Of a stretch of DNA of 64,000 bases, positions 1-64,000 are shown piece after piece. Made by a program: the position numbers and the translations under genes. Position 1 is the first letter of the stretch. Each line of letters opens with the position of its first letter. The notes beneath the pieces were generated by a model. That model was not told where the DNA came from and ran no database searches. It worked only from the letters and a program-made list of their open reading frames with translations. Where the stretch lies: NCBI GenBank assembly GCA_030653505.1, contig JAURZK010000091.1, positions 1 to 64,000 on the forward strand. Reading direction: 5' to 3'. Source of the stretch: Rubrivivax sp. GTDB taxonomy: Bacteria; Pseudomonadota; Gammaproteobacteria; Burkholderiales; Burkholderiaceae_C.

Positions 1-70
1 AGGCCGACGCAGACCACGGCCGGCCTGCCTGCGCTACGCCCTCGGCGGCTTGCTGGGATCATGCGGCCCG

Positions 71-1189
71 ATGACCCCCTGCTCCCCCTTGCGCGCCCTG
101 CTCGGCCTGTTGATGCTGTGCCTTGCCACGCTCGCCCGGCCTGCGCCTGCCGAGCCCGCGCCGCCGGCCCACCACCGCGACGGCCGCTTCCAGAACCAGT
201 ACCTCGAATTCGCGCCACCGGGGCTGCTGAGGCTGATGCGCTGGCGCTGGGACGCCGCACGCGCCGGCGTGCCACGCCCGCCGCAGGCGCCCACGCCCAG
301 GGTCGCGGCCGACCTGGCCTTCCTGCGCGCCAACGCGGGTGCCGGCGCGGCGATGGTGCCCACCGCGACCTGGATAGGCCATGCCACCGTGCTGGTGCAG
401 ATGGGCGGGCTGAACGTGCTGACCGACCCCATCTTCTCCGAGCGCGCTTCGCCCTTGTCCTGGACCGGCCCGCTGCGCGCGCAGCCGCCGGGCCTGGCAC
501 TGGCCGAGCTGCCCCGCATCGACGCCGTGCTCGTCTCGCACGATCACTACGACCACTGCGACCTGCCCAGCCTGAAGGCGCTGGCCGCGCAGCCCGGCGG
601 CCCGCCGCTCTTCCTGGTGCCGCTGGGGCTGAAGGCGCTGCTCGAGGACGCCGGCATCACCCACGTGGTCGAGCTGGACTGGTGGCAAGGCCGCTCGCTG
701 CAAGGGGTCGACATCGTGATGACGCCCGTGCAGCACTGGTCGGCGCGCGGCCTGGCCGACCGCCTGCGCTCGCTGTGGGGCGGCTGGGCGCTGTTCGCTG
801 CCGACTTCCATCTCTTCTTCGCCGGCGACACGGGTTATTCGCCCGACTTCGCCGACATCCACGCACGCTTCGCGCCGCGCCAGGGCGGCTTCGGCTTCGA
901 CCTCGCGCTGCTGCCGGTGGGCGCCTACGAACCCCGCTGGTTCATGAAGGACCAGCACGTGAACCCCGAGGAAGCCGTGCGCATCCACCTCGACCTCGCG
1001 GCCCGCCGCACGCTGGGCATCCACTGGGGCACCTTCGAGCTCACCGACGAGCCGCTGGACGAACCGCCGCGTGCGCTGGCGGCGGCGCGGCGGGCGCGGG
1101 GCCTGGCCGACGAGAGCTTCGTCGTCACGCCCATCGGCCAGACCCTGCGCCTGCCGCGGCGCGGGACCGGCCCGGTCGCGGGACAATGA
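71..1189 (+). CDS. MBL-fold metal-dependent hydrolase, exported
   Basis: Predicted 372-aa metallo-beta-lactamase-fold hydrolase of the NAPE-PLD/UlaG-like group. The first ~28 residues are a hydrophobic signal segment, so it probably acts in the periplasm or at the membrane. A TWIGHATVL strand precedes the zinc motif HDHYDH at residues 157-162; the later FFAGDTGYSPDF and LGIHWGTFELTDEP segments supply the remaining metal-ligand positions expected of the family. Family members cleave phosphodiesters or lactones; the substrate here cannot be told. I chose ATG 71; an in-frame TTG at 50 would add seven residues. It stands alone, 76 bp before dsbD. Confidence 0.85.
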   Translation: MTPCSPLRALLGLLMLCLATLARPAPAEPAPPAHHRDGRFQNQYLEFAPPGLLRLMRWRWDAARAGVPRPPQAPTPRVAADLAFLRANAGAGAAMVPTATWIGHATVLVQMGGLNVLTDPIFSERASPLSWTGPLRAQPPGLALAELPRIDAVLVSHDHYDHCDLPSLKALAAQPGGPPLFLVPLGLKALLEDAGITHVVELDWWQGRSLQGVDIVMTPVQHWSARGLADRLRSLWGGWALFAADFHLFFAGDTGYSPDFADIHARFAPRQGGFGFDLALLPVGAYEPRWFMKDQHVNPEEAVRIHLDLAARRTLGIHWGTFELTDEPLDEPPRALAAARRARGLADESFVVTPIGQTLRLPRRGTGPVAGQ

Positions 1190-1265
1190 GCGCCGCGCCG
1201 GAACCTGCCACGCCGATCGCGCTCGAACCGTCCCGGCCCCGTCGAACCTTCCAGAACACCCCTGC

Positions 1266-3386
1266 ATGAACGTCTTTCGCACCCTGATGATCGCCGCGCT
1301 GGTCGGGCTTCACGCCTGGGCGACGCTGCCCGCGCACGCGGCCGGCGCGGTGGTCACGACACCCCAGGTCAAGGCCGAACTCGTCGCCCATGCGCCCGAG
1401 GGCGTCGCGCCGGGCAAGCCGCTGTGGCTGGGGCTGAAGATCGAGCACCAGCCGCACTGGCACACCTACTGGAAGAACCCGGGCGATTCCGGTCTGCCCA
1501 CCACGATGGCATGGCAGCTGCCCGCCGGCGTGCAGGCCGGCGAGATCGAATGGCCCACGCCTTCGAAGCTGCCACTGGGCCCGCTGATGAACTACGGCTA
1601 CGACGGCACGCTGCTGCTGCCCGTACCCGTCACCGTGCCGGCCGACTTCAAGGGCGAGGCGCTCGACGTCAAGCTGCACGCCGAATGGCTGGTGTGCAAG
1701 GACGTCTGCATCCCCGAGAGCGGCGAGTTCACGCTGCGCCTGCCCGCGCAGGCCGCCACCGCCACGCATGCCGCGCTCTTCGCCGCGGCGCGCGCCGCGC
1801 TGCCGCAGCCGGCTGCCGGCAGCCAGGGCAGCGCGACGCTGGATGGGCAGACGCTGGTGTTGAAGGTCAGCGGCCTGCCCGCCGCCTGGCAGGGCCTGGC
1901 GCTGGACTTCTTCCCCGAGACCACGGGGGTCATCAACAACGCCGAGAAGCCCAAGACGGTCTGGGCCGACGGCAGCTGGACAGCCCGTGTGCCGCTCGAC
2001 CCCCAGCGCAGCGCTTCACCGGCCGCCATGCCGGCGGTGCTGGTGGCGCCCGGCCAGCCGGCGGGCCTGCTGGTGCAGGTGGCGGTAAACGGCCCCTGGC
2101 CCGCCGTCGCGCCGCTGCCGGCCATCGAGAGCCCGCCGACCCCGGTCGCGCCACCCCCACCAACCACCACGCTGGGCCTGGCGCTGCTGCTGGCGCTGGC
2201 GGGTGGCGCGCTGCTGAACCTGATGCCTTGTGTGTTCCCGGTGCTGTCGCTGAAGGTGATGGGCTTTGCGAAGCACGCCAACGACCGGCGCATCCTGCTC
2301 GCTGGCGGGCTGGCCTACACCGCCGGCGTGGTGTTGTCCTTCCTGGCGCTGGCCGGGCTGCTGCTGGCGCTGCGCGCCGGCGGTGAACAGCTGGGCTGGG
2401 GCTTCCAGCTGCAATCGCCGGTGGTGGTGGCGGTGCTCGCCGCGCTGTTCACGCTGATCGGGTTGAACCTGGCCGGCGTCTTCGAGTTCGGCTCGGTGTT
2501 GCCCAGTTCCTGGGCCGCGGCGCGGGCGCGCCACCCGATGGTCGACTCTGCCCTCACCGGCGTGCTGGCGGTGGCCGTGGCCTCGCCCTGCACCGCGCCC
2601 TTCATGGGCGCCTCGCTGGGCCTGGCGGTGACGCTACCGGCCGTCGAGGCCCTGGCCATCTTCGGCGCCCTCGGCCTGGGCATGGCGCTGCCCTACCTGG
2701 CGGTGAGCGCCTGGCCGCCGCTGGCACGTGCGCTGCCGCGGCCGGGGCCGTGGATGGCGCACTTCAAGTCGGTCATGGCCTTTCCGATGTTCGCCACCGT
2801 CATCTGGCTGGTGTGGGTTCTGGGCCAGCAGGCCGGCATCGACGGCGCGGGCGCGCTCTTGCTCCTGCTGCTGGCGCTGGCCTTCCTGGCCTGGGCGCTG
2901 GGCTCGCCGGGCATGGGCCGCGTGGCGCGCCGCGGCTTCGGCGCCGCGGCGCTGTTGCTGATGGTGGCCACGCTGTTCTGGGCCGGGCCGGCACTGCGCC
3001 AGGACACCGTGGCGGCCGCCGCACCCGCCGCCGGCGCGGCCTGGCAGCCCTGGTCGGCCGCGCTCGTGGCGCAGGCCCAGGCCGAGGGCAGGCCGGTTTT
3101 CGTCGACTTCACCGCCGCCTGGTGCGTGACCTGCCAGTTCAACAAGCGCACCACGCTGGCGCGCGCCGAGGTGATGGACGACTTCGCGCAGCGCCGCGTG
3201 TTGCTGCTGCGTGCCGACTGGACCCGTCGAGACGCCGCCATCAGCGCCGAACTGGCGCGCCTGGGTCGCAGCGGCGTGCCCGTCTATGCGCTTTATGCCC
3301 CCGGCGCAGCAGGGCCTCGGCTTCTGAGCGAAATTCTCTCGGTCGACGAAGTGCGCACCGCACTGGCCACCCTGCCGCAACCCTGA
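1266..3386 (+). CDS. dsbD: Protein-disulfide reductase, DsbD/ScsB family
   Basis: Inner-membrane thiol-disulfide reductase (706 aa) that carries electrons from cytoplasmic thioredoxin to periplasmic partners. Order: signal peptide (1-27), periplasmic DsbD-alpha-like domain (~30-280), Pro-rich linker, a transmembrane DsbD core of about eight helices with the redox cysteines in MPCVFPV and ASPCTAPF, and a C-terminal thioredoxin domain with WCVTC (Cys620, Cys623). Sixty-five upstream codons remain open but run through the end of the preceding gene, so ATG 1266 with its signal peptide is the real start. The redoxin 16 bp downstream is probably co-transcribed and may be its client. Confidence 0.92.
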   Translation: MNVFRTLMIAALVGLHAWATLPAHAAGAVVTTPQVKAELVAHAPEGVAPGKPLWLGLKIEHQPHWHTYWKNPGDSGLPTTMAWQLPAGVQAGEIEWPTPSKLPLGPLMNYGYDGTLLLPVPVTVPADFKGEALDVKLHAEWLVCKDVCIPESGEFTLRLPAQAATATHAALFAAARAALPQPAAGSQGSATLDGQTLVLKVSGLPAAWQGLALDFFPETTGVINNAEKPKTVWADGSWTARVPLDPQRSASPAAMPAVLVAPGQPAGLLVQVAVNGPWPAVAPLPAIESPPTPVAPPPPTTTLGLALLLALAGGALLNLMPCVFPVLSLKVMGFAKHANDRRILLAGGLAYTAGVVLSFLALAGLLLALRAGGEQLGWGFQLQSPVVVAVLAALFTLIGLNLAGVFEFGSVLPSSWAAARARHPMVDSALTGVLAVAVASPCTAPFMGASLGLAVTLPAVEALAIFGALGLGMALPYLAVSAWPPLARALPRPGPWMAHFKSVMAFPMFATVIWLVWVLGQQAGIDGAGALLLLLLALAFLAWALGSPGMGRVARRGFGAAALLLMVATLFWAGPALRQDTVAAAAPAAGAAWQPWSAALVAQAQAEGRPVFVDFTAAWCVTCQFNKRTTLARAEVMDDFAQRRVLLLRADWTRRDAAISAELARLGRSGVPVYALYAPGAAGPRLLSEILSVDEVRTALATLPQP

Positions 3387-3402
3387 ACCGAGGAGCCGAC
3401 CG

Positions 3403-4020
3403 ATGAAGTCCGTTCTTATCGCCACCGCCTTGGCTGCCACGCTGACCTGCGCCGCCTCCGCCGCCTTCGCCTCTGCCACCGTGGGCCAGCCTGCGCCGGC
3501 CTTCACCGCCACCGACACCAGCGGCAAGACCGTCTCGCTGGCCGACTTCAAGGGCAAACACGTGGTGCTGGAATGGGTCAACCCCGGCTGTCCCTTCGTG
3601 GTGAAGCATTACAGCAGCGCCAACATGCAGGGCACGCAGAAGGACGCCACGGCCAAGGGCGTGGTCTGGCTCGCCGTCAGTTCCACCGCGCCCGACGCGT
3701 CGGACTACAGGAAACCGGCCGACCTGGCGAAGTGGATGCAGGGCCAGAACGCCGCGGCCACCGCCACGCTGATGGACGACGACGGCAAGGTCGGCAAGGC
3801 CTACGGCGCGCGCACCACGCCGCACATGTACATCGTCGACCCGGCGGGCAAGCTGGTCTACGCCGGCGGCATCGACAACAAGCCGAGTTCCAACGTCGCC
3901 GACATCCCGACGTCGACCAACTACGTCAAGGCCGCGCTGGCCGAGACGCTGGCCGGCAAGGCGGTCAGCCAGGCCTCGACACGGCCCTACGGTTGCTCGG
4001 TCAAGTACTCCAGCATGTGA
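3403..4020 (+). CDS. Periplasmic thioredoxin-fold redoxin (AhpC/TSA-like)
   Basis: Exported thioredoxin-fold protein of 205 aa. Residues 1-24 are a clear signal peptide, followed by a redoxin domain. The active-site segment is NPGCPFVVKHY: the first cysteine of a CxxC site is present but the resolving one is replaced, as in peroxiredoxin-like single-Cys members. A conserved TTPHMYI cis-Pro loop follows, and a C-terminal cysteine (YGCSVKY) could act as resolver. Its place directly after dsbD suggests that DsbD reduces it. RBS GAGGAG lies 8-9 bases before ATG. Substrate unknown; peroxide reduction is the family guess. Confidence 0.85.
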   Translation: MKSVLIATALAATLTCAASAAFASATVGQPAPAFTATDTSGKTVSLADFKGKHVVLEWVNPGCPFVVKHYSSANMQGTQKDATAKGVVWLAVSSTAPDASDYRKPADLAKWMQGQNAAATATLMDDDGKVGKAYGARTTPHMYIVDPAGKLVYAGGIDNKPSSNVADIPTSTNYVKAALAETLAGKAVSQASTRPYGCSVKYSSM

Positions 4021-4024
4021 TAAC

Positions 4025-4049
4025 GCTGCCGGGCCGTGTGCCCGGCAGC
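4025..4049. terminator. Hairpin between convergent genes
   Basis: A perfect 10-bp stem (GCTGCCGGGC) with a 5-base loop sits between the stop of the redoxin gene (+) and the stop of glpD (-). There is no T tract on either side, so it may be a bidirectional pause or mRNA-end stabiliser rather than a strong intrinsic terminator. Confidence 0.6.
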
Positions 4050-4056
4050 CACCACT

Positions 4057-5643
4057 TCACGGTAGCGTGCCGTACTGCGCCGCCAGCGCCTTGAAGCTGT
4101 CCACCTCCACCGGCCGGCCGAGTTCGTCGGCCAGGATCGCCGCCACCGCGTCGGCCTGGCGCCCGGCCTCGGCAGCGTCGAGGAAGAGCAACCGGCTGCG
4201 CCGTGCCAGCATGTCACCCACGGTGCGTGCCAGTTCGCAGCGCGCCGCGAAGCGCACCATGGCTTCGCTCAGGGCGCCCTGCCCGGTCTCGGGGTCGCGC
4301 CACAGCCAGTTCGTGGCGCCCGGCAGCGTGCGCAGCAGCGCCGCTTCGCTGCCGTAGAGGTGTTCGCCCGGCGGGTCGGACATCGGCCGCCCCGGCGCCG
4401 CACCCATCAGCGGCAGGCGTGTCGTCACGCCGCCTGGGCGGCGCGGCAGCAAGCCACGCGCCATCGCACGCGCCAGCACGTCCTCGGCCATCGAGCGGTA
4501 GGTCGTCCACTTGCCGCCGGTGACCGTGACCAGGCCCGAACGGTCGATGAGCACGGTGTGCTCGCGCGAGATCGCCTTGGTGTTGCCGGCGTCGTCGCCC
4601 GCGGGCTTGACCAGCGGCCGCAGGCCGACCCAGATCGAACGCACATCGCTGCGCTGCGGCGCCTTAGCGAGGTAACGCGCCGATTCGCCGAGGATGAACT
4701 TCACCTCTTCGGCGAATGGCGCCGGCTCCCGCGCCAGGTCGTGGCGCGGTGTGTCGGTGGTGCCCAGGATGGTCTTGCCCAGCCAGGGCACGGCGAAGAG
4801 CACACGGCCGTCGGCGGTCTTGGGCACCAGCAGCGCGTGGTCGCCGGGCATGAAGCTGCGGTCGACGACGAGGTGCACACCCTGGCTGGGCGCCAGCATC
4901 GGCGCGCGGCCGGGCTGCTCGGGTTCGCGGTCCATGTCGCGCACGGCGTCGACCCAGACGCCGGCGGCGTTGATCACGCAATGCGCGCGCACCGTGGTGG
5001 TGAGCCCGGTCTCGTCGTCGCGCACGTGCAGCCCGCGCACCTGGCCACGTTCACGCACCAGCCCGGTGGCGGCGCAGTGGTTGAGCACCAGCGCACCACG
5101 TTCCAGCGCCGTGCGCGCCATCAGCAGCACCAGGCGGGCGTCGTCGAACTGGCCGTCCCAGTAGCGCACGCCGCCCCACAGGCCGTGCGGGTTCACGCCC
5201 GGCAGCAGTTCGCGGGTGCGCGCACTGCTCAGCCATTCGGTGGCGCCCAGGCCCTGGCTGCCGGCCAGGGCGTCGTACATCTTCAGGCCGATGCCGTAGA
5301 AGCCGCGTTCCCACCAGTGGTAGCCGGGCATCACGAAAGGCAGGCGTTGTGCGACGTGCGGTGCGTTGGCCAGGATGGCCGTGCGCTCGTGCAGCGCCTC
5401 GCGCACGAGGCCGATGTCGCCCTGCGCCAGGTAGCGCACGCCGCCATGCGCCAGCTTGGTGGCGCGCGACGAGGTGCCTTCGGAGAAGTCGTGCGACTCC
5501 ACCAGCAGCACGCTGAAGCCGCGCACCGCGGCGTCGAGCGCCACGCCCATGCCGACGCAGCCGCCGCCGATGACGGCCAGGTCCCATTCGCGGTCTTCCT
5601 GCAGACGTTCCAGCAGTGCGGCGCGGGGGTGGGCGGTGCTCAT
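4057..5643 (-). CDS. glpD: Aerobic glycerol-3-phosphate dehydrogenase
   Basis: FAD-dependent membrane-associated enzyme (528 aa) oxidising sn-glycerol 3-phosphate to dihydroxyacetone phosphate and passing electrons to quinone. An N-terminal Rossmann FAD site (DLAVIGGGCVGMGVALDAA, ~res 19-38) is followed by the family motif SRATKLAHGGVRYL and, further on, VTGGKWTTYRSMAED, all hallmarks of GlpD. Length matches the family. Twenty-two open codons upstream overlap the preceding lactonase gene; ATG 5643 is preferred because homology begins there. It ends a minus-strand run epimerase-lactonase-glpD; no glpF, glpK or glpR is visible. Confidence 0.95.
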   Translation of the reverse strand: MSTAHPRAALLERLQEDREWDLAVIGGGCVGMGVALDAAVRGFSVLLVESHDFSEGTSSRATKLAHGGVRYLAQGDIGLVREALHERTAILANAPHVAQRLPFVMPGYHWWERGFYGIGLKMYDALAGSQGLGATEWLSSARTRELLPGVNPHGLWGGVRYWDGQFDDARLVLLMARTALERGALVLNHCAATGLVRERGQVRGLHVRDDETGLTTTVRAHCVINAAGVWVDAVRDMDREPEQPGRAPMLAPSQGVHLVVDRSFMPGDHALLVPKTADGRVLFAVPWLGKTILGTTDTPRHDLAREPAPFAEEVKFILGESARYLAKAPQRSDVRSIWVGLRPLVKPAGDDAGNTKAISREHTVLIDRSGLVTVTGGKWTTYRSMAEDVLARAMARGLLPRRPGGVTTRLPLMGAAPGRPMSDPPGEHLYGSEAALLRTLPGATNWLWRDPETGQGALSEAMVRFAARCELARTVGDMLARRSRLLFLDAAEAGRQADAVAAILADELGRPVEVDSFKALAAQYGTLP

Positions 5644-5665
5644 GGCAGGCTTTCGGGTAAGGGGT

Positions 5666-6565
5666 TCAGGCCCGCGCGAAGTGCACCGGCAGACCGGGCA
5701 CGTCGACACGCAGGCTCAGCAGGGCGCCGGCCAGTGGCTGCGCGGCCAGTTCGTCGGCGGGTCGGTTGTGCCGCGCCGTGGTCACGTACAAGGTGCGCAG
5801 GTCGGGCCCGCCGAAACACGGCATCGTCGGGCAGCGCACCGGCAAGGGCAGTTCCTGCAGCAGGCGGCCGTCGGGTGCAAAGCGCAGCAGGCGCTGGCCT
5901 TCGTACATCGCGCACCAGTAAGCGCCTTCGGCGTCGACGGCGGCGCCGTCGGGGCGGCCGCCGTAGGTGCTCAGGTCCTGGTCGGGCTGCTTGAGCGGAA
6001 AGTCGGCGAAAACACGCTGGCGCGACAGGCTGCCGTCGCTGCCGTCGAAGTCGAGCGCGTAGACGCGGTGCGTGGTGGTGTCGCTGCGGTACATCGTGCG
6101 GCCGTCGGGGCTGAAGGCCAGGCCGTTGCTGACCGTGATGTCGCCGACCAACCGGTCGAGCCGGCCGCCGGCCCAGCGGTAGAGCGCGGCGTTGGGCGGT
6201 GTGCGCGGTTCGTAGATCGTGCCCACCCAGAAGCGGCCCTGCGGGTCGGCCTTGCCATCGTTGAAACGCTCGCGCGCAGGGTCGTACGGCGGCCTGGCCA
6301 GGCGTCGCCGTTCACCGCTCGCCGGGTGGAAGCGGAACAGGCCGTCGCGGCAGGCCAGCAGCAGGTCGCCGCCGGGCAGCGGGGCGCAGCTGCCGGGTTC
6401 GCTGTCCAGCGCCCACGCCGTGTGCACGGCGGTGGCCGGCACCCAGCGGTGCAGGGCCCGGCCCGGGATGTCGCACCAGTACAGCGCCGCTTCGTCCGGG
6501 TGCCAGAAGGGCGACTCGCCCAGCAGGGCAAGCGGCACCGGCAGCGCCGACCAGACCACGCTCAT
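5666..6565 (-). CDS. SMP-30/gluconolactonase/LRE family lactonase
   Basis: Six-bladed beta-propeller of 299 aa related to regucalcin, gluconolactonase and L-arabinolactonase. It probably hydrolyses a sugar 1,4- or 1,5-lactone using a divalent metal. The start shows the GESPFWHPDEAALYWCDI signature, with the later blade motifs SNGLAFSPDGRTMY and DLSTYGGRPDGAAVDAEG containing the usual Asn and Asp metal ligands. It overlaps the upstream epimerase gene by 4 bp (ATGA), so the two are translationally coupled and should act on the same sugar. No sugar dehydrogenase or importer is adjacent, so the substrate cannot be named. Confidence 0.88.
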   Translation of the reverse strand: MSVVWSALPVPLALLGESPFWHPDEAALYWCDIPGRALHRWVPATAVHTAWALDSEPGSCAPLPGGDLLLACRDGLFRFHPASGERRRLARPPYDPARERFNDGKADPQGRFWVGTIYEPRTPPNAALYRWAGGRLDRLVGDITVSNGLAFSPDGRTMYRSDTTTHRVYALDFDGSDGSLSRQRVFADFPLKQPDQDLSTYGGRPDGAAVDAEGAYWCAMYEGQRLLRFAPDGRLLQELPLPVRCPTMPCFGGPDLRTLYVTTARHNRPADELAAQPLAGALLSLRVDVPGLPVHFARA

Positions 6566-7449
6566 GCGTGCGCGATCTCCAGTTTCATCCAGGCGTCGAA
6601 GGTGGCGTTGGGCTCGACGGCGCGCAGGCCGTGCGCGGCCGGGTCGGACATGTGGATGGCGTTGCTGACGTGGCTGACCGGCTCGACGCAGTAGTAGGGC
6701 TTGGTGTCGGGCGTGAAGACCACCAGGTAGGGCAGCGACGAACTCAGACGCAGCGAGAGCTTCTCGTCGCGGATGCGTGCCGGCCCGCGCCAGCCTTCGA
6801 AGCAGTTGTCGAAGGCCAGGTGGGCGACGTCGGCGTCGATGCCGGGCTGCGGCACGCGGCGTGTGGGCAGGCCGCTGGCGTCGCTGTCCCAGCGGTCGGA
6901 CAGCTCGATGTGCAGCCGGCTACGGGGGCGCTTGGGGAAATACGGGTGCCAGCCCATGCCCGCCGGCTGCGGATGCGGCGCCCGGTTGGTGAAGGCGGCG
7001 TGCACCTCCAGCGCTTCGCCCGTGAGCACGAAGCGCTGGCGCAGTTCGAAGGCGAAGGGCCAGTGCGCGTCGGGCGCGTGCACGTAGGCCAGTTCGGCCT
7101 CGGTGGCGCCGGACTTGACCACGTCCCACGGCCGCTGCCAGGCCACGCCGTGCACCGAGTGCGGGTTGTCGTCGAAGTTGGCTTCGGTCGTGAAGTCCTG
7201 GCCCTGCCAGCGGAAACGACGGTAGCCCAGGCGGTTGGAATAGGGCGCCAGAGGGAAGCAGGCCGACAGGCGCGAGGTGGCCAGGTCGGCCGCTTCGGTG
7301 CTGCGCAGCACGGGCACGTCGCCCAGCCAGAGGCCGGCGATGCAGCCGCCGAGGTCGGGGCGCAGGGCCAGGCGCAGTTCGCCGGCACGCAATTCGAGGG
7401 GGGTGGTGATGATCGTCTCCGTCGGCGCTGTTCGGCCAGGCCCGATCAT
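6562..7449 (-). CDS. Aldose 1-epimerase family protein
   Basis: Mutarotase-fold enzyme (295 aa) interconverting alpha and beta anomers of an aldose. The N-terminal beta-sandwich shows LRPDLGGCIAGLWLGDVPVL and FPLAPYSNRLGYRRF, with the substrate-binding Asn-Arg pair NR; the catalytic His is expected in NPHSVHGVAWQRPW. WHPYF and the late EPVSHVSNA segment are also typical of the family. The 4-bp overlap with the lactonase gene indicates one operon. The first in-frame ATG is 7449; an internal start near LELRAGELRL cannot be excluded. Specificity (galactose, arabinose, glucose) is unresolved. Confidence 0.88.
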   Translation of the reverse strand: MIGPGRTAPTETIITTPLELRAGELRLALRPDLGGCIAGLWLGDVPVLRSTEAADLATSRLSACFPLAPYSNRLGYRRFRWQGQDFTTEANFDDNPHSVHGVAWQRPWDVVKSGATEAELAYVHAPDAHWPFAFELRQRFVLTGEALEVHAAFTNRAPHPQPAGMGWHPYFPKRPRSRLHIELSDRWDSDASGLPTRRVPQPGIDADVAHLAFDNCFEGWRGPARIRDEKLSLRLSSSLPYLVVFTPDTKPYYCVEPVSHVSNAIHMSDPAAHGLRAVEPNATFDAWMKLEIAHA

Positions 7450-7504
7450 GCCGCATGACCGCCCACGGACTGCCCGGGCCCCTGACGGGGCAGCAGCAGG
7501 CCAG

Positions 7505-8017
7505 TCACCAGCGTGTGCCCGGCACGTCGAGTTCGGCCTTCAGGTAATGGGCACCCGGGATGGGGTTGAAGTAGTAGGGCGGGACCTCGACGAAGCCCAG
7601 TGAGGAATAGAGTCCGCGCGCCGCTTCCATGTCGTCCAGCGTGTCGAGCAGCAGTGTGCTGTAGCCGGCCTGCGAGGCCAGGTCCATCAGTTCCTGCGCC
7701 ATCAGCCGGCCGAGGCCGAAACCGCGGAAGGCGCGCCGCACGTACAGGCGCTTCATCTCGCAGGCGTTGGGATAGTCGGCGCCGGGCAGCGGGCGCAGCG
7801 CCACGCAGCCTGCCGGCTGGCCGTCGACCAGCGCCACCAGCAGCGCGCCCCCCGGCGGGGCGTACTCGCCGGGCAGTTCGGCGAGTTCGGCTTCGAAGCC
7901 CTGGAAACAGAGGTCGACGTTCAACGCCTCGGCGTACTCGCGGAACAGGGCGCGCGCCGCGTCGATCAGGGCCGGACCCTCGGCCAGGTGCAGTTCTACC
8001 TGTGGGCCGTCGGACAT
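7505..8017 (-). CDS. GNAT family N-acetyltransferase
   Basis: Single-domain GCN5-related acetyltransferase of 170 aa, cytoplasmic. The acetyl-CoA loop is RRAFRGFGLGRLMAQELM (the R/QxxGxG/A motif) and the C-terminal LYSSLGFVEVPPYYFNP is the classic beta5-alpha4 GF motif; this version resembles small MarR-fused or stand-alone GNATs acting on amino-acid-like substrates. The open frame extends 42 codons upstream, but that part overlaps the cytochrome b561 gene, so ATG 8017, four bases after the upstream stop, is used. Acceptor unknown. Confidence 0.85.
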   Translation of the reverse strand: MSDGPQVELHLAEGPALIDAARALFREYAEALNVDLCFQGFEAELAELPGEYAPPGGALLVALVDGQPAGCVALRPLPGADYPNACEMKRLYVRRAFRGFGLGRLMAQELMDLASQAGYSTLLLDTLDDMEAARGLYSSLGFVEVPPYYFNPIPGAHYLKAELDVPGTRW

Positions 8018-8021
8018 GGCA

Positions 8022-8702
8022 TCAGCCCTGCCGCGCCACCCAGGTGGCCAGCCCGGCACACAGCGCCGCCAGCAGCAGCGCCAGCGCGCGCTGCGGCAGG
8101 CCGTCGGCGCTGGGCGGCGTGCTTGGGGGCAGCGACTTGTCACCCAGCAGCATGGGCCGCACGAGGTTGATGTTCCACTTCAGCAGGTAGAAGGCGATGG
8201 CCGCCAGGTGCAGCGCCACCAGGCCCAGCACCAGCCACTGGCCCCAGCTCTTGTGCCACGAAGTGGCGCTCATTACTGTATCGCTGCTGACATAGCGGTT
8301 CAGCGGGCCCTGGTTGGCGATCTCGTCGTCGGCGACCAGCCCGGTGCCCAGCTGCACGAGCAGCACGGCCAGCAGCGCAAACACCGACAGTGCCCCGGTG
8401 GGGCTGTGGCCGACCTCCAGTTGCTCCTGGGGCGCGGCGCGGCCGCGCAGGTAGCGCAGCAGCGTGGCCGGGGCGTAGACGAAGCTCGTGAAGCGCGACC
8501 AGCGCCCGCCGACCAGCCCCCACAGGATGCGGAAGGCCAGCAGCGTGAGCACCAGGTAACCAAAGCGGAAATGCCAGACCATCGCGTTCCCGCCGATCTT
8601 GGCGCTGACCACCGAACCCGCGACGGCCAGCGCCAGCGTCCAGTGGAAGAGCCGCGTGGGCAGGTCCCAGACACGGACGGGGACATCGGGGCTTTCGGTC
8701 AT
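8022..8702 (-). CDS. Cytochrome b561 family membrane protein
   Basis: Di-heme b-type cytochrome of 226 aa with a short cytoplasmic N-terminus (VRVWDLPTRLFHWTLALAV) that carries the first heme His in TRLFHW, a membrane bundle, further histidines in MVWHFRFGY and ALHLAAIAFY, and an extra C-terminal hydrophobic helix. It matches the Ni/Fe-hydrogenase cytochrome b / b561 superfamily that transfers electrons across the inner membrane to a periplasmic c-type cytochrome. It is divergent from the cytochrome c' gene at 8890, a common partnership in betaproteobacteria. ATG 8702 is chosen because upstream codons are low-complexity antisense to the neighbour. Confidence 0.9.
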   Translation of the reverse strand: MTESPDVPVRVWDLPTRLFHWTLALAVAGSVVSAKIGGNAMVWHFRFGYLVLTLLAFRILWGLVGGRWSRFTSFVYAPATLLRYLRGRAAPQEQLEVGHSPTGALSVFALLAVLLVQLGTGLVADDEIANQGPLNRYVSSDTVMSATSWHKSWGQWLVLGLVALHLAAIAFYLLKWNINLVRPMLLGDKSLPPSTPPSADGLPQRALALLLAALCAGLATWVARQG

Positions 8703-8889
8703 GGGCGTTCGACTGGGCACGGCGACCACAACCATACCGCGCCTGGCAGCGCCGTGGCTGGAGGCGTCCCGACCGCGGCAACGGAATTGGGCGGACGCCG
8801 ACGCACATGCGCTGCCCTCCGTACACTGCGCGGCGGCCGGGTTGCCACGTCCGGCACGCCGTCCCCCCAACCCGTCAGGAGTCCCGCCC

Positions 8890-9339
8890 ATGCAACGTCT
8901 CGCACTCGCCGCCCTTGCCGCAGTCACGCTGGCCACCGCACTGCCCGCTGCCGCACAGTTCCAGAAGCCCGAAGACGCCGTGAAGTACCGCAAGGCCGGT
9001 TTCACCGTGATGGCCGCGCACTTCGGCCGCCTGGGCGCCATGGCGCAGGGCCGCGTGCCCTACGACGCCGCCGCGGCCGCCGCCAACGCCGAGGTGGTGG
9101 TGCACATGTCGACGCTGCCCTACGCCGGCTTCGTCGAAGGCACGGCCGGCACCGAGAAGGGCACGCCCAAGGCCAACGTCTGGAGCGAACGCGCCAAGTT
9201 CGACGCCGCGGCCAAGAAGATGCAGGACGAGGTCGTGAAGCTGGCCGCCGCCGCGAAGACCGAGGCCGGCCTGAAGGCCGCCTTCGGTGCCGCCGCCGGC
9301 ACCTGCAAGGCCTGCCACGACGACTTCCGCAATCCCTGA
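8890..9339 (+). CDS. Cytochrome c' (c-prime)
   Basis: Exported four-helix-bundle cytochrome of 149 aa. A signal peptide (1-22, ending AAAQ) is followed by FQKPEDAVKYRKAGFTVMAAHFGRL and a C-terminal heme site CKACH at the last helix, the arrangement typical of cytochrome c'. These bind NO or CO and are thought to protect against nitrosative stress or shuttle electrons. The divergent b561 gene 187 bp away probably supplies electrons. An ATG at 8890 preceded by CAGGAG fits; longer upstream reading frames are spurious. Confidence 0.93.
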   Translation: MQRLALAALAAVTLATALPAAAQFQKPEDAVKYRKAGFTVMAAHFGRLGAMAQGRVPYDAAAAAANAEVVVHMSTLPYAGFVEGTAGTEKGTPKANVWSERAKFDAAAKKMQDEVVKLAAAAKTEAGLKAAFGAAAGTCKACHDDFRNP

Positions 9340-9353
9340 GCTGGAGCCCCCAA

Positions 9354-9427
9354 GCTCGCTAGCGCTCGCTACCCCCCGAGGGGGCCGTCCCCCGACGGAC
9401 CGGCGGAGCCGGTTCCGTGGGGGGAAG
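9354..9427. repeat. GC-rich palindromic intergenic element after the cytochrome c' gene
   Basis: Two nested palindromes follow the stop codon: a CCCCCGAGGGGG block at ~9373-9384 and a long stem at 9389-9423 (arms of CCCCC, ACGGA and CCGGC with a GGA loop and near-complete complement). The CTCGCTAGCGCTCGCTAC lead-in resembles the palindromic spacers common in Burkholderiales genomes. It probably acts as a transcript end for the cytochrome gene. It is immediately followed by the duplicated alaX tail. Confidence 0.6.
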
Positions 9428-9452
9428 CTGGGTCGGGCTACGTCGGTGGCGA

Positions 9453-9497
9453 CTCGGCGAAGCCAAGCACGACCCTGCGGGTCATGGCGCTCTTCTT
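9453..9497 (-). repeat. Duplicated 3' tail of alaX (remnant)
   Basis: These 45 bases match 9566-9610, the last part of alaX, at 41 of 45 positions, with the copies 113 bp apart in direct orientation. Read on the minus strand it still encodes KKSAMTRRVVLGFAE, the C-terminal tail of AlaX, but it is cut off from any gene and lies in another frame. It looks like the relic of a local duplication or of a second, deleted editing-protein gene. Confidence 0.75.
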
Positions 9498-9544
9498 GGT
9501 GCGCACGTCACGTCCGCTGCGTGGACATGAGTGCGCCCCAGAAG

Positions 9545-10279
9545 TCAGCCCGGGCTGACGCCCGGCTCGGCGAAGCCGAGCACGACCCTGCGGGTCATGG
9601 CTGACTTCTTCTCGATCTTCGTGACGACCACGGCGCCGATCTCGGCCGTGTTCGCCACGTGCGTGCCCCCGCAGGGCTGCAGGTCGACGCCCTCGATCTC
9701 GAGCACGCGGATACGGCCCAGGCCGCGTGGCGGCTGCACGCTCATGCTGCGCACCAGCTGCGGGTTGGCGTCGAGCTCGGCTTCGCTGATCCAGCGGTGG
9801 CGCACGGGGTGCGCCTCGGCCACCAGACGCGCGATGCCCGCGGTCAGCGCCTCCTTGTCCAGAGGCTCGCTCATGTGGAAGTCCAGCCGCGCATAGGCCG
9901 CGGTGATGCTGCAGCCGTCCACCGGGTGCGGCACCAGCGCGCACAGCAGGTGCGTGGTGGTGTGGAACCGCCGGTGGGCCAGGCGGCGCGCCTCGTCGAT
10001 GCGCGCGGTGACACGCGTGCCGGGTGCGAAGGCGGCGAGATCGCTGCCGGCCACGGGCAGGTGGGCGATGTCGCCGGGGCGGGCCGGGTGCTTGCGCGTG
10101 TCGGTGATGGCCAGCACGGCCCCGGCCTCGTTCGTCAGCATGCCGGCGTCACCCGCCTGGCCGCCACCCAGTGGATAGAAGACCGTGCGGTCGAGCTCCA
10201 CGCCGGCAACGTCGACCGCCAGCACGGTGGCCGTGCACACCAGCAGCGTGGCATCTTCGCGGAACAGTTCTTCGGTCAT
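9545..10279 (-). CDS. alaX: Alanyl-tRNA editing protein AlaX
   Basis: Free-standing editing domain (244 aa) that hydrolyses mischarged Ser- or Gly-tRNA-Ala. The N-terminal part shows TVFYPLGGGQAGDAG; the zinc site is formed by HTTTHLL and by CGGTHV, both intact, and the tail TKIEKKSAMTRRVVL is family-typical. Length fits an AlaX with the extra N-terminal domain. Thirty-nine open codons upstream overlap the VOC gene and are ignored; ATG 10279 lies 4 bp after its stop. Last gene of a minus-strand run from 13921; a role in policing unusual amino acids handled by the neighbours is conceivable but unproven. Confidence 0.92.
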   Translation of the reverse strand: MTEELFREDATLLVCTATVLAVDVAGVELDRTVFYPLGGGQAGDAGMLTNEAGAVLAITDTRKHPARPGDIAHLPVAGSDLAAFAPGTRVTARIDEARRLAHRRFHTTTHLLCALVPHPVDGCSITAAYARLDFHMSEPLDKEALTAGIARLVAEAHPVRHRWISEAELDANPQLVRSMSVQPPRGLGRIRVLEIEGVDLQPCGGTHVANTAEIGAVVVTKIEKKSAMTRRVVLGFAEPGVSPG

Positions 10280-10283
10280 CGCT

Positions 10284-10958
10284 TCACGACTCCAGGGTGA
10301 CGTCGCCCAAGGGCGTGGCGAGTGTCGCCCGCAGCGCGGCGCCGGGCGGCGGCAGGTGGTCGACACCGCGCAGCCGCAGCGCCACCCGCGCCGCACCGGG
10401 CAGCCCGCGCAGCGTCAGTGAGCGCAGCGTGACGCCCGACGCGGGCAGCATCGACGCCGGGTGCAGGCCCTGCCACTGGATCAGCGTGGGCAGCGCGCCG
10501 CCATGTTCGAGCCGGCCGTCGTCGCGCACCGTGATCTGCCACTGCAGCCGGCCCTGCGGGGTGTCGCGGCCGGCAGCGATCACCTCGCCGGGCATGCAGC
10601 CGGCGTCGACCAGCGCCTGCCTTCGCGCCTGCAGCGCCGTGCAACGCGCCACCACGTGCACCAGCCTCGGCTGCGTTGCGATACGGTATTGCAGCGCGGG
10701 TTCGTCGAGCCCGAACCAGCGCACGCGGCCGGGTCGCGGTGCGTCGGGGTCGATGGCGATGATCTCGAAGTAGGCCTCGGGCCAGGCCGCACTGGCGATG
10801 CTGAACAGCCTGTTGTGCGTGCCCATCAGCTTGTGCCTGCCGCCCGGCCCGGGCGTGATGCCCAGCGTGGCCTCGCACCAGGCCACGCCCAGTTCCAGGG
10901 TCGCGGCGGCGACCACCAGGTGGTCGACGGCGGTCTCGCCCGCGGCGGGCGCCGTCAC
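10284..10958 (-). CDS. VOC family protein (glyoxalase-like domain)
   Basis: Protein of 224 aa with the glyoxalase/bleomycin-resistance-like fold. It starts VTAPAAGETAVDHLVVAAATL, where the metal-ligand His of the first beta-alpha-beta unit falls in VDHLVV, and continues with HNRLFSIASAAWPEAYFEIIAID, characteristic of the Glyoxalase_2-like (PF13468) group. The GTG start (10958) overlaps the phzF stop as GTGA, so it is coupled to PhzF. Function unknown; members of this group occur beside amino-acid and phenazine-type enzymes. Confidence 0.85.
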   Translation of the reverse strand: MTAPAAGETAVDHLVVAAATLELGVAWCEATLGITPGPGGRHKLMGTHNRLFSIASAAWPEAYFEIIAIDPDAPRPGRVRWFGLDEPALQYRIATQPRLVHVVARCTALQARRQALVDAGCMPGEVIAAGRDTPQGRLQWQITVRDDGRLEHGGALPTLIQWQGLHPASMLPASGVTLRSLTLRGLPGAARVALRLRGVDHLPPPGAALRATLATPLGDVTLES

Positions 10959-11788
10959 AGGCTCACCTCGCCCTCGACGCAGGCCACGACATCGCCGCCC
11001 ACCCACACCGTGTTGCCTTCCTTTGCGATGTAGATGCGCCCGTCGCGGCCCAGCGCCGCGCCCTGCCCGGCCACGTAGGACGGCGGCGCCAGCCCGGCAC
11101 CGATGAGCCACTGCGCCAGCCCGGCGTTCAGGCTGCCGGTGACGGGGTCCTCGGGCACACCCATGCCGGGCACGAAGGCGCGCACCTCGAACTGCCTTGG
11201 GTGCCCGGCAGGTTGCGCGCCGACCAGGCCCAGCTTCAGATCGCCCAGCGCGGCAGCGTTCGGTCGCACGGCCAGCACCTGGGCGGCCGAACGCAGCATC
11301 ACCGCGCACCAGCCGGGGCCGTTGTCGACCCACTGGTGGTGCTGGATGTCTTCGCGCGCCAGGCCCAGCCCGGCGGCGATGCGCTGCAGCAGCGGCTCGT
11401 CCAGCGGCCCGCTGCGGCGCAGCGGCGGCGCCGCGAAGGACAGCCGCCCGGCCGTCTGGCACAGGCGCACGAGACCGACGCCGCATTCCTGCACCACCAC
11501 GCCGGCCTGCCGCGTCACGCCACCGGCGGCCAGCCAGGCCCAGCAACTGCCCAGCGTGGGGTGGCCGGCAAAGGGCAATTCACCGCCGGGGGTGTAGATG
11601 CGCAGGCGGTAGTCGGCGGCCGGGTCGGTGGGCGGCAGCAGAAAGGTGGTCTCGGACAGGTTGGTCCAGCGCGCGAAGGCCGCCATCGTGGCCTCGTCCA
11701 GGCCCTGCGCATCGTGCACCACGGCCAGCGGGTTGCCCTTCAGCGGCTCGGCGCTGAAGACGTCGAGTTGGTGGAAGCGTCGTTTCAT
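10955..11788 (-). CDS. PhzF family isomerase/epimerase
   Basis: Diaminopimelate-epimerase-fold protein of 277 aa from the PhzF family. The N-terminus has FHQLDVFSAEPLKGNPLAVV with the conserved GNP, then ARWTNLSETTFLLPP holding the catalytic Glu (SET), and RIYTPGGELPFAGHPTLGSCW with the GHPT motif. The second half contains GMGVPEDPVTGSLNAGLAQWL, the mirror-image signature. True phenazine synthesis is unlikely because no other phz gene is present; most PhzF relatives isomerise small amino-acid-derived metabolites. Coupled by 4 bp to the VOC gene and 17 bp after the aminotransferase. Confidence 0.92.
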   Translation of the reverse strand: MKRRFHQLDVFSAEPLKGNPLAVVHDAQGLDEATMAAFARWTNLSETTFLLPPTDPAADYRLRIYTPGGELPFAGHPTLGSCWAWLAAGGVTRQAGVVVQECGVGLVRLCQTAGRLSFAAPPLRRSGPLDEPLLQRIAAGLGLAREDIQHHQWVDNGPGWCAVMLRSAAQVLAVRPNAAALGDLKLGLVGAQPAGHPRQFEVRAFVPGMGVPEDPVTGSLNAGLAQWLIGAGLAPPSYVAGQGAALGRDGRIYIAKEGNTVWVGGDVVACVEGEVSL

Positions 11789-11805
11789 CGCATGCCTCTG
11801 TCGGG

Positions 11806-12984
11806 TCAGGCGGCGGCCAGCACGCGGCCCAGCGCCGCCACGGCCGTTTCGATCTGCGCCGGCGCGGCGGTGACGAAGCTCAGCCGCAGCGTGTTGGCAT
11901 GGCCGCCCTGCGGGAAGAAGGCGCTGCCGGGCACGAAGGCCATGCCGGCGGCCACCGCCGCGGGCAGCAGCGTCGTGGCGTCGATGTGCGGTGGCAAGGT
12001 CAGCCAGAAGAACATGCCGCCCGACGGCTGCTGCCAGCGGCAGCCTGGTGGCATGTGGCGTTCGAGTGCGGCACCCATCGCGTCGCGCTGCAGCTTGTAC
12101 AGGGCGCGGATGGTGGGCACGTGGTCGCGCAGGAAGCCGTCCTTGATGACCTCGAACACGATGCGCTGGTTGAAGCCCGGCGTGTGCAGGTCGGCGGCCT
12201 GCTTGGCCTGCAGCAGCTTGGGGTAGATAGCTTTCGGCGCGACCACGTAGCCCAGACGCAGCCCCGGCGCCAGCACCTTCGAGAACGAGCCGAGGTAGAT
12301 GGCGCCACCGCCGTCACCGACACCCGCGCTGGCGGCCAGCGGCGGCGGCGGCGGCGTGTCGAACCACAGGTCGCCATAGGGGTTGTCCTCGACGATGGGC
12401 AGGCCCAGCGTCGCGGCGCGCGCCACCAACTCCAGCCGCCGCGCCGCGCCGACGCAGCGGCCGGTGGGGTTCTGGAAGTTGGGCAGCAGGTAGACGAAGC
12501 GTCCACCGCGCGCGGCGTCCAGGCTCTCGGGCAGCGGGCCCTCGTCGTCGCCTTCCAGCGCGACGAACTCGGGTTCGTAGGGCGCAAAGGCCTGCAGCGC
12601 ACCCAGGTAGGTGGGCGATTCCACCGCCACCGTGCTGCCGGGGTCGATCAGCACCTTGCCCACCAGGTCCAGCCCCTGCTGCGAACCGGTGGTGATGAGC
12701 ACCTGCGACGCGTCGCAGTGCAGGCCTTGCGTGGCGAGCTCACCCACCACCCAGTCACGCAGCGGGCCGTAACCTTCGCTGGCAGCGTACTGCAAGGCCT
12801 CGCGCGGCTGCTCGCGCAACACCCGTGCGGTGGCCTCCTGCAGCGCCGCCACCGGGAAGGTGTCGGCCGACGGCAGGCCGCCCGCCAGCGAGACGATGCC
12901 CGGCCTTTCGGTGATCTTCAGGATCTCGCGGATGGTCGAGGGGTTCAGCCGCTCGGCGCGGCGGGCCAGTTGCCAGCGTGTCAT
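11806..12984 (-). CDS. PLP-dependent aminotransferase, LysN/MocR-core type
   Basis: Fold-type I aminotransferase of 392 aa resembling 2-aminoadipate aminotransferase LysN and the MocR core domain, without a DNA-binding domain. MTRWQLARRAERLNPSTIREIL is followed by GIVSLAGGLPSADTFP, the cofactor-pocket segment ITTGSQQGLDLVGKVL, PTYLGALQAF, NFQNPTGRC, DNPYGDL and the Schiff-base lysine in YLGSFSKVLAPGLRLGYV. Likely transaminates a bulky or branched amino acid. With the DMT exporter upstream and PhzF/VOC downstream it forms a small amino-acid-handling run. Confidence 0.92.
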   Translation of the reverse strand: MTRWQLARRAERLNPSTIREILKITERPGIVSLAGGLPSADTFPVAALQEATARVLREQPREALQYAASEGYGPLRDWVVGELATQGLHCDASQVLITTGSQQGLDLVGKVLIDPGSTVAVESPTYLGALQAFAPYEPEFVALEGDDEGPLPESLDAARGGRFVYLLPNFQNPTGRCVGAARRLELVARAATLGLPIVEDNPYGDLWFDTPPPPPLAASAGVGDGGGAIYLGSFSKVLAPGLRLGYVVAPKAIYPKLLQAKQAADLHTPGFNQRIVFEVIKDGFLRDHVPTIRALYKLQRDAMGAALERHMPPGCRWQQPSGGMFFWLTLPPHIDATTLLPAAVAAGMAFVPGSAFFPQGGHANTLRLSFVTAAPAQIETAVAALGRVLAAA

Positions 12985-12994
12985 GCAGGACTCT

Positions 12995-13921
12995 CTATCG
13001 GGGGGAAGGAAGGTTAGCGCGCACCGGCAGGCGCCGGCCCACGAAAACGACGCCGACGACGGCCAGCGAGAACAGCACGGTCACGCCGTCCAGCCTTTCG
13101 CCGAGCACCGGCACCGCGAACAGCAGCGCCAGGAAGGGCTGCAGCAGCTGCACCTGGCTGACGCGCACCACGCCGCCCAGCGTCAGCCCGCGGTACCAGG
13201 CGAAGAAGCCCAGCCACATCGAGAACACCGCGGTGTAGGCGAAGCCGCCCCAGGCGGCAAGCCGTGCCGGCGCCTCGGGCCAGACCCACAAAGCCACCGG
13301 CAGCGTCAGCGGCAGCGAACCCACCAGCACCCAGCAGATCACCTGCTGCGCCGGCAGCACCGCCGAGACACGCGCGCCGGCGACGTAACCCACCGCCGCC
13401 GACAGCACGGCCATCAGCAGCCAGCCGTCGGCCGCCACGACATGCCCGCCACCCTTCCACACCGCGAAGGCCAGCACCAGCGCGCAGCCGGCCACTGCGC
13501 AGGCCCAGAAAGCCGCCGAGGGCCGCTGCCGCCAGACCCAGGCCGCCAGCAGTGCGGTGGCCAGCGGCAGCACGCCGGTGACGACGGCGGCATGCATGGC
13601 CTGCACCTCGCGCAGCGCGAGTGCGATGCCCAGCGGGAAACCCACCACCGTGCCGAGCGCGCTGACCGCCAGTGCCGGCCACAGCGCACGGCTGGGGCGC
13701 GGCGCCCGCACCGCCGCCAGGTAGAGCAGGCTCAGCAGCCCGGCGACCGCGGCGCGGCCAGCGGTGACGAAGGCCGGCGGCAGCTGGGGATCGGCCGTGT
13801 CGCCGACGGCCAGGCGCGTCATCGGCAGCGTCATCGCGAAGATGGCCACGCCCAGCAGGCCCAGCAGCCAGCCGCGGCGGGTATCGGCGCGCTCGGCGGC
13901 GCGGGTGGGCGGGTTCGGCAT
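12995..13921 (-). CDS. EamA/DMT family transporter
   Basis: Integral membrane protein of 308 aa with ten predicted hydrophobic helices, arranged as two EamA repeats, of the drug/metabolite transporter superfamily. The helices run from GWLLGLLGVAIFAMTLPMTRL to VTVLFSLAVVGVVFVG. Many relatives export amino acids or their analogues, which would suit the aminotransferase gene that begins 10 bp downstream in the same direction. First gene of the minus-strand run. Substrate not determinable from sequence. Confidence 0.92.
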   Translation of the reverse strand: MPNPPTRAAERADTRRGWLLGLLGVAIFAMTLPMTRLAVGDTADPQLPPAFVTAGRAAVAGLLSLLYLAAVRAPRPSRALWPALAVSALGTVVGFPLGIALALREVQAMHAAVVTGVLPLATALLAAWVWRQRPSAAFWACAVAGCALVLAFAVWKGGGHVVAADGWLLMAVLSAAVGYVAGARVSAVLPAQQVICWVLVGSLPLTLPVALWVWPEAPARLAAWGGFAYTAVFSMWLGFFAWYRGLTLGGVVRVSQVQLLQPFLALLFAVPVLGERLDGVTVLFSLAVVGVVFVGRRLPVRANLPSPR

Positions 13922-14120
13922 CGTTGGAGTCTAGGTGCGGCGCAGGGCGCCCCTGCACGCGACCCCGCGTCCCCGCAGTGCCTGCGCCACGGCCGCAAGC
14001 CAGGGCAACACGCCGACCGCACATGCCGTCACACTTGAAACATCGCACCGGGCCACGCGCCGCGGTGGTGCAATTCCAATCACCGGGGTGCACCCCACCC
14101 CGCCCGACCCGGCGCCCCGC

Positions 14121-14837
14121 ATGTTCCCCTCCACGCAACCCTCGCCCGACACGCCGCGTCGCCGCGTCGGCGACCGCTTGCGCGACATCGCACAGCAGAG
14201 CCGGCGCGACGCCGAGGCCGGCAGCACGCGGCTGGAGTCACTGAACCCGTCGCTGCTGCGAGACCTGCAGCGTTTTGCACCGAGCTACCACCCCGACGAA
14301 GGGCTGGACCTGCTGGAAGTGCTGGCAGGCGCTCTGCGCCACCACAGCGCGCTGCAGGTCCACCTGCAGGACGACCAGCGCATGCTCACGCTGGCCGTGC
14401 TCCCTGGGCGCCGCCTGCTGCGCTGGGCGCTGCCGGCGCCACCCTGGCAGGCGCTGCGCCTGGCCGAGTTGCGGGTGTTGCGGGTGGCCGCCACCGACGC
14501 CGAAGGCGCCGATGTCGCGGCCGAGGGCGACCACGAATTCGACCTCAGCCGCATGCTGTGGGAACTGGCGCTGCACGGCGCCCGCGGCGCGCTGCTGCCC
14601 GAGATCGCCGAGCCCGCCACCTACCGCGTCACGCCCGGCGTCAACCTGGAGCTGCTGGCCCCCACCAGCCCGCTGGCCGCGGCCGTGCAACGCCTGCAGG
14701 GCCCGACGACACCGCTGCGCGAGATCGCCGGCTGGCCCGGCTTCGACCGCGACCGCGCGATACGGATGCTGAACGCGCTCTACCTGCAGTCGGCGCTGAT
14801 CGTCACGCGCTCGCACCCGGGGCACGTGCCACGCTGA
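14121..14837 (+). CDS. Hypothetical protein, cytoplasmic, 238 aa
   Basis: I do not recognise a family. The N-terminus is basic and polar (GDRLRDIAQQSRRDAEAG); the middle has RLLRWALPAPPWQALRLAELRVLRV, and the C-terminus REIAGWPGFDRDRAIRMLNALYLQSALIVTRSH looks like a small winged-helix-like repeat. This tail resembles DUF4388-type or regulator-associated tails seen in betaproteobacteria, but that is only an impression. No signal peptide or membrane segment. ATG 14121 is chosen; upstream open codons lack homology-like composition. It is followed directly by one copy of the structured repeat described at 14,835. Confidence 0.7.
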   Translation: MFPSTQPSPDTPRRRVGDRLRDIAQQSRRDAEAGSTRLESLNPSLLRDLQRFAPSYHPDEGLDLLEVLAGALRHHSALQVHLQDDQRMLTLAVLPGRRLLRWALPAPPWQALRLAELRVLRVAATDAEGADVAAEGDHEFDLSRMLWELALHGARGALLPEIAEPATYRVTPGVNLELLAPTSPLAAAVQRLQGPTTPLREIAGWPGFDRDRAIRMLNALYLQSALIVTRSHPGHVPR

Positions 14838-14908
14838 GACTGCGCGTGAGCCCCCGGCAAGGGGCGAACGGCTGTCGAAGGCCCGAACGCGATCTCACGC
14901 GTGAGAGC
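14835..14908 (+). repeat. Structured repeat unit, single copy (copy A)
   Basis: Begins in the TGA stop of the preceding gene as TGAGACTGCGCGTGAG and shares layout with three tandem units at 40,927-41,140: closing stem CGCGTGAG / CTCACGCG, an internal CCCC-GGCAA-GGGG hairpin and a conserved CGGCTGTCGAAGGC core. Base changes between copies keep the stems paired, which suggests selection at the RNA level or a mobile palindromic element. It separates the hypothetical gene from uup, which converges on it. Confidence 0.6.
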
Positions 14909-14923
14909 CGAGGCCGCGCCGCC

Positions 14924-16807
14924 TCACCGCGAACCCAGCTGCTCCCAGCGTTCCAGCGCCGCCAGCAGTTCGGCCTCGATGGTGTCGTGGCGGTCCTGCA
15001 ACGCCGGCACACGCTGTGGCTCCCGCGTGTAGATCTCGGCACTGGCCAGTTCGGAGGCTATCGCCGCCTGCTCGGCTTCCAGCGCCTCGATGCGCGCCGG
15101 CAGCCCTTCGAGTTCACGCTGTTCCTTGTAGCTGAGCTTGGCCTTCGGGGCTTCGACCCGCACCGCGGGCTTGCTGGCGGCCAGCGGCGCCGCCGCCGGC
15201 TGCACCGCCGCCACGCGGCCGCGTTCACGCTGCTGCTTCCAGTCCTCGTAGCCGCCTTCGTACTCGCGCCAGAAGCCGGTGCGGCCACCGTAGGCCGGGT
15301 CCCCTTCCCAGGCGATCGTGCTCGTCACCACGTTGTCGAGGAAACGCCGGTCGTGGCTGACGAGGAAGACGGTGCCGTTGTAGGCCTGCAGCAGTTCTTC
15401 CAGCAGTTCCAGCGTGTCGATGTCGAGGTCGTTGGTGGGCTCGTCGAGCACCAGCACGTTGGCCGGCAGCGCAAACAGGCGCGCCAGCAGCACGCGGTTG
15501 CGTTCGCCGCCCGAGAGCGTGCGCACCGGCGAGTTGGCGCGTTCGGGCGAGAACAGGAAGTCGGTGAGGTAGCTCATCACGTGTTTGCGCGACGTGCCCG
15601 TTTCTATCCACTCGCTGCCCGGGCTGATGGTGTCGACCAGCGTCGCATCGAGATCGAGGCCGGCGCGCATCTGGTCGAAGTAGGCCACCTGCAGTCGTGT
15701 GCCCTGGCGCACGCTGCCGCTGGTGGGCTGCAGTTCGCCCAGGATCAGCTTCAGCAAGGTGGTCTTGCCGACGCCGTTGGGGCCGATGAGTCCCACCTTG
15801 TCGCCGCGCAGGATGGTGGCGCTGAAGTCCTCGATGAGCACACGGTCGCCGTACTTCATGCCGACGCGCTTGAGCTCGGCGACGATCTTGCCGGGCGGCA
15901 GCCCGGCGTCGAGTTCCAGGCGCACCTGGCCCAGCTGTTCGCGCCGCGCCACGCGCTGTTCACGCAGCTTCAGCAGCCGCTGCACGCGGCCCACGCTGCG
16001 CGTGCGGCGCGCTTCCACGCCCTTCCTCACCCACACCTCTTCCTGCGCCAGCAGCTTGTCGGCGCGGGCGCGTTCCAACGCCTCGTCTTCCAGCTCCCGC
16101 AGCTTGGTCTTCTCGAAGGTGGCGAAGCTGCCGGGGTAGCTGCGCAGTTGGCCGCGGTCGAGCTCGACGATGCGTGTGGCCACGACGTCGATGAAGGCAC
16201 GGTCGTGCGAGACCAGCACGAGTGCGCCGCGGCGGTCGACCAGCAGTTCCTGCAGCCATTCGATGGCGTCGATGTCGAGGTGGTTCGTCGGCTCGTCCAG
16301 CAAAAGCAGGTCGGGTTGCGCGACCAGCGCCTGGCCGAGCGCGACACGCTTCTTCTGGCCGCCCGAGAGCGCGTCGACACGGTCGCTGCCTTCCAGCCGC
16401 AGCCGGTGCAGCACCTCGTCGACACGCTGCTCCCAGGTCCAGCCGCCCAGCGCTTCCAGCCGCGTCATGATGCTGTCGAGGTCGTCGGCCGGGTCGTGGC
16501 GTTCGAACTGTTCGCGCAGCGCACGCGCCTCGGCCACGCCGACGCTCACCGCGTCGAAGACGCTCACGCCGGCGTCGAACAGCGGTTCCTGCGCGACGTA
16601 GACGCGGCGCAGGCCGGTCTGCAACTGCAGCACGCCCTCGTCGGGCTTTTCCAGCCCGGCCAGGATCTTCAGCAGGCTGGACTTGCCGGTACCGTTGCGG
16701 CCGATGAGCGCCACGCGCTCGCCGGCTTCGAGGGAAAGGGCGGTGCCGTCGAGCAGGGGCACATGGCCGTAGGCGAGATGGGCGTTGGACAGGGTGAGCA
16801 GGGCCAT
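14924..16807 (-). CDS. uup: ABC-F ATPase Uup
   Basis: Soluble tandem ABC ATPase (627 aa) of the ABC-F family that acts on ribosomes or DNA, not in transport. Domain 1: Walker A GRNGTGKSS, signature LSGGQKKR, Walker B LLLLDEPTNHLD. Domain 2: GPNGVGKTT, LSGGERNR, VLVLDEPTNDLD. A linker rich in charged residues (P-site tolerance linker) joins them, and a C-terminal coiled coil (~res 545-625, LSYKEQRELEGLPARIEALEA) is diagnostic of Uup, where it binds branched DNA. Monocistronic; convergent with the gene at 14,121. Confidence 0.95.
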   Translation of the reverse strand: MALLTLSNAHLAYGHVPLLDGTALSLEAGERVALIGRNGTGKSSLLKILAGLEKPDEGVLQLQTGLRRVYVAQEPLFDAGVSVFDAVSVGVAEARALREQFERHDPADDLDSIMTRLEALGGWTWEQRVDEVLHRLRLEGSDRVDALSGGQKKRVALGQALVAQPDLLLLDEPTNHLDIDAIEWLQELLVDRRGALVLVSHDRAFIDVVATRIVELDRGQLRSYPGSFATFEKTKLRELEDEALERARADKLLAQEEVWVRKGVEARRTRSVGRVQRLLKLREQRVARREQLGQVRLELDAGLPPGKIVAELKRVGMKYGDRVLIEDFSATILRGDKVGLIGPNGVGKTTLLKLILGELQPTSGSVRQGTRLQVAYFDQMRAGLDLDATLVDTISPGSEWIETGTSRKHVMSYLTDFLFSPERANSPVRTLSGGERNRVLLARLFALPANVLVLDEPTNDLDIDTLELLEELLQAYNGTVFLVSHDRRFLDNVVTSTIAWEGDPAYGGRTGFWREYEGGYEDWKQQRERGRVAAVQPAAAPLAASKPAVRVEAPKAKLSYKEQRELEGLPARIEALEAEQAAIASELASAEIYTREPQRVPALQDRHDTIEAELLAALERWEQLGSR

Positions 16808-16864
16808 GCGGCGATTGTCCCTTGCCCTGCCCGGCGGCCGGGCCGCGGCCCTCCGCCCAGGTGA

Positions 16865-17848
16865 TCAGCCGGTGGCCAGCACGCGCGAAGCGGCGCGGCG
16901 CCAGACCTCGCCGCCGTAGGCCTGCGACTGCTCGCGGCAGCTGTCGACCAGCTTGACGACGTGCTCGTCGTCGCTGGCCAGGGCGAAGGCGACGATGGGC
17001 CGCCAGGGCCGCAGCGGCGCCGGCGCGGCAGGTCGCGCGCCGCTGGCCACCCAGGCGGCGGCAAAGGCCTGCCAGTAGTGGCGCACGGCGCCCACGGGGT
17101 CGGCCAGCCAGGGCAGCAGCACACGCAGCGCATGGGCACTGGTCAGCATGTGCAGCACGGTGAAGTTGCCGCTGGCGGCATACATCTCGGCGCTGCCACG
17201 CGCCAGGCGTTCCAGCGTCTGCGCGTCGACCCGCAGCCGCGCCACCGCGTCGGCAAAACCCGGCAGCGCGGCCACCCCCGCAACGCGGTCGGCGATCAAG
17301 CGGCCTGCCGGCGGCTGCGCCGGCAGGGGCAACTGCCGCAGCACGGCGGCCGGGTCGGACTCCGTTGCGGTCAGTGCGGGCAGCGGGCCGAGGTCGGCCC
17401 AGCGAGATGCCCAGTAGGCCAGGGCGTCGGCCAGTTCGCCGGGGTGGTCGGCCTGCACGGCGTAGCCCGCGCGTATGAGGCCGTGGAAGGCCGCGCCGCC
17501 ACAGCCCGGCATCAACCGTGGCAGCAGCGCGGCCAGCAGCGTGTCGGTGCCTTCCCGCCGCAGGCGGCGCGCAAAGAGCTCGCGGTAGGCCGGCCAGGCC
17601 GCGCGGTCACCCAGCCGCGCCGTCCAGTCGGTGTCCGCAGGCCAGGCCTGCGGCGGTGCGGCAGGCGGCAGGCGCGCCGCGTAGCCGCGCGCAAAGACCT
17701 GCACACGCGCTGCGGGCGCACCCAGACGCTGCAGGGCCAGCACGGCCATGGGCAGGTGGCTGCTGAGCCCGTCGCCGTACTCGGCGTCGAAGCCGGCCAC
17801 GGCGTCCAGCGCCGCCGCCGCACCTTGCACGGTGGCGGCCCGTGTCAT
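16865..17848 (-). CDS. Questin oxidase family protein
   Basis: Cytoplasmic protein of 327 aa that I assign to the questin-oxidase-like family (PF14027). Supporting features are AEYGDGLSSHLPMAVLALQRLG near the N-terminus, the central GCGGAAFHGLIRAGYAVQADHPGELADALAYW, and FTVLHMLTSAHALRVLLPWL: scattered conserved His residues typical of this mostly helical family. Fungal members open an anthraquinone ring; bacterial members are uncharacterised. The ATG overlaps the gshB stop by 4 bp, so it is coupled to glutathione synthesis, which may hint at a redox or conjugate substrate. Confidence 0.75.
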   Translation of the reverse strand: MTRAATVQGAAAALDAVAGFDAEYGDGLSSHLPMAVLALQRLGAPAARVQVFARGYAARLPPAAPPQAWPADTDWTARLGDRAAWPAYRELFARRLRREGTDTLLAALLPRLMPGCGGAAFHGLIRAGYAVQADHPGELADALAYWASRWADLGPLPALTATESDPAAVLRQLPLPAQPPAGRLIADRVAGVAALPGFADAVARLRVDAQTLERLARGSAEMYAASGNFTVLHMLTSAHALRVLLPWLADPVGAVRHYWQAFAAAWVASGARPAAPAPLRPWRPIVAFALASDDEHVVKLVDSCREQSQAYGGEVWRRAASRVLATG

Positions 17849-18801
17849 GGCCGGGCGCGCTCCAGCGCGTCGACGAACATCGCCGCCACGTCGAAGCCGG
17901 TCTGCGCCGTGATCTCGGCAAAACCCGTGGGGCTGGTGACGTTGATCTCGGTCAGGCAACTGCCGATGATGTCCAGGCCCACGAGCAGCAGGCCACGTGC
18001 GGCCAGCACCGGGCCGAGGGCCACGGCGATCTCGCGGTCGCGCGGCGAAAGGGGTTGTGCCACACCCTTGCCGCCGACGGCCAGGTTGCCACGGATCTCG
18101 CTGCCCTGCGGGATGCGCGCCAGCGCGAAGGGCACCGGCTCGCCACCGATGACGAGCACCCGCTTGTCGCCCTGGGTGATCTCGGACAGATACTTCTGCA
18201 CCATCAGCGTGGTGGCACCACCGCGGTTCAGTGTCTCGACGATGCTGCCCAGGTTCAGGCCGTCGGGCCCGACGCGGACGATGCCCATGCCGCCCATGCC
18301 GTCCAGCGGCTTGAGGATGATGTCCCGGTGTTCGGCGTGGAAGGCCTTCACGTCGGCCTCGTCGCGCGTGACGAGCGTGGGGCCGATGAACTGCGGGAAC
18401 TCGAGGATGGCGAGTTTTTCCGGGTGTTCACGCAGCGCCTGGGGGCTGTTGAAGACGCGCGCGCCTTCGCGTTCGGCCTGGCTCAGCAGGTGGGTGGCGT
18501 AGAAGTACTCGCTGTCGAAAGGCGGGTCCTTGCGCATCAGCACCGCGTCGACGCCGTTCAGCGGCTGCGCACGTTCGTGCGGCGCGGCCTGTTCGGCGCG
18601 AAACCAGTGCTTCGCTTCGCCGGTGAGGGTGATGTCACGCACGAAGGCGGTGACGGGTTCGCCCTGCTGCCAGCGCATGTCCTGCGGCCCGCAGGCCATC
18701 AGCGTGTGGCCGCGGCGCGCGGCCTCGCGCATCATCGTGAAGGTGCTGTCCTTGTAGGTCTTGAACGACTCCAGCGGGTCGGCAACGAAGAGCAGTTTCA
18801 C
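17845..18801 (-). CDS. gshB: Glutathione synthetase
   Basis: ATP-grasp ligase (318 aa) joining gamma-glutamylcysteine and glycine. The N-terminus KLLFVADPLESFKTYKDSTFTMM, MRKDPPFDSEYFYATHLL, and the grasp-domain segments DIILKPLDGMGGMGIVRV and VQKYLSEITQGDKRVLVI match GshB closely, and the C-terminal TEINVTSPTGFAEI is the metal-binding end. The start is GTG 18801 with AGGA 9 bases upstream, since no in-frame ATG gives the conserved N-terminus. Coupled to the questin-oxidase-like gene. Confidence 0.96.
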   Translation of the reverse strand: MKLLFVADPLESFKTYKDSTFTMMREAARRGHTLMACGPQDMRWQQGEPVTAFVRDITLTGEAKHWFRAEQAAPHERAQPLNGVDAVLMRKDPPFDSEYFYATHLLSQAEREGARVFNSPQALREHPEKLAILEFPQFIGPTLVTRDEADVKAFHAEHRDIILKPLDGMGGMGIVRVGPDGLNLGSIVETLNRGGATTLMVQKYLSEITQGDKRVLVIGGEPVPFALARIPQGSEIRGNLAVGGKGVAQPLSPRDREIAVALGPVLAARGLLLVGLDIIGSCLTEINVTSPTGFAEITAQTGFDVAAMFVDALERARP

Positions 18802-18903
18802 GGGGGTCCTCCAATGCGCCGGGCGCGCAGGGCCGCCACTGTCGCACAAGCGCGCGCCCGGCGCAGGGCTCAAGGTGCGGGGCCGGTCCCTACAATCCGG
18901 GCG

Positions 18904-19002
18904 ATGCCGATTCACCCTCCGTTTGTCCTGACGCTGGCCTGCCGCGACACCAGGGGCATCGGGCACGCACTGCACCCCAGGAAGTGCGCGGACTTCCGCT
19001 GA
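18904..19002 (+). pseudogene. 5' remnant of purU (formyltetrahydrofolate deformylase)
   Basis: The first ~16 codons, MPIHPPFVLTLACRDTRGIG, match the start of PurU, whose ACT domain normally begins PxVLTLxCPDxxGIVHAVSGFL. After GHAL the similarity stops and the frame ends at 19002 after 33 codons. This is a truncated scrap left by deletion or rearrangement just upstream of the SnoaL-like gene. The 20-residue match rests on my recall of the family and should be confirmed by search. Confidence 0.5.
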
Positions 19003-19018
19003 GCCGCCGGTCCGCGTC

Positions 19019-19468
19019 ATGGCCCGCCGCCCGCCCCCGCCGCTGCCTGCGGACAGCCCCGACGAGGTCGAGGCGCGTTTCTACGAAGCCCTGCAGCAGG
19101 GCGAGCTCGACCGCCTGATGGCGCTGTGGGCCGACGACGACGAGATCGTCTGCGTGCACCCCGGCGGCGCCCGCGTGGTCGGCGCGGCGGCCATCCGCGC
19201 CAGTTTCGAGACCATCTTCGCCAGCGGCGGCATCCCGGTGCGGCCCGAGCAGGTGCACCGCCTGCAGCAGCCGGGTTTTGCGCTGCACCACCTGGTCGAA
19301 CGCATCGAGGTGACCGGCGAGGGCGGCGCGCAGGTCGGCTGGGTGCTGGCGACCAATGTCTACGTCAAGGGCGCACTGGGCTGGCGCATCGCGGCGCACC
19401 ACGCAAGCACCGCGATGCCGCACGAGGTCAACGATGCCGACAGCGATGGCCCGACCACCCTGCATTGA
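19019..19468 (+). CDS. SnoaL-like / NTF2-fold protein (YybH-like)
   Basis: Small cone-shaped alpha+beta barrel protein of 149 aa, NTF2 superfamily. It shows the family start DEVEARFYEALQQGELDRLMALWADDDEIVCVHPGG and the later AAAIRASFETIFASGG and WVLATNVYVKGALGWRIAAHHAS, all typical of the ketosteroid-isomerase-like calcium/calmodulin-associating (SnoaL_3) group. No catalytic residue can be assigned. It probably forms an operon with the hydrolase 24 bp downstream. Confidence 0.85.
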   Translation: MARRPPPPLPADSPDEVEARFYEALQQGELDRLMALWADDDEIVCVHPGGARVVGAAAIRASFETIFASGGIPVRPEQVHRLQQPGFALHHLVERIEVTGEGGAQVGWVLATNVYVKGALGWRIAAHHASTAMPHEVNDADSDGPTTLH

Positions 19469-19492
19469 CCTGGCCGGCAACTTGCCGCGGTC

Positions 19493-20524
19493 GTGAAGGC
19501 CTACCTGGCCCCCGCCTGGCTGCCGGGCGGCAACCTGCAGACCCTCTGGGCCGCCACACGCGCCCGCCGCCACCTCGGCCCGCCGCCCCGCTTCACGCGC
19601 GAACGCTGGACCACGCCCGACGGCGACTTCGTCGACGTCGACCACCTGCAGCGCGCTGCGCCGCCGGCCGCGCAGCCGGCGCCCGATGCGGCGGGAGGAC
19701 ATCTCGAGCCCGATGTCGCGAAGCGGCATCTGGTGCTCTTCCACGGCCTGGAGGGCAGCAGCGCCAGCCAGTACGCGCAGGCCTTCGCCACCGTGGCGCG
19801 GCAGCGCGGCTGGGCCTACAGCGTGCCGCATTTCCGTGGCTGCTCGGGCGAGCTGAACCTGGCACCGCGCGCCTACCATTCGGGCGACTTCGAGGAGGTC
19901 GGCTGGATCCTGCAGCGCTTGCGCGCCGGCAGCGCGGCGCCGCTGCTGGTGGTGGGCATCTCGCTGGGCGGCAACGCGCTGCTGCGCTGGGCACAGGAAT
20001 CCGGCGACAGCGCCGCCGCCACCGCCGCGGCAATCGCCGCGGTGTGCTCGCCCATCGACCTGGCCGCCGCCGGCCACGCCATCGACCGCGGTTTCAACTG
20101 GCTCGTCTACTCACGCATGTTCCTGCGCACGATGAAGCCGCGTGCGCTGGCCAAGTGGCGGCAGCACCCGGGGCTCTTCGACCGCGACAGGCTCGCCGCG
20201 GCGCGCACGCTGTTCGAGTTCGACGACGTCTTCACCGCGCCGCTGCACGGCTTCCGCGACACGCCCGACTACTGGCAGCGCGCCTCGGCCAAGCCGCATC
20301 TGGCGCGCATCCGCATCCCGGCGCTAGTGCTCAACGCCCGCAACGACCCCTTCGTGCCCGCCGGCTCGCTGCCCGGGCAGGCACAGGTGGGTCGGCATGT
20401 CACGCTGTGGCAGCCGGCGCATGGCGGCCATGTCGGCTTCCCGCACGGTGGGCCGCCGGGCCACGTGCTGGGCATGCCGCAGGCGGTGGCCGCGTGGCTG
20501 GCAAGCCAATCGCCGTCGGCTTAA
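19493..20524 (+). CDS. Alpha/beta hydrolase, YheT family
   Basis: Serine hydrolase of 343 aa related to E. coli YheT and to ABHD1/3 proteins. LAPAWLPGGNLQTLWAA is the conserved family start; FHGLEGSSASQYAQAF carries the oxyanion loop, VVGISLGGNALLRWAQ holds the nucleophile serine, LNARNDPFVP the acid and PAHGGHVGFPHG the catalytic His. Start GTG 19493 gives the family N-terminus; no RBS is obvious. Related enzymes act on lipid or ester substrates, but the bacterial role is unknown. Eleven bases before the next gene. Confidence 0.9.
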   Translation: MKAYLAPAWLPGGNLQTLWAATRARRHLGPPPRFTRERWTTPDGDFVDVDHLQRAAPPAAQPAPDAAGGHLEPDVAKRHLVLFHGLEGSSASQYAQAFATVARQRGWAYSVPHFRGCSGELNLAPRAYHSGDFEEVGWILQRLRAGSAAPLLVVGISLGGNALLRWAQESGDSAAATAAAIAAVCSPIDLAAAGHAIDRGFNWLVYSRMFLRTMKPRALAKWRQHPGLFDRDRLAAARTLFEFDDVFTAPLHGFRDTPDYWQRASAKPHLARIRIPALVLNARNDPFVPAGSLPGQAQVGRHVTLWQPAHGGHVGFPHGGPPGHVLGMPQAVAAWLASQSPSA

Positions 20525-20534
20525 GGTCGGGGCC

Positions 20535-21071
20535 ATGGACGCCATCGTCGAAGCTGCGCTGCGCAAGTGGCCCAAGGTGCCGCACTGTCACGGCTGGCTG
20601 GCGCTGGACGCACGCGGCAACTGGTACATGCGTGACGAACGCATCCAGGCCGCGGGGCCTTTCCCGCGGGTCAAGGGCAGCCGCATCGAACACGCCAAGC
20701 TGCTGGCGTTCATCGAACGCAACTACGGCCACGACGACGCCGGCGCCTGGTTCTTCCAGAACGGGCCGCAGCGTGTCTACCTCGAGCTCGAGGTCGCGCC
20801 CTGGGTATGGCGCGTGGACGCCGCGGCCGACGCCGGCGCGCCGGCCTGGCAAGTACAAAGCCACACCGGCCTGCCGGCCACGGTACAGGGCAGCTGGCTC
20901 GACGAACAAGGCCGGCTCTTCCTGAGCACCGAACTGGGCTACGGCATCGTGCACACGCTGGACATGGGCATCGCCGCACAGGCGGTCGAGGCCGGTGTGT
21001 GGCGACCCGAAGAACTGCCCTTCGCCGCGATGCCGGCGCGTTTCGGCTACGTGCTGCGGCCCACGCCCTGA
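20535..21071 (+). CDS. Conserved betaproteobacterial protein of unknown function
   Basis: Cytoplasmic 178-aa protein, recognisable as a conserved single-domain family of Burkholderiales: IVEAALRKWPKVPHCHGWLALDARGNWYMRD, HAKLLAFIERNYGHDDAGAWFFQNGPQRVYLELE and a C-terminal RFGYVLRP. I cannot give its Pfam number with certainty and no function is known. The Trp- and Tyr-rich beta structure suggests a binding rather than catalytic role. ATG 20535 lies 11 bp after the YheT-like gene; likely co-transcribed. Confidence 0.8.
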   Translation: MDAIVEAALRKWPKVPHCHGWLALDARGNWYMRDERIQAAGPFPRVKGSRIEHAKLLAFIERNYGHDDAGAWFFQNGPQRVYLELEVAPWVWRVDAAADAGAPAWQVQSHTGLPATVQGSWLDEQGRLFLSTELGYGIVHTLDMGIAAQAVEAGVWRPEELPFAAMPARFGYVLRPTP

Positions 21072-21090
21072 AGGGGTTCCGGCCACAAAA

Positions 21091-21114
21091 GAGGCCGCCC
21101 GCAGGCGGCCCCGT
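21091..21114 (-). terminator. Rho-independent terminator of the cytochrome c5 gene
   Basis: On the minus strand a GGCCGCC / GGCGGCC stem with a 4-base loop (21093-21110) is followed by TCTTTTGT. It lies 25 bp beyond the stop of the minus-strand cytochrome gene and between two convergent genes. Confidence 0.8.
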
Positions 21115-21138
21115 TGCAGCGGCGCCGCGGCGCCGGCC

Positions 21139-21699
21139 TCACTTCGGGGCGCTGGCCGCGCTGGCGGGGGCTTCCGGCGCCTTCGGCTCGTCGAACTTGG
21201 CGCCCGCCTTGTTGGCCATGAAGACGACGGCGCGCCCGATCTCGACGTCCTTGAACTGCCCGCCGCCCTGCGCGGGCATTGCGCCCTTGCCCTTCAGCGC
21301 GGAGGCCAGCAGCGCCTCGTAACCCGTCTTCACGCGCGGCGCCCAGGCGGCCTCGTCGCCCGTCTTGGGGGCGCCCACGACGCCGCCGGTGTGACAGGCG
21401 CCGCAGGCCGCGGTGTAGACCTGCTCGCCGCTGCGCAGCGCGCCGGGCACCATGGCTTCGGCCAGCGTCAGGCGGCCCACGGGCTGAAGGCGGTGTGCCA
21501 CGGCCTCTTCGCTCATGCCGTCGCTGCCGGCGCCGGGCTTGCCGCCGAAGTCGACGTAGTTGACGAGCAACACGATGCCGAAGATGGGCACGAGGAACGA
21601 GGCCAGCACCGCCAGGATCAGCTGCTTGGGCGTCTTGATCGGCCCTTCATGGTTGGGTTCGTGGGCGGGGTCGTGCCCCTGGTCGTGCGCGTCGCTCAT
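21139..21699 (-). CDS. Cytochrome c5 family protein, membrane-anchored
   Basis: Monoheme c-type cytochrome of 186 aa, tethered by one N-terminal transmembrane helix (LILAVLASFLVPIFGIVLLV, ~res 28-47) with a His/Asp-rich cytoplasmic tip. The heme site is CGACH in VYTAACGACHTGGVVGAPKTGD, with the distal Met expected in KGKGAMPAQGG; the c5 pattern GYEALLASALKGKGAMPAQGG is clear. The C-terminal tail is Ala/Pro-rich. Probably carries electrons in the periplasm to a terminal oxidase. ATG 21699 has GAGGATTCC upstream. Confidence 0.9.
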   Translation of the reverse strand: MSDAHDQGHDPAHEPNHEGPIKTPKQLILAVLASFLVPIFGIVLLVNYVDFGGKPGAGSDGMSEEAVAHRLQPVGRLTLAEAMVPGALRSGEQVYTAACGACHTGGVVGAPKTGDEAAWAPRVKTGYEALLASALKGKGAMPAQGGGQFKDVEIGRAVVFMANKAGAKFDEPKAPEAPASAASAPK

Positions 21700-21854
21700 G
21701 GAATCCTCGGGGGTCCGGTCTGGGGGGGTGGAGAGCTTGGCCCCGAGGGGCAAAAAACCGCCGGATTATAGGCACCCGGCCCAGTGCCCCGACCCGCATG
21801 CAGTGCCTCGGGGATCGGCCGCACACCCCGGCGCTAGAATCCCGCCTTGGCCAC

Positions 21855-21929
21855 GCGACCGTGGTGAAGTGGATATCATGCGGCCCTCCGAAGGCCACGT
21901 CGCAGGTTCGATTCCTGCCGGTCGCACCA
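21855..21929 (+). tRNA. tRNA-Arg (anticodon CCG)
   Basis: Full cloverleaf: acceptor GCGACCG pairs with CGGTCGC, D stem GTGA/TCAT, anticodon loop CTCCGAA with anticodon CCG at 21888-21890, and T arm GCAGG-TTCGATT-CCTGC. The CCA end is encoded (21927-21929). It reads the CGG codon, common in this GC-rich genome. A TAGAAT -10 box at 21835-21840 is in the right place; the -35 is not obvious. The 27-43 pair of the anticodon stem is a C-A mismatch. Confidence 0.95.
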
Positions 21930-22094
21930 GTGCTGCGCCTACGGGCTTGAGAGCGGGTGATCGGGTCCCGGCCGCGCTTCTCCCGATTCGGCCTGCGCCC
22001 GCCAATGACGCCCAGGCCTCGGCACTTCTCATCGCTTCGCCGGCCTTCTTGCCCGCTCGCCCGTTGCAGCGGGACGCCCCCGACCCAGTTCAGA
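21930..22094. other. Intergenic region between tRNA-Arg and the beta-glucosidase promoter
   Basis: I see no convincing gene here. It contains an imperfect TCGGG...CCCGA palindrome at ~21959-21989 that could help end the tRNA transcript. No phage attachment duplication of the tRNA 3' end is visible within the window. Confidence 0.5.
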
Positions 22095-22123
22095 TTGACA
22101 GCGCTCCCGGCACCGAATAACGT
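22095..22123 (+). promoter_or_regulatory. Sigma-70-type promoter of the beta-glucosidase gene
   Basis: Consensus -35 TTGACA (22095-22100), a 17-bp spacer and -10 TAACGT (22118-22123), 56 bp upstream of the GH1 start. The operator starts 3 bp after the -10 box, over the expected transcription start. Confidence 0.65.
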
Positions 22124-22125
22124 CG

Positions 22126-22140
22126 TGTAATCGTTTCCAC
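22126..22140 (+). promoter_or_regulatory. LacI-family operator, site 1
   Basis: TGTAATCGTTTCCAC is the exact reverse complement of the site at 23578-23592 on the other side of the GH1 gene. The central CG and imperfect palindrome are as in LacI-family operators. Sitting on the transcription start it should give steric repression by the LacI protein encoded at 23702. Confidence 0.75.
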
Positions 22141-22179
22141 GACGAGTCACGCGATGCGTCCCTCGCTTCGGCAGCCGGC

Positions 22180-23544
22180 ATGAACCCGCCCTTTCCCCCT
22201 GGCTTTCTCTGGGGCTGTGCCACCTCGGCCTACCAGATCGAAGGCTCGCCGCTGGCCGACGGCGCGGGCCCCAGCATCTGGCAGCGCTTCGCGCGCACGC
22301 CCGGCCGCATCGCCGGCGGCGACACCGGCGACATCGCCTGCGACCACTACCGCCGCATGCAGGACGACGTGGCGCTGATGAAGTCACTGGGCCTCACCGC
22401 CTACCGCTTCAGCATCAACTGGGGCCGTGTGCTGCCCGAAGGCCGCGGCACAGTGAACGCCGCCGGTCTGGGCTTCTACGAACGCCTGGTGGACGCCCTG
22501 CTGGCCGCCGGCATCACGCCGCTGGCCACGCTCTACCACTGGGACCTGCCGCAGGCGCTGGACGACCGCGGCGGCTGGCTCAACCCCGACATCCCCCACT
22601 GGTTCGCCGATTACGCACAGGTGATGTACGGCGCGCTCGATGACCGCGTGCCGCTGTGGGCGACCATCAACGAACCCTGGGTGGTGGCCGACGGCGGCTA
22701 CATGCACGGCGTGCTGGCCCCCGGCCACCGCTGCGCGCACGAAGCCGCCGTGGCCGCGCATCGCCAACTGCAGGCCCATGCCGCGGCCGTGCGGGCCTAC
22801 CGCGCCTTCGGCAGGCACCAGATCGGGCTGGTCGTGAACATCGAACCCAAGCACCTGGCCCCCGGCGCCACCGAGGCCGACCACCACGCCGCCGCGCTGG
22901 CCGACGCTTACATGAACCGCCAGTACCTCGACCCGACGCTGCTCGGGCGCTACCCCGACGAGCTGCGCGAGGTCTTCGGCGCCAGCTGGCCCGACTGGCC
23001 CGACGCCGAGGTCGAGGCGCTGAAGACGCCCGTCGACTGGCTGGGCCTGAACTACTACACGCGCGCCGTGGTGCAGGCCGACCCGGCCGGCTGGCCGGTG
23101 AAGGCCGCGCCGGTGCGCCAGCCGGGTGCGATCTACACCGAGACCGGCTGGGAACTGCACCCGCAGAGCCTCACCGACACGCTGCTGTGGCTGCACCGGC
23201 GCTACGGCGGCCTGCCGCTCTACGTGACGGAAAACGGCGCCGCGTTCTACGACCCGCCGTCGCCGGTGGGTGGCCGTATCGACGACCCGCTGCGCTTGCA
23301 CTACCTGCGCACGCACCTGGCCGCGGTGCAGGCAGCCATCACCCAGGGCGCCGACGTGCGCGGCTACTGCGCCTGGTCACTGCTCGACAACCTGGAATGG
23401 GCGCACGGTTTTGCCAAACGCTTCGGCCTCGTGCATGTCGACTTCCAGACACTGCAGCGCACCCCCAAGGCCAGCGCACGCTGGTACGCACAGCTCATCG
23501 CCCGCCACGGCGCGGACCTGGACGCGGCACTGCCGCCCGAGTGA
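22180..23544 (+). CDS. GH1 beta-glucosidase
   Basis: Cytoplasmic retaining beta-glucosidase of 454 aa, the usual GH1 length. It shows FLWGCATSAYQIEG at the start, the acid/base Glu165 in TINEPW and the nucleophile Glu351 in YVTENG, plus WSLLDNLEWAHGFAKRFGLVHVDF near the end. It removes non-reducing glucose from short beta-glucosides. The location inside the beta-1,2-glucan locus suggests sophorose and short sophorooligosaccharides as substrates; this is inference. No signal peptide. ATG 22180 agrees with the family start. Own promoter and operator lie upstream. Confidence 0.95.
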   Translation: MNPPFPPGFLWGCATSAYQIEGSPLADGAGPSIWQRFARTPGRIAGGDTGDIACDHYRRMQDDVALMKSLGLTAYRFSINWGRVLPEGRGTVNAAGLGFYERLVDALLAAGITPLATLYHWDLPQALDDRGGWLNPDIPHWFADYAQVMYGALDDRVPLWATINEPWVVADGGYMHGVLAPGHRCAHEAAVAAHRQLQAHAAAVRAYRAFGRHQIGLVVNIEPKHLAPGATEADHHAAALADAYMNRQYLDPTLLGRYPDELREVFGASWPDWPDAEVEALKTPVDWLGLNYYTRAVVQADPAGWPVKAAPVRQPGAIYTETGWELHPQSLTDTLLWLHRRYGGLPLYVTENGAAFYDPPSPVGGRIDDPLRLHYLRTHLAAVQAAITQGADVRGYCAWSLLDNLEWAHGFAKRFGLVHVDFQTLQRTPKASARWYAQLIARHGADLDAALPPE

Positions 23545-23551
23545 ACCGCTG

Positions 23552-23573
23552 CCCGTTGCCAGCCGGCAACGGG
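23552..23573 (+). terminator. Hairpin after the beta-glucosidase gene
   Basis: Perfect 9-bp stem CCCGTTGCC / GGCAACGGG with loop AGCC, seven bases after the GH1 stop. No T tract follows, so it is either a weak terminator or an RNA stabiliser. The second operator begins 5 bp further on. Confidence 0.55.
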
Positions 23574-23577
23574 ATTG

Positions 23578-23592
23578 GTGGAAACGATTACA
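23578..23592 (+). promoter_or_regulatory. LacI-family operator, site 2
   Basis: GTGGAAACGATTACA, the exact inverted copy of site 1, 110 bp upstream of the lacI-type gene. It should serve autoregulation and control of the downstream genes, and could loop with site 1 some 1.45 kb away. Confidence 0.75.
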
Positions 23593-23621
23593 TCGTTAAA
23601 CAAAGGACACGCATCCAATCA

Positions 23622-23635
23622 TGAAAACCTTTACA
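23622..23635 (+). promoter_or_regulatory. Operator-like site 3 (weaker)
   Basis: TGAAAACCTTTACA matches site 2 at 11 of 14 positions in the same orientation, 43 bp away, i.e. about four helical turns. It may be a second half of a cooperative operator in the regulator promoter. Confidence 0.45.
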
Positions 23636-23701
23636 TGAGGTAGTCGTCGATGTTGCTTCCCAGCCCGTCAAGCACACCTGCGGTCGCGCGCCGCTGAACC
23701 C

Positions 23702-24733
23702 ATGCCCGCCACCATCCGTGATGTCGCACGTGCCGCCGGGGTTTCGGTGGCCACGGTATCTCGCGCCCTGAACGGTGCCACCAACGTGCTGCCCGAAACC
23801 CGGCAGCGCATCGAGGAAGCCGCGCGAACGCTGCGCTTCACGCCTTCGGGCGCAGCGCGCAGCCTCATCACGCGGCGCACCGACACCATAGGCGCGCTGC
23901 TGCCCGACCTGCACGGCGAATACTTCAGCGAACTCATCCGCGGCATCGACCAGGCCGCCCGCGCGCGCGGCCTGCACCTGCTGGTGAGCAGCAGCCACGG
24001 CAACGCCGACGAGGCCGCCGCCGCGCTGCGCGCGATGAACGGGCGTGTCGACGGCCTGCTGGTGATGTCGCCGCATGCCGACGCCGACTTTCTTCGCCAC
24101 AACCTGCCCGGCAGCCTGCCGGCCGTGCTGCTGAACAGCGGCATGGACCTCGAAGACCACGCCAGCTTCGTCGTCGACAACGTCGGCGGCGCCACGACGA
24201 TGACGCGCCATCTCGTGGCCAGCGGCCGCCAGCGTGTGGCCTTCATCACCGGCGCGCCCGGCAACGACGAAGCGACGCAGCGCCTGGCCGGCTACCGCGC
24301 CGGCCTGAAACCCGGCATGCCCGAACTGGTCTTCGACGGCGACTTCAGCGAAGAGGCAGGCTGGGCGGCCGGCCGCCGCATCGCCAGCCACCGGCCGCGG
24401 CCCGACGCCGTGTTCGCCGCCAACGACATGATGGCCGTCGGCTGCATGGCCGCACTGCACGAAGTCGGGCTGCGTGTGCCCGAGGACATCGCGGTGGCCG
24501 GCTTCGACGACATCCCCATCGCCCGCTACGTGTCGCCGGCGCTGACCACCATCCGCGTGCCCATCGCCGCCCTGGGCGCCGCCGCGCTCGACGCACTGGT
24601 CAAGGCCGTCGAGGCGCCGCGGACACAGGCCACGCACACCGTGGTGACACCGGTGGAACTGGTGGTGCGCCGCTCCTGCGGCGCCGGCCCACCCAGCGAA
24701 CGCCGCTCGCCCCGCGCCGCAGCCCCGCATTGA
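23702..24733 (+). CDS. LacI family transcriptional regulator
   Basis: Sugar-responsive repressor of 343 aa. An N-terminal helix-turn-helix with hinge (TIRDVARAAGVSVATVSRAL, res 4-23, and ARSLITRRTDTIG) precedes a periplasmic-binding-protein-like effector domain with DGLLVMSPH and FAANDMMAVGCMAALHEVGLRVPEDIAVAGFDDI. It lies between the GH1 gene and the receptor gene, flanked by matched operator sites, so it most likely controls the whole locus in response to an imported glucooligosaccharide. The GH1 gene is on its left, the rest on its right. Confidence 0.95.
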   Translation: MPATIRDVARAAGVSVATVSRALNGATNVLPETRQRIEEAARTLRFTPSGAARSLITRRTDTIGALLPDLHGEYFSELIRGIDQAARARGLHLLVSSSHGNADEAAAALRAMNGRVDGLLVMSPHADADFLRHNLPGSLPAVLLNSGMDLEDHASFVVDNVGGATTMTRHLVASGRQRVAFITGAPGNDEATQRLAGYRAGLKPGMPELVFDGDFSEEAGWAAGRRIASHRPRPDAVFAANDMMAVGCMAALHEVGLRVPEDIAVAGFDDIPIARYVSPALTTIRVPIAALGAAALDALVKAVEAPRTQATHTVVTPVELVVRRSCGAGPPSERRSPRAAAPH

Positions 24734-24801
24734 GAACACGGGGGCGGCACGCAGCCCCACCCCGAACCCGCGTGACAGACCACAACCAGGAGATGACAGA
24801 C

Positions 24802-27729
24802 ATGAACCGCAGCACCCGCAGTTACCGCCGCCATGCACTGGCCGCCGCCGTGGCACTGGCCCTGTCCGGCGCCGCCCAAGCCCAGCTCAGCACCGCCACC
24901 ATCAAGGGGCAGATCGCCGGCGGCTCGGCGGCGTCGCAGGCCGGCCTCATCGTCACGGCCGTCAACAAGGCCAATGGCGCCACATACCGCACCATGACGC
25001 GAGCCGACGGCAGCTACGTTCTCACTGGGCTGGCGCCGGGCGCTTACGACATCCGGGTGGCACTCAGCGGTGGCGCCACGCCGTCGCAGGAGATCACGTT
25101 AGCCGTCGGCGAAACCGCGGCAGTGGACTTGGGCGTGTCCGTGGACCAGCGCATCACCATCGTCGGCTCGGCGCAGCGCCAAGGCGTGCGCACATCCGAG
25201 GTGGGCACTAACGTGTCGCGCCGCATGATCGAGGCGCTGCCGCAGACCTCGCGCAACTTTCTGAGCTCGATCGATCTCGCACCGGGTGTAGCCTTTAACA
25301 CCGACGCCAACGGATATGCCAAGGCCCAGTCAGGCGCACAGAGCGCCGACAACCTGAACGTCTTCATCGACGGCGTGGGTCAGAAGAACAATATCGTGCG
25401 GGGCGGCATCAGCGGCGGGGATTCTTCCCGCGGCAACCCCTTTCCGCAGTCGGCCATCGCCGAATACAAGGTCATCGGCCAGAACTACAAGGCCGAATAC
25501 GACCAGGTCAGCAGCGTCGCCATTACCGCCATCACGCGCTCGGGTACAAATGAGTATCACGGCAATGCCTACATCGATCGCACCGGTACCAACTGGCGCG
25601 CAAAGTCGGCTTTTGAGCAGGAGCGCGAAGCGCAAGGGGTGATGCGTCCCGATTCGTCGAAGAAGGAGTACGGATTCAGCATGGGCGGGCCGATCGTGCG
25701 CGACCAGATCCACTTCTTCTTTGCTTACGACGGCAAGATCATCGACGACTCGCGTCAAATCGTGCCGCAGCACCTGAGCGACTTGCCCGCCGGCCTCGGC
25801 ATCGTACCCACGCTGGCGGCGGCCCAAGGCGGCCAAGTAGATACCTTTCGCGAGCACCTACTGTTCGGCAAGGTCGACGCGCAGATTGGCAATGACCACC
25901 GCCTTTCCTTCAGCGTGCGCACGCGCCGCGAAACCGACCGCGTGGCCGAGAGTCGCGACTTGAGCGCCCCCGGCAACGACCGGGCACGCTCCAACAAGGA
26001 AAACCGCCTGGACCTCAAGCACGAGTGGACTCGCGGTGCCTGGCTGAGCGAAGCGCGTCTCGGCTACGAGGACTACACCTTCAACCCGCGCTCCGCGGCC
26101 AGCACGCCCTTTGTCAAGTACAAGGTCTCGACCGCCAACCCGCAGTTGCTCAATAACTCTGCCGACGTGCTGTTCATGGGTGGCTCGCCCGATGCGCAGG
26201 ACAAGCGGCAGAAGGGCATCTTCATATCCGAGGACCTGACCTACACCGGTCTGAGCGGCCATGTGATGAAGGGCGGCGTGAAGATCAAGAACATGAAGTA
26301 CAACCTTTCAGGCACGGCATTCGGCGTCGACACCGTTGAGACCCTGGTCGATCGCATCACCGGCCTGCCCTACTACAACGGCGACCTGTGCACGGGAACC
26401 AACGTCGTCAACGGTGGCCTCAACAGTGACGAATGCAGGATCAGTCGCGCCATTCCCGGCGCCAGCGCGAACTTCAGCAATACGCAGTTCGGCATGTACT
26501 TCCAGGACGACTGGGCGATCAACAAGAAACTGGAGCTGAACCTGGGCGTGCGCTGGGACATCGAGAGCAACATGCTCAACAACGACTACGCCACACCTCC
26601 AGACCGCGTAAGCGCGCTTCGGGCGCTGGACGTAGCGCGCTACGGCATCACCCCGCCGGCCGGACAGACGTACGCGCAGTCCCTGGCCAAGGGCGGCATC
26701 GCGATCGACGACTACATCAGCACCGGCAACTCGCGCAAGACCTACAAGGGTGCCATCGCACCCCGCCTGGGCGCGTCCTACGACATCCTGGGCGGCCGTG
26801 CCACAGTGGTTTACGGCGGCTGGGGTCGTTCCTACGACCGCACTATGGCCAACCATGCGCTCGATGAACTGCAGAAGAACCAGCAGGCCGGCGGGGAGAT
26901 CTGGCTCATCCGCAACAAGTTCAAGATGCCCTTTGCCGACCAGTTCTCGCTCGGCGTGCGACAGGCGCTGGGATCGTGGAATGCAGACATCACACTGAGT
27001 CGCGTGCAGGCCAAGAATCAGTTCATATGGTTCGTAGGCAACCGCGACGCCAACGGTGGGTTCGCCACGCAACTGCAGTACGACCCGCTCTGGGGCGGGC
27101 CCAGCGGTTTCGGCAACCTGCTTCTGGGCGATTTCGTCGGCGAAACCAAGACCGACGCCCTGCTCATGAAACTTGAGAAGCCGTATACGCGCAGCTCGGG
27201 CTGGGCGGCCAACTTCGCCTATACCCACAGCAGCGCCAAGACCATCAAGTACAACTGGAGCGACGAAATCTGGGACTGGACTTATGGCCGCCCGGGCGTG
27301 CGTGGCTGGAACTCCAGCATGCTGGTGGCCAAGAACCGCCTGGTGGCTGCGGGTATGGCCGATACCCTGCTGCCCTGGGGTCTCACGGCGTCGGCCAAGC
27401 TGACCTGGGACGACGGCATGCCCCGGCGCATCACCAGTTGCGCCGACGGCTGGGACAAGTGCAAGTTTGTGAAGGGCGAATCGACCAACTTCACGCAGTT
27501 GGACGTCGGCGTGAGCAAGGAGTTTGCATTTGCCAGCCAGGCCGTGACGCTGCGCGCGGACATCCTGAACGTCTTCAATAAGACCAACTACGGCGGCTTC
27601 GACGACTGGGGCGGCGGCCCGGGCAACCCGCAGAACTGGGTCGGCGGCGACAACCCGAACCTGGGCAAGCCCAACAGCATCCGCGGCGACACACGCACCT
27701 ACCGCCTGGTGCTGGGCTACAAGTTCTAG
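24802..27729 (+). CDS. TonB-dependent receptor, Oar-like with carboxypeptidase-like domain
   Basis: Outer-membrane transporter of 975 aa. Signal peptide (1-28, ending AQAQ), an Oar/CarboxypepD-regulatory-like beta-sandwich (~30-115, ending in the VDQRITI strand), a plug (~130-230, with NLNVFIDGVGQKNNI), then a long beta-barrel ending in the aromatic YRLVLGYKF. Start is ATG 24802, nine bases after AGGAG; an ATG at 24793 touches the RBS. It presumably brings beta-1,2-glucan or its fragments across the outer membrane with TonB energy. No SusD partner is present. Codon choice from ~25,200 onward is visibly less GC-biased than neighbours, suggesting separate acquisition. Confidence 0.93.
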   Translation: MNRSTRSYRRHALAAAVALALSGAAQAQLSTATIKGQIAGGSAASQAGLIVTAVNKANGATYRTMTRADGSYVLTGLAPGAYDIRVALSGGATPSQEITLAVGETAAVDLGVSVDQRITIVGSAQRQGVRTSEVGTNVSRRMIEALPQTSRNFLSSIDLAPGVAFNTDANGYAKAQSGAQSADNLNVFIDGVGQKNNIVRGGISGGDSSRGNPFPQSAIAEYKVIGQNYKAEYDQVSSVAITAITRSGTNEYHGNAYIDRTGTNWRAKSAFEQEREAQGVMRPDSSKKEYGFSMGGPIVRDQIHFFFAYDGKIIDDSRQIVPQHLSDLPAGLGIVPTLAAAQGGQVDTFREHLLFGKVDAQIGNDHRLSFSVRTRRETDRVAESRDLSAPGNDRARSNKENRLDLKHEWTRGAWLSEARLGYEDYTFNPRSAASTPFVKYKVSTANPQLLNNSADVLFMGGSPDAQDKRQKGIFISEDLTYTGLSGHVMKGGVKIKNMKYNLSGTAFGVDTVETLVDRITGLPYYNGDLCTGTNVVNGGLNSDECRISRAIPGASANFSNTQFGMYFQDDWAINKKLELNLGVRWDIESNMLNNDYATPPDRVSALRALDVARYGITPPAGQTYAQSLAKGGIAIDDYISTGNSRKTYKGAIAPRLGASYDILGGRATVVYGGWGRSYDRTMANHALDELQKNQQAGGEIWLIRNKFKMPFADQFSLGVRQALGSWNADITLSRVQAKNQFIWFVGNRDANGGFATQLQYDPLWGGPSGFGNLLLGDFVGETKTDALLMKLEKPYTRSSGWAANFAYTHSSAKTIKYNWSDEIWDWTYGRPGVRGWNSSMLVAKNRLVAAGMADTLLPWGLTASAKLTWDDGMPRRITSCADGWDKCKFVKGESTNFTQLDVGVSKEFAFASQAVTLRADILNVFNKTNYGGFDDWGGGPGNPQNWVGGDNPNLGKPNSIRGDTRTYRLVLGYKF

Positions 27730-27754
27730 ACCCCCACTGAACGTTGGCCTGCCG

Positions 27755-27780
27755 ACCCCGGAAGCCCGTGCTTCCGGGGT
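27755..27780 (+). terminator. Hairpin between receptor and endo-glucanase genes
   Basis: Perfect 11-bp stem ACCCCGGAAGC / GCTTCCGGGGT with loop CCGT, 26 bp after the receptor stop. With no T tract it is probably an attenuating or 3'-stabilising structure that sets the ratio of receptor to downstream gene products. Confidence 0.6.
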
Positions 27781-27809
27781 GCGGGCTGCGCCTTTGCCGA
27801 AGACACCGC

Positions 27810-29246
27810 ATGACACCCGACTTCGACATCACACGCCGTGGCCTGCTCGCCTGGGCCGGCGCGCTGGCCGCCGGCCTGAGCACCGGCGGCTGCCAGACGT
27901 CCGGCCCGCCCGCACCCGCCAGCGACGAAGCCGCGGCGCTGCTGGCCGACCTGGAACGCCGCAGCTTCGACTACTTCTGGGACACCACCAACCCCGCCAA
28001 CGGCCTGGTGCCCGACCGCTGGCCCACCCCTTCCTTCGCCAGCGTGGCGGCGGTGGGTTTCGGGCTCAGCGCCTACCCCATCGGCGTGGCGCGCGGCTGG
28101 ATCACACGGGCGCAGGCACGCGACCGCACGCTGGCCACCTTGCGCTTTTTCCATAACGCGCCACAGGGCCCGCAGCCGCGCGGCGTGACGGGCCACAAGG
28201 GCTTTTTCTATCACTTCCTCGACATGCAGACGGGCCACCGTTTCGGCACCACCGAGCTGTCGACCGTCGACACCGCGCTGCTGCTGGCCGGCGCGATGCA
28301 CGCCCGCGCCTTCTTCGACGGCGCCGACAGCGCAGAGACCGAACTGCGCCGCCTGGCCGATGCGATCTACGCACGCGTCGAATGGCCCTGGGCGCAGGTG
28401 CGGCCACCTTCCATCGGCCACGGCTGGCACCCCGAGAGCGGCCACATCGCCAACGACTGGAAGGGCTACAACGAGTCCATGCTCGTCTACCTGCTGGCGC
28501 TGGGTTCGCCCACGCACCCGGTGGGGCCCGAGGCCTGGGACGCCTGGACCAGCACCTACCACCGCGACTGGGGCAGCGAATACGGCCAGACCTACCTGCG
28601 CTTCCCGCCCCTCTTCGGCCACCAGTTCACGCACGCCTGGGTCGACTTTCGCAGCCTGGCCGACGGCTACATGCGCGGCAAGGGCCTGGACTACTTCGAG
28701 AACAGCCGCCGCGCCACCTACGCGCAGCAGGCCTACGCCATCGCCAACCCCGAGGGCTGGGCCGGTTACGGCCGCGACGTCTGGGGTGTGACGGCCTGCG
28801 ACGGGCCGGCCGATGTCAAACGTGAGTTCGGGGGCAGGAAGCGAAAGTTCATCAGCTACGCCGGCCGCGGCATGGGCGGTGCGCACACCTACGACGACGG
28901 CACCATCGCACCCTATGGCGCAGGCTCGTCGCTGCCTTTCGCGCCCGAAATCGTCGCGCCCGCACTGGCCGCGATGCACCAACGCCACGGGCAGCACATC
29001 TACGGCCAGTACGGCTTTCTTGCCTTCAACCCGAGCTTCACCTACACCGACGTGAAGCTCACCCACGGCCACGTCGTGCCGGGCTTCGGCTGGGTGGACA
29101 AGGACTTCCTGGGCATCGAGGTCGGCCCCCTGCTGCTGATGCTGGCCAACCACCGCGACGGCGCCGTGTGGCGCACGATGCGTGGCCAGCCCTGGCTGGT
29201 GCGCGGGCTGCAGCGCGCCGGTTTCAGGGGTGGCTGGCTGGGCTGA
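27810..29246 (+). CDS. GH144-type endo-beta-1,2-glucanase, exported
   Basis: Glycoamylase-domain protein (PF10091) of 478 aa, the family of bacterial endo-beta-1,2-glucanases (GH144). The N-terminus ITRRGLLAWAGALAAGLSTGGC has a twin-arginine motif and a Cys that could be a lipoprotein site. The mature (alpha/alpha)6 barrel shows LERRSFDYFWDTTNPANGLVPDR, SVAAVGFGLSAYPI, TVDTALLLAGAM and GHIANDWKGYNESMLVYLLA, with acidic residues in the expected cleft. It should cut beta-1,2-glucan to sophorooligosaccharides in the periplasm or at the membrane. Start ATG 27810 is 80 bp after the receptor gene. Confidence 0.85.
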   Translation: MTPDFDITRRGLLAWAGALAAGLSTGGCQTSGPPAPASDEAAALLADLERRSFDYFWDTTNPANGLVPDRWPTPSFASVAAVGFGLSAYPIGVARGWITRAQARDRTLATLRFFHNAPQGPQPRGVTGHKGFFYHFLDMQTGHRFGTTELSTVDTALLLAGAMHARAFFDGADSAETELRRLADAIYARVEWPWAQVRPPSIGHGWHPESGHIANDWKGYNESMLVYLLALGSPTHPVGPEAWDAWTSTYHRDWGSEYGQTYLRFPPLFGHQFTHAWVDFRSLADGYMRGKGLDYFENSRRATYAQQAYAIANPEGWAGYGRDVWGVTACDGPADVKREFGGRKRKFISYAGRGMGGAHTYDDGTIAPYGAGSSLPFAPEIVAPALAAMHQRHGQHIYGQYGFLAFNPSFTYTDVKLTHGHVVPGFGWVDKDFLGIEVGPLLLMLANHRDGAVWRTMRGQPWLVRGLQRAGFRGGWLG

Positions 29247-29260
29247 AGCCCCCACACTCG

Positions 29261-30565
29261 ATGCCCATGTCCTCCACGCCGACTGCCCCCTGCACCCGCC
29301 GTCGCTGGCTGAAGGCCGCCGGCGCGGGTGCGGCGGTGGCGCTGGGTGTGCCGGCCTGCGCGCCGCACCGCGAAGGCACGCTGCGCTTCTGGGCCATGGG
29401 CCGCGAAGGCGAAGTGGCCAGCGAGCTGCTGGCCGATTTCAGGCGCGAACGCCCCGACATCCGTGTCGCGGTCGAGAAGCTGCCGTGGAGCGCCGCGCAC
29501 GAGAAGCTGCTGACGGCCTTTGCCGGCGATGCCACGCCCGACATCGCACAGCTCGGCAACACCTGGCTGCCCGAGTTCGTCGCTTTAGGCGCGCTGGCGC
29601 GGCTGGACGAGCGCATCGCCGCCACGCCCGAGTTCGAGGTCGCCGACTACTTCGAAGGCATCTGGGCCACCAACCGCATCGGAGGGCGTGTCTACGGCCT
29701 GCCCTGGTACGTCGACACGCGGTTGCTCTTCTACCGCCGCGACCTGCTGCGGCAGGCCGGCTTCGAGCATGTGGCCGACACCTGGGCGACGTGGCGTGAA
29801 CAGCTGCTGGCCGTCAAGCGTGTGGTTGGTCCCGACAAGTACGCGGTGCTGCTGCCGCTGAACGAATACGACCCGCTGGTGGCGCTGGCGCTGGGCAGCG
29901 GCGAGCCGCTGCTGCGCGATGGCGGGCGGTACGGCAACTTCCGCGGTGAAGGTTTCCGGCGCACGCTGGACTTCTACCTCTCGATGTACCGCGACCGGCT
30001 GGCGCCGCCGGCATCCAGCAACGAGATCGCCAACGTCTGGAACGAGTTCGCGCGCGGCTACTTCAGCTTCTACATCACGGGGCCTTGGAACATCGGCGAG
30101 TTCCGCCGCCGCCTGCCCGAGGCATTGCAGGACGCCTGGGCCACCGCGCCTCTGCCGGGGCCCGGCGGCCCTGGCGCAAGCATCGCCGGCGGCAGCAGCC
30201 TGGCGGTGTTCCAGCGCTCGCAGAGACAGGAGGAAGCCTGGGCGCTGGTGAGCTACCTCTCGCGCCCCGCAGTGCAGCAGCGTTTCCGGGCGTTGACCGG
30301 CAACCTGCCGCCGAGGCGCAGCGCCTGGGCCGAACCCGCGCTGATGGCCGACGTGCCGAGCCAGGCCTTCCGCCAGCAGCTGGAACGTGTGCGCCCGGTG
30401 CCGCAGGTGCCCGAGTGGGAACGCATCGCCACCGAGTTGCGCATCGTGCTCGAGCAGGTGGTGCACGGCGACCTCAAGGCCGAGGCTATGCCCGCCGAGA
30501 TGGACCGCCGCGCCGACAGGATGCTCGAGAAACGCCGCTGGATGCTGGCGCGGCAGAGCGCCTGA
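29261..30565 (+). CDS. ABC sugar-binding lipoprotein (extracellular family 1)
   Basis: Periplasmic solute-binding protein of 434 aa. RRRWLKAAGAGAAVALGVPAC gives a twin-arginine-like lead and lipoprotein Cys. The family-1 core has LRFWAMGREGEVASELLADFRRERPDIRV, DIAQLGNTWLPEFVALGAL, GLPWYVDTRLLFYRRDLL and WNEFARGYFSFYITGPWNIGEF. It is the ligand-binding part of the importer formed with the two permeases below. By context its ligand is sophorooligosaccharides, comparable with the characterised binding protein of the Listeria beta-1,2-glucan cluster. ATG 29261 chosen over 29267. Confidence 0.92.
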   Translation: MPMSSTPTAPCTRRRWLKAAGAGAAVALGVPACAPHREGTLRFWAMGREGEVASELLADFRRERPDIRVAVEKLPWSAAHEKLLTAFAGDATPDIAQLGNTWLPEFVALGALARLDERIAATPEFEVADYFEGIWATNRIGGRVYGLPWYVDTRLLFYRRDLLRQAGFEHVADTWATWREQLLAVKRVVGPDKYAVLLPLNEYDPLVALALGSGEPLLRDGGRYGNFRGEGFRRTLDFYLSMYRDRLAPPASSNEIANVWNEFARGYFSFYITGPWNIGEFRRRLPEALQDAWATAPLPGPGGPGASIAGGSSLAVFQRSQRQEEAWALVSYLSRPAVQQRFRALTGNLPPRRSAWAEPALMADVPSQAFRQQLERVRPVPQVPEWERIATELRIVLEQVVHGDLKAEAMPAEMDRRADRMLEKRRWMLARQSA

Positions 30566-30580
30566 AGCCATGACGACGCC

Positions 30581-31462
30581 ATGAAACCGCGCCAGCTCGC
30601 CGCCTGGATCTTCGTCGCCCCCGCGCTCATCGCCATCGGCGTCTTCTTCGCCGTGCCGGTGGCCGCGGCGCTGCTGATGAGCCTGACCGACTTCGACATC
30701 TACGCGCTGGCCGACATCTCGAACCTGCGTTTCGTCGGCCTGGACAACTATGCCGCGCTGCTGCAGCGCCCGCTCTTCTGGCAGGCGCTGTGGAACACGG
30801 TGATCTTCGTCGTCATCGGCGTGCCGCTGTCCATCGGCGCGTCGCTCGGCGCCGCACTGCTGCTGCACTCGAAGGTGGCGCGTTTCCAGGGTTTCTTCCG
30901 CACCGCGCTGTTCGCGCCGGTGGTGACGACACTCGTGGCGGTGGCCGTCGTCTGGCGCTACCTCTTCCACACGCGCTACGGCCTCATCAACCACGCACTG
31001 ACGCAGGTCGGCATCACGCCCATCGACTGGCTGGGCGATCCGCAGTGGGCCATGCCGGCCATCGTGCTGCTGAGCGTGTGGAAGAACTTTGGCTACAACA
31101 TGGTGATTCTGCTGGCCGGGCTGCAGGCCATCCCCGAAGACCTCTACGAAGCGGCGCGGCTGGACGGCGCCAAGCGCTGGGCCCTCTTCCGCTACATCAC
31201 GTTGCCCAGCCTGGCGCCCATGCTTCTTGTGGTGAGCATCCTCACCATGGCCGGCCACTTCCAGCTCTTTGCCGAACCCTATGTGATGACGCAGGGCGGC
31301 CCGGCGCAGCGCACGGTGACGGTGCTCTATCTCATGTACGAAGAAGGCTTCAAGTGGTGGAGCCTGGGCAGCGCGTCGGCGGTGGCCTTCGTGCTCTTCG
31401 TCATCATGTTCGCGATCACGCTGCTGCAGCTGTGGGCGTCGAAGCGGGCGGAAGCGCGATGA
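30581..31462 (+). CDS. ABC sugar permease, MalF-like
   Basis: Inner-membrane permease of 293 aa, CUT1 family, with six predicted helices and the EAA loop YEAARLDGAKRWALFRYITLP that contacts the ATPase. Fifteen bases after the binding-protein gene and overlapping the next permease by 4 bp, so one operon. Forms a heterodimer with the protein encoded at 31459. Confidence 0.94.
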   Translation: MKPRQLAAWIFVAPALIAIGVFFAVPVAAALLMSLTDFDIYALADISNLRFVGLDNYAALLQRPLFWQALWNTVIFVVIGVPLSIGASLGAALLLHSKVARFQGFFRTALFAPVVTTLVAVAVVWRYLFHTRYGLINHALTQVGITPIDWLGDPQWAMPAIVLLSVWKNFGYNMVILLAGLQAIPEDLYEAARLDGAKRWALFRYITLPSLAPMLLVVSILTMAGHFQLFAEPYVMTQGGPAQRTVTVLYLMYEEGFKWWSLGSASAVAFVLFVIMFAITLLQLWASKRAEAR

Positions 31463-32289
31463 AGCCCGGCCTGAAGCTCGACAGCGGCGCGCTGATGGTC
31501 AACGGCTCGCTGGCGCTGCTCTCCGCGCTGACGATCTTCCCGCTGGTGTGGATGCTCTCGGCCAGCCTGATGGCGCCGGGCGAGGCCAGCACCTTCCCGC
31601 CGCCGCTGCTGCCTGCCGCGCCGACGCTGGAGCATTACCGCGTGCTCTTCGGCAGCCAGGGCCTGGGCCGGCAGGCGCTTAACAGCCTGCTCATCAGCGT
31701 CGCCGCGACGCTGCTCTCTCTGGCCTTCAACCTGAGTGCAGGGTATGCCTTCGCCAAGCTCAAGTTCAAGGGCCGCGAGCTGATCTTCCGCACGCTGCTG
31801 GCCGCACTCGTCATCCCCGGGCAGGTGGCGATGATGCCGCTCTTCCTGATGCTCAAGCAGATGGGCCTGGTCAACACCTTCGCCGGTGCGCTGGTGCCCT
31901 GGCTGGCGGGTGTGTTCGGCATCTTCCTCGTGCGCCAGTACGCACAGGGCATCCCGGACGACCTGCTGGAAGCGGCACGGCTGGACGGCGCCAACGAGGG
32001 CCAGGTCTTCGTGCGCATCGTGCTGCCGCTGCTCAAGCCCATCGTCGTGACGCTGGCGGTGCTCGTCTTCCTGGGCAGTTGGAACGACTTCATGTGGCCG
32101 CTGATCGTGCTCACCGACCGCGAGCTGCAGACGCTGCCGGTGGCGCTGGCGGGGCTGAGCCGCGAACACGTGCAGGACACCGAACTGATGATGGCCGGCT
32201 CGGTGTTGACTGTCCTGCCGGTGTTGCTGCTCTTTCTCGTCCTGCAACGGCATTACATGAAGGGCCTTCTGATGGGGTCGGTGAAGTGA
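31459..32289 (+). CDS. ABC sugar permease, MalG-like
   Basis: Partner permease of 276 aa, CUT1 family, six helices and the EAA loop LEAARLDGANEGQVFVRIVLP. Its ATG overlaps the stop of the first permease (ATGA) and its own stop overlaps the next GTG start, so translation is coupled on both sides. No ABC ATPase gene is found anywhere in the locus; a shared MsiK/UgpC-like ATPase from elsewhere must power it. Confidence 0.94.
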   Translation: MKPGLKLDSGALMVNGSLALLSALTIFPLVWMLSASLMAPGEASTFPPPLLPAAPTLEHYRVLFGSQGLGRQALNSLLISVAATLLSLAFNLSAGYAFAKLKFKGRELIFRTLLAALVIPGQVAMMPLFLMLKQMGLVNTFAGALVPWLAGVFGIFLVRQYAQGIPDDLLEAARLDGANEGQVFVRIVLPLLKPIVVTLAVLVFLGSWNDFMWPLIVLTDRELQTLPVALAGLSREHVQDTELMMAGSVLTVLPVLLLFLVLQRHYMKGLLMGSVK

Positions 32290-35200
32290 GGCGGGCGTGG
32301 CCCATTGGCCTGGCGCTGGCGGCCGGCGCCGCACAGGCTGCGCCCTTGCGCAGCGCAGTGCTCGACGACTTCCGCGACACCAGCGCGTGGCAGGCCAGCG
32401 CCTCGGACCAGGTGCGCGCCAGCCTGCGCCGCGACGACGACGGCAGCCTGTGCCTGGACTACGACTTCGCCGGTGTCTCGGGTTACGCGGTGATGCGCCG
32501 TGCGCTGCCGATGGACTGGCCCGCGCGCTTCGACCTGACGGCCCGCTTGAAGGGCAGCGGCGCCACCAACGACCTGCAGTTCAAGCTGGTCGACACCAGC
32601 GGCGACAACGTGTGGTGGGTGAACCGGCCGAACACCACCTTGCCCGCCACCCTCACCAAAACCAAGTTCCGCAGCCGGCACGTCCAGTTCGCCTGGGGCC
32701 CGACGGCCGACAAGTCGCTGCGCCGCACGCAGTACATCGAATTTGTCATCGCCGCCGGGCGCGATGGCGGCAAGGGCGCGCTGTGCGTGGCCCGGCTGAG
32801 CCTGCAGGAACGTGCGCCCGACCCGCCAGCCTGGCCCGCAGCGCGCGTGACCTTCACCGCCGGCCGCACGGCCTTCGACTTCGGCCTGCTGCGCGAATTC
32901 AACGGCGTGGCGCTGCAATGGCCTGCCAGCGCGAAGGCGCTGGACTACGACCTGCAGGCCAGCGACGACGGCCGCGTCTGGCGCAGGCTGCGCCGTGTGC
33001 GCGGCAGCGACGGCGGGCTCGACGCGCTCTACCTGCCCGAAAGCGAAGCCCGCCACCTGCGCGTGCTGCTGCGCAGCGGCAACGCGCGCCCGCAGCTCAC
33101 GCTGAAGAGCGCGGCCGACTGGCCCGACTTCAACCGTGTGCTGGCGACGCTGGCCGCCGACGCACCGCGCGGCGAGCTGCCGCGTGCCTTCGTCGGCCAG
33201 CAGAACTACTGGACGCTGGTGGGCGTGGACGGTGGCGGCGAACGCAGCGCGCTGCTCAGCGAAGACGGCGCGCTCGAAGTCGGCCGCGGTGGCTACAGCC
33301 TGGAACCGACCGTGCGGCTCGACGACGGCAAACACGTGAGCTGGGCCGACGTGAAGGTCACCCACACGCTGCGCGAAGACCGCCTGCCGCTGCCCACCGT
33401 GCGCTGGACGCACGCGGCCTTCGGGCTGGATGTCGAAGCTGCCGCCGACGGCCCGCGCGACGCGCCACAGCTGCTCGGCCGCTATACCGTCCACAACCGC
33501 GGTACACGGTCGCAGCGATTCACGCTGCAGCTCGCGCTGCGCCCCTGGCAGGTGAACCCGCCGCAGCAGTTCCTGTCGACCCCAGGTGGCGCGAGCCAGG
33601 TGCGGGCCTTGTCCTGGGACGGTCTGGGCCTGGCGGTCGATGGCCGGGCGCCACTGCGTTTCACGGTCATGCCGCAGTCCGTTGCCGGGCTGCCTTTCGA
33701 CGGTGGCCTCGGCCTGGCCGCATTGCAGGCCGCTGCCCAGCCGGCGGCCGCGAAGTTCGCATTGCGCGACCCGCAGACCCACGCCTCGGCGCTGCTGCAG
33801 TGGTCGTTCACGCTGGCCCCCGGCGCTTCGCACACCGTGGGCGTCGTGGCGCCACTGGGCCGCACTCCGGCCACCGCGGCCACGCCCGAACAGCTGCAGG
33901 CGCGTTTCGACGCCACCGCCGCGCACTGGCGCGAGCGCCTGTCCCGCGTCACCGTGCAGTTGCCCGGCGACGGCGCGCGCATCGCCGACACGCTGGCCAC
34001 GTCGCTGGCGCACATGCTGATGTCGCGCGACGGCCCCGCGCTGCGCCCCGGCACCCGCAGCTACGCCCGCACCTGGATACGCGACGGCGCGATGATGGTC
34101 GCCGGCCTGCTGCGCCTGGGCGAGGCCGACGCGGCGCGAGAGTTCGCCGACTGGTACGCCGGCTTCGTCTTCGCCAGCGGCAAGGTGCCGTGCTGCGTCG
34201 ACCAGCGCGGCGCCGACCCGGTGGTCGAGAACGACAGCCACGGCCAGTACCTCTACGCCGTGGCCGAGGTGCTGCGCCACACCCGCGATGCGGCCTGGGC
34301 GGAGAAACACTGGCCTACCGTGCAGCGTGTGGTGGCCTGGATGGAGGCGCTGCGCCAGAGCGAGCGCACGGCCGCCAAACGCACGCCAGCACGTGCCCAC
34401 TTCTTCGGCCTGATGCCCCCATCGATCAGACAAGAGGGCAACAGCGACAAGCCGGCGAATTCTTAATGTCACGACTTCTGGGCCCTGCGCGGCTACAAGG
34501 ACGCGGTACAACTCGCGCAGAGTGGCGACCATGGCGAAGAGGCCGCACGTTGGGCCGGCTGGCGCGACGAGTTCGAGCGTGAGCTGGCCGCGTCGATCGA
34601 AGCCACGGCGCAACACTGGAACATCGGCTTCATCGCCGGCGCTGCCGATCGCGGCGACTTCGACGCCACGTCGACCACGATGGCACTGAACCCCGCACAG
34701 GCCGCCGTGCCGCGTTCACGGCTGGACGCCACCTTCGAACGCTACTGGGTCGAGATGAGCGCTCGCGCCGACGGCATGCGCACGGGCCTGCGCAGCTACA
34801 AGGACTACACGCCCTACGAGCTGCGCACCGTCGGCGCACTCGCCCGCCTGGGCCAGCCGGCGCGCGCCCACGCCATGCTCGACTTCTTTTTCGAGGACCA
34901 GCGCCCGGCAGGCTGGAACCAGTGGGCCGAGGTGGTGCTGCCCGACGCACGCGAAGTGCGCTTCCTCGGCGACATGCCGCACGCCTGGGTCTCGTCGGAC
35001 TACATCCGCAGCGCACTCGACCTGCTGGCCTACGACGACGAACGCGACCACAGCCTGGTGCTCGGCGCCGGGCTGAAGGCGGCGTGGCTGCAGCAGGGCG
35101 ACGTGGTGTTGCGCGGGCTGTCGACGCCTTACGGCAAGCTGGACTGGTCGCTGCGGCGCACCGCCTCGGGCTGGCAACTGGAGCTGCCTTCGAAAATGAG

Positions 35201-35345
35201 CGGGCTGCACGGCGGCGCTCGCCTGCGCTGGCCCGAAGGCCTGGCGCTGCCGCGTGCGCTGCACCAGGGGCACGCACTGGCCTGGCAAGGGCGAGAGCTG
35301 GCGCTGCCGTTTGCACCGCTGAAAGTCGAACTGTTGCTCGAATGA
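32286..35345 (+). pseudogene. Interrupted (alpha/alpha)6-type glycosidase-like gene
   Basis: An exported protein of about 1019 codons broken by an in-frame TAA at 34464-34466: 726 aa before it and 292 codons after, same frame, no frameshift. The GTG start overlaps the permease stop; a signal peptide ends AAQAA. The N-terminal ~240 residues are two beta-sandwich regions resembling carbohydrate-binding and discoidin-like domains. The middle is a beta supersandwich, and the rest is a helical barrel with YARTWIRDGAMMVAGLLRLG, VENDSHGQYLYAVAEVLRHT and HAWVSSDYIRSALDLLAY. The stop lies within a patch of seven unusual codons (34429-34475) in a segment I recall as invariant (expected HEGYSDKPAYSYWDDFW, observed QEGNSDKPANS-stop-CHDFW). 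Function probably related to beta-glucan processing. Confidence 0.75.
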
Positions 35346-36073
35346 GCACGCATGCACCTCGCCTCACCCGCCGCACCCTGCTGGCCGCGCCCTTGTTCAT
35401 GAGCGCCTGCGCCCACACTCCCTCGGCCCCGCGCCAGGACGCCATCGCGCTGAGCCTGCCCGGCCGCGCCGCGCCGCTGCGCGCCTGGCTGCACCTGCCC
35501 CGCGGCTACGCCGACGACGGCCGTGCCTGGCCGCTGGTGGTCTTCCTGCACGGTTCCGGCGAACGTGGCGAGGACCTCGAACGCGTGAAGGTGCACGGCC
35601 CGCCGAAACACGCCGCGGCCGGGTGCGACTGCCCCTTCGTGCTGTGCTCGCCGCTGCTCGAGGCCGACGCCGACTGGCACCTGCCCACGCTGCACGCAAT
35701 GCTCGGCGCGCTGCGTGCCGGCTGGCGCATCGACGCGCAGCGCATCACCGCCACCGGCCTGAGCCGCGGCGGCCACGGCGTCTGGCGCTGGGCCGCGGCC
35801 TACCCCGACGACCTGGCCGCCATCGCGCCGGTCTGCGGTCATGGTGACCCGGCCACCGTCTGCCAGGCGCGCCGGGTGCCGGTGCGCGCCTACCACGGCG
35901 ACGCCGACACCGTGGTGCCACTGGCGCGCCAGCAGGCCTGCGTCGACGCGCTGCGCGCCTGCGGCGGCAGCGTGTCCTTCACCGTCTACCCCGGTGTCGG
36001 CCACGACGCCTGGAACCCCGCCTACGACGACCCCGCGCTGGTGCCCTGGCTGATGGCCCAACGCCGCACCTGA
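35342..36073 (+). CDS. Exported alpha/beta hydrolase (esterase), lipoprotein
   Basis: Dienelactone-hydrolase/LpqC-like serine hydrolase of 243 aa. LTRRTLLAAPLFMSAC shows a twin-arginine motif and lipobox with Cys as anchor. The catalytic parts are VVFLHGSGERGEDLE (oxyanion loop), TATGLSRGGHGVWRW (nucleophile Ser in GLSRGG), YHGDADTVVP (Asp) and GVGHDAWNPAY (His). The start overlaps the preceding stop (ATGA), so it is part of the operon. In this context it may strip ester substituents such as succinyl groups from natural beta-1,2-glucan; that role is inference. Confidence 0.88.
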   Translation: MSTHAPRLTRRTLLAAPLFMSACAHTPSAPRQDAIALSLPGRAAPLRAWLHLPRGYADDGRAWPLVVFLHGSGERGEDLERVKVHGPPKHAAAGCDCPFVLCSPLLEADADWHLPTLHAMLGALRAGWRIDAQRITATGLSRGGHGVWRWAAAYPDDLAAIAPVCGHGDPATVCQARRVPVRAYHGDADTVVPLARQQACVDALRACGGSVSFTVYPGVGHDAWNPAYDDPALVPWLMAQRRT

Positions 36074-36087
36074 GCCAACCACTCACC

Positions 36088-39000
36088 TTGAACTCGACCC
36101 CCGACTCTCCCGCGCTGCAGGTCGACCTGCTGCCCCATGGCGCGCTGCTGCGCCTGCAGGCGCATGGCGTGATGCTCAACCTCTTCCCCGCCAACCTGAT
36201 GGAAGGCGGCCCCGCCAACCTGTGGCTGCGCCTGCACGGGCCGGCCGGTGTGCAGGCCGTGCCGCTGCTGGGGCCGAACTCGCCGCTGCAGCCGCGCGAC
36301 ACGGGCGGCGCCGTCGCCTGGGCGGCGCAAGGCACCTGGCAGGGCCTGGCGCTGCAACTGCAGCTGCGCGTTGCCGCCACCGAGGCGGCGTGGTTCTGGC
36401 ACTTGGACGTGCACAACACGGCCGGCACCGCGCAGCGCATCGACCTGCTCGCGGAGCAGGACGTCGGCCTGGCGCCGCTGGGCGCCATCCGGCTCAACGA
36501 GTACTACGTCAGCCATTACCTCGACCTCTCGCCGCTGCAGCACCCGCAGCACGGCGTGCTGCTGGCGGCGCGCCAGAACCAGCCCGTGGCGGGGCGTTTC
36601 CCGTGGCTGGTGTGCGGCGCGCTGCACCAGGCCGACAGCTACGCCACCGACGCGCTGCAGCTGCTGGGGCTGGCGCAACGCAACGGCAGCGCGCCACCTG
36701 CGCTGCAGCACGGGTTGCCGGGAACACGTCTGCAGCACGAACACGCGCTGCTGGCGCTGCAGCACGCGGTGCAGGACCTGCTGCCTGGCCAGAACGCCTT
36801 GTTCGGCAGCTTTGGCCTGGCGCTGGCCGACCACCCTGCGGCGACGTCCGACGCAGACCTCGCCTGGGTGGACACTGCCTTGCGTCTGCCCGCAGCGCAG
36901 CCGCTGGCACTGGGCCCGGCCGCCGCTACTGAGTTGCAGCCGCAGCCCTCACCTTCGCTCTTCGCCAGCGCGCCCCTGCTGGCGGTGCAGGACCTCGCGG
37001 CCGAGGAGATCCCCCACCTGTTCCCCGGCACGCAGCGCCACCCCGAACACGACGCAAACGGCGCACTGCTGTCCTTCTTCCACGACGACGCCGCGCACGT
37101 GGTGCTGCGCGCCAAGGAAGCCGCGGTGATGCGCCCGCACGGCCACCTGCTGCGCAGCGGCCGCCACGCCGTGCCCGACGAGACCGCGCTCACCTCGACG
37201 GCGTGGATGGCCGGCGTCTTCCATTCGCTGGTGACGCAGGGCCATGTCGGCATCAACCAGTTCATCTCCACCGTGCGCGGCGCGCTGGGCCAGTTCCGTG
37301 CCCACGGCCAGCGCATCTTCATCGACGCCGGCAGCGGCTGGCAGCTGCTGGGCGTGCCCTCGGCCTTCGAGATGCGGCCCGAGGCCTGCCGCTGGCTCTA
37401 CCGCCATGCCGGCGGGCTGCTCGAAGTGCGCAGCGCGGTTCAACACGCGCCGCACGCGCTGACGCTCGATGTGCGTGTGCTGGACGGCGGCCCGCTGAAG
37501 CTGCGTTTCAGCCACCACGTCACGCTCGGCGGCGACGACGGTGTCACGCCTGCCACACCGCTGCAGCTGCGTGCCGAGGGCCGCGGCGTCTTCGTCAGCG
37601 TGCCCGCGGGCAGCGCGCTGGCCGAACGTTTTCCGCATGGCGGCTTCGTCATCGCGCCCGACGAAACCAGCGCCTTCACGTGCTGGGGAGGCGACGAGCA
37701 GCTCTTCGCCGACGGCCGGGCCCAGGGCCAGCCCTGGCTCGTCATCGACGGCCACGCCAGCCCGCACTTCGGCCTGCGCATCGAAGGCCACCTCGTCACG
37801 CAGGCCGCACCCGCCGCGCTGCCGCTCAGCGCCCCGCAGTGGCAGGCGCCGGCGGGCAGCACGCTGGCCGGCGCGTCGCAGCGGCTGCAGGACATCGCCC
37901 CCTGGTACCTGCACAACGCACTGGTGCACTACCTCTCGCCGCGCGGGCTGGAACAGTTCAGTGGCGGCGGCTGGGGCACGCGCGACGTCTGCCAGGGCCC
38001 GCTGGAGATGCTGCTGGCGCTGGACGAGCCGGCGCCGGTGCGCGACCTGCTGCAACGCGTGTTCGCGGCCCAGGACGCCGGCGGCGACTGGCCGCAGTGG
38101 TTCATGTTCTTCGAGCGCGAACGCATGCTGCGCGCTGGCGACTCGCATGGTGACATCGTGTTCTGGCCGCTCGTCGGTCTGGCGCGTTACCTGCGCGTCA
38201 CCGGCGACGCGGCGCTGCTCGACGAACGCCTGCCCTTCTTCAACGACACACCCGCCCCGCTGTGGCAGCACGTCGAACGCGCGCTGGCCGTCGTCCACGG
38301 CCGACGCATCGCCGACACCGCGCTGGCGGCCTACGGCCACGGCGACTGGAACGACTCCCTGCAGCCCGTCGACCCCGCCCTGCGCGAACACCTGTGCAGC
38401 GCGTGGACGGTGACGCTGCACCACCAGATGCTGCACGGCCTGGCCACGGCGCTGGACAGCGTGGGCCAGACCGAACGCGCCGCGCCGCTGCATGCCGAGG
38501 CCGCCGCCGTGCACGCCGACTTCCAGCGCCTGCTGATGCGCGACGGCGTCGTCGCCGGCTACATGCTCTTCGAGCCCGGACAAACGCCGCAGCCGCTGCT
38601 GCACCCGCGTGACGACCGCACCGGCGTGCACTACAGCCTGCTGCCGATGATGCACGCGGTGCTGGAAGATCTGCTCACGCCAGCACAGGCGCAGACACAG
38701 GCGGCGCTGATCGAACAGCACCTCACCGGCCCCGACGGTGCGCGCCTCTTCGACCACCCGCTGCCCTACCGCGGCGGGCCCATGCAGCTCTTCCAGCGCG
38801 CCGAGAGCAGTGCCTTCTTCGGCCGCGAGATCGGCGTCATGTACATGCACGCCCACCTGCGCTGGGCCGAGATGCTGGCCCATCTGGGCCAGGCCGAACG
38901 TTTTTTCCACGCGCTGCAGCTGGCGCACCCCATCGCCTTGCACACGCTGGTGCCGCAGGCCACGCGGCGCCAGGCCAACTGCTACTACAGCAGCAGCGAC

Positions 39001-39420
39001 GCCGCCTTCCCCGACCGCGCCACGGCCGGCCGCGACTACGCGCAGGTGGCACGCGGCGAAGTCGCGCTGGACGGCGGGTGGCGCGTCTACTCCAGCGGCC
39101 CCGGCATCGCGCTGGGCCTCATCGTCGGGTCTTTCCTGGGCCTGCGGCGCGAGAGCGGCAGCATCGTGCTCGACCCCGTGCTGCCGCACGCGCTGGCCGG
39201 CCTGGTGGCGCGGCTGCCATTGCTGGGTTTCGAGATCGAACTCGAACTGCAGCCCGGCGCGCAGGGCCATGGGCCCACGGACGTGCTGCTCGACGGCGAA
39301 ACACTGCCCTTCACGCGTGAGGCCAACCCCTACCGCGTGGGCGGCGCACGCATCTCGCTGGACCTGCTGCGCGCGCGCCTGGCCACCGGCGCGCGGCGGC
39401 TGGTGGTGCACACCGGCTGA
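36088..39420 (+). CDS. GH94 phosphorylase, 1,2-beta-oligoglucan phosphorylase type
   Basis: Cytoplasmic protein of 1110 aa, the length of characterised 1,2-beta-oligoglucan phosphorylases and much longer than cellobiose phosphorylase (~800 aa). N-terminal beta-sandwiches (~1-600) precede an (alpha/alpha)6 barrel with GWGTRDVCQGPLEM and YGHGDWNDSLQP, where Asp756 matches the GH94 general acid; the C-terminal part has YSSSDAAFPDRATAGRDY and YSSGPGIALG. It should convert sophorooligosaccharides plus phosphate to glucose 1-phosphate and a shortened chain. TTG 36088 is the first plausible start, 14 bp after the esterase gene; a few residues either way are possible. Confidence 0.85.
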   Translation: MNSTPDSPALQVDLLPHGALLRLQAHGVMLNLFPANLMEGGPANLWLRLHGPAGVQAVPLLGPNSPLQPRDTGGAVAWAAQGTWQGLALQLQLRVAATEAAWFWHLDVHNTAGTAQRIDLLAEQDVGLAPLGAIRLNEYYVSHYLDLSPLQHPQHGVLLAARQNQPVAGRFPWLVCGALHQADSYATDALQLLGLAQRNGSAPPALQHGLPGTRLQHEHALLALQHAVQDLLPGQNALFGSFGLALADHPAATSDADLAWVDTALRLPAAQPLALGPAAATELQPQPSPSLFASAPLLAVQDLAAEEIPHLFPGTQRHPEHDANGALLSFFHDDAAHVVLRAKEAAVMRPHGHLLRSGRHAVPDETALTSTAWMAGVFHSLVTQGHVGINQFISTVRGALGQFRAHGQRIFIDAGSGWQLLGVPSAFEMRPEACRWLYRHAGGLLEVRSAVQHAPHALTLDVRVLDGGPLKLRFSHHVTLGGDDGVTPATPLQLRAEGRGVFVSVPAGSALAERFPHGGFVIAPDETSAFTCWGGDEQLFADGRAQGQPWLVIDGHASPHFGLRIEGHLVTQAAPAALPLSAPQWQAPAGSTLAGASQRLQDIAPWYLHNALVHYLSPRGLEQFSGGGWGTRDVCQGPLEMLLALDEPAPVRDLLQRVFAAQDAGGDWPQWFMFFERERMLRAGDSHGDIVFWPLVGLARYLRVTGDAALLDERLPFFNDTPAPLWQHVERALAVVHGRRIADTALAAYGHGDWNDSLQPVDPALREHLCSAWTVTLHHQMLHGLATALDSVGQTERAAPLHAEAAAVHADFQRLLMRDGVVAGYMLFEPGQTPQPLLHPRDDRTGVHYSLLPMMHAVLEDLLTPAQAQTQAALIEQHLTGPDGARLFDHPLPYRGGPMQLFQRAESSAFFGREIGVMYMHAHLRWAEMLAHLGQAERFFHALQLAHPIALHTLVPQATRRQANCYYSSSDAAFPDRATAGRDYAQVARGEVALDGGWRVYSSGPGIALGLIVGSFLGLRRESGSIVLDPVLPHALAGLVARLPLLGFEIELELQPGAQGHGPTDVLLDGETLPFTREANPYRVGGARISLDLLRARLATGARRLVVHTG

Positions 39421-39442
39421 AGCGTGCCGGCCACGCCGGGGC

Positions 39443-40390
39443 TCAACGCCCGCCGCCAAATCGGGGCACCCCGGCCTCCATCGCCGCCAGCATCGCCTGC
39501 GTCTGCGCCGTCGTGTAGTCGAGGAAGGCGCGCACCCGCTGCGGCGTGAACTTGCGGCTGGGCAGCGCGGCATACACCGAAGGCCGGCCGACGTTCCACG
39601 GCGCGAGCAAGCGCACGAGCTCACCCTTGGCCAGGTGGACCGCGGCGATCTCCAGGCTGGTCGAGCCTATGCCGGCACCATCGAGCGTGGCGCGCATCAG
39701 GGCTTCGCTGTGGTTGGTCCAGAGCACGGGCCGCACCGGCACGTCGACCACCTCGTCGCCCGCAGCGCCGCTGCGCCGCAACCGCCAGACGTTGGGGCGC
39801 AACCCGGGCAGGCGCATGCGCAGGCATTCGTGGCGGCTCAGGTCTTCTGGGCGCTGCGGCACGCCGCTGCGCGCCAGGTAGGCCGGTGACGCCACCAGCA
39901 CCGCCTCCACGGTGAGGATGTGGCGCGCGACGATGCTGCCGTCATAGCCCTCGTCGGTGGCCAGCAACGTGATGTCGTGGTTCTCGATGGCCGGCGAATC
40001 CCAGGCATCGGCGTCGAGCTCGAAGCGGATGTTCGGATGCAGCCGCCGGAAGCCCGCGATGAGCGGCCCGACGAGGTAGGTCGCCAGCAGCGGTGGCGCC
40101 GAGATGTGCAGCAGGCCGGCCAGTTCCCGCGTCTGTGCGCCGACGCTGGCGTCGGCCTCGTCGATGTCGGCCAGGATGCTGCGCAGGCGCTCGACGTAGG
40201 CCGCGCCGGCGTCGGTAACGGCCAGCCGCCGCGTCGTGCGCTGCAGCAGTCGCGTGCCCAGATGCGCCTCGAGGTCCGCCACCAGCCGGGTCACGACGGC
40301 GGGCGACAGGTCCAACGCGCGCGCGGCAGCGGCAAAGCTGCCTTCGTCGATCACACGGCGGAAAACACGCATCGAGAGCAGGCGGTCCAT
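39443..40390 (-). CDS. LysR family transcriptional regulator
   Basis: Regulator of 315 aa. Residues 1-60 form the winged helix (MDRLLSMRVFRRVIDEGSFAAAARALDLSPAVVTRLVADLE), followed by a substrate-binding domain with LLHISAPPLLATYLVGPLIAGF and GIGSTSLEIAAVHLAKGELVRLLAPW; this is the CrgA/DsdC-like pattern seen for many Burkholderiales aldehyde- or quinone-responsive regulators. It converges on the glucan locus and is divergent from the EF-hand gene, with a palindrome between them. Its target is more likely rightward than the glucan operon. Confidence 0.93.
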   Translation of the reverse strand: MDRLLSMRVFRRVIDEGSFAAAARALDLSPAVVTRLVADLEAHLGTRLLQRTTRRLAVTDAGAAYVERLRSILADIDEADASVGAQTRELAGLLHISAPPLLATYLVGPLIAGFRRLHPNIRFELDADAWDSPAIENHDITLLATDEGYDGSIVARHILTVEAVLVASPAYLARSGVPQRPEDLSRHECLRMRLPGLRPNVWRLRRSGAAGDEVVDVPVRPVLWTNHSEALMRATLDGAGIGSTSLEIAAVHLAKGELVRLLAPWNVGRPSVYAALPSRKFTPQRVRAFLDYTTAQTQAMLAAMEAGVPRFGGGR

Positions 40391-40424
40391 CTTGGGGCCT
40401 CAGGGTGGCAAGCCCAGCCTATTG

Positions 40425-40439
40425 TTCCTGAATCAGGAA
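40425..40439. promoter_or_regulatory. Palindrome upstream of the LysR gene
   Basis: TTCCTGA-A-TCAGGAA, a perfect 7+7 inverted repeat, 35 bp upstream of the lysR start and in an AT-richer stretch. It is a plausible LysR binding site for autoregulation and for control of the divergent EF-hand gene. Confidence 0.55.
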
Positions 40440-40593
40440 TAAACGATTGATAGATATGTCATTTTCAACCTCAGAACGAAATTCTAAAGTCCATTCCATG
40501 GCGACGGAGACAGGAACTCCCAGCCGAGGTGACCGGCGCAGACGCCCAGCGGGCGCAGGTACCCGAACTCCCAACCTCCTAAAGGACTGAACC

Positions 40594-40929
40594 ATGAACA
40601 CCCGCCTCCTCACTTCCGCCGTGCTGGCCCTTTCGTTGCTCGCCTCGGGTGCGGCCTCGGCAGCCGACGCAACGGGCGGCCTGCCCCAGGTCGCCGCCCC
40701 GCAGGGCCAGCAGACCGTGCGCTCTATGTTCACGTTTGCCGACCGCAACAAGGACGGCCAGCTGACGCGCGCCGAGGCCAAGGGCCACCTGCCCGCCACC
40801 TACGCCAGCTTCGACAGCATCGACGCCGCCAAGCGCGGCTGGATCAGCGTCGAGCAGTTCGCCGAGTTCACGAACCAGCGTGTCGGCAAGCAGGCCGAAG
40901 ACGTGCTGAAGGTCGGCCAATGGCACTGA
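40594..40929 (+). CDS. Secreted EF-hand protein
   Basis: Exported 111-aa protein with a signal peptide (1-23, ending SAA). A canonical EF-hand loop DRNKDGQLTRAE (~res 50-61) and a second degenerate one (DSIDAAKRGWISVEQFAEF) suggest Ca2+ binding. RBS AAAGGA lies upstream. Small periplasmic EF-hand proteins of this size are common in betaproteobacteria and lack assigned roles. Its stop codon merges into the structured repeat array. Confidence 0.85.
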   Translation: MNTRLLTSAVLALSLLASGAASAADATGGLPQVAAPQGQQTVRSMFTFADRNKDGQLTRAEAKGHLPATYASFDSIDAAKRGWISVEQFAEFTNQRVGKQAEDVLKVGQWH

Positions 40930-41140
40930 GACTGCGCGTGAGGCTCCGCAAGGAGCCGCACGGCTGTCGAAGGCTCGCGGGCGATTTCACGCCCGCGGGC
41001 TGAGTCTGCTCGGGCGGGCCCGCCAAGGACCCGCTCGCCTCACGTAGGTGCGATTTCACGCCCGAGGGCTGAGACTGCGCGCGAGGCCAGGGAAGGAGCA
41101 CGACGGTTGTCGGGCCGAAAACCGTTGCACGCGTACGGGC
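40927..41140 (+). repeat. Three tandem copies of the structured repeat (B, C, D)
   Basis: Units at 40927-41000, 41001-41069 and 41070-41140 each begin TGAG(A/T)CTGC and, except D, end near GATTTCACGCCCGxGGGC. Copy B folds well: GGCTCC-GCAA-GGAGCC with a GNRA loop, the conserved ACGGCTGTCGAAGGC core and CGCGGGCG-ATTTCA-CGCCCGCG. Copies C and D diverge in sequence but keep the spacing. A fourth copy sits alone at 14,835. The remaining 41,141-41,269 shows nothing beyond the leader of the next gene. Confidence 0.7.
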
Positions 41141-41269
41141 TGACCCGTGGCCGCACGGCCGCGCTGCGGCGCCGCCGCCACACCCCCAAGGCCGCTGGAT
41201 GCGCAGCGGGTTACGGTCTGTCACAGTGCCTGCTAGCCTTTCGCGGTCTCTGCCGCCAAGCCAGCCTGC

Positions 41270-43633
41270 ATGACCTCCCCGCCCTCTATCTTCTGCACCG
41301 CGGCCCTTGGCTTGGCCTTGCTCGCGGCCGGGCCCGCCACGGCGCAGGTCCAGCTCAGCGAAACGCCACCCGGGCCGGTGGGCGGCGTGCCGGCCACGCT
41401 GCCGCAGATTCAGCTGCCCCAGGTGCGCGACCTCAAGGTCGACGTGCCGCGTCCGGTGCGCGCCGCGCAGGCCGCCCTGGGCCTGGGCCGGCAGCGCCTG
41501 GCGCTGGTGGTGGGCCTGGGCACCGTGGGCACGCGTCGGGTGGTCGACAGCGCCGCGCGCGACACCGCGGCCGTGGCCTCGGCGCTGCGCAGCGGCGGCT
41601 TCGTCGTCATGCAGCGCAGCGACGTCAGCGCGGCAGAACTGCGCCGCGCACTGCAGGAATTCCGCACCCGCCTGCAGCCCGCCGGCGTGGGCTTCGTCTA
41701 CCTCACCGGTCTGGGCGCACAGCTCGACGGCCGCAACCTGCTGCTGGCGCGTGAAACGCTGCTCGACCCGGCCCTGCCGGCCGGCGCGCTGGCCGCGCAG
41801 CTGCGCGACGCAGCCGTGCCGCTGGACGAGGTGACCGACGCACTCATCGGCCCGGTCGACAGCCCGCGCCTGCTGGTCGTCGACGCCGCCTGGAAGCACC
41901 CCGCGCTGGCCCGCCTGCCGCTTCCCGGCCTGGCCGAGCCGCGCCTGCCCGTGGGCACGATGGCTCTCTTCGGCCAAGCCCTGGGCAGCGCGCAGGAAGT
42001 GCCCTACGTCGCACCACTGCCCATCCCGGCACCCACCGACGCGGTGGCCCTGGCCGCCACGCCCTTTGCGCGCACGCTGGTCGCGGCCCTGCTCACGCCG
42101 CGCATCAGCGGCCCCGAGGCGCTGCGCAGCACACGCCGCGCCATCGCCGAAGCCACGCTGGGTCAGGCCAGCCCCTGGCTGGGCGGCGACACCGAAGCAC
42201 GCGAGGAATTCGCCGAGGCCACGCTGCTCGACGGCCTGATACCGCGCACACCCGAGGAGATCGCAAGGGAAGGCGCTCGCCAGGCCTCGCGCCTGGTGAC
42301 GCGGCCCGGCGCGGCGCGCGCCGGCGAGCTGCCGGTTGCCGAAGTGCTGCGGCAAGGCCATGCGGCGGTGCCGCCGGACGACGGCGCACGCAAGCCCGCC
42401 GACAACGCCAACAAACTGCCCGAAGCGCCCGGCACGGCCAGCAGCCTGGGCAGCGTCGCAGGCAAGGTTGCCGGCGCGCTGGGCGCGGCCGCCGGCGTGG
42501 CGGCCACTGTCGCGGGCACGACGGCCACCGCAGCGGCCGTCGAAGCTGCGGTGGTGGCCGCCGCGGCCACCACGGCCGTCGGCCTGGCCAGCACCGCGGC
42601 AGGCGCGGCCACTTCGACGCTTGGCAATGCCGCGGCGCTGGCCGCCCGCATCACAGCCGCCGGCGCCACGCCGGCAGGCGCTGCCGCGGTTCAGGCTGCG
42701 GCATCGACCGTGCCGACTGCACCCAGCCTTGGAACCGGCACCGCATCAGTCACCCCGCCCGCGTCCCCCGCAGCGACCGTCCTGCCCCCCGGCCCGGCAC
42801 CCGCTCCCGCCGTGACGGGCGGCGCACCCACGGCCGCCGCGATGACGCCCGCCGCTGCCGACGTCGGCGCTGCTGCGGCCGCCGCTGGCGGCGCGAACCT
42901 GGCCCGGCGCATCGCGCAGACGGCCCTCACCAGCGCCGCCGACGGCACGGCGCAGAACGACAACGCCCCACGCAGCCCGTCCGACACCGACGGCCGCACC
43001 CAGCGCGGCCCTGACGGCGGTGAACGCCCGCGTTTCACGCCGCGCACCAACCCCAACGGTTATGCCGAGGGCGACACCTTCACCTGGCAGGTCACCGACA
43101 CCTGGAAGGGTGAGGTGGCGGGCAAGTACACGACGGCGATCGAACAGGTGCTGGACGACGGCCGTCTGGTCGCCAACGGCCAGCAGGTGCAGTTGGACGC
43201 GCAGGGCCGGGTGACGAGACACGTCAACGCCGAAGGCGGCGTCTCGCAGTTCGACCCGGCGCAGGCACTGTGGTGGGCCAAGCCCGTGGCGGGCGAGCGG
43301 CGCATCGTCAAGTACGTCGAGAAGTTCCGGCGCGCCGACCGTGCGGCCGGCCAGACCGAGTGGACGGGCTCGGCCCGCGTCGGCAAGCTGCGCAAGCTGC
43401 AGACGCCGGCCGGCGAATTCGAGGTGCTGCCGGTGGAAAGCAGCGGCTGGTGGTACACGAAGCTGGCCAACGGCACGCTCAGCAGCGGCCAGTGGAGCCG
43501 CACCGCCTACTACGCACCCAGGCTGGGCCACCCGGTGGCCATCGAGATCGAGAACGCCGACCGCCTGGGCAAGCTGATGAAGCGCGAACGCATCGACCTG
43601 CTGCACGCACAGACGGCGCGCACTCAGCCTTGA
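41270..43633 (+). CDS. Exported pseudo-caspase (C14-like, catalytically dead)
   Basis: Protein of 787 aa with a signal peptide (1-26, ending TATAQ). Residues ~75-215 follow the metacaspase-like p20 pattern (RLALVVGLGTVG, DTAAVASALRSGGF, VYLTGLGAQLDGRNLLL, LLVVDAAWKHP), but the catalytic His of YxxGHG is Leu148 and the Cys of DAC is Ala207, so it cannot be a protease. A long Ala-rich low-complexity region (~400-590) leads to a C-terminal beta-rich domain (~600-785, GDTFTWQVTDTWKGEVAGKYTT). Its stop overlaps the start of the RlpA gene. Probably a scaffold or sensor in the cell envelope. Confidence 0.75.
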   Translation: MTSPPSIFCTAALGLALLAAGPATAQVQLSETPPGPVGGVPATLPQIQLPQVRDLKVDVPRPVRAAQAALGLGRQRLALVVGLGTVGTRRVVDSAARDTAAVASALRSGGFVVMQRSDVSAAELRRALQEFRTRLQPAGVGFVYLTGLGAQLDGRNLLLARETLLDPALPAGALAAQLRDAAVPLDEVTDALIGPVDSPRLLVVDAAWKHPALARLPLPGLAEPRLPVGTMALFGQALGSAQEVPYVAPLPIPAPTDAVALAATPFARTLVAALLTPRISGPEALRSTRRAIAEATLGQASPWLGGDTEAREEFAEATLLDGLIPRTPEEIAREGARQASRLVTRPGAARAGELPVAEVLRQGHAAVPPDDGARKPADNANKLPEAPGTASSLGSVAGKVAGALGAAAGVAATVAGTTATAAAVEAAVVAAAATTAVGLASTAAGAATSTLGNAAALAARITAAGATPAGAAAVQAAASTVPTAPSLGTGTASVTPPASPAATVLPPGPAPAPAVTGGAPTAAAMTPAAADVGAAAAAAGGANLARRIAQTALTSAADGTAQNDNAPRSPSDTDGRTQRGPDGGERPRFTPRTNPNGYAEGDTFTWQVTDTWKGEVAGKYTTAIEQVLDDGRLVANGQQVQLDAQGRVTRHVNAEGGVSQFDPAQALWWAKPVAGERRIVKYVEKFRRADRAAGQTEWTGSARVGKLRKLQTPAGEFEVLPVESSGWWYTKLANGTLSSGQWSRTAYYAPRLGHPVAIEIENADRLGKLMKRERIDLLHAQTARTQP

Positions 43634-44574
43634 ACCCGGCCTTGAACATCGCCCTGAACCCGGCCTGGCACCCGCGCGCCGCACGGTTGGCCCTGCTGGC
43701 CGCGCTGGCGCTGCTCACCGGCTGCGCCAGCGGCCCGCGCACCGGGCGCGACGGCCCGCCGGCGCGCCCGCCCGCCGGCCTGGAGCAGGTGCCCGACGCC
43801 GTGCCGCGGGTCGAGCCGCTGCGCATCGGCGGGCCCAACAAGCCCTACGAAGTGCTGGGGCAGCGCTACGCGCCCCACACCAGCGACGTGCCGCTGCAGG
43901 AAAACGGCCTTGCCTCGTGGTACGGCACCAAGTTCCATGGCCAGCCCACGTCCAGCGGCGAGCCCTACGACATGTACGGCATGACGGCGGCACACAAGAC
44001 CATGCCCATCCCCAGCTACGCGCGGGTGCGCAACCCGGCCAACGGCCGCGAGGTGGTGGTGCGCATCAACGACCGCGGGCCTTTTGCCGCCGGGCGGGTC
44101 ATCGACCTCAGCTACACCGCGGCGCTGAAGCTCGGCGTGCTGCGCGGTGTGACGCCGGTGCAGGTGCAGCGACTGACTTTCGACGACATCCGCAGCGGCC
44201 GCTGGCGCAGCCCGCGTGACGCAGCGGCCATGCCCGCGCCGCTCACGACCCCGGTGCCGCAGCCGCCCGCCGTCGCCGTGGCCGCGCTGTCGGGCGACGA
44301 CCTGGCACCTGGCGACGCGGCCACGTCGGGCTACTGGCTGCAGCTCGGCGCCTTCCGCACCCGCGACGCCGCGCTGCGTCTGCAACTGCGACTGCGCGAC
44401 GAAGGCGATGCGAGCCTGGCCGCGGTGGCGGTGTTCGAGGGCGACGGCTGGTTCCGCGTCCAGGCCGGCCCCTACGCCACACGCGCGCAGGCGCAGCAGG
44501 CGGCCGACGCCGGCCTGCGTGCCAGCGGACGAAGTGCCCTCGTGATCGAGCGCAGTGCATCCCTAAATCGGTAG
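43630..44574 (+). CDS. rlpA: RlpA-like septal ring lytic transglycosylase, lipoprotein
   Basis: Outer-membrane lipoprotein of 314 aa. The signal ends in LLTGC (lipobox). The double-psi barrel domain shows ENGLASWYGTKFHGQPTSSGEPYDMYGMTAAHKTMP, with the catalytic Asp expected in INDRGPF, then RVIDLSYTAALKLG. The C-terminal SPOR domain (WLQLGAFRTRDAALRLQLRL... RVQAGPYATRAQAQ) binds denuded septal peptidoglycan. No ATG is near; TTG 43630 overlaps the previous stop (TTGA) and a TTG at 43642 is an alternative. The tight coupling to the pseudo-caspase gene is unusual. Confidence 0.9.
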   Translation: MNPALNIALNPAWHPRAARLALLAALALLTGCASGPRTGRDGPPARPPAGLEQVPDAVPRVEPLRIGGPNKPYEVLGQRYAPHTSDVPLQENGLASWYGTKFHGQPTSSGEPYDMYGMTAAHKTMPIPSYARVRNPANGREVVVRINDRGPFAAGRVIDLSYTAALKLGVLRGVTPVQVQRLTFDDIRSGRWRSPRDAAAMPAPLTTPVPQPPAVAVAALSGDDLAPGDAATSGYWLQLGAFRTRDAALRLQLRLRDEGDASLAAVAVFEGDGWFRVQAGPYATRAQAQQAADAGLRASGRSALVIERSASLNR

Positions 44575-44637
44575 TCGGCCCGGCTTGCCGGGGGCCGGCT
44601 TTGCGCAGATGCTCGCCGTCCCGCCCCAGGAGAGTCC

Positions 44638-47600
44638 ATGGCTGCCACCGCCCCCGTCGCCAACGCGCCCATCACCTTCGTCATTCCCGGCCAGCGCCAG
44701 GTCAGCCGCGGCGGTGCGCCGCGCAGCGCCGCCACCAGCGGGCTGCCGGGACAGGTGAAGGAGTCGGTGCGCGTGGCGGCGCGGCGCGGCGCCGGCGACG
44801 CCGTGCGCGTGACGGCGGTGCCCGGCGAGGACGTGGTGCTGCTGCACATCACTGGTGGCCCGGCGCTGGTGCTGCACCCCGAGACGGCGCGTGACCTCAT
44901 GCTGGGCCAGGGCACCGTGTCACGCAGCGCGCCCGGTGCCGGCAGCGGCGACGTGATCGTGCCCAGCCATCTGCGCTGGCGCGGGCTGGAGCAGGCCGCA
45001 CCCACACGCAGCGGCGGTTTCCTGGGCGACGTGGTGCTCTCGGCCTTCGAGGTGATCACCGGCTTCGCCAAGGACAAGGCGGTCGACTTCGCCACCAGCC
45101 TGGTGGTGCAGAAGGTCGACGGCCAGGTCGACGCCGGCGTCTATGCGCTCAAGCGTGAGTCCCTGGCGGCGCTGAAGGGCAGCGGTCTCAAGCTGGCGAA
45201 AGTGCCTGCGCCGGCGCAGCCGGCCACGCAGCCGCTGCTGGTGCTGGTGCACGGCACCTTCGTCGACACCTTCAGCACCTTCGGCAAGCTGTGGGCGCTG
45301 CACCCACAGAGGGTCAATGAACTCTTTGCGCACTACGGCGGCCGTGTCTACGCGCTCGACCACCCCACCGTCGGCTACAGCCCGATGGCCAACGCGCTGA
45401 CGCTGGTGCAGGCACTCCCCGACGGTGCGCACCTGCACCTGGCCACACATTCCCGCGGCGGCCTGGTCGCCGAGGTGCTGGCGATGGTGGCCGAGCGCAT
45501 CGCCGCCAAGCGCGACCTCGATGACGACGACTTCGCCTTCTTCGCCGGCGCCGACTACGCCAAGCAGCGCCAGGAACTGAAGGACCTGGCCACGGCCGTG
45601 CGTGCCAAGGGCATACGCGTCGGGCGCGTGCTGCGCGTGGCCTGCCCGGCACGCGGCACGCTGCTGGCCAGCAAGCGGCTCGACGCCTACCTCTCGGTTC
45701 TGAAGTGGAGCATCGAACTCGCCGGCGTGCCGGTGGCGCCGGCGGTGGTCGACTTCCTGACCGAGGTGGCGCGCCGCCGCGCCCGCCCCGACGAACTGCC
45801 GGGCCTGGCCAGCATGATCCCCGACACGCCGCTGGTGAACTGGCTCAATTCCAGCGAAGACCCCATCACCGGCGACCTGCGCGTGGTGGCCGGCGACCTG
45901 CAGGGCGACAGCATCGGCAGCTGGCTCAAGACGCTGCTGGCCGACGCCTACTACTGGACCGACAACGACATCGTCGTGCAGACACGCAGCATGTACGGCG
46001 GCGCGCCACGCCAGAGCGGCGCCAGCTTCCTGCTCGACCAGGGTGGCAAGGTCAACCACTTCAACTACTTCGTCAACGAACGTACGGTGCAGGCCGTGGT
46101 CGGCGGCCTGACGCAGGCCGCACCCGCGGGCTTCCGCACCATCGGCCCGCTGTCGTGGGCAGGCCAGGACAGCGGTGGCCTGCGCGCCGCGCGCCGCGGC
46201 AGCGAAGACGGCCGCGCTGCCAGCGACAAACCCGCGGTCTTCGTGCTGCCCGGCATCCTGGGCAGCCACCTGAAGGCGGGTGACAAGCGCATCTGGCTCA
46301 GCCTGCGCCTCGTCGGAGGCCTGGGCAAGCTGAAGTACCGGCCCGACGTGCCCGACGACGTGCTGCCCGACGGCCCCATCGGCATGGTCTACGACGACCT
46401 CATCGACTACCTCTCGGCCACGCACGAGGTCATCCCGTTCGCCTTCGACTGGCGCCGCCCCATCGAGGACGAAGCACGCCGCCTGGCCGACGCGGTGGAC
46501 CATGCGCTCGACACGCGCAACGCCAGCGGCCAGCCGGTGCGCCTGCTGGCGCACAGCATGGGCGGCGTGGTGGCGCGAACCATGCAGCTGGAACGGCCCA
46601 AGACCTTCGAGCGCCTGATGCAGCGCGCCGGCGCCCGTTTCGTGATGCTGGGCACGCCCAACGGCGGCTCGTGGGCACCGATGCAGGTGCTGTCGGGCGA
46701 CGACACCTTCGGCAACACGCTGGTGGCCTTCGGCTCGCCGCTGCGCGACCGCCAGGCACGCCAGCTGATGGCCGAGTTTCCCGGCTTCATCCAGCTGCAG
46801 GCTTCGCTGCTCGACAGCAGCCTCGGCCTGGACAAGGAAGGCACCTGGCGGCAGCTGGCGCAGGACGACCTGAAACGTGTGCAGGAAGCCAACTGGTGGC
46901 ACCGCTACGCGGGCGACGAAGGCAACGCTGCCTACGCCTGGGGCGTGCCGCCGCAACCCGTGCTGGACCAGGCGCGAGGGCTGCGCGAAAGGCTCGACAC
47001 GCAGCGCGACAAGGTGCTCAAGACCTTCGCCGAGAAGACGCTGCTGGTGGTCGGCCACGCCAAGTTCACGCCCGACGGCTACGAGTGGGGCGCCGACGGC
47101 TTCAGCTACCTCGACGCCACCGACGGCGGCGACGGCCGCGTGCCGCTGACGAGCGCGCTGCTGCCCGGTGTGCGCACCTGGAAACTGGACTGCGAACACG
47201 GCAGCCTGCCCGACGCGGCCAAGGCCTTCGAGGCCTACCTCGAGCTGCTGACCCGCGGCGACACGACACGCCTGGAACGCCTGGCCGACCCCGCGCCCGC
47301 GACACGTGGCGCGGGCGGCGGCATCGCCGTGCCGGTGGTGCACGTGCGCAGCCGCCCTTCGCGCGCGCGGCCCACGGCGCGGCCGGCCGACAGCGAGGCC
47401 TCGGTCTTCACCGGTCGCAGCACCATGCCCGACAGCACCGCCAGCCCGGGCGGCGCGGCGCTGCGGGTCACCGTGCTCAACGGCAACCTCAGCTTCGTCA
47501 AGCAGCCGCTGATGGTGGGCCACACCCGTTCGCTGGCCCTCTTCGGGTCCGAGGCGGCGGTGAACAAGCTCATCGGCGGCGCGATGAAGGCCTCGCTCGA

Positions 47601-50175
47601 CGCCGGGCTCTACCCGGACCTGCCCGGCACGCACCAGGTCTTCATGAACACACGCACCGACCCCGAAAACCCCTGGCGCGCGCCGCAGCCTTCGTGCGTG
47701 GTGGTGGTGGGCCTGGGCGACGAGGGCAAGCTCACCGAGCAGGAACTGGCGCGCACCGTGCGCCAGGGCGTCATTGCCTGGGCCCAGCGCACGGCCGAAA
47801 GCACCAGCGGCGCACCGGCGGCCATCGAGCTGGCGGCCACCTTGATGGGCAGCGGCGGTGTCGGCGTGAACGCCAGCAACGCGGCGCGGGCCATCGCGCA
47901 GGGCGTGCGCGACGCCAACGACCGCATGGTGCGCAGCGGCTGGCCGCTGGTGAGCGCGCTGACGCTGGTCGAGCTCTACCTGGAACGTGCGTCGGACGCC
48001 TGGAACGGCCTGCAGGTGCTGGCCGCCGCCACGCCCGGGCGCTTCGAGGTCACGCCCACCATCGAAAGCGGCATCGGCCCCCTGCGCCGGCAGATGGACA
48101 GCGGCTACCGCGGCGCCGACTACGACTTCATCACCGCCACCAGCCCCAGCGACGACACCATCGCCTTTGCGCTCGACACCAAGCGAGCGCGCACCGAGGT
48201 GCGTGCGCAGAGCACGCAGGGCAAGCTGCTGCGTGAACTGGTGGCCAAGGCCTCCACCGCCGGCAGCGGCGACACACGGTTGGGCAACACCCTGTTCCAG
48301 CTGCTGGTGCCGCCCGAGGTCGAGCCCTTCCTGGCCGGCACCAGCCGCATGCTGCTGGAACTGGACGACCGCACCGCCGCCATCCCCTGGGAACTGCTGG
48401 ACGCGCAGAACGACGACGGCACACGCAGCGACGTGCGGCCCTGGGCCATCCGCACCCAGCTGATCCGCAAGCTGCGGCAGGAACATTACCGCCAGCAGGT
48501 GCAGGACGCCAGCATCGACGACGCCGTGCTCGTCATCGGCGAACCCAAGGTCGACGCCGCCAACTACCCGGCGCTGCCCGGTGCGCGCAGCGAGGCGCTG
48601 GCCGTGGTCGACGCGCTGGCCGGCCCGGGCGGGCTGCAGGCGCAGCGCGTGACGGCGCTGGTCGACGACAACGACGCGATGAGCATCGTCAACGCGCTGT
48701 TCGAGCGCCGCTACCGCATCGTGCACGTGGCCGGCCACGGCGAGCCGGTGCTAAAGGACGCCAACGGCAAGCTGGTCAACAAGGGCGGCGTGGTGCTGTC
48801 GGACGGCACCTTCCTGGGCGCCGACGAGATCCAGAGCATGCGCACGGTGCCCGAGCTCGTCTTCGTCAACTGCTGCCACTTGGCGGCGCGCGAGAGCGGC
48901 CGGGTGCTGCGCACGATCAACCGCGCCGAGTTCGCGTGGGGCGTGGCCGACTCTCTCATCGAGATCGGCGTGCGCTGCGTCATCGCCGCAGGTTGGGCGG
49001 TGGACGACGGGCCGGCCAAGGTCTTCGCCACCACCTTCTACCGCGAGATCCTCGACCGCAAGCCCTTCATCACCGCCGTGGCCAGCGCACGCGAGGCGGC
49101 CTGGAACGCCGACCGCAACAGCAACACCTGGGCCGCCTACCAGGCCTATGGCGACCCGAACTGGACCTACCGCCGCAGCGCGGTGGACGCGGCGACGACA
49201 CCGCCGCCACCGCAGGAGGAATTCGGCGGCGTAGCGTCGCCGCTGGGCCTGGCGCTGGCGCTTGAAGAGCTGGCCGTGAAGTCGAAGTTCATGCTTGCCG
49301 ACGCCACCGAGCAACTCGAGAAGGTGCGCCACCTGGAAGCGCGCTTCGCCACGTTGTGGGGCGGCATGGGCGCGGTGGCCGAAGCCTTCGGCCTGGCCTA
49401 TGGCGAGGCCGGCGACCGCGACGCCGCCATCGACTGGTACAGCCGCGCCTTGCAGTGCAACGACGCCAGCGCGTCGATCAAGACCCACGAGCAGTTGGGC
49501 AACCTGCGTGCGCGCCGCGCCTGGGCGCACGCCGACAAGGCGAAATCGGTGGCCGCGTTGGCCGCGCCCCGTGCCGAGCTCACGCGCGCCTTGCAGGACC
49601 TGCAGGCCCTGGTCGGCATCCAGCCGACGATGGAAAGACACAGCCTGTGCGGCTCGGCCTTCAAACGCCTGGCCATGCTGGAACGCAAGGCGGGGCGCGC
49701 AGCGCAGGCCACGCAGGCGCTGAAGTCGGCCGCCGAGGCCTACCGCCAGGCCGAGGCGCTGGCCAGCAACGGCCCGGTCAGCGGCCTGTTCTACCCGGCA
49801 CTGAACCGCATGGCGCTGGAACTGGTGGCCAACCTGGGCCAGGCGGGCTGGGCCGGCTTCGACGCCGAGGCCAACGCCGCAACACGGCGCAGCCTGCAGG
49901 CCAAGGCCACCGACGACCCCGATTTCTGGAGTTATGCCGGCCTCATCGAGCTTGAGATGCTCGAGGCCGTCGCCGCCGGCGTGCTGGCCGACGCGCTGCC
50001 GACGCTGGAAGACCGCCACGCAGAGCTCCACGGCCGTGTGGCCGGTCGCAACCTGTGGGGCTCGGTGGCCGACCAGGCGAACTTCGTGCTGACACCCTAC
50101 GCCGAACAAGCGCCCCGCCGCGAGGCCGAGGCCGCGAACACGCTGCTGGACGTGCTGCGCGGCTACACGAAGTAA
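44638..50175 (+). CDS. Giant lipase-lipase-CHAT-TPR protein
   Basis: A 1845-aa cytoplasmic protein without signal peptide. Domain 1 (~195-490): alpha/beta hydrolase with LVHGTFVDTF and nucleophile Ser272 in THSRGG. Domain 2 (~530-890): LCAT/PGAP1-like hydrolase with VLPGILGSHL and Ser640 in AHSMGG. A disordered linker (~890-940) leads to an alpha/beta domain (~945-1150), whose VVVVGLGDEGKLTEQELARTV recalls the M17-peptidase N-terminal fold. The CHAT domain follows (~1240-1530; IPWELLD, HVAGHGE with His1367, VFVNCCHLA with Cys1413), then a helical TPR-like tail (~1560-1830). CHAT dyad and both lipase serines are intact. An RBS AGGAGAG precedes ATG. No characterised protein with this order is known to me. 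Confidence 0.85.
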   Translation: MAATAPVANAPITFVIPGQRQVSRGGAPRSAATSGLPGQVKESVRVAARRGAGDAVRVTAVPGEDVVLLHITGGPALVLHPETARDLMLGQGTVSRSAPGAGSGDVIVPSHLRWRGLEQAAPTRSGGFLGDVVLSAFEVITGFAKDKAVDFATSLVVQKVDGQVDAGVYALKRESLAALKGSGLKLAKVPAPAQPATQPLLVLVHGTFVDTFSTFGKLWALHPQRVNELFAHYGGRVYALDHPTVGYSPMANALTLVQALPDGAHLHLATHSRGGLVAEVLAMVAERIAAKRDLDDDDFAFFAGADYAKQRQELKDLATAVRAKGIRVGRVLRVACPARGTLLASKRLDAYLSVLKWSIELAGVPVAPAVVDFLTEVARRRARPDELPGLASMIPDTPLVNWLNSSEDPITGDLRVVAGDLQGDSIGSWLKTLLADAYYWTDNDIVVQTRSMYGGAPRQSGASFLLDQGGKVNHFNYFVNERTVQAVVGGLTQAAPAGFRTIGPLSWAGQDSGGLRAARRGSEDGRAASDKPAVFVLPGILGSHLKAGDKRIWLSLRLVGGLGKLKYRPDVPDDVLPDGPIGMVYDDLIDYLSATHEVIPFAFDWRRPIEDEARRLADAVDHALDTRNASGQPVRLLAHSMGGVVARTMQLERPKTFERLMQRAGARFVMLGTPNGGSWAPMQVLSGDDTFGNTLVAFGSPLRDRQARQLMAEFPGFIQLQASLLDSSLGLDKEGTWRQLAQDDLKRVQEANWWHRYAGDEGNAAYAWGVPPQPVLDQARGLRERLDTQRDKVLKTFAEKTLLVVGHAKFTPDGYEWGADGFSYLDATDGGDGRVPLTSALLPGVRTWKLDCEHGSLPDAAKAFEAYLELLTRGDTTRLERLADPAPATRGAGGGIAVPVVHVRSRPSRARPTARPADSEASVFTGRSTMPDSTASPGGAALRVTVLNGNLSFVKQPLMVGHTRSLALFGSEAAVNKLIGGAMKASLDAGLYPDLPGTHQVFMNTRTDPENPWRAPQPSCVVVVGLGDEGKLTEQELARTVRQGVIAWAQRTAESTSGAPAAIELAATLMGSGGVGVNASNAARAIAQGVRDANDRMVRSGWPLVSALTLVELYLERASDAWNGLQVLAAATPGRFEVTPTIESGIGPLRRQMDSGYRGADYDFITATSPSDDTIAFALDTKRARTEVRAQSTQGKLLRELVAKASTAGSGDTRLGNTLFQLLVPPEVEPFLAGTSRMLLELDDRTAAIPWELLDAQNDDGTRSDVRPWAIRTQLIRKLRQEHYRQQVQDASIDDAVLVIGEPKVDAANYPALPGARSEALAVVDALAGPGGLQAQRVTALVDDNDAMSIVNALFERRYRIVHVAGHGEPVLKDANGKLVNKGGVVLSDGTFLGADEIQSMRTVPELVFVNCCHLAARESGRVLRTINRAEFAWGVADSLIEIGVRCVIAAGWAVDDGPAKVFATTFYREILDRKPFITAVASAREAAWNADRNSNTWAAYQAYGDPNWTYRRSAVDAATTPPPPQEEFGGVASPLGLALALEELAVKSKFMLADATEQLEKVRHLEARFATLWGGMGAVAEAFGLAYGEAGDRDAAIDWYSRALQCNDASASIKTHEQLGNLRARRAWAHADKAKSVAALAAPRAELTRALQDLQALVGIQPTMERHSLCGSAFKRLAMLERKAGRAAQATQALKSAAEAYRQAEALASNGPVSGLFYPALNRMALELVANLGQAGWAGFDAEANAATRRSLQAKATDDPDFWSYAGLIELEMLEAVAAGVLADALPTLEDRHAELHGRVAGRNLWGSVADQANFVLTPYAEQAPRREAEAANTLLDVLRGYTK

Positions 50176-50228
50176 GGCGCTTTCGGAAGTTGCACGCCGG
50201 CCGCCGCGCGCGGACGCAAGAACCCAAG

Positions 50229-50248
50229 GGCCGCCGCGGGCAGCGGCC
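50229..50248. terminator. Hairpin between convergent CHAT and SDR genes
   Basis: GGCCGC / GCGGCC stem with an 8-base loop, between stops of convergent genes, no T tract. Possibly a bidirectional transcript end. Confidence 0.4.
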
Positions 50249-50258
50249 TATGCTATGT

Positions 50259-51023
50259 CTAGCGCCCGCCGGTGACGTCAACGATGGCGCCGGTGGTGTA
50301 GCTGGACAGCGGCGACAGCAGCCACACGATGGCCTGCGCCACCTCTTCGGCGCTGCCGGGACGCTGCATCGGCACCGTGGGCGCCAGGCGGCGTGCGCGG
50401 TCGGGCTGGCCGCCACTGGCGTGGATCTGTGTGTCGATGATGCCGGGCCGCACCGCATTCACGCGCACACCCTCGGCCGCCACCTCGCGCGCCAGACCGA
50501 CGGTGAAGCTGTCCACTGCGCCCTTGGCCGCGGCGTAATCGACGTACTGCGCCGCAGCCCCCAGCACCGCCGCGGCCGAGCTGAGGTTGACGATGGCGCC
50601 GCCCTCGCCGCCATGGCGCGTGCTCATGCGGCGCACCGCCTCGCGAGCGCAGACCATCGTGCCGAAGACGTTGATGGCCAGCATGCGCTGCAGGCGCAGG
50701 CCGCTCATCTCGTCCAGGCGCGCGGCCACGTCCACCACGCCGGCGTTGTTCACCAGGCCGGCGAGCACACCCCCGCCGTCGCGCGTGTGGCGGTCGAGCG
50801 TCGCGAACATCGCGCGCACCTGGCCTTCATCGGCGACGTCGGCGCACAGCGTCAGCGCACGCTGGCCATGGGCACGCACGGCGTCGGCCACGGCATCTGC
50901 AGCGGCTTCGTCGTGGGCGTAGTTGATCGCAACCTCCCAGCCCTGGGCGGCGGCCAGGCGTGCCGTGGCCGCGCCGATGCCGCGGCTGGCGCCGGTGATG
51001 AGCAGGAGTGGTGCACGGGTCAT
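50259..51023 (-). CDS. SDR family oxidoreductase
   Basis: Classical short-chain dehydrogenase/reductase (254 aa) using NAD(P). Cofactor motif TGASRGIGAATA (res ~9-20), NNAG, catalytic Ser in NLSSAAAVLG, and YDYAAAKGAVDSF holding YxxxK in the form Y-AAAK. The C-terminal GAIVDVTGGR is typical of FabG-like proteins. ATG 51023 is used; 82 upstream codons overlap the divergent ABC leader. Substrate unknown. Divergent from the ABC importer genes. Confidence 0.92.
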   Translation of the reverse strand: MTRAPLLLITGASRGIGAATARLAAAQGWEVAINYAHDEAAADAVADAVRAHGQRALTLCADVADEGQVRAMFATLDRHTRDGGGVLAGLVNNAGVVDVAARLDEMSGLRLQRMLAINVFGTMVCAREAVRRMSTRHGGEGGAIVNLSSAAAVLGAAAQYVDYAAAKGAVDSFTVGLAREVAAEGVRVNAVRPGIIDTQIHASGGQPDRARRLAPTVPMQRPGSAEEVAQAIVWLLSPLSSYTTGAIVDVTGGR

Positions 51024-51156
51024 GACCGTATTCTGGCGCGGGCTGCGGTCGACGCCTCGCACGGCAGCCTTCCTCCCGCGGGCGCGCCCCGATGGGCCTT
51101 GCATCGCCCGTCGGCGAAAATCCGACGCGAACCCCAGTACAACCGGAGACACGACG

Positions 51157-52185
51157 ATGCAAAGACGACACCTGCTGCAGGCCACCTCGGCCGCCCTGCT
51201 GGCCGCGCCGGCCTTCCTGCGCGCCCAGGCGCTGGAGAAGACCAAGGTCACGCTGGCCGTCGGCGGCAAGAACCTGCTGTACTACCTGCCACTGACCATC
51301 GCCGAGCAGCGCGGCTATTTCAAGGACGAAGGACTGGACGTGACCATCGTCGACTTCGCCGGCGGCGCGCGTGCCCTGCAGGCCGTGGTCGGCGGCAGCG
51401 CCGATGTCGTCAGCGGCGCCTTCGAGCACACCGTGAACATGCAGGCCAAGGGCCAGCGCATGCGCGCCTTCGTGCTGCAGGGCCGCGCGCCGCAGATCGT
51501 GCTGGGCATCAACCCGAAGACCATGGCCGGCTTCAAGACCGTGGCCGACCTGAAGGGCAAGAAGATCGGCGTCACGGCGCCGGGCAGTTCCACCAACGTG
51601 ATGGTGAACTTCATCCTCGCCAAGGCCGGGCTGAAACCTTCGGACGTGTCGATCATCGGCGTCGGCGCCTCGCAGGGCGCGGTGGCGGCGATGCGCTCGG
51701 GCCAGATCGACGCCATCAGCAACCTCGACCCGGTGATCACGCTGCTGCAGCGCAGCGGCGACCTGAAGATCGTCAGCGACACGCGCATCGTGGCCGAGGC
51801 CGAGAAGGTCTTCGGCGGCCCCATGCCCGCCGGCTGCCTGTACGCGCCGCAGGCCTTCATCGACAAACACCCGGCGACCACGCAGGCGCTGGCTAACGCG
51901 ATGGTGCGTGCCGACAAGTGGATACAGGCCGCCGGCCCGGGCGACATCATCAAGAGCGTACCCGAGGGTTACCTGCTGGGCGACCGCGCCGTCTACATCG
52001 ACGCCTTCCTGGCCGCCAAGGGTGCGCTGTCTCCCGACGGCAGCTTCCCAGAGAAGGGCGCCGACACCGCCTTCCGCGCGCTGGCCAGCATCGACGCCGA
52101 GATCGGCAAGGCCAAGCTCGACCTGGCCGCGGTGTGGACCAACGACTTCGTGAAGCGAGCCAACACGAAGTACCCCAAGGGCTGA
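51157..52185 (+). CDS. ABC substrate-binding protein, NitT/TauT (NMT1-like) family
   Basis: Periplasmic binding protein of 342 aa with a signal peptide (RRHLLQATSAALLAAPAFLRAQA). The NMT1/SsuA-like start KTKVTLAVGGKNLLYYLPLTIAEQRGYFKDEGLDVTIVDFAGG, DLKGKKIGVTAPGSSTNVMVNFILAKAGL and AMRSGQIDAISNLDPVI place it with nitrate, taurine, sulfonate and pyrimidine-type importers. An RBS GGAGA precedes ATG 51157. The ATPase gene follows after 2 bp. Ligand not determinable. Confidence 0.92.
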   Translation: MQRRHLLQATSAALLAAPAFLRAQALEKTKVTLAVGGKNLLYYLPLTIAEQRGYFKDEGLDVTIVDFAGGARALQAVVGGSADVVSGAFEHTVNMQAKGQRMRAFVLQGRAPQIVLGINPKTMAGFKTVADLKGKKIGVTAPGSSTNVMVNFILAKAGLKPSDVSIIGVGASQGAVAAMRSGQIDAISNLDPVITLLQRSGDLKIVSDTRIVAEAEKVFGGPMPAGCLYAPQAFIDKHPATTQALANAMVRADKWIQAAGPGDIIKSVPEGYLLGDRAVYIDAFLAAKGALSPDGSFPEKGADTAFRALASIDAEIGKAKLDLAAVWTNDFVKRANTKYPKG

Positions 52186-52187
52186 TC

Positions 52188-53015
52188 GTGGCCGAGGTGG
52201 ATTCCGCGGCAGCACTCGCACTGCACGACGTCTCCTGCACCTTCGTCAGCAAGGACAACCCCGGCCAGCGCTACACCGCGGTGCGCGACGTCACGCTCAG
52301 CGTCGGTGCGGGCGAGTTCGTCAGCGTCGTCGGCCCCACGGGCTGCGGCAAGAGCACGCTGCTGAACGTCGCTGCCGGTTTGCTGGCACCGAGCACGGGC
52401 AGCGTGCAGGTCTTCGGCCAGGCACTGAACGGCATCAACCCGCGCGCCGGCTACATGTTCCAGGCCGACAGCCTGATGCCCTGGCGCACCGCCCTGGCCA
52501 ACGTGATGGCCGGGCTGGAATTCCGCGGCATGGCCGATGCCAAGGCGCGTGCCGAGGAATGGCTGCGCCGTGTCGGCCTGGGCGGCTTCGGCGACCGCTA
52601 CCCGCACCAGCTCTCGGGCGGCATGCGCAAGCGCACGAGCCTGGCGCAGACGCTGGCTCTGGACCCCGACATCATCCTGATGGACGAGCCTTTCTCGGCG
52701 CTGGACATCCAGACGCGGCAGCTGATGGAAAACGAGGTGCTGGCGCTCTGGCAGGCGAAGCGCAAAGCGGTGCTCTTCATCACCCACGACCTGGACGAGG
52801 CCATCGCGATGAGCGACCGCGTGGTGGTGCTGAGCGCCGGGCCTGCCAGCCACCCCATCGGTGAATTCAGCATCGACATCGCACGGCCTCGTGATGTCGC
52901 CGAAATCAAGACCACGCCGCGCTTCATCGAGCTGCACGCCGCCATCTGGGCCGTGTTGCGCGACGAGGTGCTGAAGGGTTATGCGCAGCAGCTGCAGGTG
53001 AAGGCCGCGGCATGA
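52188..53015 (+). CDS. ABC ATPase, NitT/TauT family
   Basis: Cytoplasmic ATPase of 275 aa: Walker A VGPTGCGKSTLLN, Q-loop GYMFQADSLMPWRT, signature LSGGMRKR, Walker B DIILMDEPFSALD and the His switch ITHDLDEA, as in SsuB/TauB. GTG 52188 starts 2 bp after the binding-protein stop. Powers the permease encoded after a short palindromic spacer. Confidence 0.94.
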   Translation: MAEVDSAAALALHDVSCTFVSKDNPGQRYTAVRDVTLSVGAGEFVSVVGPTGCGKSTLLNVAAGLLAPSTGSVQVFGQALNGINPRAGYMFQADSLMPWRTALANVMAGLEFRGMADAKARAEEWLRRVGLGGFGDRYPHQLSGGMRKRTSLAQTLALDPDIILMDEPFSALDIQTRQLMENEVLALWQAKRKAVLFITHDLDEAIAMSDRVVVLSAGPASHPIGEFSIDIARPRDVAEIKTTPRFIELHAAIWAVLRDEVLKGYAQQLQVKAAA

Positions 53016-53036
53016 GCGCCGAACGGCCGTTCCGAA

Positions 53037-53074
53037 GGCGCTCGCGCCCCCTTGCGGGGCCGGCGCGCAGCGCC
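53037..53074. repeat. Palindromic spacer inside the ABC operon
   Basis: Nested inverted repeats GGCGCT...AGCGCC around GCCCC-cttgc-GGGGC lie between the ATPase and permease genes. It is of the GC-rich intergenic type common in Burkholderiales and may tune expression within the operon. Confidence 0.5.
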
Positions 53075-53085
53075 TGGGGGGCACG

Positions 53086-53889
53086 ATGAAATACCTGCGT
53101 CTTTGGCAGGCCAGTCTGCTGGTCGCGCTGTTCACCTTCTGGTGGGCGATGACCACGCCCGGGCTGCTGCCCACCTTCATGTTCGACAACGACCGCCAGG
53201 CTGCCTTCTTCTTCGGCGAGCCGTTGAAGGTGCTGGCGCGCATCTGGGTGTGGTTCGTCACCGAGGCCGACATCTACCGCCACCTGGCGGTGACGCTGAT
53301 CGAGACGCTGCTGGCCTTCGGCGTCGGCTCGGTGCTGGGCCTGGGCGCCGGGCTGTGGCTGGCGCTGAGCCCCATGGCCAGCGCCATCCTCGAGCCCTAC
53401 GTCAAGGCTTTGAACAGCATGCCGCGCATCATCCTGGCGCCGATCTTCAGCGTCTGGTTCGGTCTCGGCATCGCGAGCAAGGTGGCCCTGGGCGTGACGC
53501 TGGTGTTCTTCATCGTCTTCTTCAACGTCTACCAGGGTGTGAAGGAAGTCAGCCCCGTGGTACTGGCCAACGCACGCATGCTGGGCGCCAACCGCAAGCA
53601 GCTGTTGCGTCATGTCTACCTGCCCAGCGCCACGAGCTGGGTGTTCAGCAGCCTGCACACCAGCGTCGGCCTGGCCTTCGTCGGCGCAGTGGTGGGCGAG
53701 TACTTGGGCAGCAGCCAAGGCGTGGGCTACCTCATCCTGCAGGCCGAGGGCACCTTCGACATCAATACCGTGATGGCCGGCATCCTGGTGCTGACGGCGT
53801 TTGCGCTGCTGCTCGACGCGGCGGTGGGCCGTGTCGAGAAGCGGCTCATGAAGTGGCAGCCGCGGGCGGGAGAGACCGAGAAGCTCTGA
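53086..53889 (+). CDS. ABC permease, NitT/TauT family
   Basis: Inner-membrane permease of 267 aa with about six helices and the EAA-type loop LANARMLGANRKQLLRHVYLPSA, preceded by PRIILAPIFSVWFGLGIASKVA, characteristic of SsuC/TauC. It completes the importer. The last 44 bases overlap the 3' end of the PEP-CTERM gene on the other strand. Confidence 0.93.
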   Translation: MKYLRLWQASLLVALFTFWWAMTTPGLLPTFMFDNDRQAAFFFGEPLKVLARIWVWFVTEADIYRHLAVTLIETLLAFGVGSVLGLGAGLWLALSPMASAILEPYVKALNSMPRIILAPIFSVWFGLGIASKVALGVTLVFFIVFFNVYQGVKEVSPVVLANARMLGANRKQLLRHVYLPSATSWVFSSLHTSVGLAFVGAVVGEYLGSSQGVGYLILQAEGTFDINTVMAGILVLTAFALLLDAAVGRVEKRLMKWQPRAGETEKL

Positions 53890-54334
53890 AACGCTGCGCC
53901 AGCGGCAGCGCAGCGAACGCGGCCAGCAACAGTGCGAGCGTGTCGGGTTCGGGCACGGCGGCGGCCGGGCCCCACACCGGGTTCAGCGCAAACGAGATCG
54001 TAGGGTCGCCCGGCTGCGCGTTCAGCCCGGCGTATGCGATGACGCTGCGCGAGACAAACCAGCTGCCCGGCAGAGGCGGGCCTGAACTGCAAGTCAACAC
54101 GTCGGTCAGCGCGCAGTGGTTGCCGAACAGGAAGGAACTCAGGTTGCCGGCGGCATTGAAGATCAACCCCGCCAGTGGCGCATCGGTCTCGTCGTAGTCC
54201 ACGCCCTCGAAGGCAAAGGCCAGATCGGTGATCACGCCGGTCCCCTGGTGTATGGCGCCCGGCACGGCCAGGCTGTCGTCGAAGCTGAAGTGGCCGGCAA
54301 CGCTCTGGCCGAGGAAGGGGCCGCTCGTGAACAT
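53846..54334 (-). pseudogene. 5'-truncated PEP-CTERM protein gene
   Basis: A 162-codon frame whose end is a clear PEP-CTERM sorting signal: VPEPDTLALLLAAFAALPLAQRFR (Val-Pro-Glu-Pro, a hydrophobic helix, then Arg). The body (FLGQSVAGHFSFDDSLAVPG, GDPTISFALNPVWG) is the usual beta-rich extracellular domain. PEP-CTERM proteins need an N-terminal signal peptide, and none exists upstream: in-frame sequence before ATG 54334 is nonsense-like and soon runs into the divergent phoX leader. The gene probably lost its 5' end. It is absent from simple gene calls because it overlaps the permease gene. Confidence 0.65.
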
Positions 54335-54396
54335 GCCCGCGGCGGGGCCAGAATGGCCGCCGCACACCTTGCACACGGAACAAGCAACCGAGCACC

Positions 54397-56322
54397 ATGA
54401 CCAAGGACTTCGACACCATGGAGGACAGCAACCGCTCCTCCAACCCCAGCATCCACGATGTCTCCGACCCCGCCCGCCGCACGCTGCTGCTTGGCGGTCT
54501 GGGCCTGTCGCTGGGTGCCCTGCTGGCGCCCGTGGCCGGCTGCGCCGCAGGGCCCGCGGGCGCGGGCGACGGCGGGCCGACACTGGGGTTCCCGTCGGTG
54601 GCAGCTTCGTCGGCCGACCGCGTGCTCGTGCCACCCGGCTATACCGCCACACCGCTGGCGCCCTGGGGCGAGCCGGTGGGCATCGCCGGCGCCATGCCGG
54701 CCTTCCAGTTCGACGCGAGCAACAACGCGGAAGACCAGGCGGTGCAGATGGGCATGCACCACGACGGCCTGCACTACTACGCGCTGGAGGGTTCACGCCG
54801 CGGCCTGCTGGCGGTGAACCAGGAGTACACCGACGAAGGCCTGCTGCACCGTGACGGCCAGAGCACCTGGAACCTGGACAAGGTGCGCAAGTCGCAGGCG
54901 GCACACGGCATCAGCGTGATCGAGATCGAGCTTCACGGCCAGCGATGGGACGTGGTGCGTCCCTCGCGCTACGCCCGGCGCATCACCGCGCTGACGCCGT
55001 TCTCGATCGGCGGCCCGGCCGCCGGCCACACGATGATGAGGACCGCGGCCGACCCGGGCGGCCGTACCGTGTTGGGCACCATCGCCAACTGCGCCAGCGG
55101 CAAGACACCCTGGGGCACCTACCTGTCGGGCGAAGAGAACTGGGCCAACTACTTCACCGCCGCCGACGTGCCCACCGCGCATGAACGACGCTGGGGCATC
55201 AACCGCGCCACCTGGTACCGGTGGCCCGAGTTCGACCCGCGCTTCGACACCGTGCGCAACCCCAACGAGCCCAACCGCTTCGGCTGGATCGTCGAGGTCG
55301 ACCCGATGGACCCCACGAGCACGCCCGTCAAGCGCACCGCGCTGGGCCGCGCGGCACACGAAGGCGCCTGGGTCGCGGTGACCAAGGACGGCCGCGCGGT
55401 GGTGTACTCGGGCGAAGACGCACGCTTCGAGTACATCTACAAGTTCGTCAGCCGCGACCGCATCGCCCCCGCCGGCAACGGCAAGACCGCGGCGCAGGCC
55501 AACGCCACGCTGCTGGACCACGGCACGCTCTACGTGGCGCGTTTCGACGCCGACGGCAGCGGCCGCTGGCTGCCGCTGGTGCATGCGTCGGTCTCGGGCC
55601 AGGGGCCGCTGACTGCCGCCAACGGCTTCGCAGACCCCGGCGAGGTGGTGATCAAGGCGCGCCAGGCGTCCGACCTGCTGGGTGCCACCAAGATGGACCG
55701 TCCCGAGTGGCTGGCGATCGACCCGAACACCGGCTGGGTCTACTGCACGCTGACCAACAACAGCGCCCGCGGCAGCGCGGGCAAGCCGGGTGTCGATGCC
55801 GCGAACCCGCGCGCCAACAACACGATGGGCCACATCATCCGCTGGCAGGAAAGCGGCGACTTCGCCGGCGAGACCTTCCGGTGGAACCACCTGCTGCTGG
55901 CCGGCGACCCCGTCAACAGCCGTGCCGAGGCCCAGGGCAACATCAGGGGCGATGCCTTCGCCGGCCCCGACACCATCGCCTTCGACAGCCGCGGTGTGCT
56001 CTGGATAGGCACCGACCATGCCGCCAGCGGCGAAGGTGATTGGGCGCGCATGGGCAACAACGCGCTGCTGGCCTGCAACCCCGTCAGCGGCGAGGTGCGG
56101 CGTTTCCTCGTCGGCCCGGTGCGCTGCGAGATCACCGGCTGCACCTGGACACCCGACGGCCGCACGATGTTCCTCAACGTCCAGCACCCCGGCTCAGGGG
56201 TGCCGCGCAACGGCAGCAACCCGCGGCAGTTCTCGAACTGGCCCGACTTCAACCCCGCCGGGCGGCCACGTTCGTCGACCGTCGTCGTGCGGCGGGTCGA
56301 CGGCGGGGTCATCGGGGCCTGA
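54397..56322 (+). CDS. phoX: PhoX family phosphatase (DUF839), exported
   Basis: Large periplasmic protein of 641 aa, PhoX type (PF05787). DPARRTLLLGGLGLSLGALLAPVAGC is a Tat-like signal with a Cys that could be a lipidation site. The beta-propeller core has MGMHHDGLHYYAL, LLAVNQEYTDEGLLHRDG, GTIANCASGKTPWGTYLSGEENWANYF, GRAAHEGAWVAVTKDGRAVVYSGEDARFEYIYKFV and LWIGTDHAASG, matching PhoX, a Ca2+- and Fe-dependent alkaline phosphatase. No Pho box was recognised upstream. DUF839 also includes non-phosphatase relatives, so activity is likely but unproven. Confidence 0.9.
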   Translation: MTKDFDTMEDSNRSSNPSIHDVSDPARRTLLLGGLGLSLGALLAPVAGCAAGPAGAGDGGPTLGFPSVAASSADRVLVPPGYTATPLAPWGEPVGIAGAMPAFQFDASNNAEDQAVQMGMHHDGLHYYALEGSRRGLLAVNQEYTDEGLLHRDGQSTWNLDKVRKSQAAHGISVIEIELHGQRWDVVRPSRYARRITALTPFSIGGPAAGHTMMRTAADPGGRTVLGTIANCASGKTPWGTYLSGEENWANYFTAADVPTAHERRWGINRATWYRWPEFDPRFDTVRNPNEPNRFGWIVEVDPMDPTSTPVKRTALGRAAHEGAWVAVTKDGRAVVYSGEDARFEYIYKFVSRDRIAPAGNGKTAAQANATLLDHGTLYVARFDADGSGRWLPLVHASVSGQGPLTAANGFADPGEVVIKARQASDLLGATKMDRPEWLAIDPNTGWVYCTLTNNSARGSAGKPGVDAANPRANNTMGHIIRWQESGDFAGETFRWNHLLLAGDPVNSRAEAQGNIRGDAFAGPDTIAFDSRGVLWIGTDHAASGEGDWARMGNNALLACNPVSGEVRRFLVGPVRCEITGCTWTPDGRTMFLNVQHPGSGVPRNGSNPRQFSNWPDFNPAGRPRSSTVVVRRVDGGVIGA

Positions 56323-56334
56323 AGGCCCGCAGCA

Positions 56335-58014
56335 TCAGCACGATCCCAGGCAGACCCGGTTGCGGCCGCCGTCCTTGGCGCGGTACAGCGCCTCGTCGGC
56401 GCGCTGCAGCAGCGTGGCCAGTTCGTAGGGCGGCGCAGCGGCCACGCCGATGCTCACCGTCAGGTCCAGCGGTGTGCCGCACACGGCCAGCCAGTGGTGG
56501 GCGGCAAAACGCTCGCGAAGACGTTCGCAGACCTCTGCGGCCGCCTCCAGCCCCAGCCCGGGCAGCACGAGCACGAACTCCTCGCCGCCGTGGCGCACCA
56601 GCACGTCACCGGTGCGCATGTTCTCGCGCAGCAGACGCGCCACTTCCACCAGCACGGTGTCGCCCACGGCGTGGCCGTAGCGGTCGTTGACGGGCTTGAA
56701 GCGGTCGATGTCCATCTGCGCCAGCGCCAGCGGCTGCCCGCTGCGCTGCGCCGCGGGCAGCAGTTCGGCGCAGCGCGCGGCCAGGTGGCGCCGGTTGCCC
56801 AGGCCGGTGAGCGGGTCACGCTCGGCGCGTGCCACGGCCTCGGCGGCACGTTCACGGTGGTGCTGCGCCTCCAGCCGCGCCTGTTCGGCCTGCCACTGGG
56901 CCTGCTGCGCCTCGGTGCGGGTGACGAAGAGCTGCGACTGCGCACGCAGCTGCGCCATCGTGCGCCGCCGCTCCAGGCGTTCGACGGCCTCGAAGTGCGC
57001 CAGCGCGTCGGCGTGGCGCCCGAGCGCACGGCAGGCGCGGTAGGCGACATGCCGGGCCCGCACGTCGGTCTGCGGCGGTGCGTCGGCGCCCATCTCGACG
57101 ATCAGGCATTCCATCGTCTCCAGCGCGCGGGCCGGTGCCTGACGCGCCAGCAGCCAGGCGCCCATCGACGCCTGCACGCGCCAGCCGTGCGCCACCAGCC
57201 CGCGTTCGACTGCCAGGCCGTGGCTCTCGCGCAGCAGCGGTTCGGCAGCGTCGACCTCGCCCTGGTAGAGCATGACCTCGCCCAGGTTGCCCAGAACGGC
57301 AACGCGGTAGGTCGCGTCGGGCAGGCCCGGCAGCAGCGCACGCGCCTGCTCGCCGGCGCGGCGCGCCAACTGCAGCACTTCGCCGACCTCGGCCCCGGTG
57401 CCGACGTCGAGCAGACGGTGCAGGATGCCGATGGCCGTCGCGCACAAGGCGTTGGTGGCCATCAGCAGGGGCATCACGGGCTCGGCGGCCACACGGTCGG
57501 CATCCCGCGTCCCGTGGTCGTGCAACGCCTGTTCCAGCAGGCGCACGGCCTGCCACGAGTCGCCCATGCGTTCGAAGCAGACGGCCAGGGCCAGGCTGGC
57601 CGTCAGCGCTGCGCCGTCGCGCACGTCGCCCACCGTGCTGCGCACGAGTTCGTGTGCCGACGCCAGCGCAACGTCGAAGATGCCGGCCTCGCTGCCGGCC
57701 AGGGTCACCAGGCGCAGCAGTTCGCGGCGCTCGGCCAGCAGTTCGGGTGCATCGAGCAGCAGTTGCGCACGCGGCGCGGCGCGCAGCAGTTCGTCGTGGC
57801 GGCCCAGCCGCAGCAGGTGGGTGCACAGCCACACGCCGGCACGCGCCTCGTCGTCGTGCCGGTGCAGCCGGCCGGCCAGGGTGCGCGCGCGACGCGCGGC
57901 TTCGACGGCCGCGGCCGGGCGCTCGCCTGCGGCCGGCGCGGCGGCGGCCAGGCAGGCTTGGAGCTCGGCCAGTTCGGCCTGCCGCACCAGACCGGGGTCG
58001 CGTGGTGCGTTCAT
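56335..58014 (-). CDS. Diguanylate cyclase with N-terminal TPR-like domain
   Basis: Cytoplasmic protein of 559 aa. Residues 1-~340 are helical TPR-like repeats, a coiled coil (~345-400, QAQWQAEQARLEAQHHRERAAEAVARAE) links them to a GGDEF domain starting RDPLTGLGNRRHL. The active site reads GGEEF, which is functional in known cyclases, and the RTGD five residues upstream fits the RxxD inhibitory site for c-di-GMP. Produces c-di-GMP; the input signal is unknown. Adjacent and convergent to phoX. Confidence 0.93.
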   Translation of the reverse strand: MNAPRDPGLVRQAELAELQACLAAAAPAAGERPAAAVEAARRARTLAGRLHRHDDEARAGVWLCTHLLRLGRHDELLRAAPRAQLLLDAPELLAERRELLRLVTLAGSEAGIFDVALASAHELVRSTVGDVRDGAALTASLALAVCFERMGDSWQAVRLLEQALHDHGTRDADRVAAEPVMPLLMATNALCATAIGILHRLLDVGTGAEVGEVLQLARRAGEQARALLPGLPDATYRVAVLGNLGEVMLYQGEVDAAEPLLRESHGLAVERGLVAHGWRVQASMGAWLLARQAPARALETMECLIVEMGADAPPQTDVRARHVAYRACRALGRHADALAHFEAVERLERRRTMAQLRAQSQLFVTRTEAQQAQWQAEQARLEAQHHRERAAEAVARAERDPLTGLGNRRHLAARCAELLPAAQRSGQPLALAQMDIDRFKPVNDRYGHAVGDTVLVEVARLLRENMRTGDVLVRHGGEEFVLVLPGLGLEAAAEVCERLRERFAAHHWLAVCGTPLDLTVSIGVAAAPPYELATLLQRADEALYRAKDGGRNRVCLGSC

Positions 58015-58085
58015 GGTCTGGCAGAAGGATGGCGCATCGTCAGCTTATCGGCCGCCGGCACCCGCGGCTGTAGTCCGCAGCGTCT

Positions 58086-59606
58086 TCACTTCGCCGTCGG
58101 CATCACGAATTCGGCGCCTTTGGCTATGCTGTCGGGCCAGCGCTGCATCACGCTCTTCTGCTTCGTGTAGAAGCGCACGCCTTCTTCTCCGTAGGCGTGC
58201 ATGTCGCCGAACAGGCTCTTCTTCCAGCCGCCGAAGCCGTGCCAGGCCATCGGCACCGGGATCGGCACGTTGATGCCCACCATGCCCACCTGCACCCGCC
58301 GGCTGAATTCACGCGCCACGCCGCCGTCGCTGGTGAAGAGGGCCACACCGTTGCCGAACTCGTGGCCGTTGACCAGCTGCAGCGCATCGGCGAAGTTCGG
58401 CACGCGCACACAGACCAGCACCGGGCCGAAGATCTCTTCCCTGTAGATGCGCATGGCCGGCGTGACATGGTCGAAGAGCGTGCCGCCGGTGAAGAAGCCG
58501 GCCTCGCAGCCCGGCACCTTCAGCCCCCGGCCGTCAACGACGAGCCGGGCACCTTCGTCGACGCCAATGGCGATGTAACCCTCGATGCGGTCGCGCGCCT
58601 GCCTCGTGACGATGGGGCCCATCTCGGCGTCGAGTTCCATGCCGTCCTTCACCTTCAGCGCCTGCGCGCGTTCGGCCAGCAGCGGCACGATCTTGTCGCC
58701 CACGTCGCCCACCAGCACGGCCACGCTGATCGCCATGCAGCGTTCGCCGGCCGAACCGTAGGCGCTGCCGATGAGTGCGTCCACCGCCTGCTCCAGGTCG
58801 GCGTCGGGCATCACGACCATGTGGTTCTTGGCGCCGCCCAGCGCCTGCACACGCTTGCCGTGGTGGGCGCCGGTCTCGTAGATGTACTGCGCGATGGGCG
58901 TGGAGCCGACGAAGCTCAAGCCCTTCACGTCGGGGTGGTGCAGCAGCGCGTCCACCGCCACCTTGTCACCGTTGATGACGCTGAACACACCGTCGGGCAG
59001 GCCGGCCTCCTTCATCAACTGCGCCATGAAGAGCGCCGGGCTGGGGTCGCGTTCGCTGGGCTTCAGGATGAAGGCGTTGCCGCAGGCCAGCGCCACCGGG
59101 AACATCCAGCACGGCACCATGCACGGGAAATTGAAGGGCGTGATGCCGGCCACCACGCCCAGCGGCTGGCGCAGCGTCCAGTTGTCGATGCCGGTGCTGA
59201 CCTGGTCGGTGTAGTCGCCCTTCAGCAGCTGCGGCACGCCGCAGGCGAACTCGACGATGTCGATGCCGCGCGACACCTCGCCCTGGGCGTCGGTGTAGAC
59301 CTTGCCGTGTTCGGCCGTGATCATCGCGGCGAGCGTGTCCTTGTGGCGGTTCATCAGCGCCAGGAAGTTGTTCATCACGCGGGCGCGCCGGATGGGCGGC
59401 GTCTCGCCCCAGGCCGGCTGTGCGGTCACGGCGGCGGCCACGGCCGCGTTCACGTCGTCGGCGCTCGCCAGCAGCACCTGGCGTGCGGCGTCGCCGGTGG
59501 CGGGGTTCCACACGGTCTGGCTGCGTGTGCCGCTGCCGCGCGCGGCTGCGCCGGCGATCCAGTGTGTGATGTCGGCGACGTAGGTGTAGGGCTCGGGTGC
59601 ACGCAT
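58086..59606 (-). CDS. mmsA: Methylmalonate-semialdehyde dehydrogenase (CoA-acylating)
   Basis: NAD-dependent CoA-acylating aldehyde dehydrogenase of 506 aa in valine and propanoate/inositol breakdown, giving propionyl-CoA. Family segments: [56 protein letters not shown] and the catalytic Cys in [15 protein letters not shown]; the C-terminus has [30 protein letters not shown] 59606 is used; 69 upstream codons have no homology. No mmsB or other valine genes are nearby. Tandem minus-strand terminators lie 84-141 bp upstream of its start. Confidence 0.95.
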
Positions 59607-59689
59607 GGCGGGGCTTTCGAATGGCGGTCGAGCCGAACAGTCTAACCAGACCCAGGCACCACCTCCGGGCGTGCCGGTTGCGCAAGAAG

Positions 59690-59747
59690 AGCCGGCTGCT
59701 TGCGCAGCGGGCAGACAAAAAAGAACCCGCTGCTTGCGCAGCGGGTT
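59690..59747 (-). terminator. Tandem intrinsic terminators upstream of mmsA
   Basis: On the minus strand AACCCGCTGC-GCAA-GCAGCGGGTT (59724-59747) is followed by CTTTTTTG, and a second related hairpin (GCCCGCTGC-GCAA-GCAGCCGGC, ~59690-59711) by TCTTCTTG. The two are near copies of one another. They end whatever transcript comes from 59,750-59,880, either a small RNA or an mmsA leader. Confidence 0.8.
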
Positions 59748-59862
59748 GTTGCAAGTCCTCCGGAGAGGACGTCGTTGGGACCGGGTAGGGCCGCGCTGCT
59801 GGACAATCGTCATCGGCGCGGCGCCAATGGAGCCGTAATCTAGCGGGTGTCAACCACCGCAC
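59724..59862 (-). ncRNA. Candidate small RNA or attenuator leader
   Basis: A strong intrinsic terminator without an upstream minus-strand gene implies a short transcript. Reading from ~59862 on the minus strand there is a TTGACA hexamer (59852-59857) but no convincing -10 box. The body has a stable GTCCTC-TCC-GGAGGAC hairpin just before the terminator. I could not match it to 6S RNA, SRP RNA or tmRNA. It could equally be the leader of mmsA, with read-through controlling that gene. Confidence 0.35.
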
Positions 59863-59887
59863 ACATCCCTAATGGAGGGGAAGTCGC

Positions 59888-60553
59888 ATGACTGTCGCGA
59901 ACACGGCCGGACTGTCCGACACCGACCTGCTGCGCCTGGAGACCCTGCTCGACGGCCTGCCGCCACCCTTGCAGCCCATGGACGTGAGCGCTCTCGACGG
60001 CTACCTCTGCGGCGTGCTGCTGCAGCCGCGCCCGTTGCCCGCCGAACAGTGGCTGCCGCGCGTGAGCGACATGGACGGTCGGCCCGCACCCGCCGGCCCC
60101 GCCCTCGACGAATTGCAGGCGCTGGTGCGCCGGCGTCACGCCGAACTCGACCAGGCCATCGCCCAGCGCCAGTGGTTCGACCCCTGGATCTACCAGCTGG
60201 ACGACGCAGACGGGCCCAGCGAAAGTGTGCTGCCCTGGGTGGCCGGCTTTGCGGCGGCGATGGACGCCTTTCCCGCCCTGATGGCGATGAGCGACACCGA
60301 ACTGGTCGAGCCGCTGGCGCTGCTGTTCATGCACTTCGACCCCGACGACCTCGAAGACGCCGACGCGCTGCTGGAAGTGATCGAGACGCTGGAGCCGCCC
60401 GCCGACCTGGCTGAGGCGGTGCAGGACATCGTGCGTGCACTGATGCTCATGGCCGACGTGACGCGCCCTCGCGCGCCGGCACCACGCCCGGCGCGCACGC
60501 CCCGCCCGGCAAGGCGCCCCGGCGGCGCAGGCGGCGGGCGCCGGCCCCGCTGA
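59888..60553 (+). CDS. UPF0149 (YecA/YgfB-like) family protein
   Basis: Helical protein of 221 aa: LSDTDLLRLETLLDGLPPPLQPMDVSALDGYLCGVLLQPR at the N-terminus, DPWIYQLDDADGP and LPWVAGFAAAMDAFP are the UPF0149 signature; function of the family is unclear, with one E. coli member (YgfB) influencing gene expression. The last ~35 residues are an Arg/Pro-rich basic tail, which may bind nucleic acid and replaces the metal-binding C-terminus (SEC-C-like) of longer relatives. RBS GGAGGGG is 7 bases from ATG. Confidence 0.88.
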   Translation: MTVANTAGLSDTDLLRLETLLDGLPPPLQPMDVSALDGYLCGVLLQPRPLPAEQWLPRVSDMDGRPAPAGPALDELQALVRRRHAELDQAIAQRQWFDPWIYQLDDADGPSESVLPWVAGFAAAMDAFPALMAMSDTELVEPLALLFMHFDPDDLEDADALLEVIETLEPPADLAEAVQDIVRALMLMADVTRPRAPAPRPARTPRPARRPGGAGGGRRPR

Positions 60554-60663
60554 AGGCCACGGCCGGCCCTGCCGCGCCGTCCCGTGGGGGGTGAAGACCG
60601 CATCGGCAGCAGCAGCGCCGTCTTCTCGATAGGCTGCGCGACACCGTCCCGCTGGAGCGCCGC

Positions 60664-61134
60664 ATGCCCGCACTGTTCGCACCCCTGCTCGTTGCCCTCG
60701 GGCTGGCCCTGACCCAGGCCCCCGCGCTGTCCGCCGACACCCCCGAGCCCGAACCGCCTGCACGCCCTGCGGCCGACCCGCTGACCGCCGCACGCGGCCA
60801 CATCGGGGGCGGTCGCTGGGCGGCCGCCCTGGCCGCGCTGCGGCGGTTGAACACCAGCGGCGACGCCGACTGGAACAACCTCATGGGCTACGCGCTGCGC
60901 AAGCAGGCACAGCCGGACCTCGATGGCGCCCAGCGCCATTACGACGCCGCGCTCAGGATCAACCCCAAGCACCTGGGTGCGCTGGAATACGCCGGCGAAC
61001 TGGCGCTGATGAGGGGCGACCTGGCCACTGCCGAGACGCACCTGGCGGCGCTGGTCCGGCTCTGCACCACGCCCTGCGAGCCGCTGGACGACTTGAAGCA
61101 GGCGGTGGACGCCTACAAGGCCGGCAAGCGCTGA
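60664..61134 (+). CDS. Small exported TPR protein
   Basis: Periplasmic 156-aa protein with a signal peptide (1-24, ending ALSA). About three tetratricopeptide repeats follow: ARGHIGGGRWAAALAALRRL, DWNNLMGYALRKQAQPDLDGAQRHYDAALRINPKHLGALEYAGELALMRGDLATAETHLAALVRL. Two Cys (LCTTPCEP) near the end may form a disulfide. Such proteins mediate protein contacts; partner unknown. Upstream spacer of 110 bp contains nothing recognised. Confidence 0.85.
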   Translation: MPALFAPLLVALGLALTQAPALSADTPEPEPPARPAADPLTAARGHIGGGRWAAALAALRRLNTSGDADWNNLMGYALRKQAQPDLDGAQRHYDAALRINPKHLGALEYAGELALMRGDLATAETHLAALVRLCTTPCEPLDDLKQAVDAYKAGKR

Positions 61135-61175
61135 ACGTCGCGGCTGGGCGCCGCGGGGCTGGACCTGCCCCGGAT

Positions 61176-62549
61176 TCAGCCGCCGTAGACCACTCGGGCG
61201 TGCAGGCCCAGACCTTGCGCGACGCTGGCGAAGCGGTCGCCGCGCACACGTTCTGCCGCCGGAAAGCCGCCGGCGATGCGGTCGACCAGCGGGCGCAGAC
61301 CGGTCGAGCCGCCGGTGAAGTACAGGACATCCACCGCCGCAGCCGGCACGCCGGCCAAACGCACGGTCTCGGCGGCGGCACGCACGATGCGCTCGAGATC
61401 GGCTTCGATCGCCGCCGCGGTGTGGCCTTCCTGCATGTCGGCATACAGGCCGCTCTCCACCAGGCCCAGATCGATGTGCGCGTGCCCTCGCAGCGCCACG
61501 TCGATCTTGGCCTGCTCGGCGGCCGCTGCCAGCGCGTGGCCCAGGCGGTCGTGCACGGTGCGCATCAGCCGCGCGTGGTGTCGCGGGTCGGCATACCAGC
61601 CCTTCATGCCACGCAATTCGGCGATGCGCGCCGGCGCGTAGACGGTGTTGATCAGGTGCCAGGTGGCGAGGTCGAAGTAGACGCCGCTGGGCACCTCGCG
61701 CGGCGCCTCGCCCGTGTCCTTGGCGCTGCGGGCCGGACGCAGCGCACGGTAGCCCAGCAGCGGCAGGATGCTCGCCAGCTCGACATGGCGGTCGAAGTCG
61801 GTGCCGGCCAGGTGAACGCCGTGGTTGGCCAGGATGTCGTCGCGGCGCTCGGCACGGCCGCGGCGCAAGGGGCCCACGCGCACGAGCGAGAAGTCGGAGG
61901 TGCCGCCGCCGATGTCGGCCACCAGAACGAGCTGTTCGCGTGTGACCAGGCTTTCGTGGTCCAGCGCCGCGGCGATGGGTTCGAACTGGAACTGCACTTC
62001 GGCAAAGCCCACCTGGCGCGCCGCCGCCTCCAGCGCCGCGGCGGCCTGGGCGTCGCGCGCCGGGTCGTCGTCGACGAAAAACACCGGCCGCCCCAGCACC
62101 ACGCGCGCCAGCGCCTGGCCGGCCTCGGCTTCGGCCAGCGACTTCAGCCGGCGCAGGTAGCCGGTGACGACGTCGCGGTAGCGCACGCTGCGGCCACCGC
62201 CGATGTCGGTGTTCTGGTCGAGCAGCGACGAGCCCAGGATGCTCTTCATCGAGCGCATCAACCGCCCGTCCAGGCCTTCGACGTAGGCGGCGATCGCGGC
62301 ACGCCCGTACAGGCGCTCGGCCTCCAGGTGCTGCGGCGGGGTGTCGGCGCGGTAGAAGACCGCGGTGGGCATCGTCGGCTGGCCGGGTTCCAGCGCCACC
62401 AGGCGCACGCCCTCGCCGGCGGGCAGCGCGACGGCCGAATTCGACGTGCCGAAGTCGATGGCGACGAAGCCGGCGCGAGCGGCCGGCCGGGCGCGCGGCG
62501 CGCGGTGGCCCGCAGGCGGTGCCGCCAGCGGCGCGGAAGGGGTCTGCAT
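61176..62549 (-). CDS. Hsp70-family protein, YegD-like
   Basis: ATPase-domain-only Hsp70 relative of 457 aa. FVAIDFGTSNSAVALP is the phosphate-1 loop, VLVADIGGGTSDFSLVRVG the phosphate-2 loop, and LYFTGGSTGLRPLVDRI the adenosine segment. As in E. coli YegD, no substrate-binding lid domain follows, and the insert IGGGRSVRYRDVVTGYLRRLKSLAEAEAG is typical. It may act as an unconventional chaperone; function unproven. ATG 62549 is used. No DnaJ or GrpE gene is adjacent. Confidence 0.92.
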   Translation of the reverse strand: MQTPSAPLAAPPAGHRAPRARPAARAGFVAIDFGTSNSAVALPAGEGVRLVALEPGQPTMPTAVFYRADTPPQHLEAERLYGRAAIAAYVEGLDGRLMRSMKSILGSSLLDQNTDIGGGRSVRYRDVVTGYLRRLKSLAEAEAGQALARVVLGRPVFFVDDDPARDAQAAAALEAAARQVGFAEVQFQFEPIAAALDHESLVTREQLVLVADIGGGTSDFSLVRVGPLRRGRAERRDDILANHGVHLAGTDFDRHVELASILPLLGYRALRPARSAKDTGEAPREVPSGVYFDLATWHLINTVYAPARIAELRGMKGWYADPRHHARLMRTVHDRLGHALAAAAEQAKIDVALRGHAHIDLGLVESGLYADMQEGHTAAAIEADLERIVRAAAETVRLAGVPAAAVDVLYFTGGSTGLRPLVDRIAGGFPAAERVRGDRFASVAQGLGLHARVVYGG

Positions 62550-62706
62550 GCCGGTGGCCCGATGCCAAAGGGGCGCGATTGTAGCGAGCACGCCGCACCG
62601 CGATGGAACGCGTGAACTGGCACACGCTCGCCATGCTGTTGGGCAGGCACGCTGGCGCCGCGCAAGTCACACTCGGTTACCGAGCAACACCCCAAGGGTC
62701 CCTGCC

Positions 62707-62922
62707 ATGTCCCATCCCAAGGCCCCTGAAGCGCAACGCTGGTTCAGCATCTGGCGCAGCGCCGACCGACCGGCGCCCGACACCGACCCGGCCGACCTGG
62801 GCACCGCATTCGGGCTGGAGATGAGCATGCTCGAGGCCCTGGCCGAGCCTGCGGCACCCGCCGCCGGCCGTCGCCCCGTCGGGGTGCGCCGCGTGGCCAG
62901 CCGCCGTCGCCCGGCCACCTGA
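62707..62922 (+). CDS. Small hypothetical protein (71 aa)
   Basis: Short ORF starting MSHPKAPEAQRWFSIWRS, no signal peptide, acidic centre and a basic Arg-rich tail (GVRRVASRRRP). AAGGG precedes ATG by 7 bases and codon use is like neighbours. No family recognised. Divergent from the Hsp70-like gene. Its reality is moderately supported. Confidence 0.55.
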   Translation: MSHPKAPEAQRWFSIWRSADRPAPDTDPADLGTAFGLEMSMLEALAEPAAPAAGRRPVGVRRVASRRRPAT

Positions 62923-63003
62923 TCGGCCCGGCGGTCAAAAACCGCACTGTCGACTGCGCGACGCGCGGGTTCAAGCCGCGACGGCAACGGCTAAAATCGC
63001 CAG

Positions 63004-63615
63004 ATGGCCAGATTGTCTTTCCGTGAACAGGTCCTGCGCGTGCGCGAGGATGCGATCGTCTCTTCCGTCAACCGCCTGCTCGCGGACAAGGGTTTCGACC
63101 TCATGACGGTGGATGAAGTCGCCGCCGACGTGGGCATCGCCAAGGCCAGCCTGTACAAGCACTTCGCGTCGAAGGAGGCCCTGGCCGCCGCGGCGATGGT
63201 GCGTCTGCTGGAGCGCCTGCTCGCCATCCTGGACCAGCAGGCCGCGCGTGCCGACGCCAGCGCCTTCCAGCGCCTGGAAGCGGTGATCCGCTGGGCACTG
63301 ACGCAACAGCTCGCGGGCGAGATGCCCTCGGTGCCTTCGCAGAACTCCAGCCTGCGCGCCGAGCTCCTGGCCAACAAGGTCTACCTCGAACTGCTGTTGC
63401 AGGTCAGCGAGCGCCTGGGCAGGTGGATACAGCAGGCGCAGGCCGACGGCGACATCGACCCCGCACTGCCGCCCGAGATCGTGCTGCTGACGGTTTACGC
63501 CCGCGGCTGCGACCCGGTGCCCGTCTTCCTGAAGGCCAGCGGCAACTTCAGCGACGAGCAGATCACCGACTGGGTGATGACGGTCTGCCTGCGCGGCCTG
63601 CGGCCCGGGCGCTGA
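63004..63615 (+). CDS. TetR/AcrR family regulator
   Basis: Repressor of 203 aa: a helix-turn-helix of TetR_N type (RLLADKGFDLMTVDEVAADVGIAKASLYKHFASKEAL, ~res 22-58) and an all-helical ligand domain. Convergent with the universal stress gene and in an isolated position, so its target is not indicated. ATG 63004 lies in a short spacer after a CGGTCAAAAACCG palindrome (62932-62944) that could be its own operator. Confidence 0.92.
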   Translation: MARLSFREQVLRVREDAIVSSVNRLLADKGFDLMTVDEVAADVGIAKASLYKHFASKEALAAAAMVRLLERLLAILDQQAARADASAFQRLEAVIRWALTQQLAGEMPSVPSQNSSLRAELLANKVYLELLLQVSERLGRWIQQAQADGDIDPALPPEIVLLTVYARGCDPVPVFLKASGNFSDEQITDWVMTVCLRGLRPGR

Positions 63616-63639
63616 AAACACCGCCCGGCGGCGGCAAGC

Positions 63640-64000
63640 TCATCGGATCAGCAGCACCGGGGTCGTGCAGTTGGCCAGCACCTTGGTGGCCACCGAGCCC
63701 ATCACCAGGTTGGCCAACGTGCCGTGCCCGTGCGAGCCCAGCACCAGCAGGTCGTAGCCGCCCTTCTTCGCCATGTCGGAGATGACCTCGGCGGCCGAGC
63801 CGACCTTGGTCACGAAGACCGACCTGAGGCCCTGCTTTTCGCAGAAGGTGCGCAGGGGCTTGAAGACCTTTTCGGCGGTGTCGTCGTAGTAGGTCTTCAG
63901 CGTGGCCTTGTCGATGACGGCGGCGGCACGCGGCGGCACCGCCGGCACCACGTTCAGCATGGTGTAGTCGTGGTGCGGGCCCAGCCATTCCTCGTGAGCA
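63640..64000 (-). CDS. Universal stress protein, partial at window end
   Basis: C-terminal part of a UspA-like nucleotide-binding protein; the frame stays open to base 64000, so the N-terminus lies outside. The ATP-binding motif GSHGHGTLANLVMGSVATKVL (GxxGx9GS) is intact, followed by TTPVLLIR, the standard end. A start at ATG 63960 would leave only 106 aa, shorter than the usual ~145-aa domain, so the gene continues upstream. Involved in stress survival; convergent with tetR. Confidence 0.9.
   Translation of the reverse strand, partial: AHEEWLGPHHDYTMLNVVPAVPPRAAAVIDKATLKTYYDDTAEKVFKPLRTFCEKQGLRSVFVTKVGSAAEVISDMAKKGGYDLLVLGSHGHGTLANLVMGSVATKVLANCTTPVLLIR

Follow-up and report, generated by a model that had tools for sequence, protein, structure and literature searches.

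A conserved single-chain fusion of two alpha/beta-hydrolases with a predicted CHAT protease and a TPR-S tail in Rubrivivax: a candidate protease-gated effector

Bacterial gasdermins act together with a CHAT or caspase protease, an arrangement in which proteolysis gates membrane damage, and in Csx29, the TPR-CHAT protein of the type III-E CRISPR effector Craspase, the TPR region precedes the CHAT domain. Several sources describe related arrangements: the target cut by Craspase, Csx30, is a protein of its own (PMC11106740), SAVED-CHAT works via a proteolytic cascade (PMC11229360), a caspase activates a pro-nuclease in phage defence (PMC12799240), caspase domains are coupled to neighbouring alpha/beta-hydrolase genes (PMC7159879), and a CHAT plus TIR protein is known in a conflict locus (PMC10907252). 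Components of the ASK signalosome originate in bacterial conflict systems (PMC8195603). The TPR region of ASK1 is described in PMC10972558, and the words "bacterial" and "prokaryotic" are absent from the main text of that paper.

The protein described here is built from parts of known kinds, yet its combination of a phospholipase-type enzyme and a CHAT protease on one chain appears to be undescribed. Its gene lies in a 64,000-nucleotide stretch of a Rubrivivax sp. genome (GCA_030653505.1, contig JAURZK010000091.1, positions 1 to 64,000; the window), where it occupies 44638–50175 of the forward strand and reads as one uninterrupted frame of 1845 codons. A probable ribosome-binding site (AGGAG, 44628–44632) can be read five bases upstream of the ATG. 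The open frame, Pfam matches and homologues of the same length together give the order hydrolase–hydrolase–macro-like–CHAT–TPR-S for the 1845-aa product, with four families above their curated cut-offs: DUF7379 (98.6 bits; best stretch, residues 201–293), LCAT (29.5 bits; 597–693), CHAT (110 bits; 1214–1506), and TPR-S (42.4 bits; 1595–1727). Translation places Ser272 (THSRGG), Ser640 (AHSMGG), His1367, and Cys1413 exactly where a first-pass annotation, made from the letters of the DNA, had named them. An Rfam scan of 40000–56500 gave no match, and the sole tRNA in the window, a tRNA-Arg (21855–21929), is distant from the CHAT gene.

We read this protein, with a probability of roughly 0.4, as a single-chain anti-invader suicide effector, in which sensing would be followed by a CHAT cut, likely in the linker, that frees the hydrolases to attack the membrane of the same cell. 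Against this reading, PADLOC-DB 2.0.0 returned 0 families for the window protein at E values up to 0.01. Literature searches of openly accessible papers, by title, start of abstract or text passage, found no published description of a hydrolase-CHAT(-TPR-S) architecture, which leaves uncontradicted the earlier statement that this order is known from no characterised protein.

The chain opens with a strand-rich region of low model confidence and without a Pfam family match (residues 1–190; 44638–45207). Hydrolase 1, a DUF7379 alpha/beta-hydrolase (residues ~197–500; 45226–46137), carries the nucleophile Ser272 (45451–45453), whose triad is likely completed by Asp444 and His474, and hydrolase 2, which is LCAT / lysosomal phospholipase A2-like (residues ~530–877; 46225–47268), carries Ser640 (46555–46557) with Asp832, in a GDG-x-V motif, and His854 as its likely partners. 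In the AlphaFold2 models, each serine follows a strand and precedes a helix, which at the level of secondary structure corresponds to a nucleophile elbow. Both enzymes had been called lipases at first. For hydrolase 2 the description suits: the LCAT profile (PF02450) scores over its cut-off, the fold and the Ser-Asp-His residues agree, and we predict a phospholipase. LCAT and lysosomal phospholipase A2 (PLA2G15) are animal plasma or lysosomal enzymes. For hydrolase 1, whose model fits generic alpha/beta-hydrolase folds only, "lipase" is too strong a name; the comparison drew on a realignment of the top 1000 Foldseek chains for each model, of which 977 and 1000 aligned, and these barely cover hydrolase 1 and the N-terminal region.

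Beyond the linker, the "further alpha/beta domain" of the first-pass annotation can be given an identity, that of a macro / leucine-aminopeptidase-N-like domain (residues ~939–1129; 47452–48024) and thus a possible ligand sensor. The model has the macro / M17 N-domain fold, whereas the Peptidase_M17_N profile stays below its cut-off in the window protein (14.6 vs 23.4 bits; residues 1020–1095) and rises above it in a Rhizobium relative (29.8 bits). The CHAT domain that follows (PF12770, cut-off 24 bits; 48238–49167) is an intact, predicted protease, as had been supposed: it is modelled as separase/Csx29-like, and His1367 (48736–48738) and Cys1413 (48874–48876) each stand directly after a strand in the models, as in the caspase/CHAT fold at the level of secondary structure. 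Whole-model Foldseek TM-scores for the CHAT matches are low (target-normalised 0.31–0.35 for the first three), since only parts of the long model align. The tail, described before as TPR-like, is a recognised TPR-S domain (PF20308, cut-off 27.6 bits; residues ~1534–1845; 49237–50172) modelled like the central regulatory region of ASK1. Burroughs and Aravind (J Bacteriol, 2020) reportedly predicted that TPR-S reads NAD-derived signals. Structure searches with the sensor parts returned neither a gasdermin nor a SAVED domain among the matches listed.

A search of ~5.8 billion proteins gave 1943 matches at E <= 0.001 among 7991 scored candidates. The best 120 of these 1943, the window protein included, are 60–100% identical to it over 93–100% of its length, and the precomputed Pfam column, counted by eye, lists DUF7379 in 120, CHAT in 120, TPR-S in 118, and LCAT in 108 of them. 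Ser272, Asp444, His474, Ser640, His1367, and Cys1413 are invariant in this set, while Asp832 and His854 are kept in at least 119 of the 120. We also hand-picked 31 proteins for diversity (window protein included; identity down to 26%), in which Asp444, His474, Asp832, His854, His1367, and Cys1413 are present in 31/31, and Ser272 and Ser640 in 30/31 each, the exceptions being a Gly at Ser272 in L066 and a Gly at Ser640 in L070. Mean identity of the other 30 to the window protein is ~53% for hydrolase 1, ~49% for hydrolase 2, and ~50% for CHAT, against ~43% for the macro-like domain, ~34% for TPR-S, and ~29% for the linker. The fusion is thus genuine and conserved, and its three catalytic sites are kept, almost without exception, in the best 120 and the 31 diverse members. 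That a sequencing error had joined unrelated genes was rejected: although some homologues are broken up, their ends leaving the frame close to the linker, the same long frame recurs in many independent assemblies, contigs of more than 1 Mb among them, and we regard the chance of a faulty fusion as negligible.

How many hydrolases the C-terminal half carries seems to vary. When residues 935–1845 were used as query and domains were mapped by BLASTP on the 120 matches listed, we counted 35 macro-CHAT-TPR, 34 hydrolase2-macro-CHAT-TPR, 32 hydrolase1-macro-CHAT-TPR, 14 with both hydrolases, four with the N-terminal region and hydrolase 1, and one CHAT-TPR protein; many of the shorter proteins are contig-end fragments. 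Nevertheless, the hydrolase-1-only form of ~1490 aa looks real, and so do core-only proteins that begin just before the macro-like domain, one of which (P0196) sits on a 5.3-Mb contig. A complete Rhizobium plasmid encodes a 936-aa protein in which CHAT and TPR-S score above their cut-offs and no hydrolase is matched, and a second Rhizobium protein (1028 aa) reads LCAT-M17_N-CHAT. Because core-only, hydrolase-1-only and LCAT-M17_N-CHAT forms were found, the macro-CHAT(-TPR-S) core bears, in these sequences, zero, one or two hydrolases. Hydrolase-only genes were also considered as a two-gene form; of the 16 C-terminal ends inspected, several appear frame-shifted close to the linker, and such genes are therefore no evidence for it.

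The core-only proteins bear on the mechanism. Since CHAT-TPR-S proteins exist without hydrolases, CHAT must have other substrates there, a point against the suicide-effector reading and in favour of an alternative that we consider possible, if somewhat unlikely: that the hydrolases stay attached and are switched by a change of shape, while CHAT cuts another protein, for example a metacaspase or a regulator. An upstream metacaspase in 7/46 loci (below) points the same way, as does the precedent of Craspase, which cuts the separate Csx30 (PMC11106740). The window itself speaks against this alternative, its only caspase-like neighbour being one without catalytic residues.

The linker (residues ~884–937; 47287–47448) weighs on both sides. 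Flexible and containing the sequence RSRPSRARP, it is a candidate cleavage region by virtue of its pLDDT and its basic-cluster counts. Residues 895–938 have a pLDDT below 50 in the AlphaFold2 model and are predicted to be disordered; the structures were modelled as two halves of the chain, so that contact between linker and CHAT site lies outside them. At least three basic residues within seven occur in the linker (884–937) of 118/120 close and 21/31 diverse members, compared with background medians of 17 and 7.5 for 100 windows along the protein, of which 8% (close) and 5% (diverse) match the linker's score. Sites of this basic kind would suit metacaspases and separase. However, the plain Arg + Lys share of the linker is unexceptional, being equalled by 14% (close) and 16% (diverse) of windows, and the motif of the form SRP[SAP][RH], found in 116/120 close and 13/31 diverse members, is clade-limited; a universal cleavage motif, sought in close and diverse members, was not found outside the clade. 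The proposal of the first-pass annotation that CHAT cuts its own linker near 890–940 thus holds in part: the disorder and the basic cluster are there, whereas overall basic content is ordinary and the motif confined to one clade. The ordinary content and limited motif count against the suicide effector, and lack of conservation beyond the clade fits attached hydrolases, for which the low model confidence and basic cluster are in turn unfavourable. Craspase orthologues cut nonconserved sites (PMC11106740), and the absence of a universal motif therefore neither refutes linker cleavage nor supports the attached form. Within or close to this GC-rich linker (window ~47287–47448), several homologues appear to lose the frame and some MAG contigs stop, probably through assembly error and possibly through slippage in cells.

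To survey neighbours, we took 89 adjacent ORFs from 46 loci—those fetched with the family, with duplicates dropped (for example L025, on the same contig as L083)—and aligned and scanned 84, leaving out L017:15924-16256, L019:6926-7267, L022:123-344, L029:5580-5882, and L137:3-218. ORFs were picked by a simple GC3 rule, which at times gives an antisense frame or a too-early start, and the counts are rough lower bounds on chosen loci. In 7/46 loci (L069, L070, L076, L077, L079, L080, L136), the gene immediately upstream, read in the same direction, encodes an intact metacaspase with SGHG and CHSG motifs, and PF00656 scores over cut-off in each; no such metacaspase adjoins the gene in the window or in its closest relatives among the 46. 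The CHAT proteins of six aligned metacaspase loci are 32–86% identical among themselves, so several lineages share the pairing, and in these lineages one protease would likely activate the other. The upstream metacaspases of two loci (L069:6249-7211 and L070:12873-13715) are 74% identical and their CHAT partners only 36%, as if the small metacaspase gene changed more slowly or had been exchanged. Among the 84 ORFs, Peptidase_C14 has ten matches, three of which (L018, L023, L031) are of the window's pseudo-caspase kind.

This pseudo-caspase (41270–43633; 787 aa) starts with a signal-peptide-like stretch and has a caspase-fold domain (PF00656, E 5.2e-6) with Leu and Ala at the His/Cys positions that are catalytic in intact metacaspases; it is likely a dead caspase. 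We rejected it as a partner on account of these dead residues, of a relative in the CHAT-less L134, and of L018 and L027, where the frame continues into rlpA-type domains; these last two observations indicate that the pseudo-caspase belongs with rlpA, its relatives occurring in genomes with and without a CHAT gene. Elsewhere in the window's genome there are three further CHAT places, two TIR places, and six caspase-domain places, one of the six being the pseudo-caspase and another overlapping a CHAT place on C186.

TIR domains recur beside or within relatives. TIR_2 has three matches in the 84 adjacent ORFs, one of which, by inference, is a DUF4062 protein below cut-off. One TIR gene overlaps its CHAT gene by 4 bp (L064), as does, in L135, a TPR-S gene whose start resembles TIR (PADLOC E 3.1e-7), and a TIR-PASTA frame is next downstream in L026 (E 2.9e-23; start of the frame unsure). 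C-terminal TIR fusions were seen in L137 (E 3.9e-19), in P0042 (29.6 bits vs a cut-off of 28), and, below it, in P0107 (25.6 bits). Weak TIR matches in P0055 and P0103 come from a profile built locally from relatives. The L070 locus also has TIR-NB-ARC-TPR, DUF4062-NB-ARC, and TPR-S genes, and on Rhizobium pRL31b3 a core-only protein is flanked by two TIR-nSTAND1-WD40 genes. On another Rhizobium plasmid, the genes downstream include one for SIR2 and one for a nuclease, an Azotobacter plasmid has restriction-modification genes and transposases, and Paracoccus plasmids show ordinary neighbours, with an upstream gene of ~1090 aa of no clear family. The original description as a "self-contained" effector therefore fits the window, but not those relatives that are coupled to metacaspase or TIR genes; conversely, the 84 ORFs show no TIR or metacaspase partner at most loci, which weakens the suicide-effector reading.

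Two further neighbours were seen. A glycosyl hydrolase 108 / peptidoglycan-binding gene (L129:8797-9414) follows a core-only CHAT gene on a Rhizobium plasmid, with two TIR-NTPase genes flanking. Four loci (L075:6672-7229, L074:16529-17176, L078:16362-16937, L136:3438-4082) share, near the hydrolase-CHAT gene, a protein of ~190–215 aa that begins much like 'LLFSGHMIDAPDR'; it has no Pfam match in L074, L075, and L136, and the L069 and L070 loci encode proteins that cluster with it. The 25 of 77 families listed for the 84 ORFs include no gasdermin beside the protease, and no secretion or immunity gene. A toxin delivered into rival bacteria, akin to a type VI phospholipase, we hold to be very unlikely: those 25 families show no secretion or immunity gene, and CHAT and TPR-S would be odd cargo.

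The window's CHAT gene is preceded, 63 bp away, by an rlpA-type gene with DPBB and SPOR domains and followed by a convergent short-chain dehydrogenase (SDR), whose frame matches the SDR genes of relatives; the neighbours (rlpA-type, SDR, ABC transporter, PhoX) are housekeeping-like and form no defence island, which tells against an anti-invader role. The 84 adjacent ORFs include ten short-chain dehydrogenases and six with the rlpA-type DPBB domain, and the rlpA-type gene adjoins in six distinct loci with gaps of 26–68 bp. Of 81 genomes of the same genus, 58 have a match, 56 of them at 150 bits or more, and in 25 the gene is absent or weak. Of three gene-less genomes fetched, two (L132 and L134) have the dehydrogenase immediately beside the rlpA-type gene, and L133 is consistent; by this adjacency, the gene, which in the window's genus often stands between these two, is an accessory one at a chromosomal site that recurs in this group. 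Divergent same-genus members (L076, L077) lie at other locations.

A housekeeping or stress protein for lipid remodelling or protein processing, unrelated to invaders, could explain the steady rlpA-type neighbour, in the window as in the six loci, and the 56/81 genomes with matches of at least 150 bits. We think it unlikely, given the 25/81 genomes in which the gene is absent or weak, the empty site, and the TIR, metacaspase, restriction-modification, and NTPase neighbours of some relatives. More widely, 20/369 genomes of the class match a core protein at E <= 0.001 (ten above 200 bits, the window's own included), as do 17/398 of the phylum (four above 150 bits), and ten plasmid records hold a relative. 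The phage collection holds no record with a relative, as expected of a host gene, yet this also gives no sign of phage interplay and so detracts from the suicide-effector reading.

Under that preferred reading, the C-terminal half would serve as the sensor of infection, CHAT would be switched on, its cut would likely fall in the flexible linker, and the hydrolases, released or activated, would attack the cell's own membrane lipids. TIR enzymes make NAD-derived products. As macro-like and TPR-S domains flank CHAT, and TIR is fused or adjacent in several relatives, the signal would probably be an NAD-derived nucleotide. We infer the infection signal, the linker cut, and the lipase activity; all enzymatic activities, like phage protection by the window protein, are predictions. 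A bolder version, which we hold to be rather unlikely, likens the protein to inflammasome-gasdermin death carried out by a single bacterial chain: a sensor made up of the ASK1-like TPR and the macro-like domain would read a TIR-made, NAD-derived alarm, the separase-like CHAT would cut its own chain, and the lysosomal-phospholipase-A2-like enzyme with its partner hydrolase would dissolve the membrane, lipid hydrolysis replacing pores. Should the effector reading hold, a single chain that can be expressed and inactivated residue by residue would unite the sensor, the protease switch, and an enzyme that destroys membranes, making protease-gated lipolysis directly testable; phospholipase-type enzymes would join the effectors gated by CHAT or caspase proteases, and the place of an ASK1-type TPR module within a death switch of bacteria would bear on the origin of animal stress-death modules.

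Each known system shares some of these features and differs in others. The CHAT domain of the window protein aligns to the C-terminal part of Csx29 in structure comparison, but there TPR comes before CHAT and here TPR-S comes after it; Csx29 acts with Cas7-11, cuts Csx30 in trans, and has no hydrolases, whereas here they are on board. SAVED-CHAT has a SAVED domain, for which the window protein gave no Pfam match up to E 0.1, in place of the TPR-S tail, macro-like domain, and on-board hydrolases. The canu caspase-nuclease systems likewise use a caspase-family protease to gate a pro-effector (PMC12799240), which is a nuclease encoded by a separate gene rather than a fused phospholipase-type enzyme. 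VMAP ternary systems likewise pair the caspase superfamily with an alpha/beta-hydrolase (PMC7159879), but as separate genes of a MoxR-vWA system and not as a single chain. LCAT and lysosomal phospholipase A2 share fold and nucleophile region with hydrolase 2 and are not fused to a protease, while hydrolase 2 is on one chain with CHAT. The central regulatory region of ASK1 gates a kinase, where the TPR-S tail would gate a protease and hydrolases, and bacterial gasdermins form a pore, where in the window protein an enzyme would damage the membrane.
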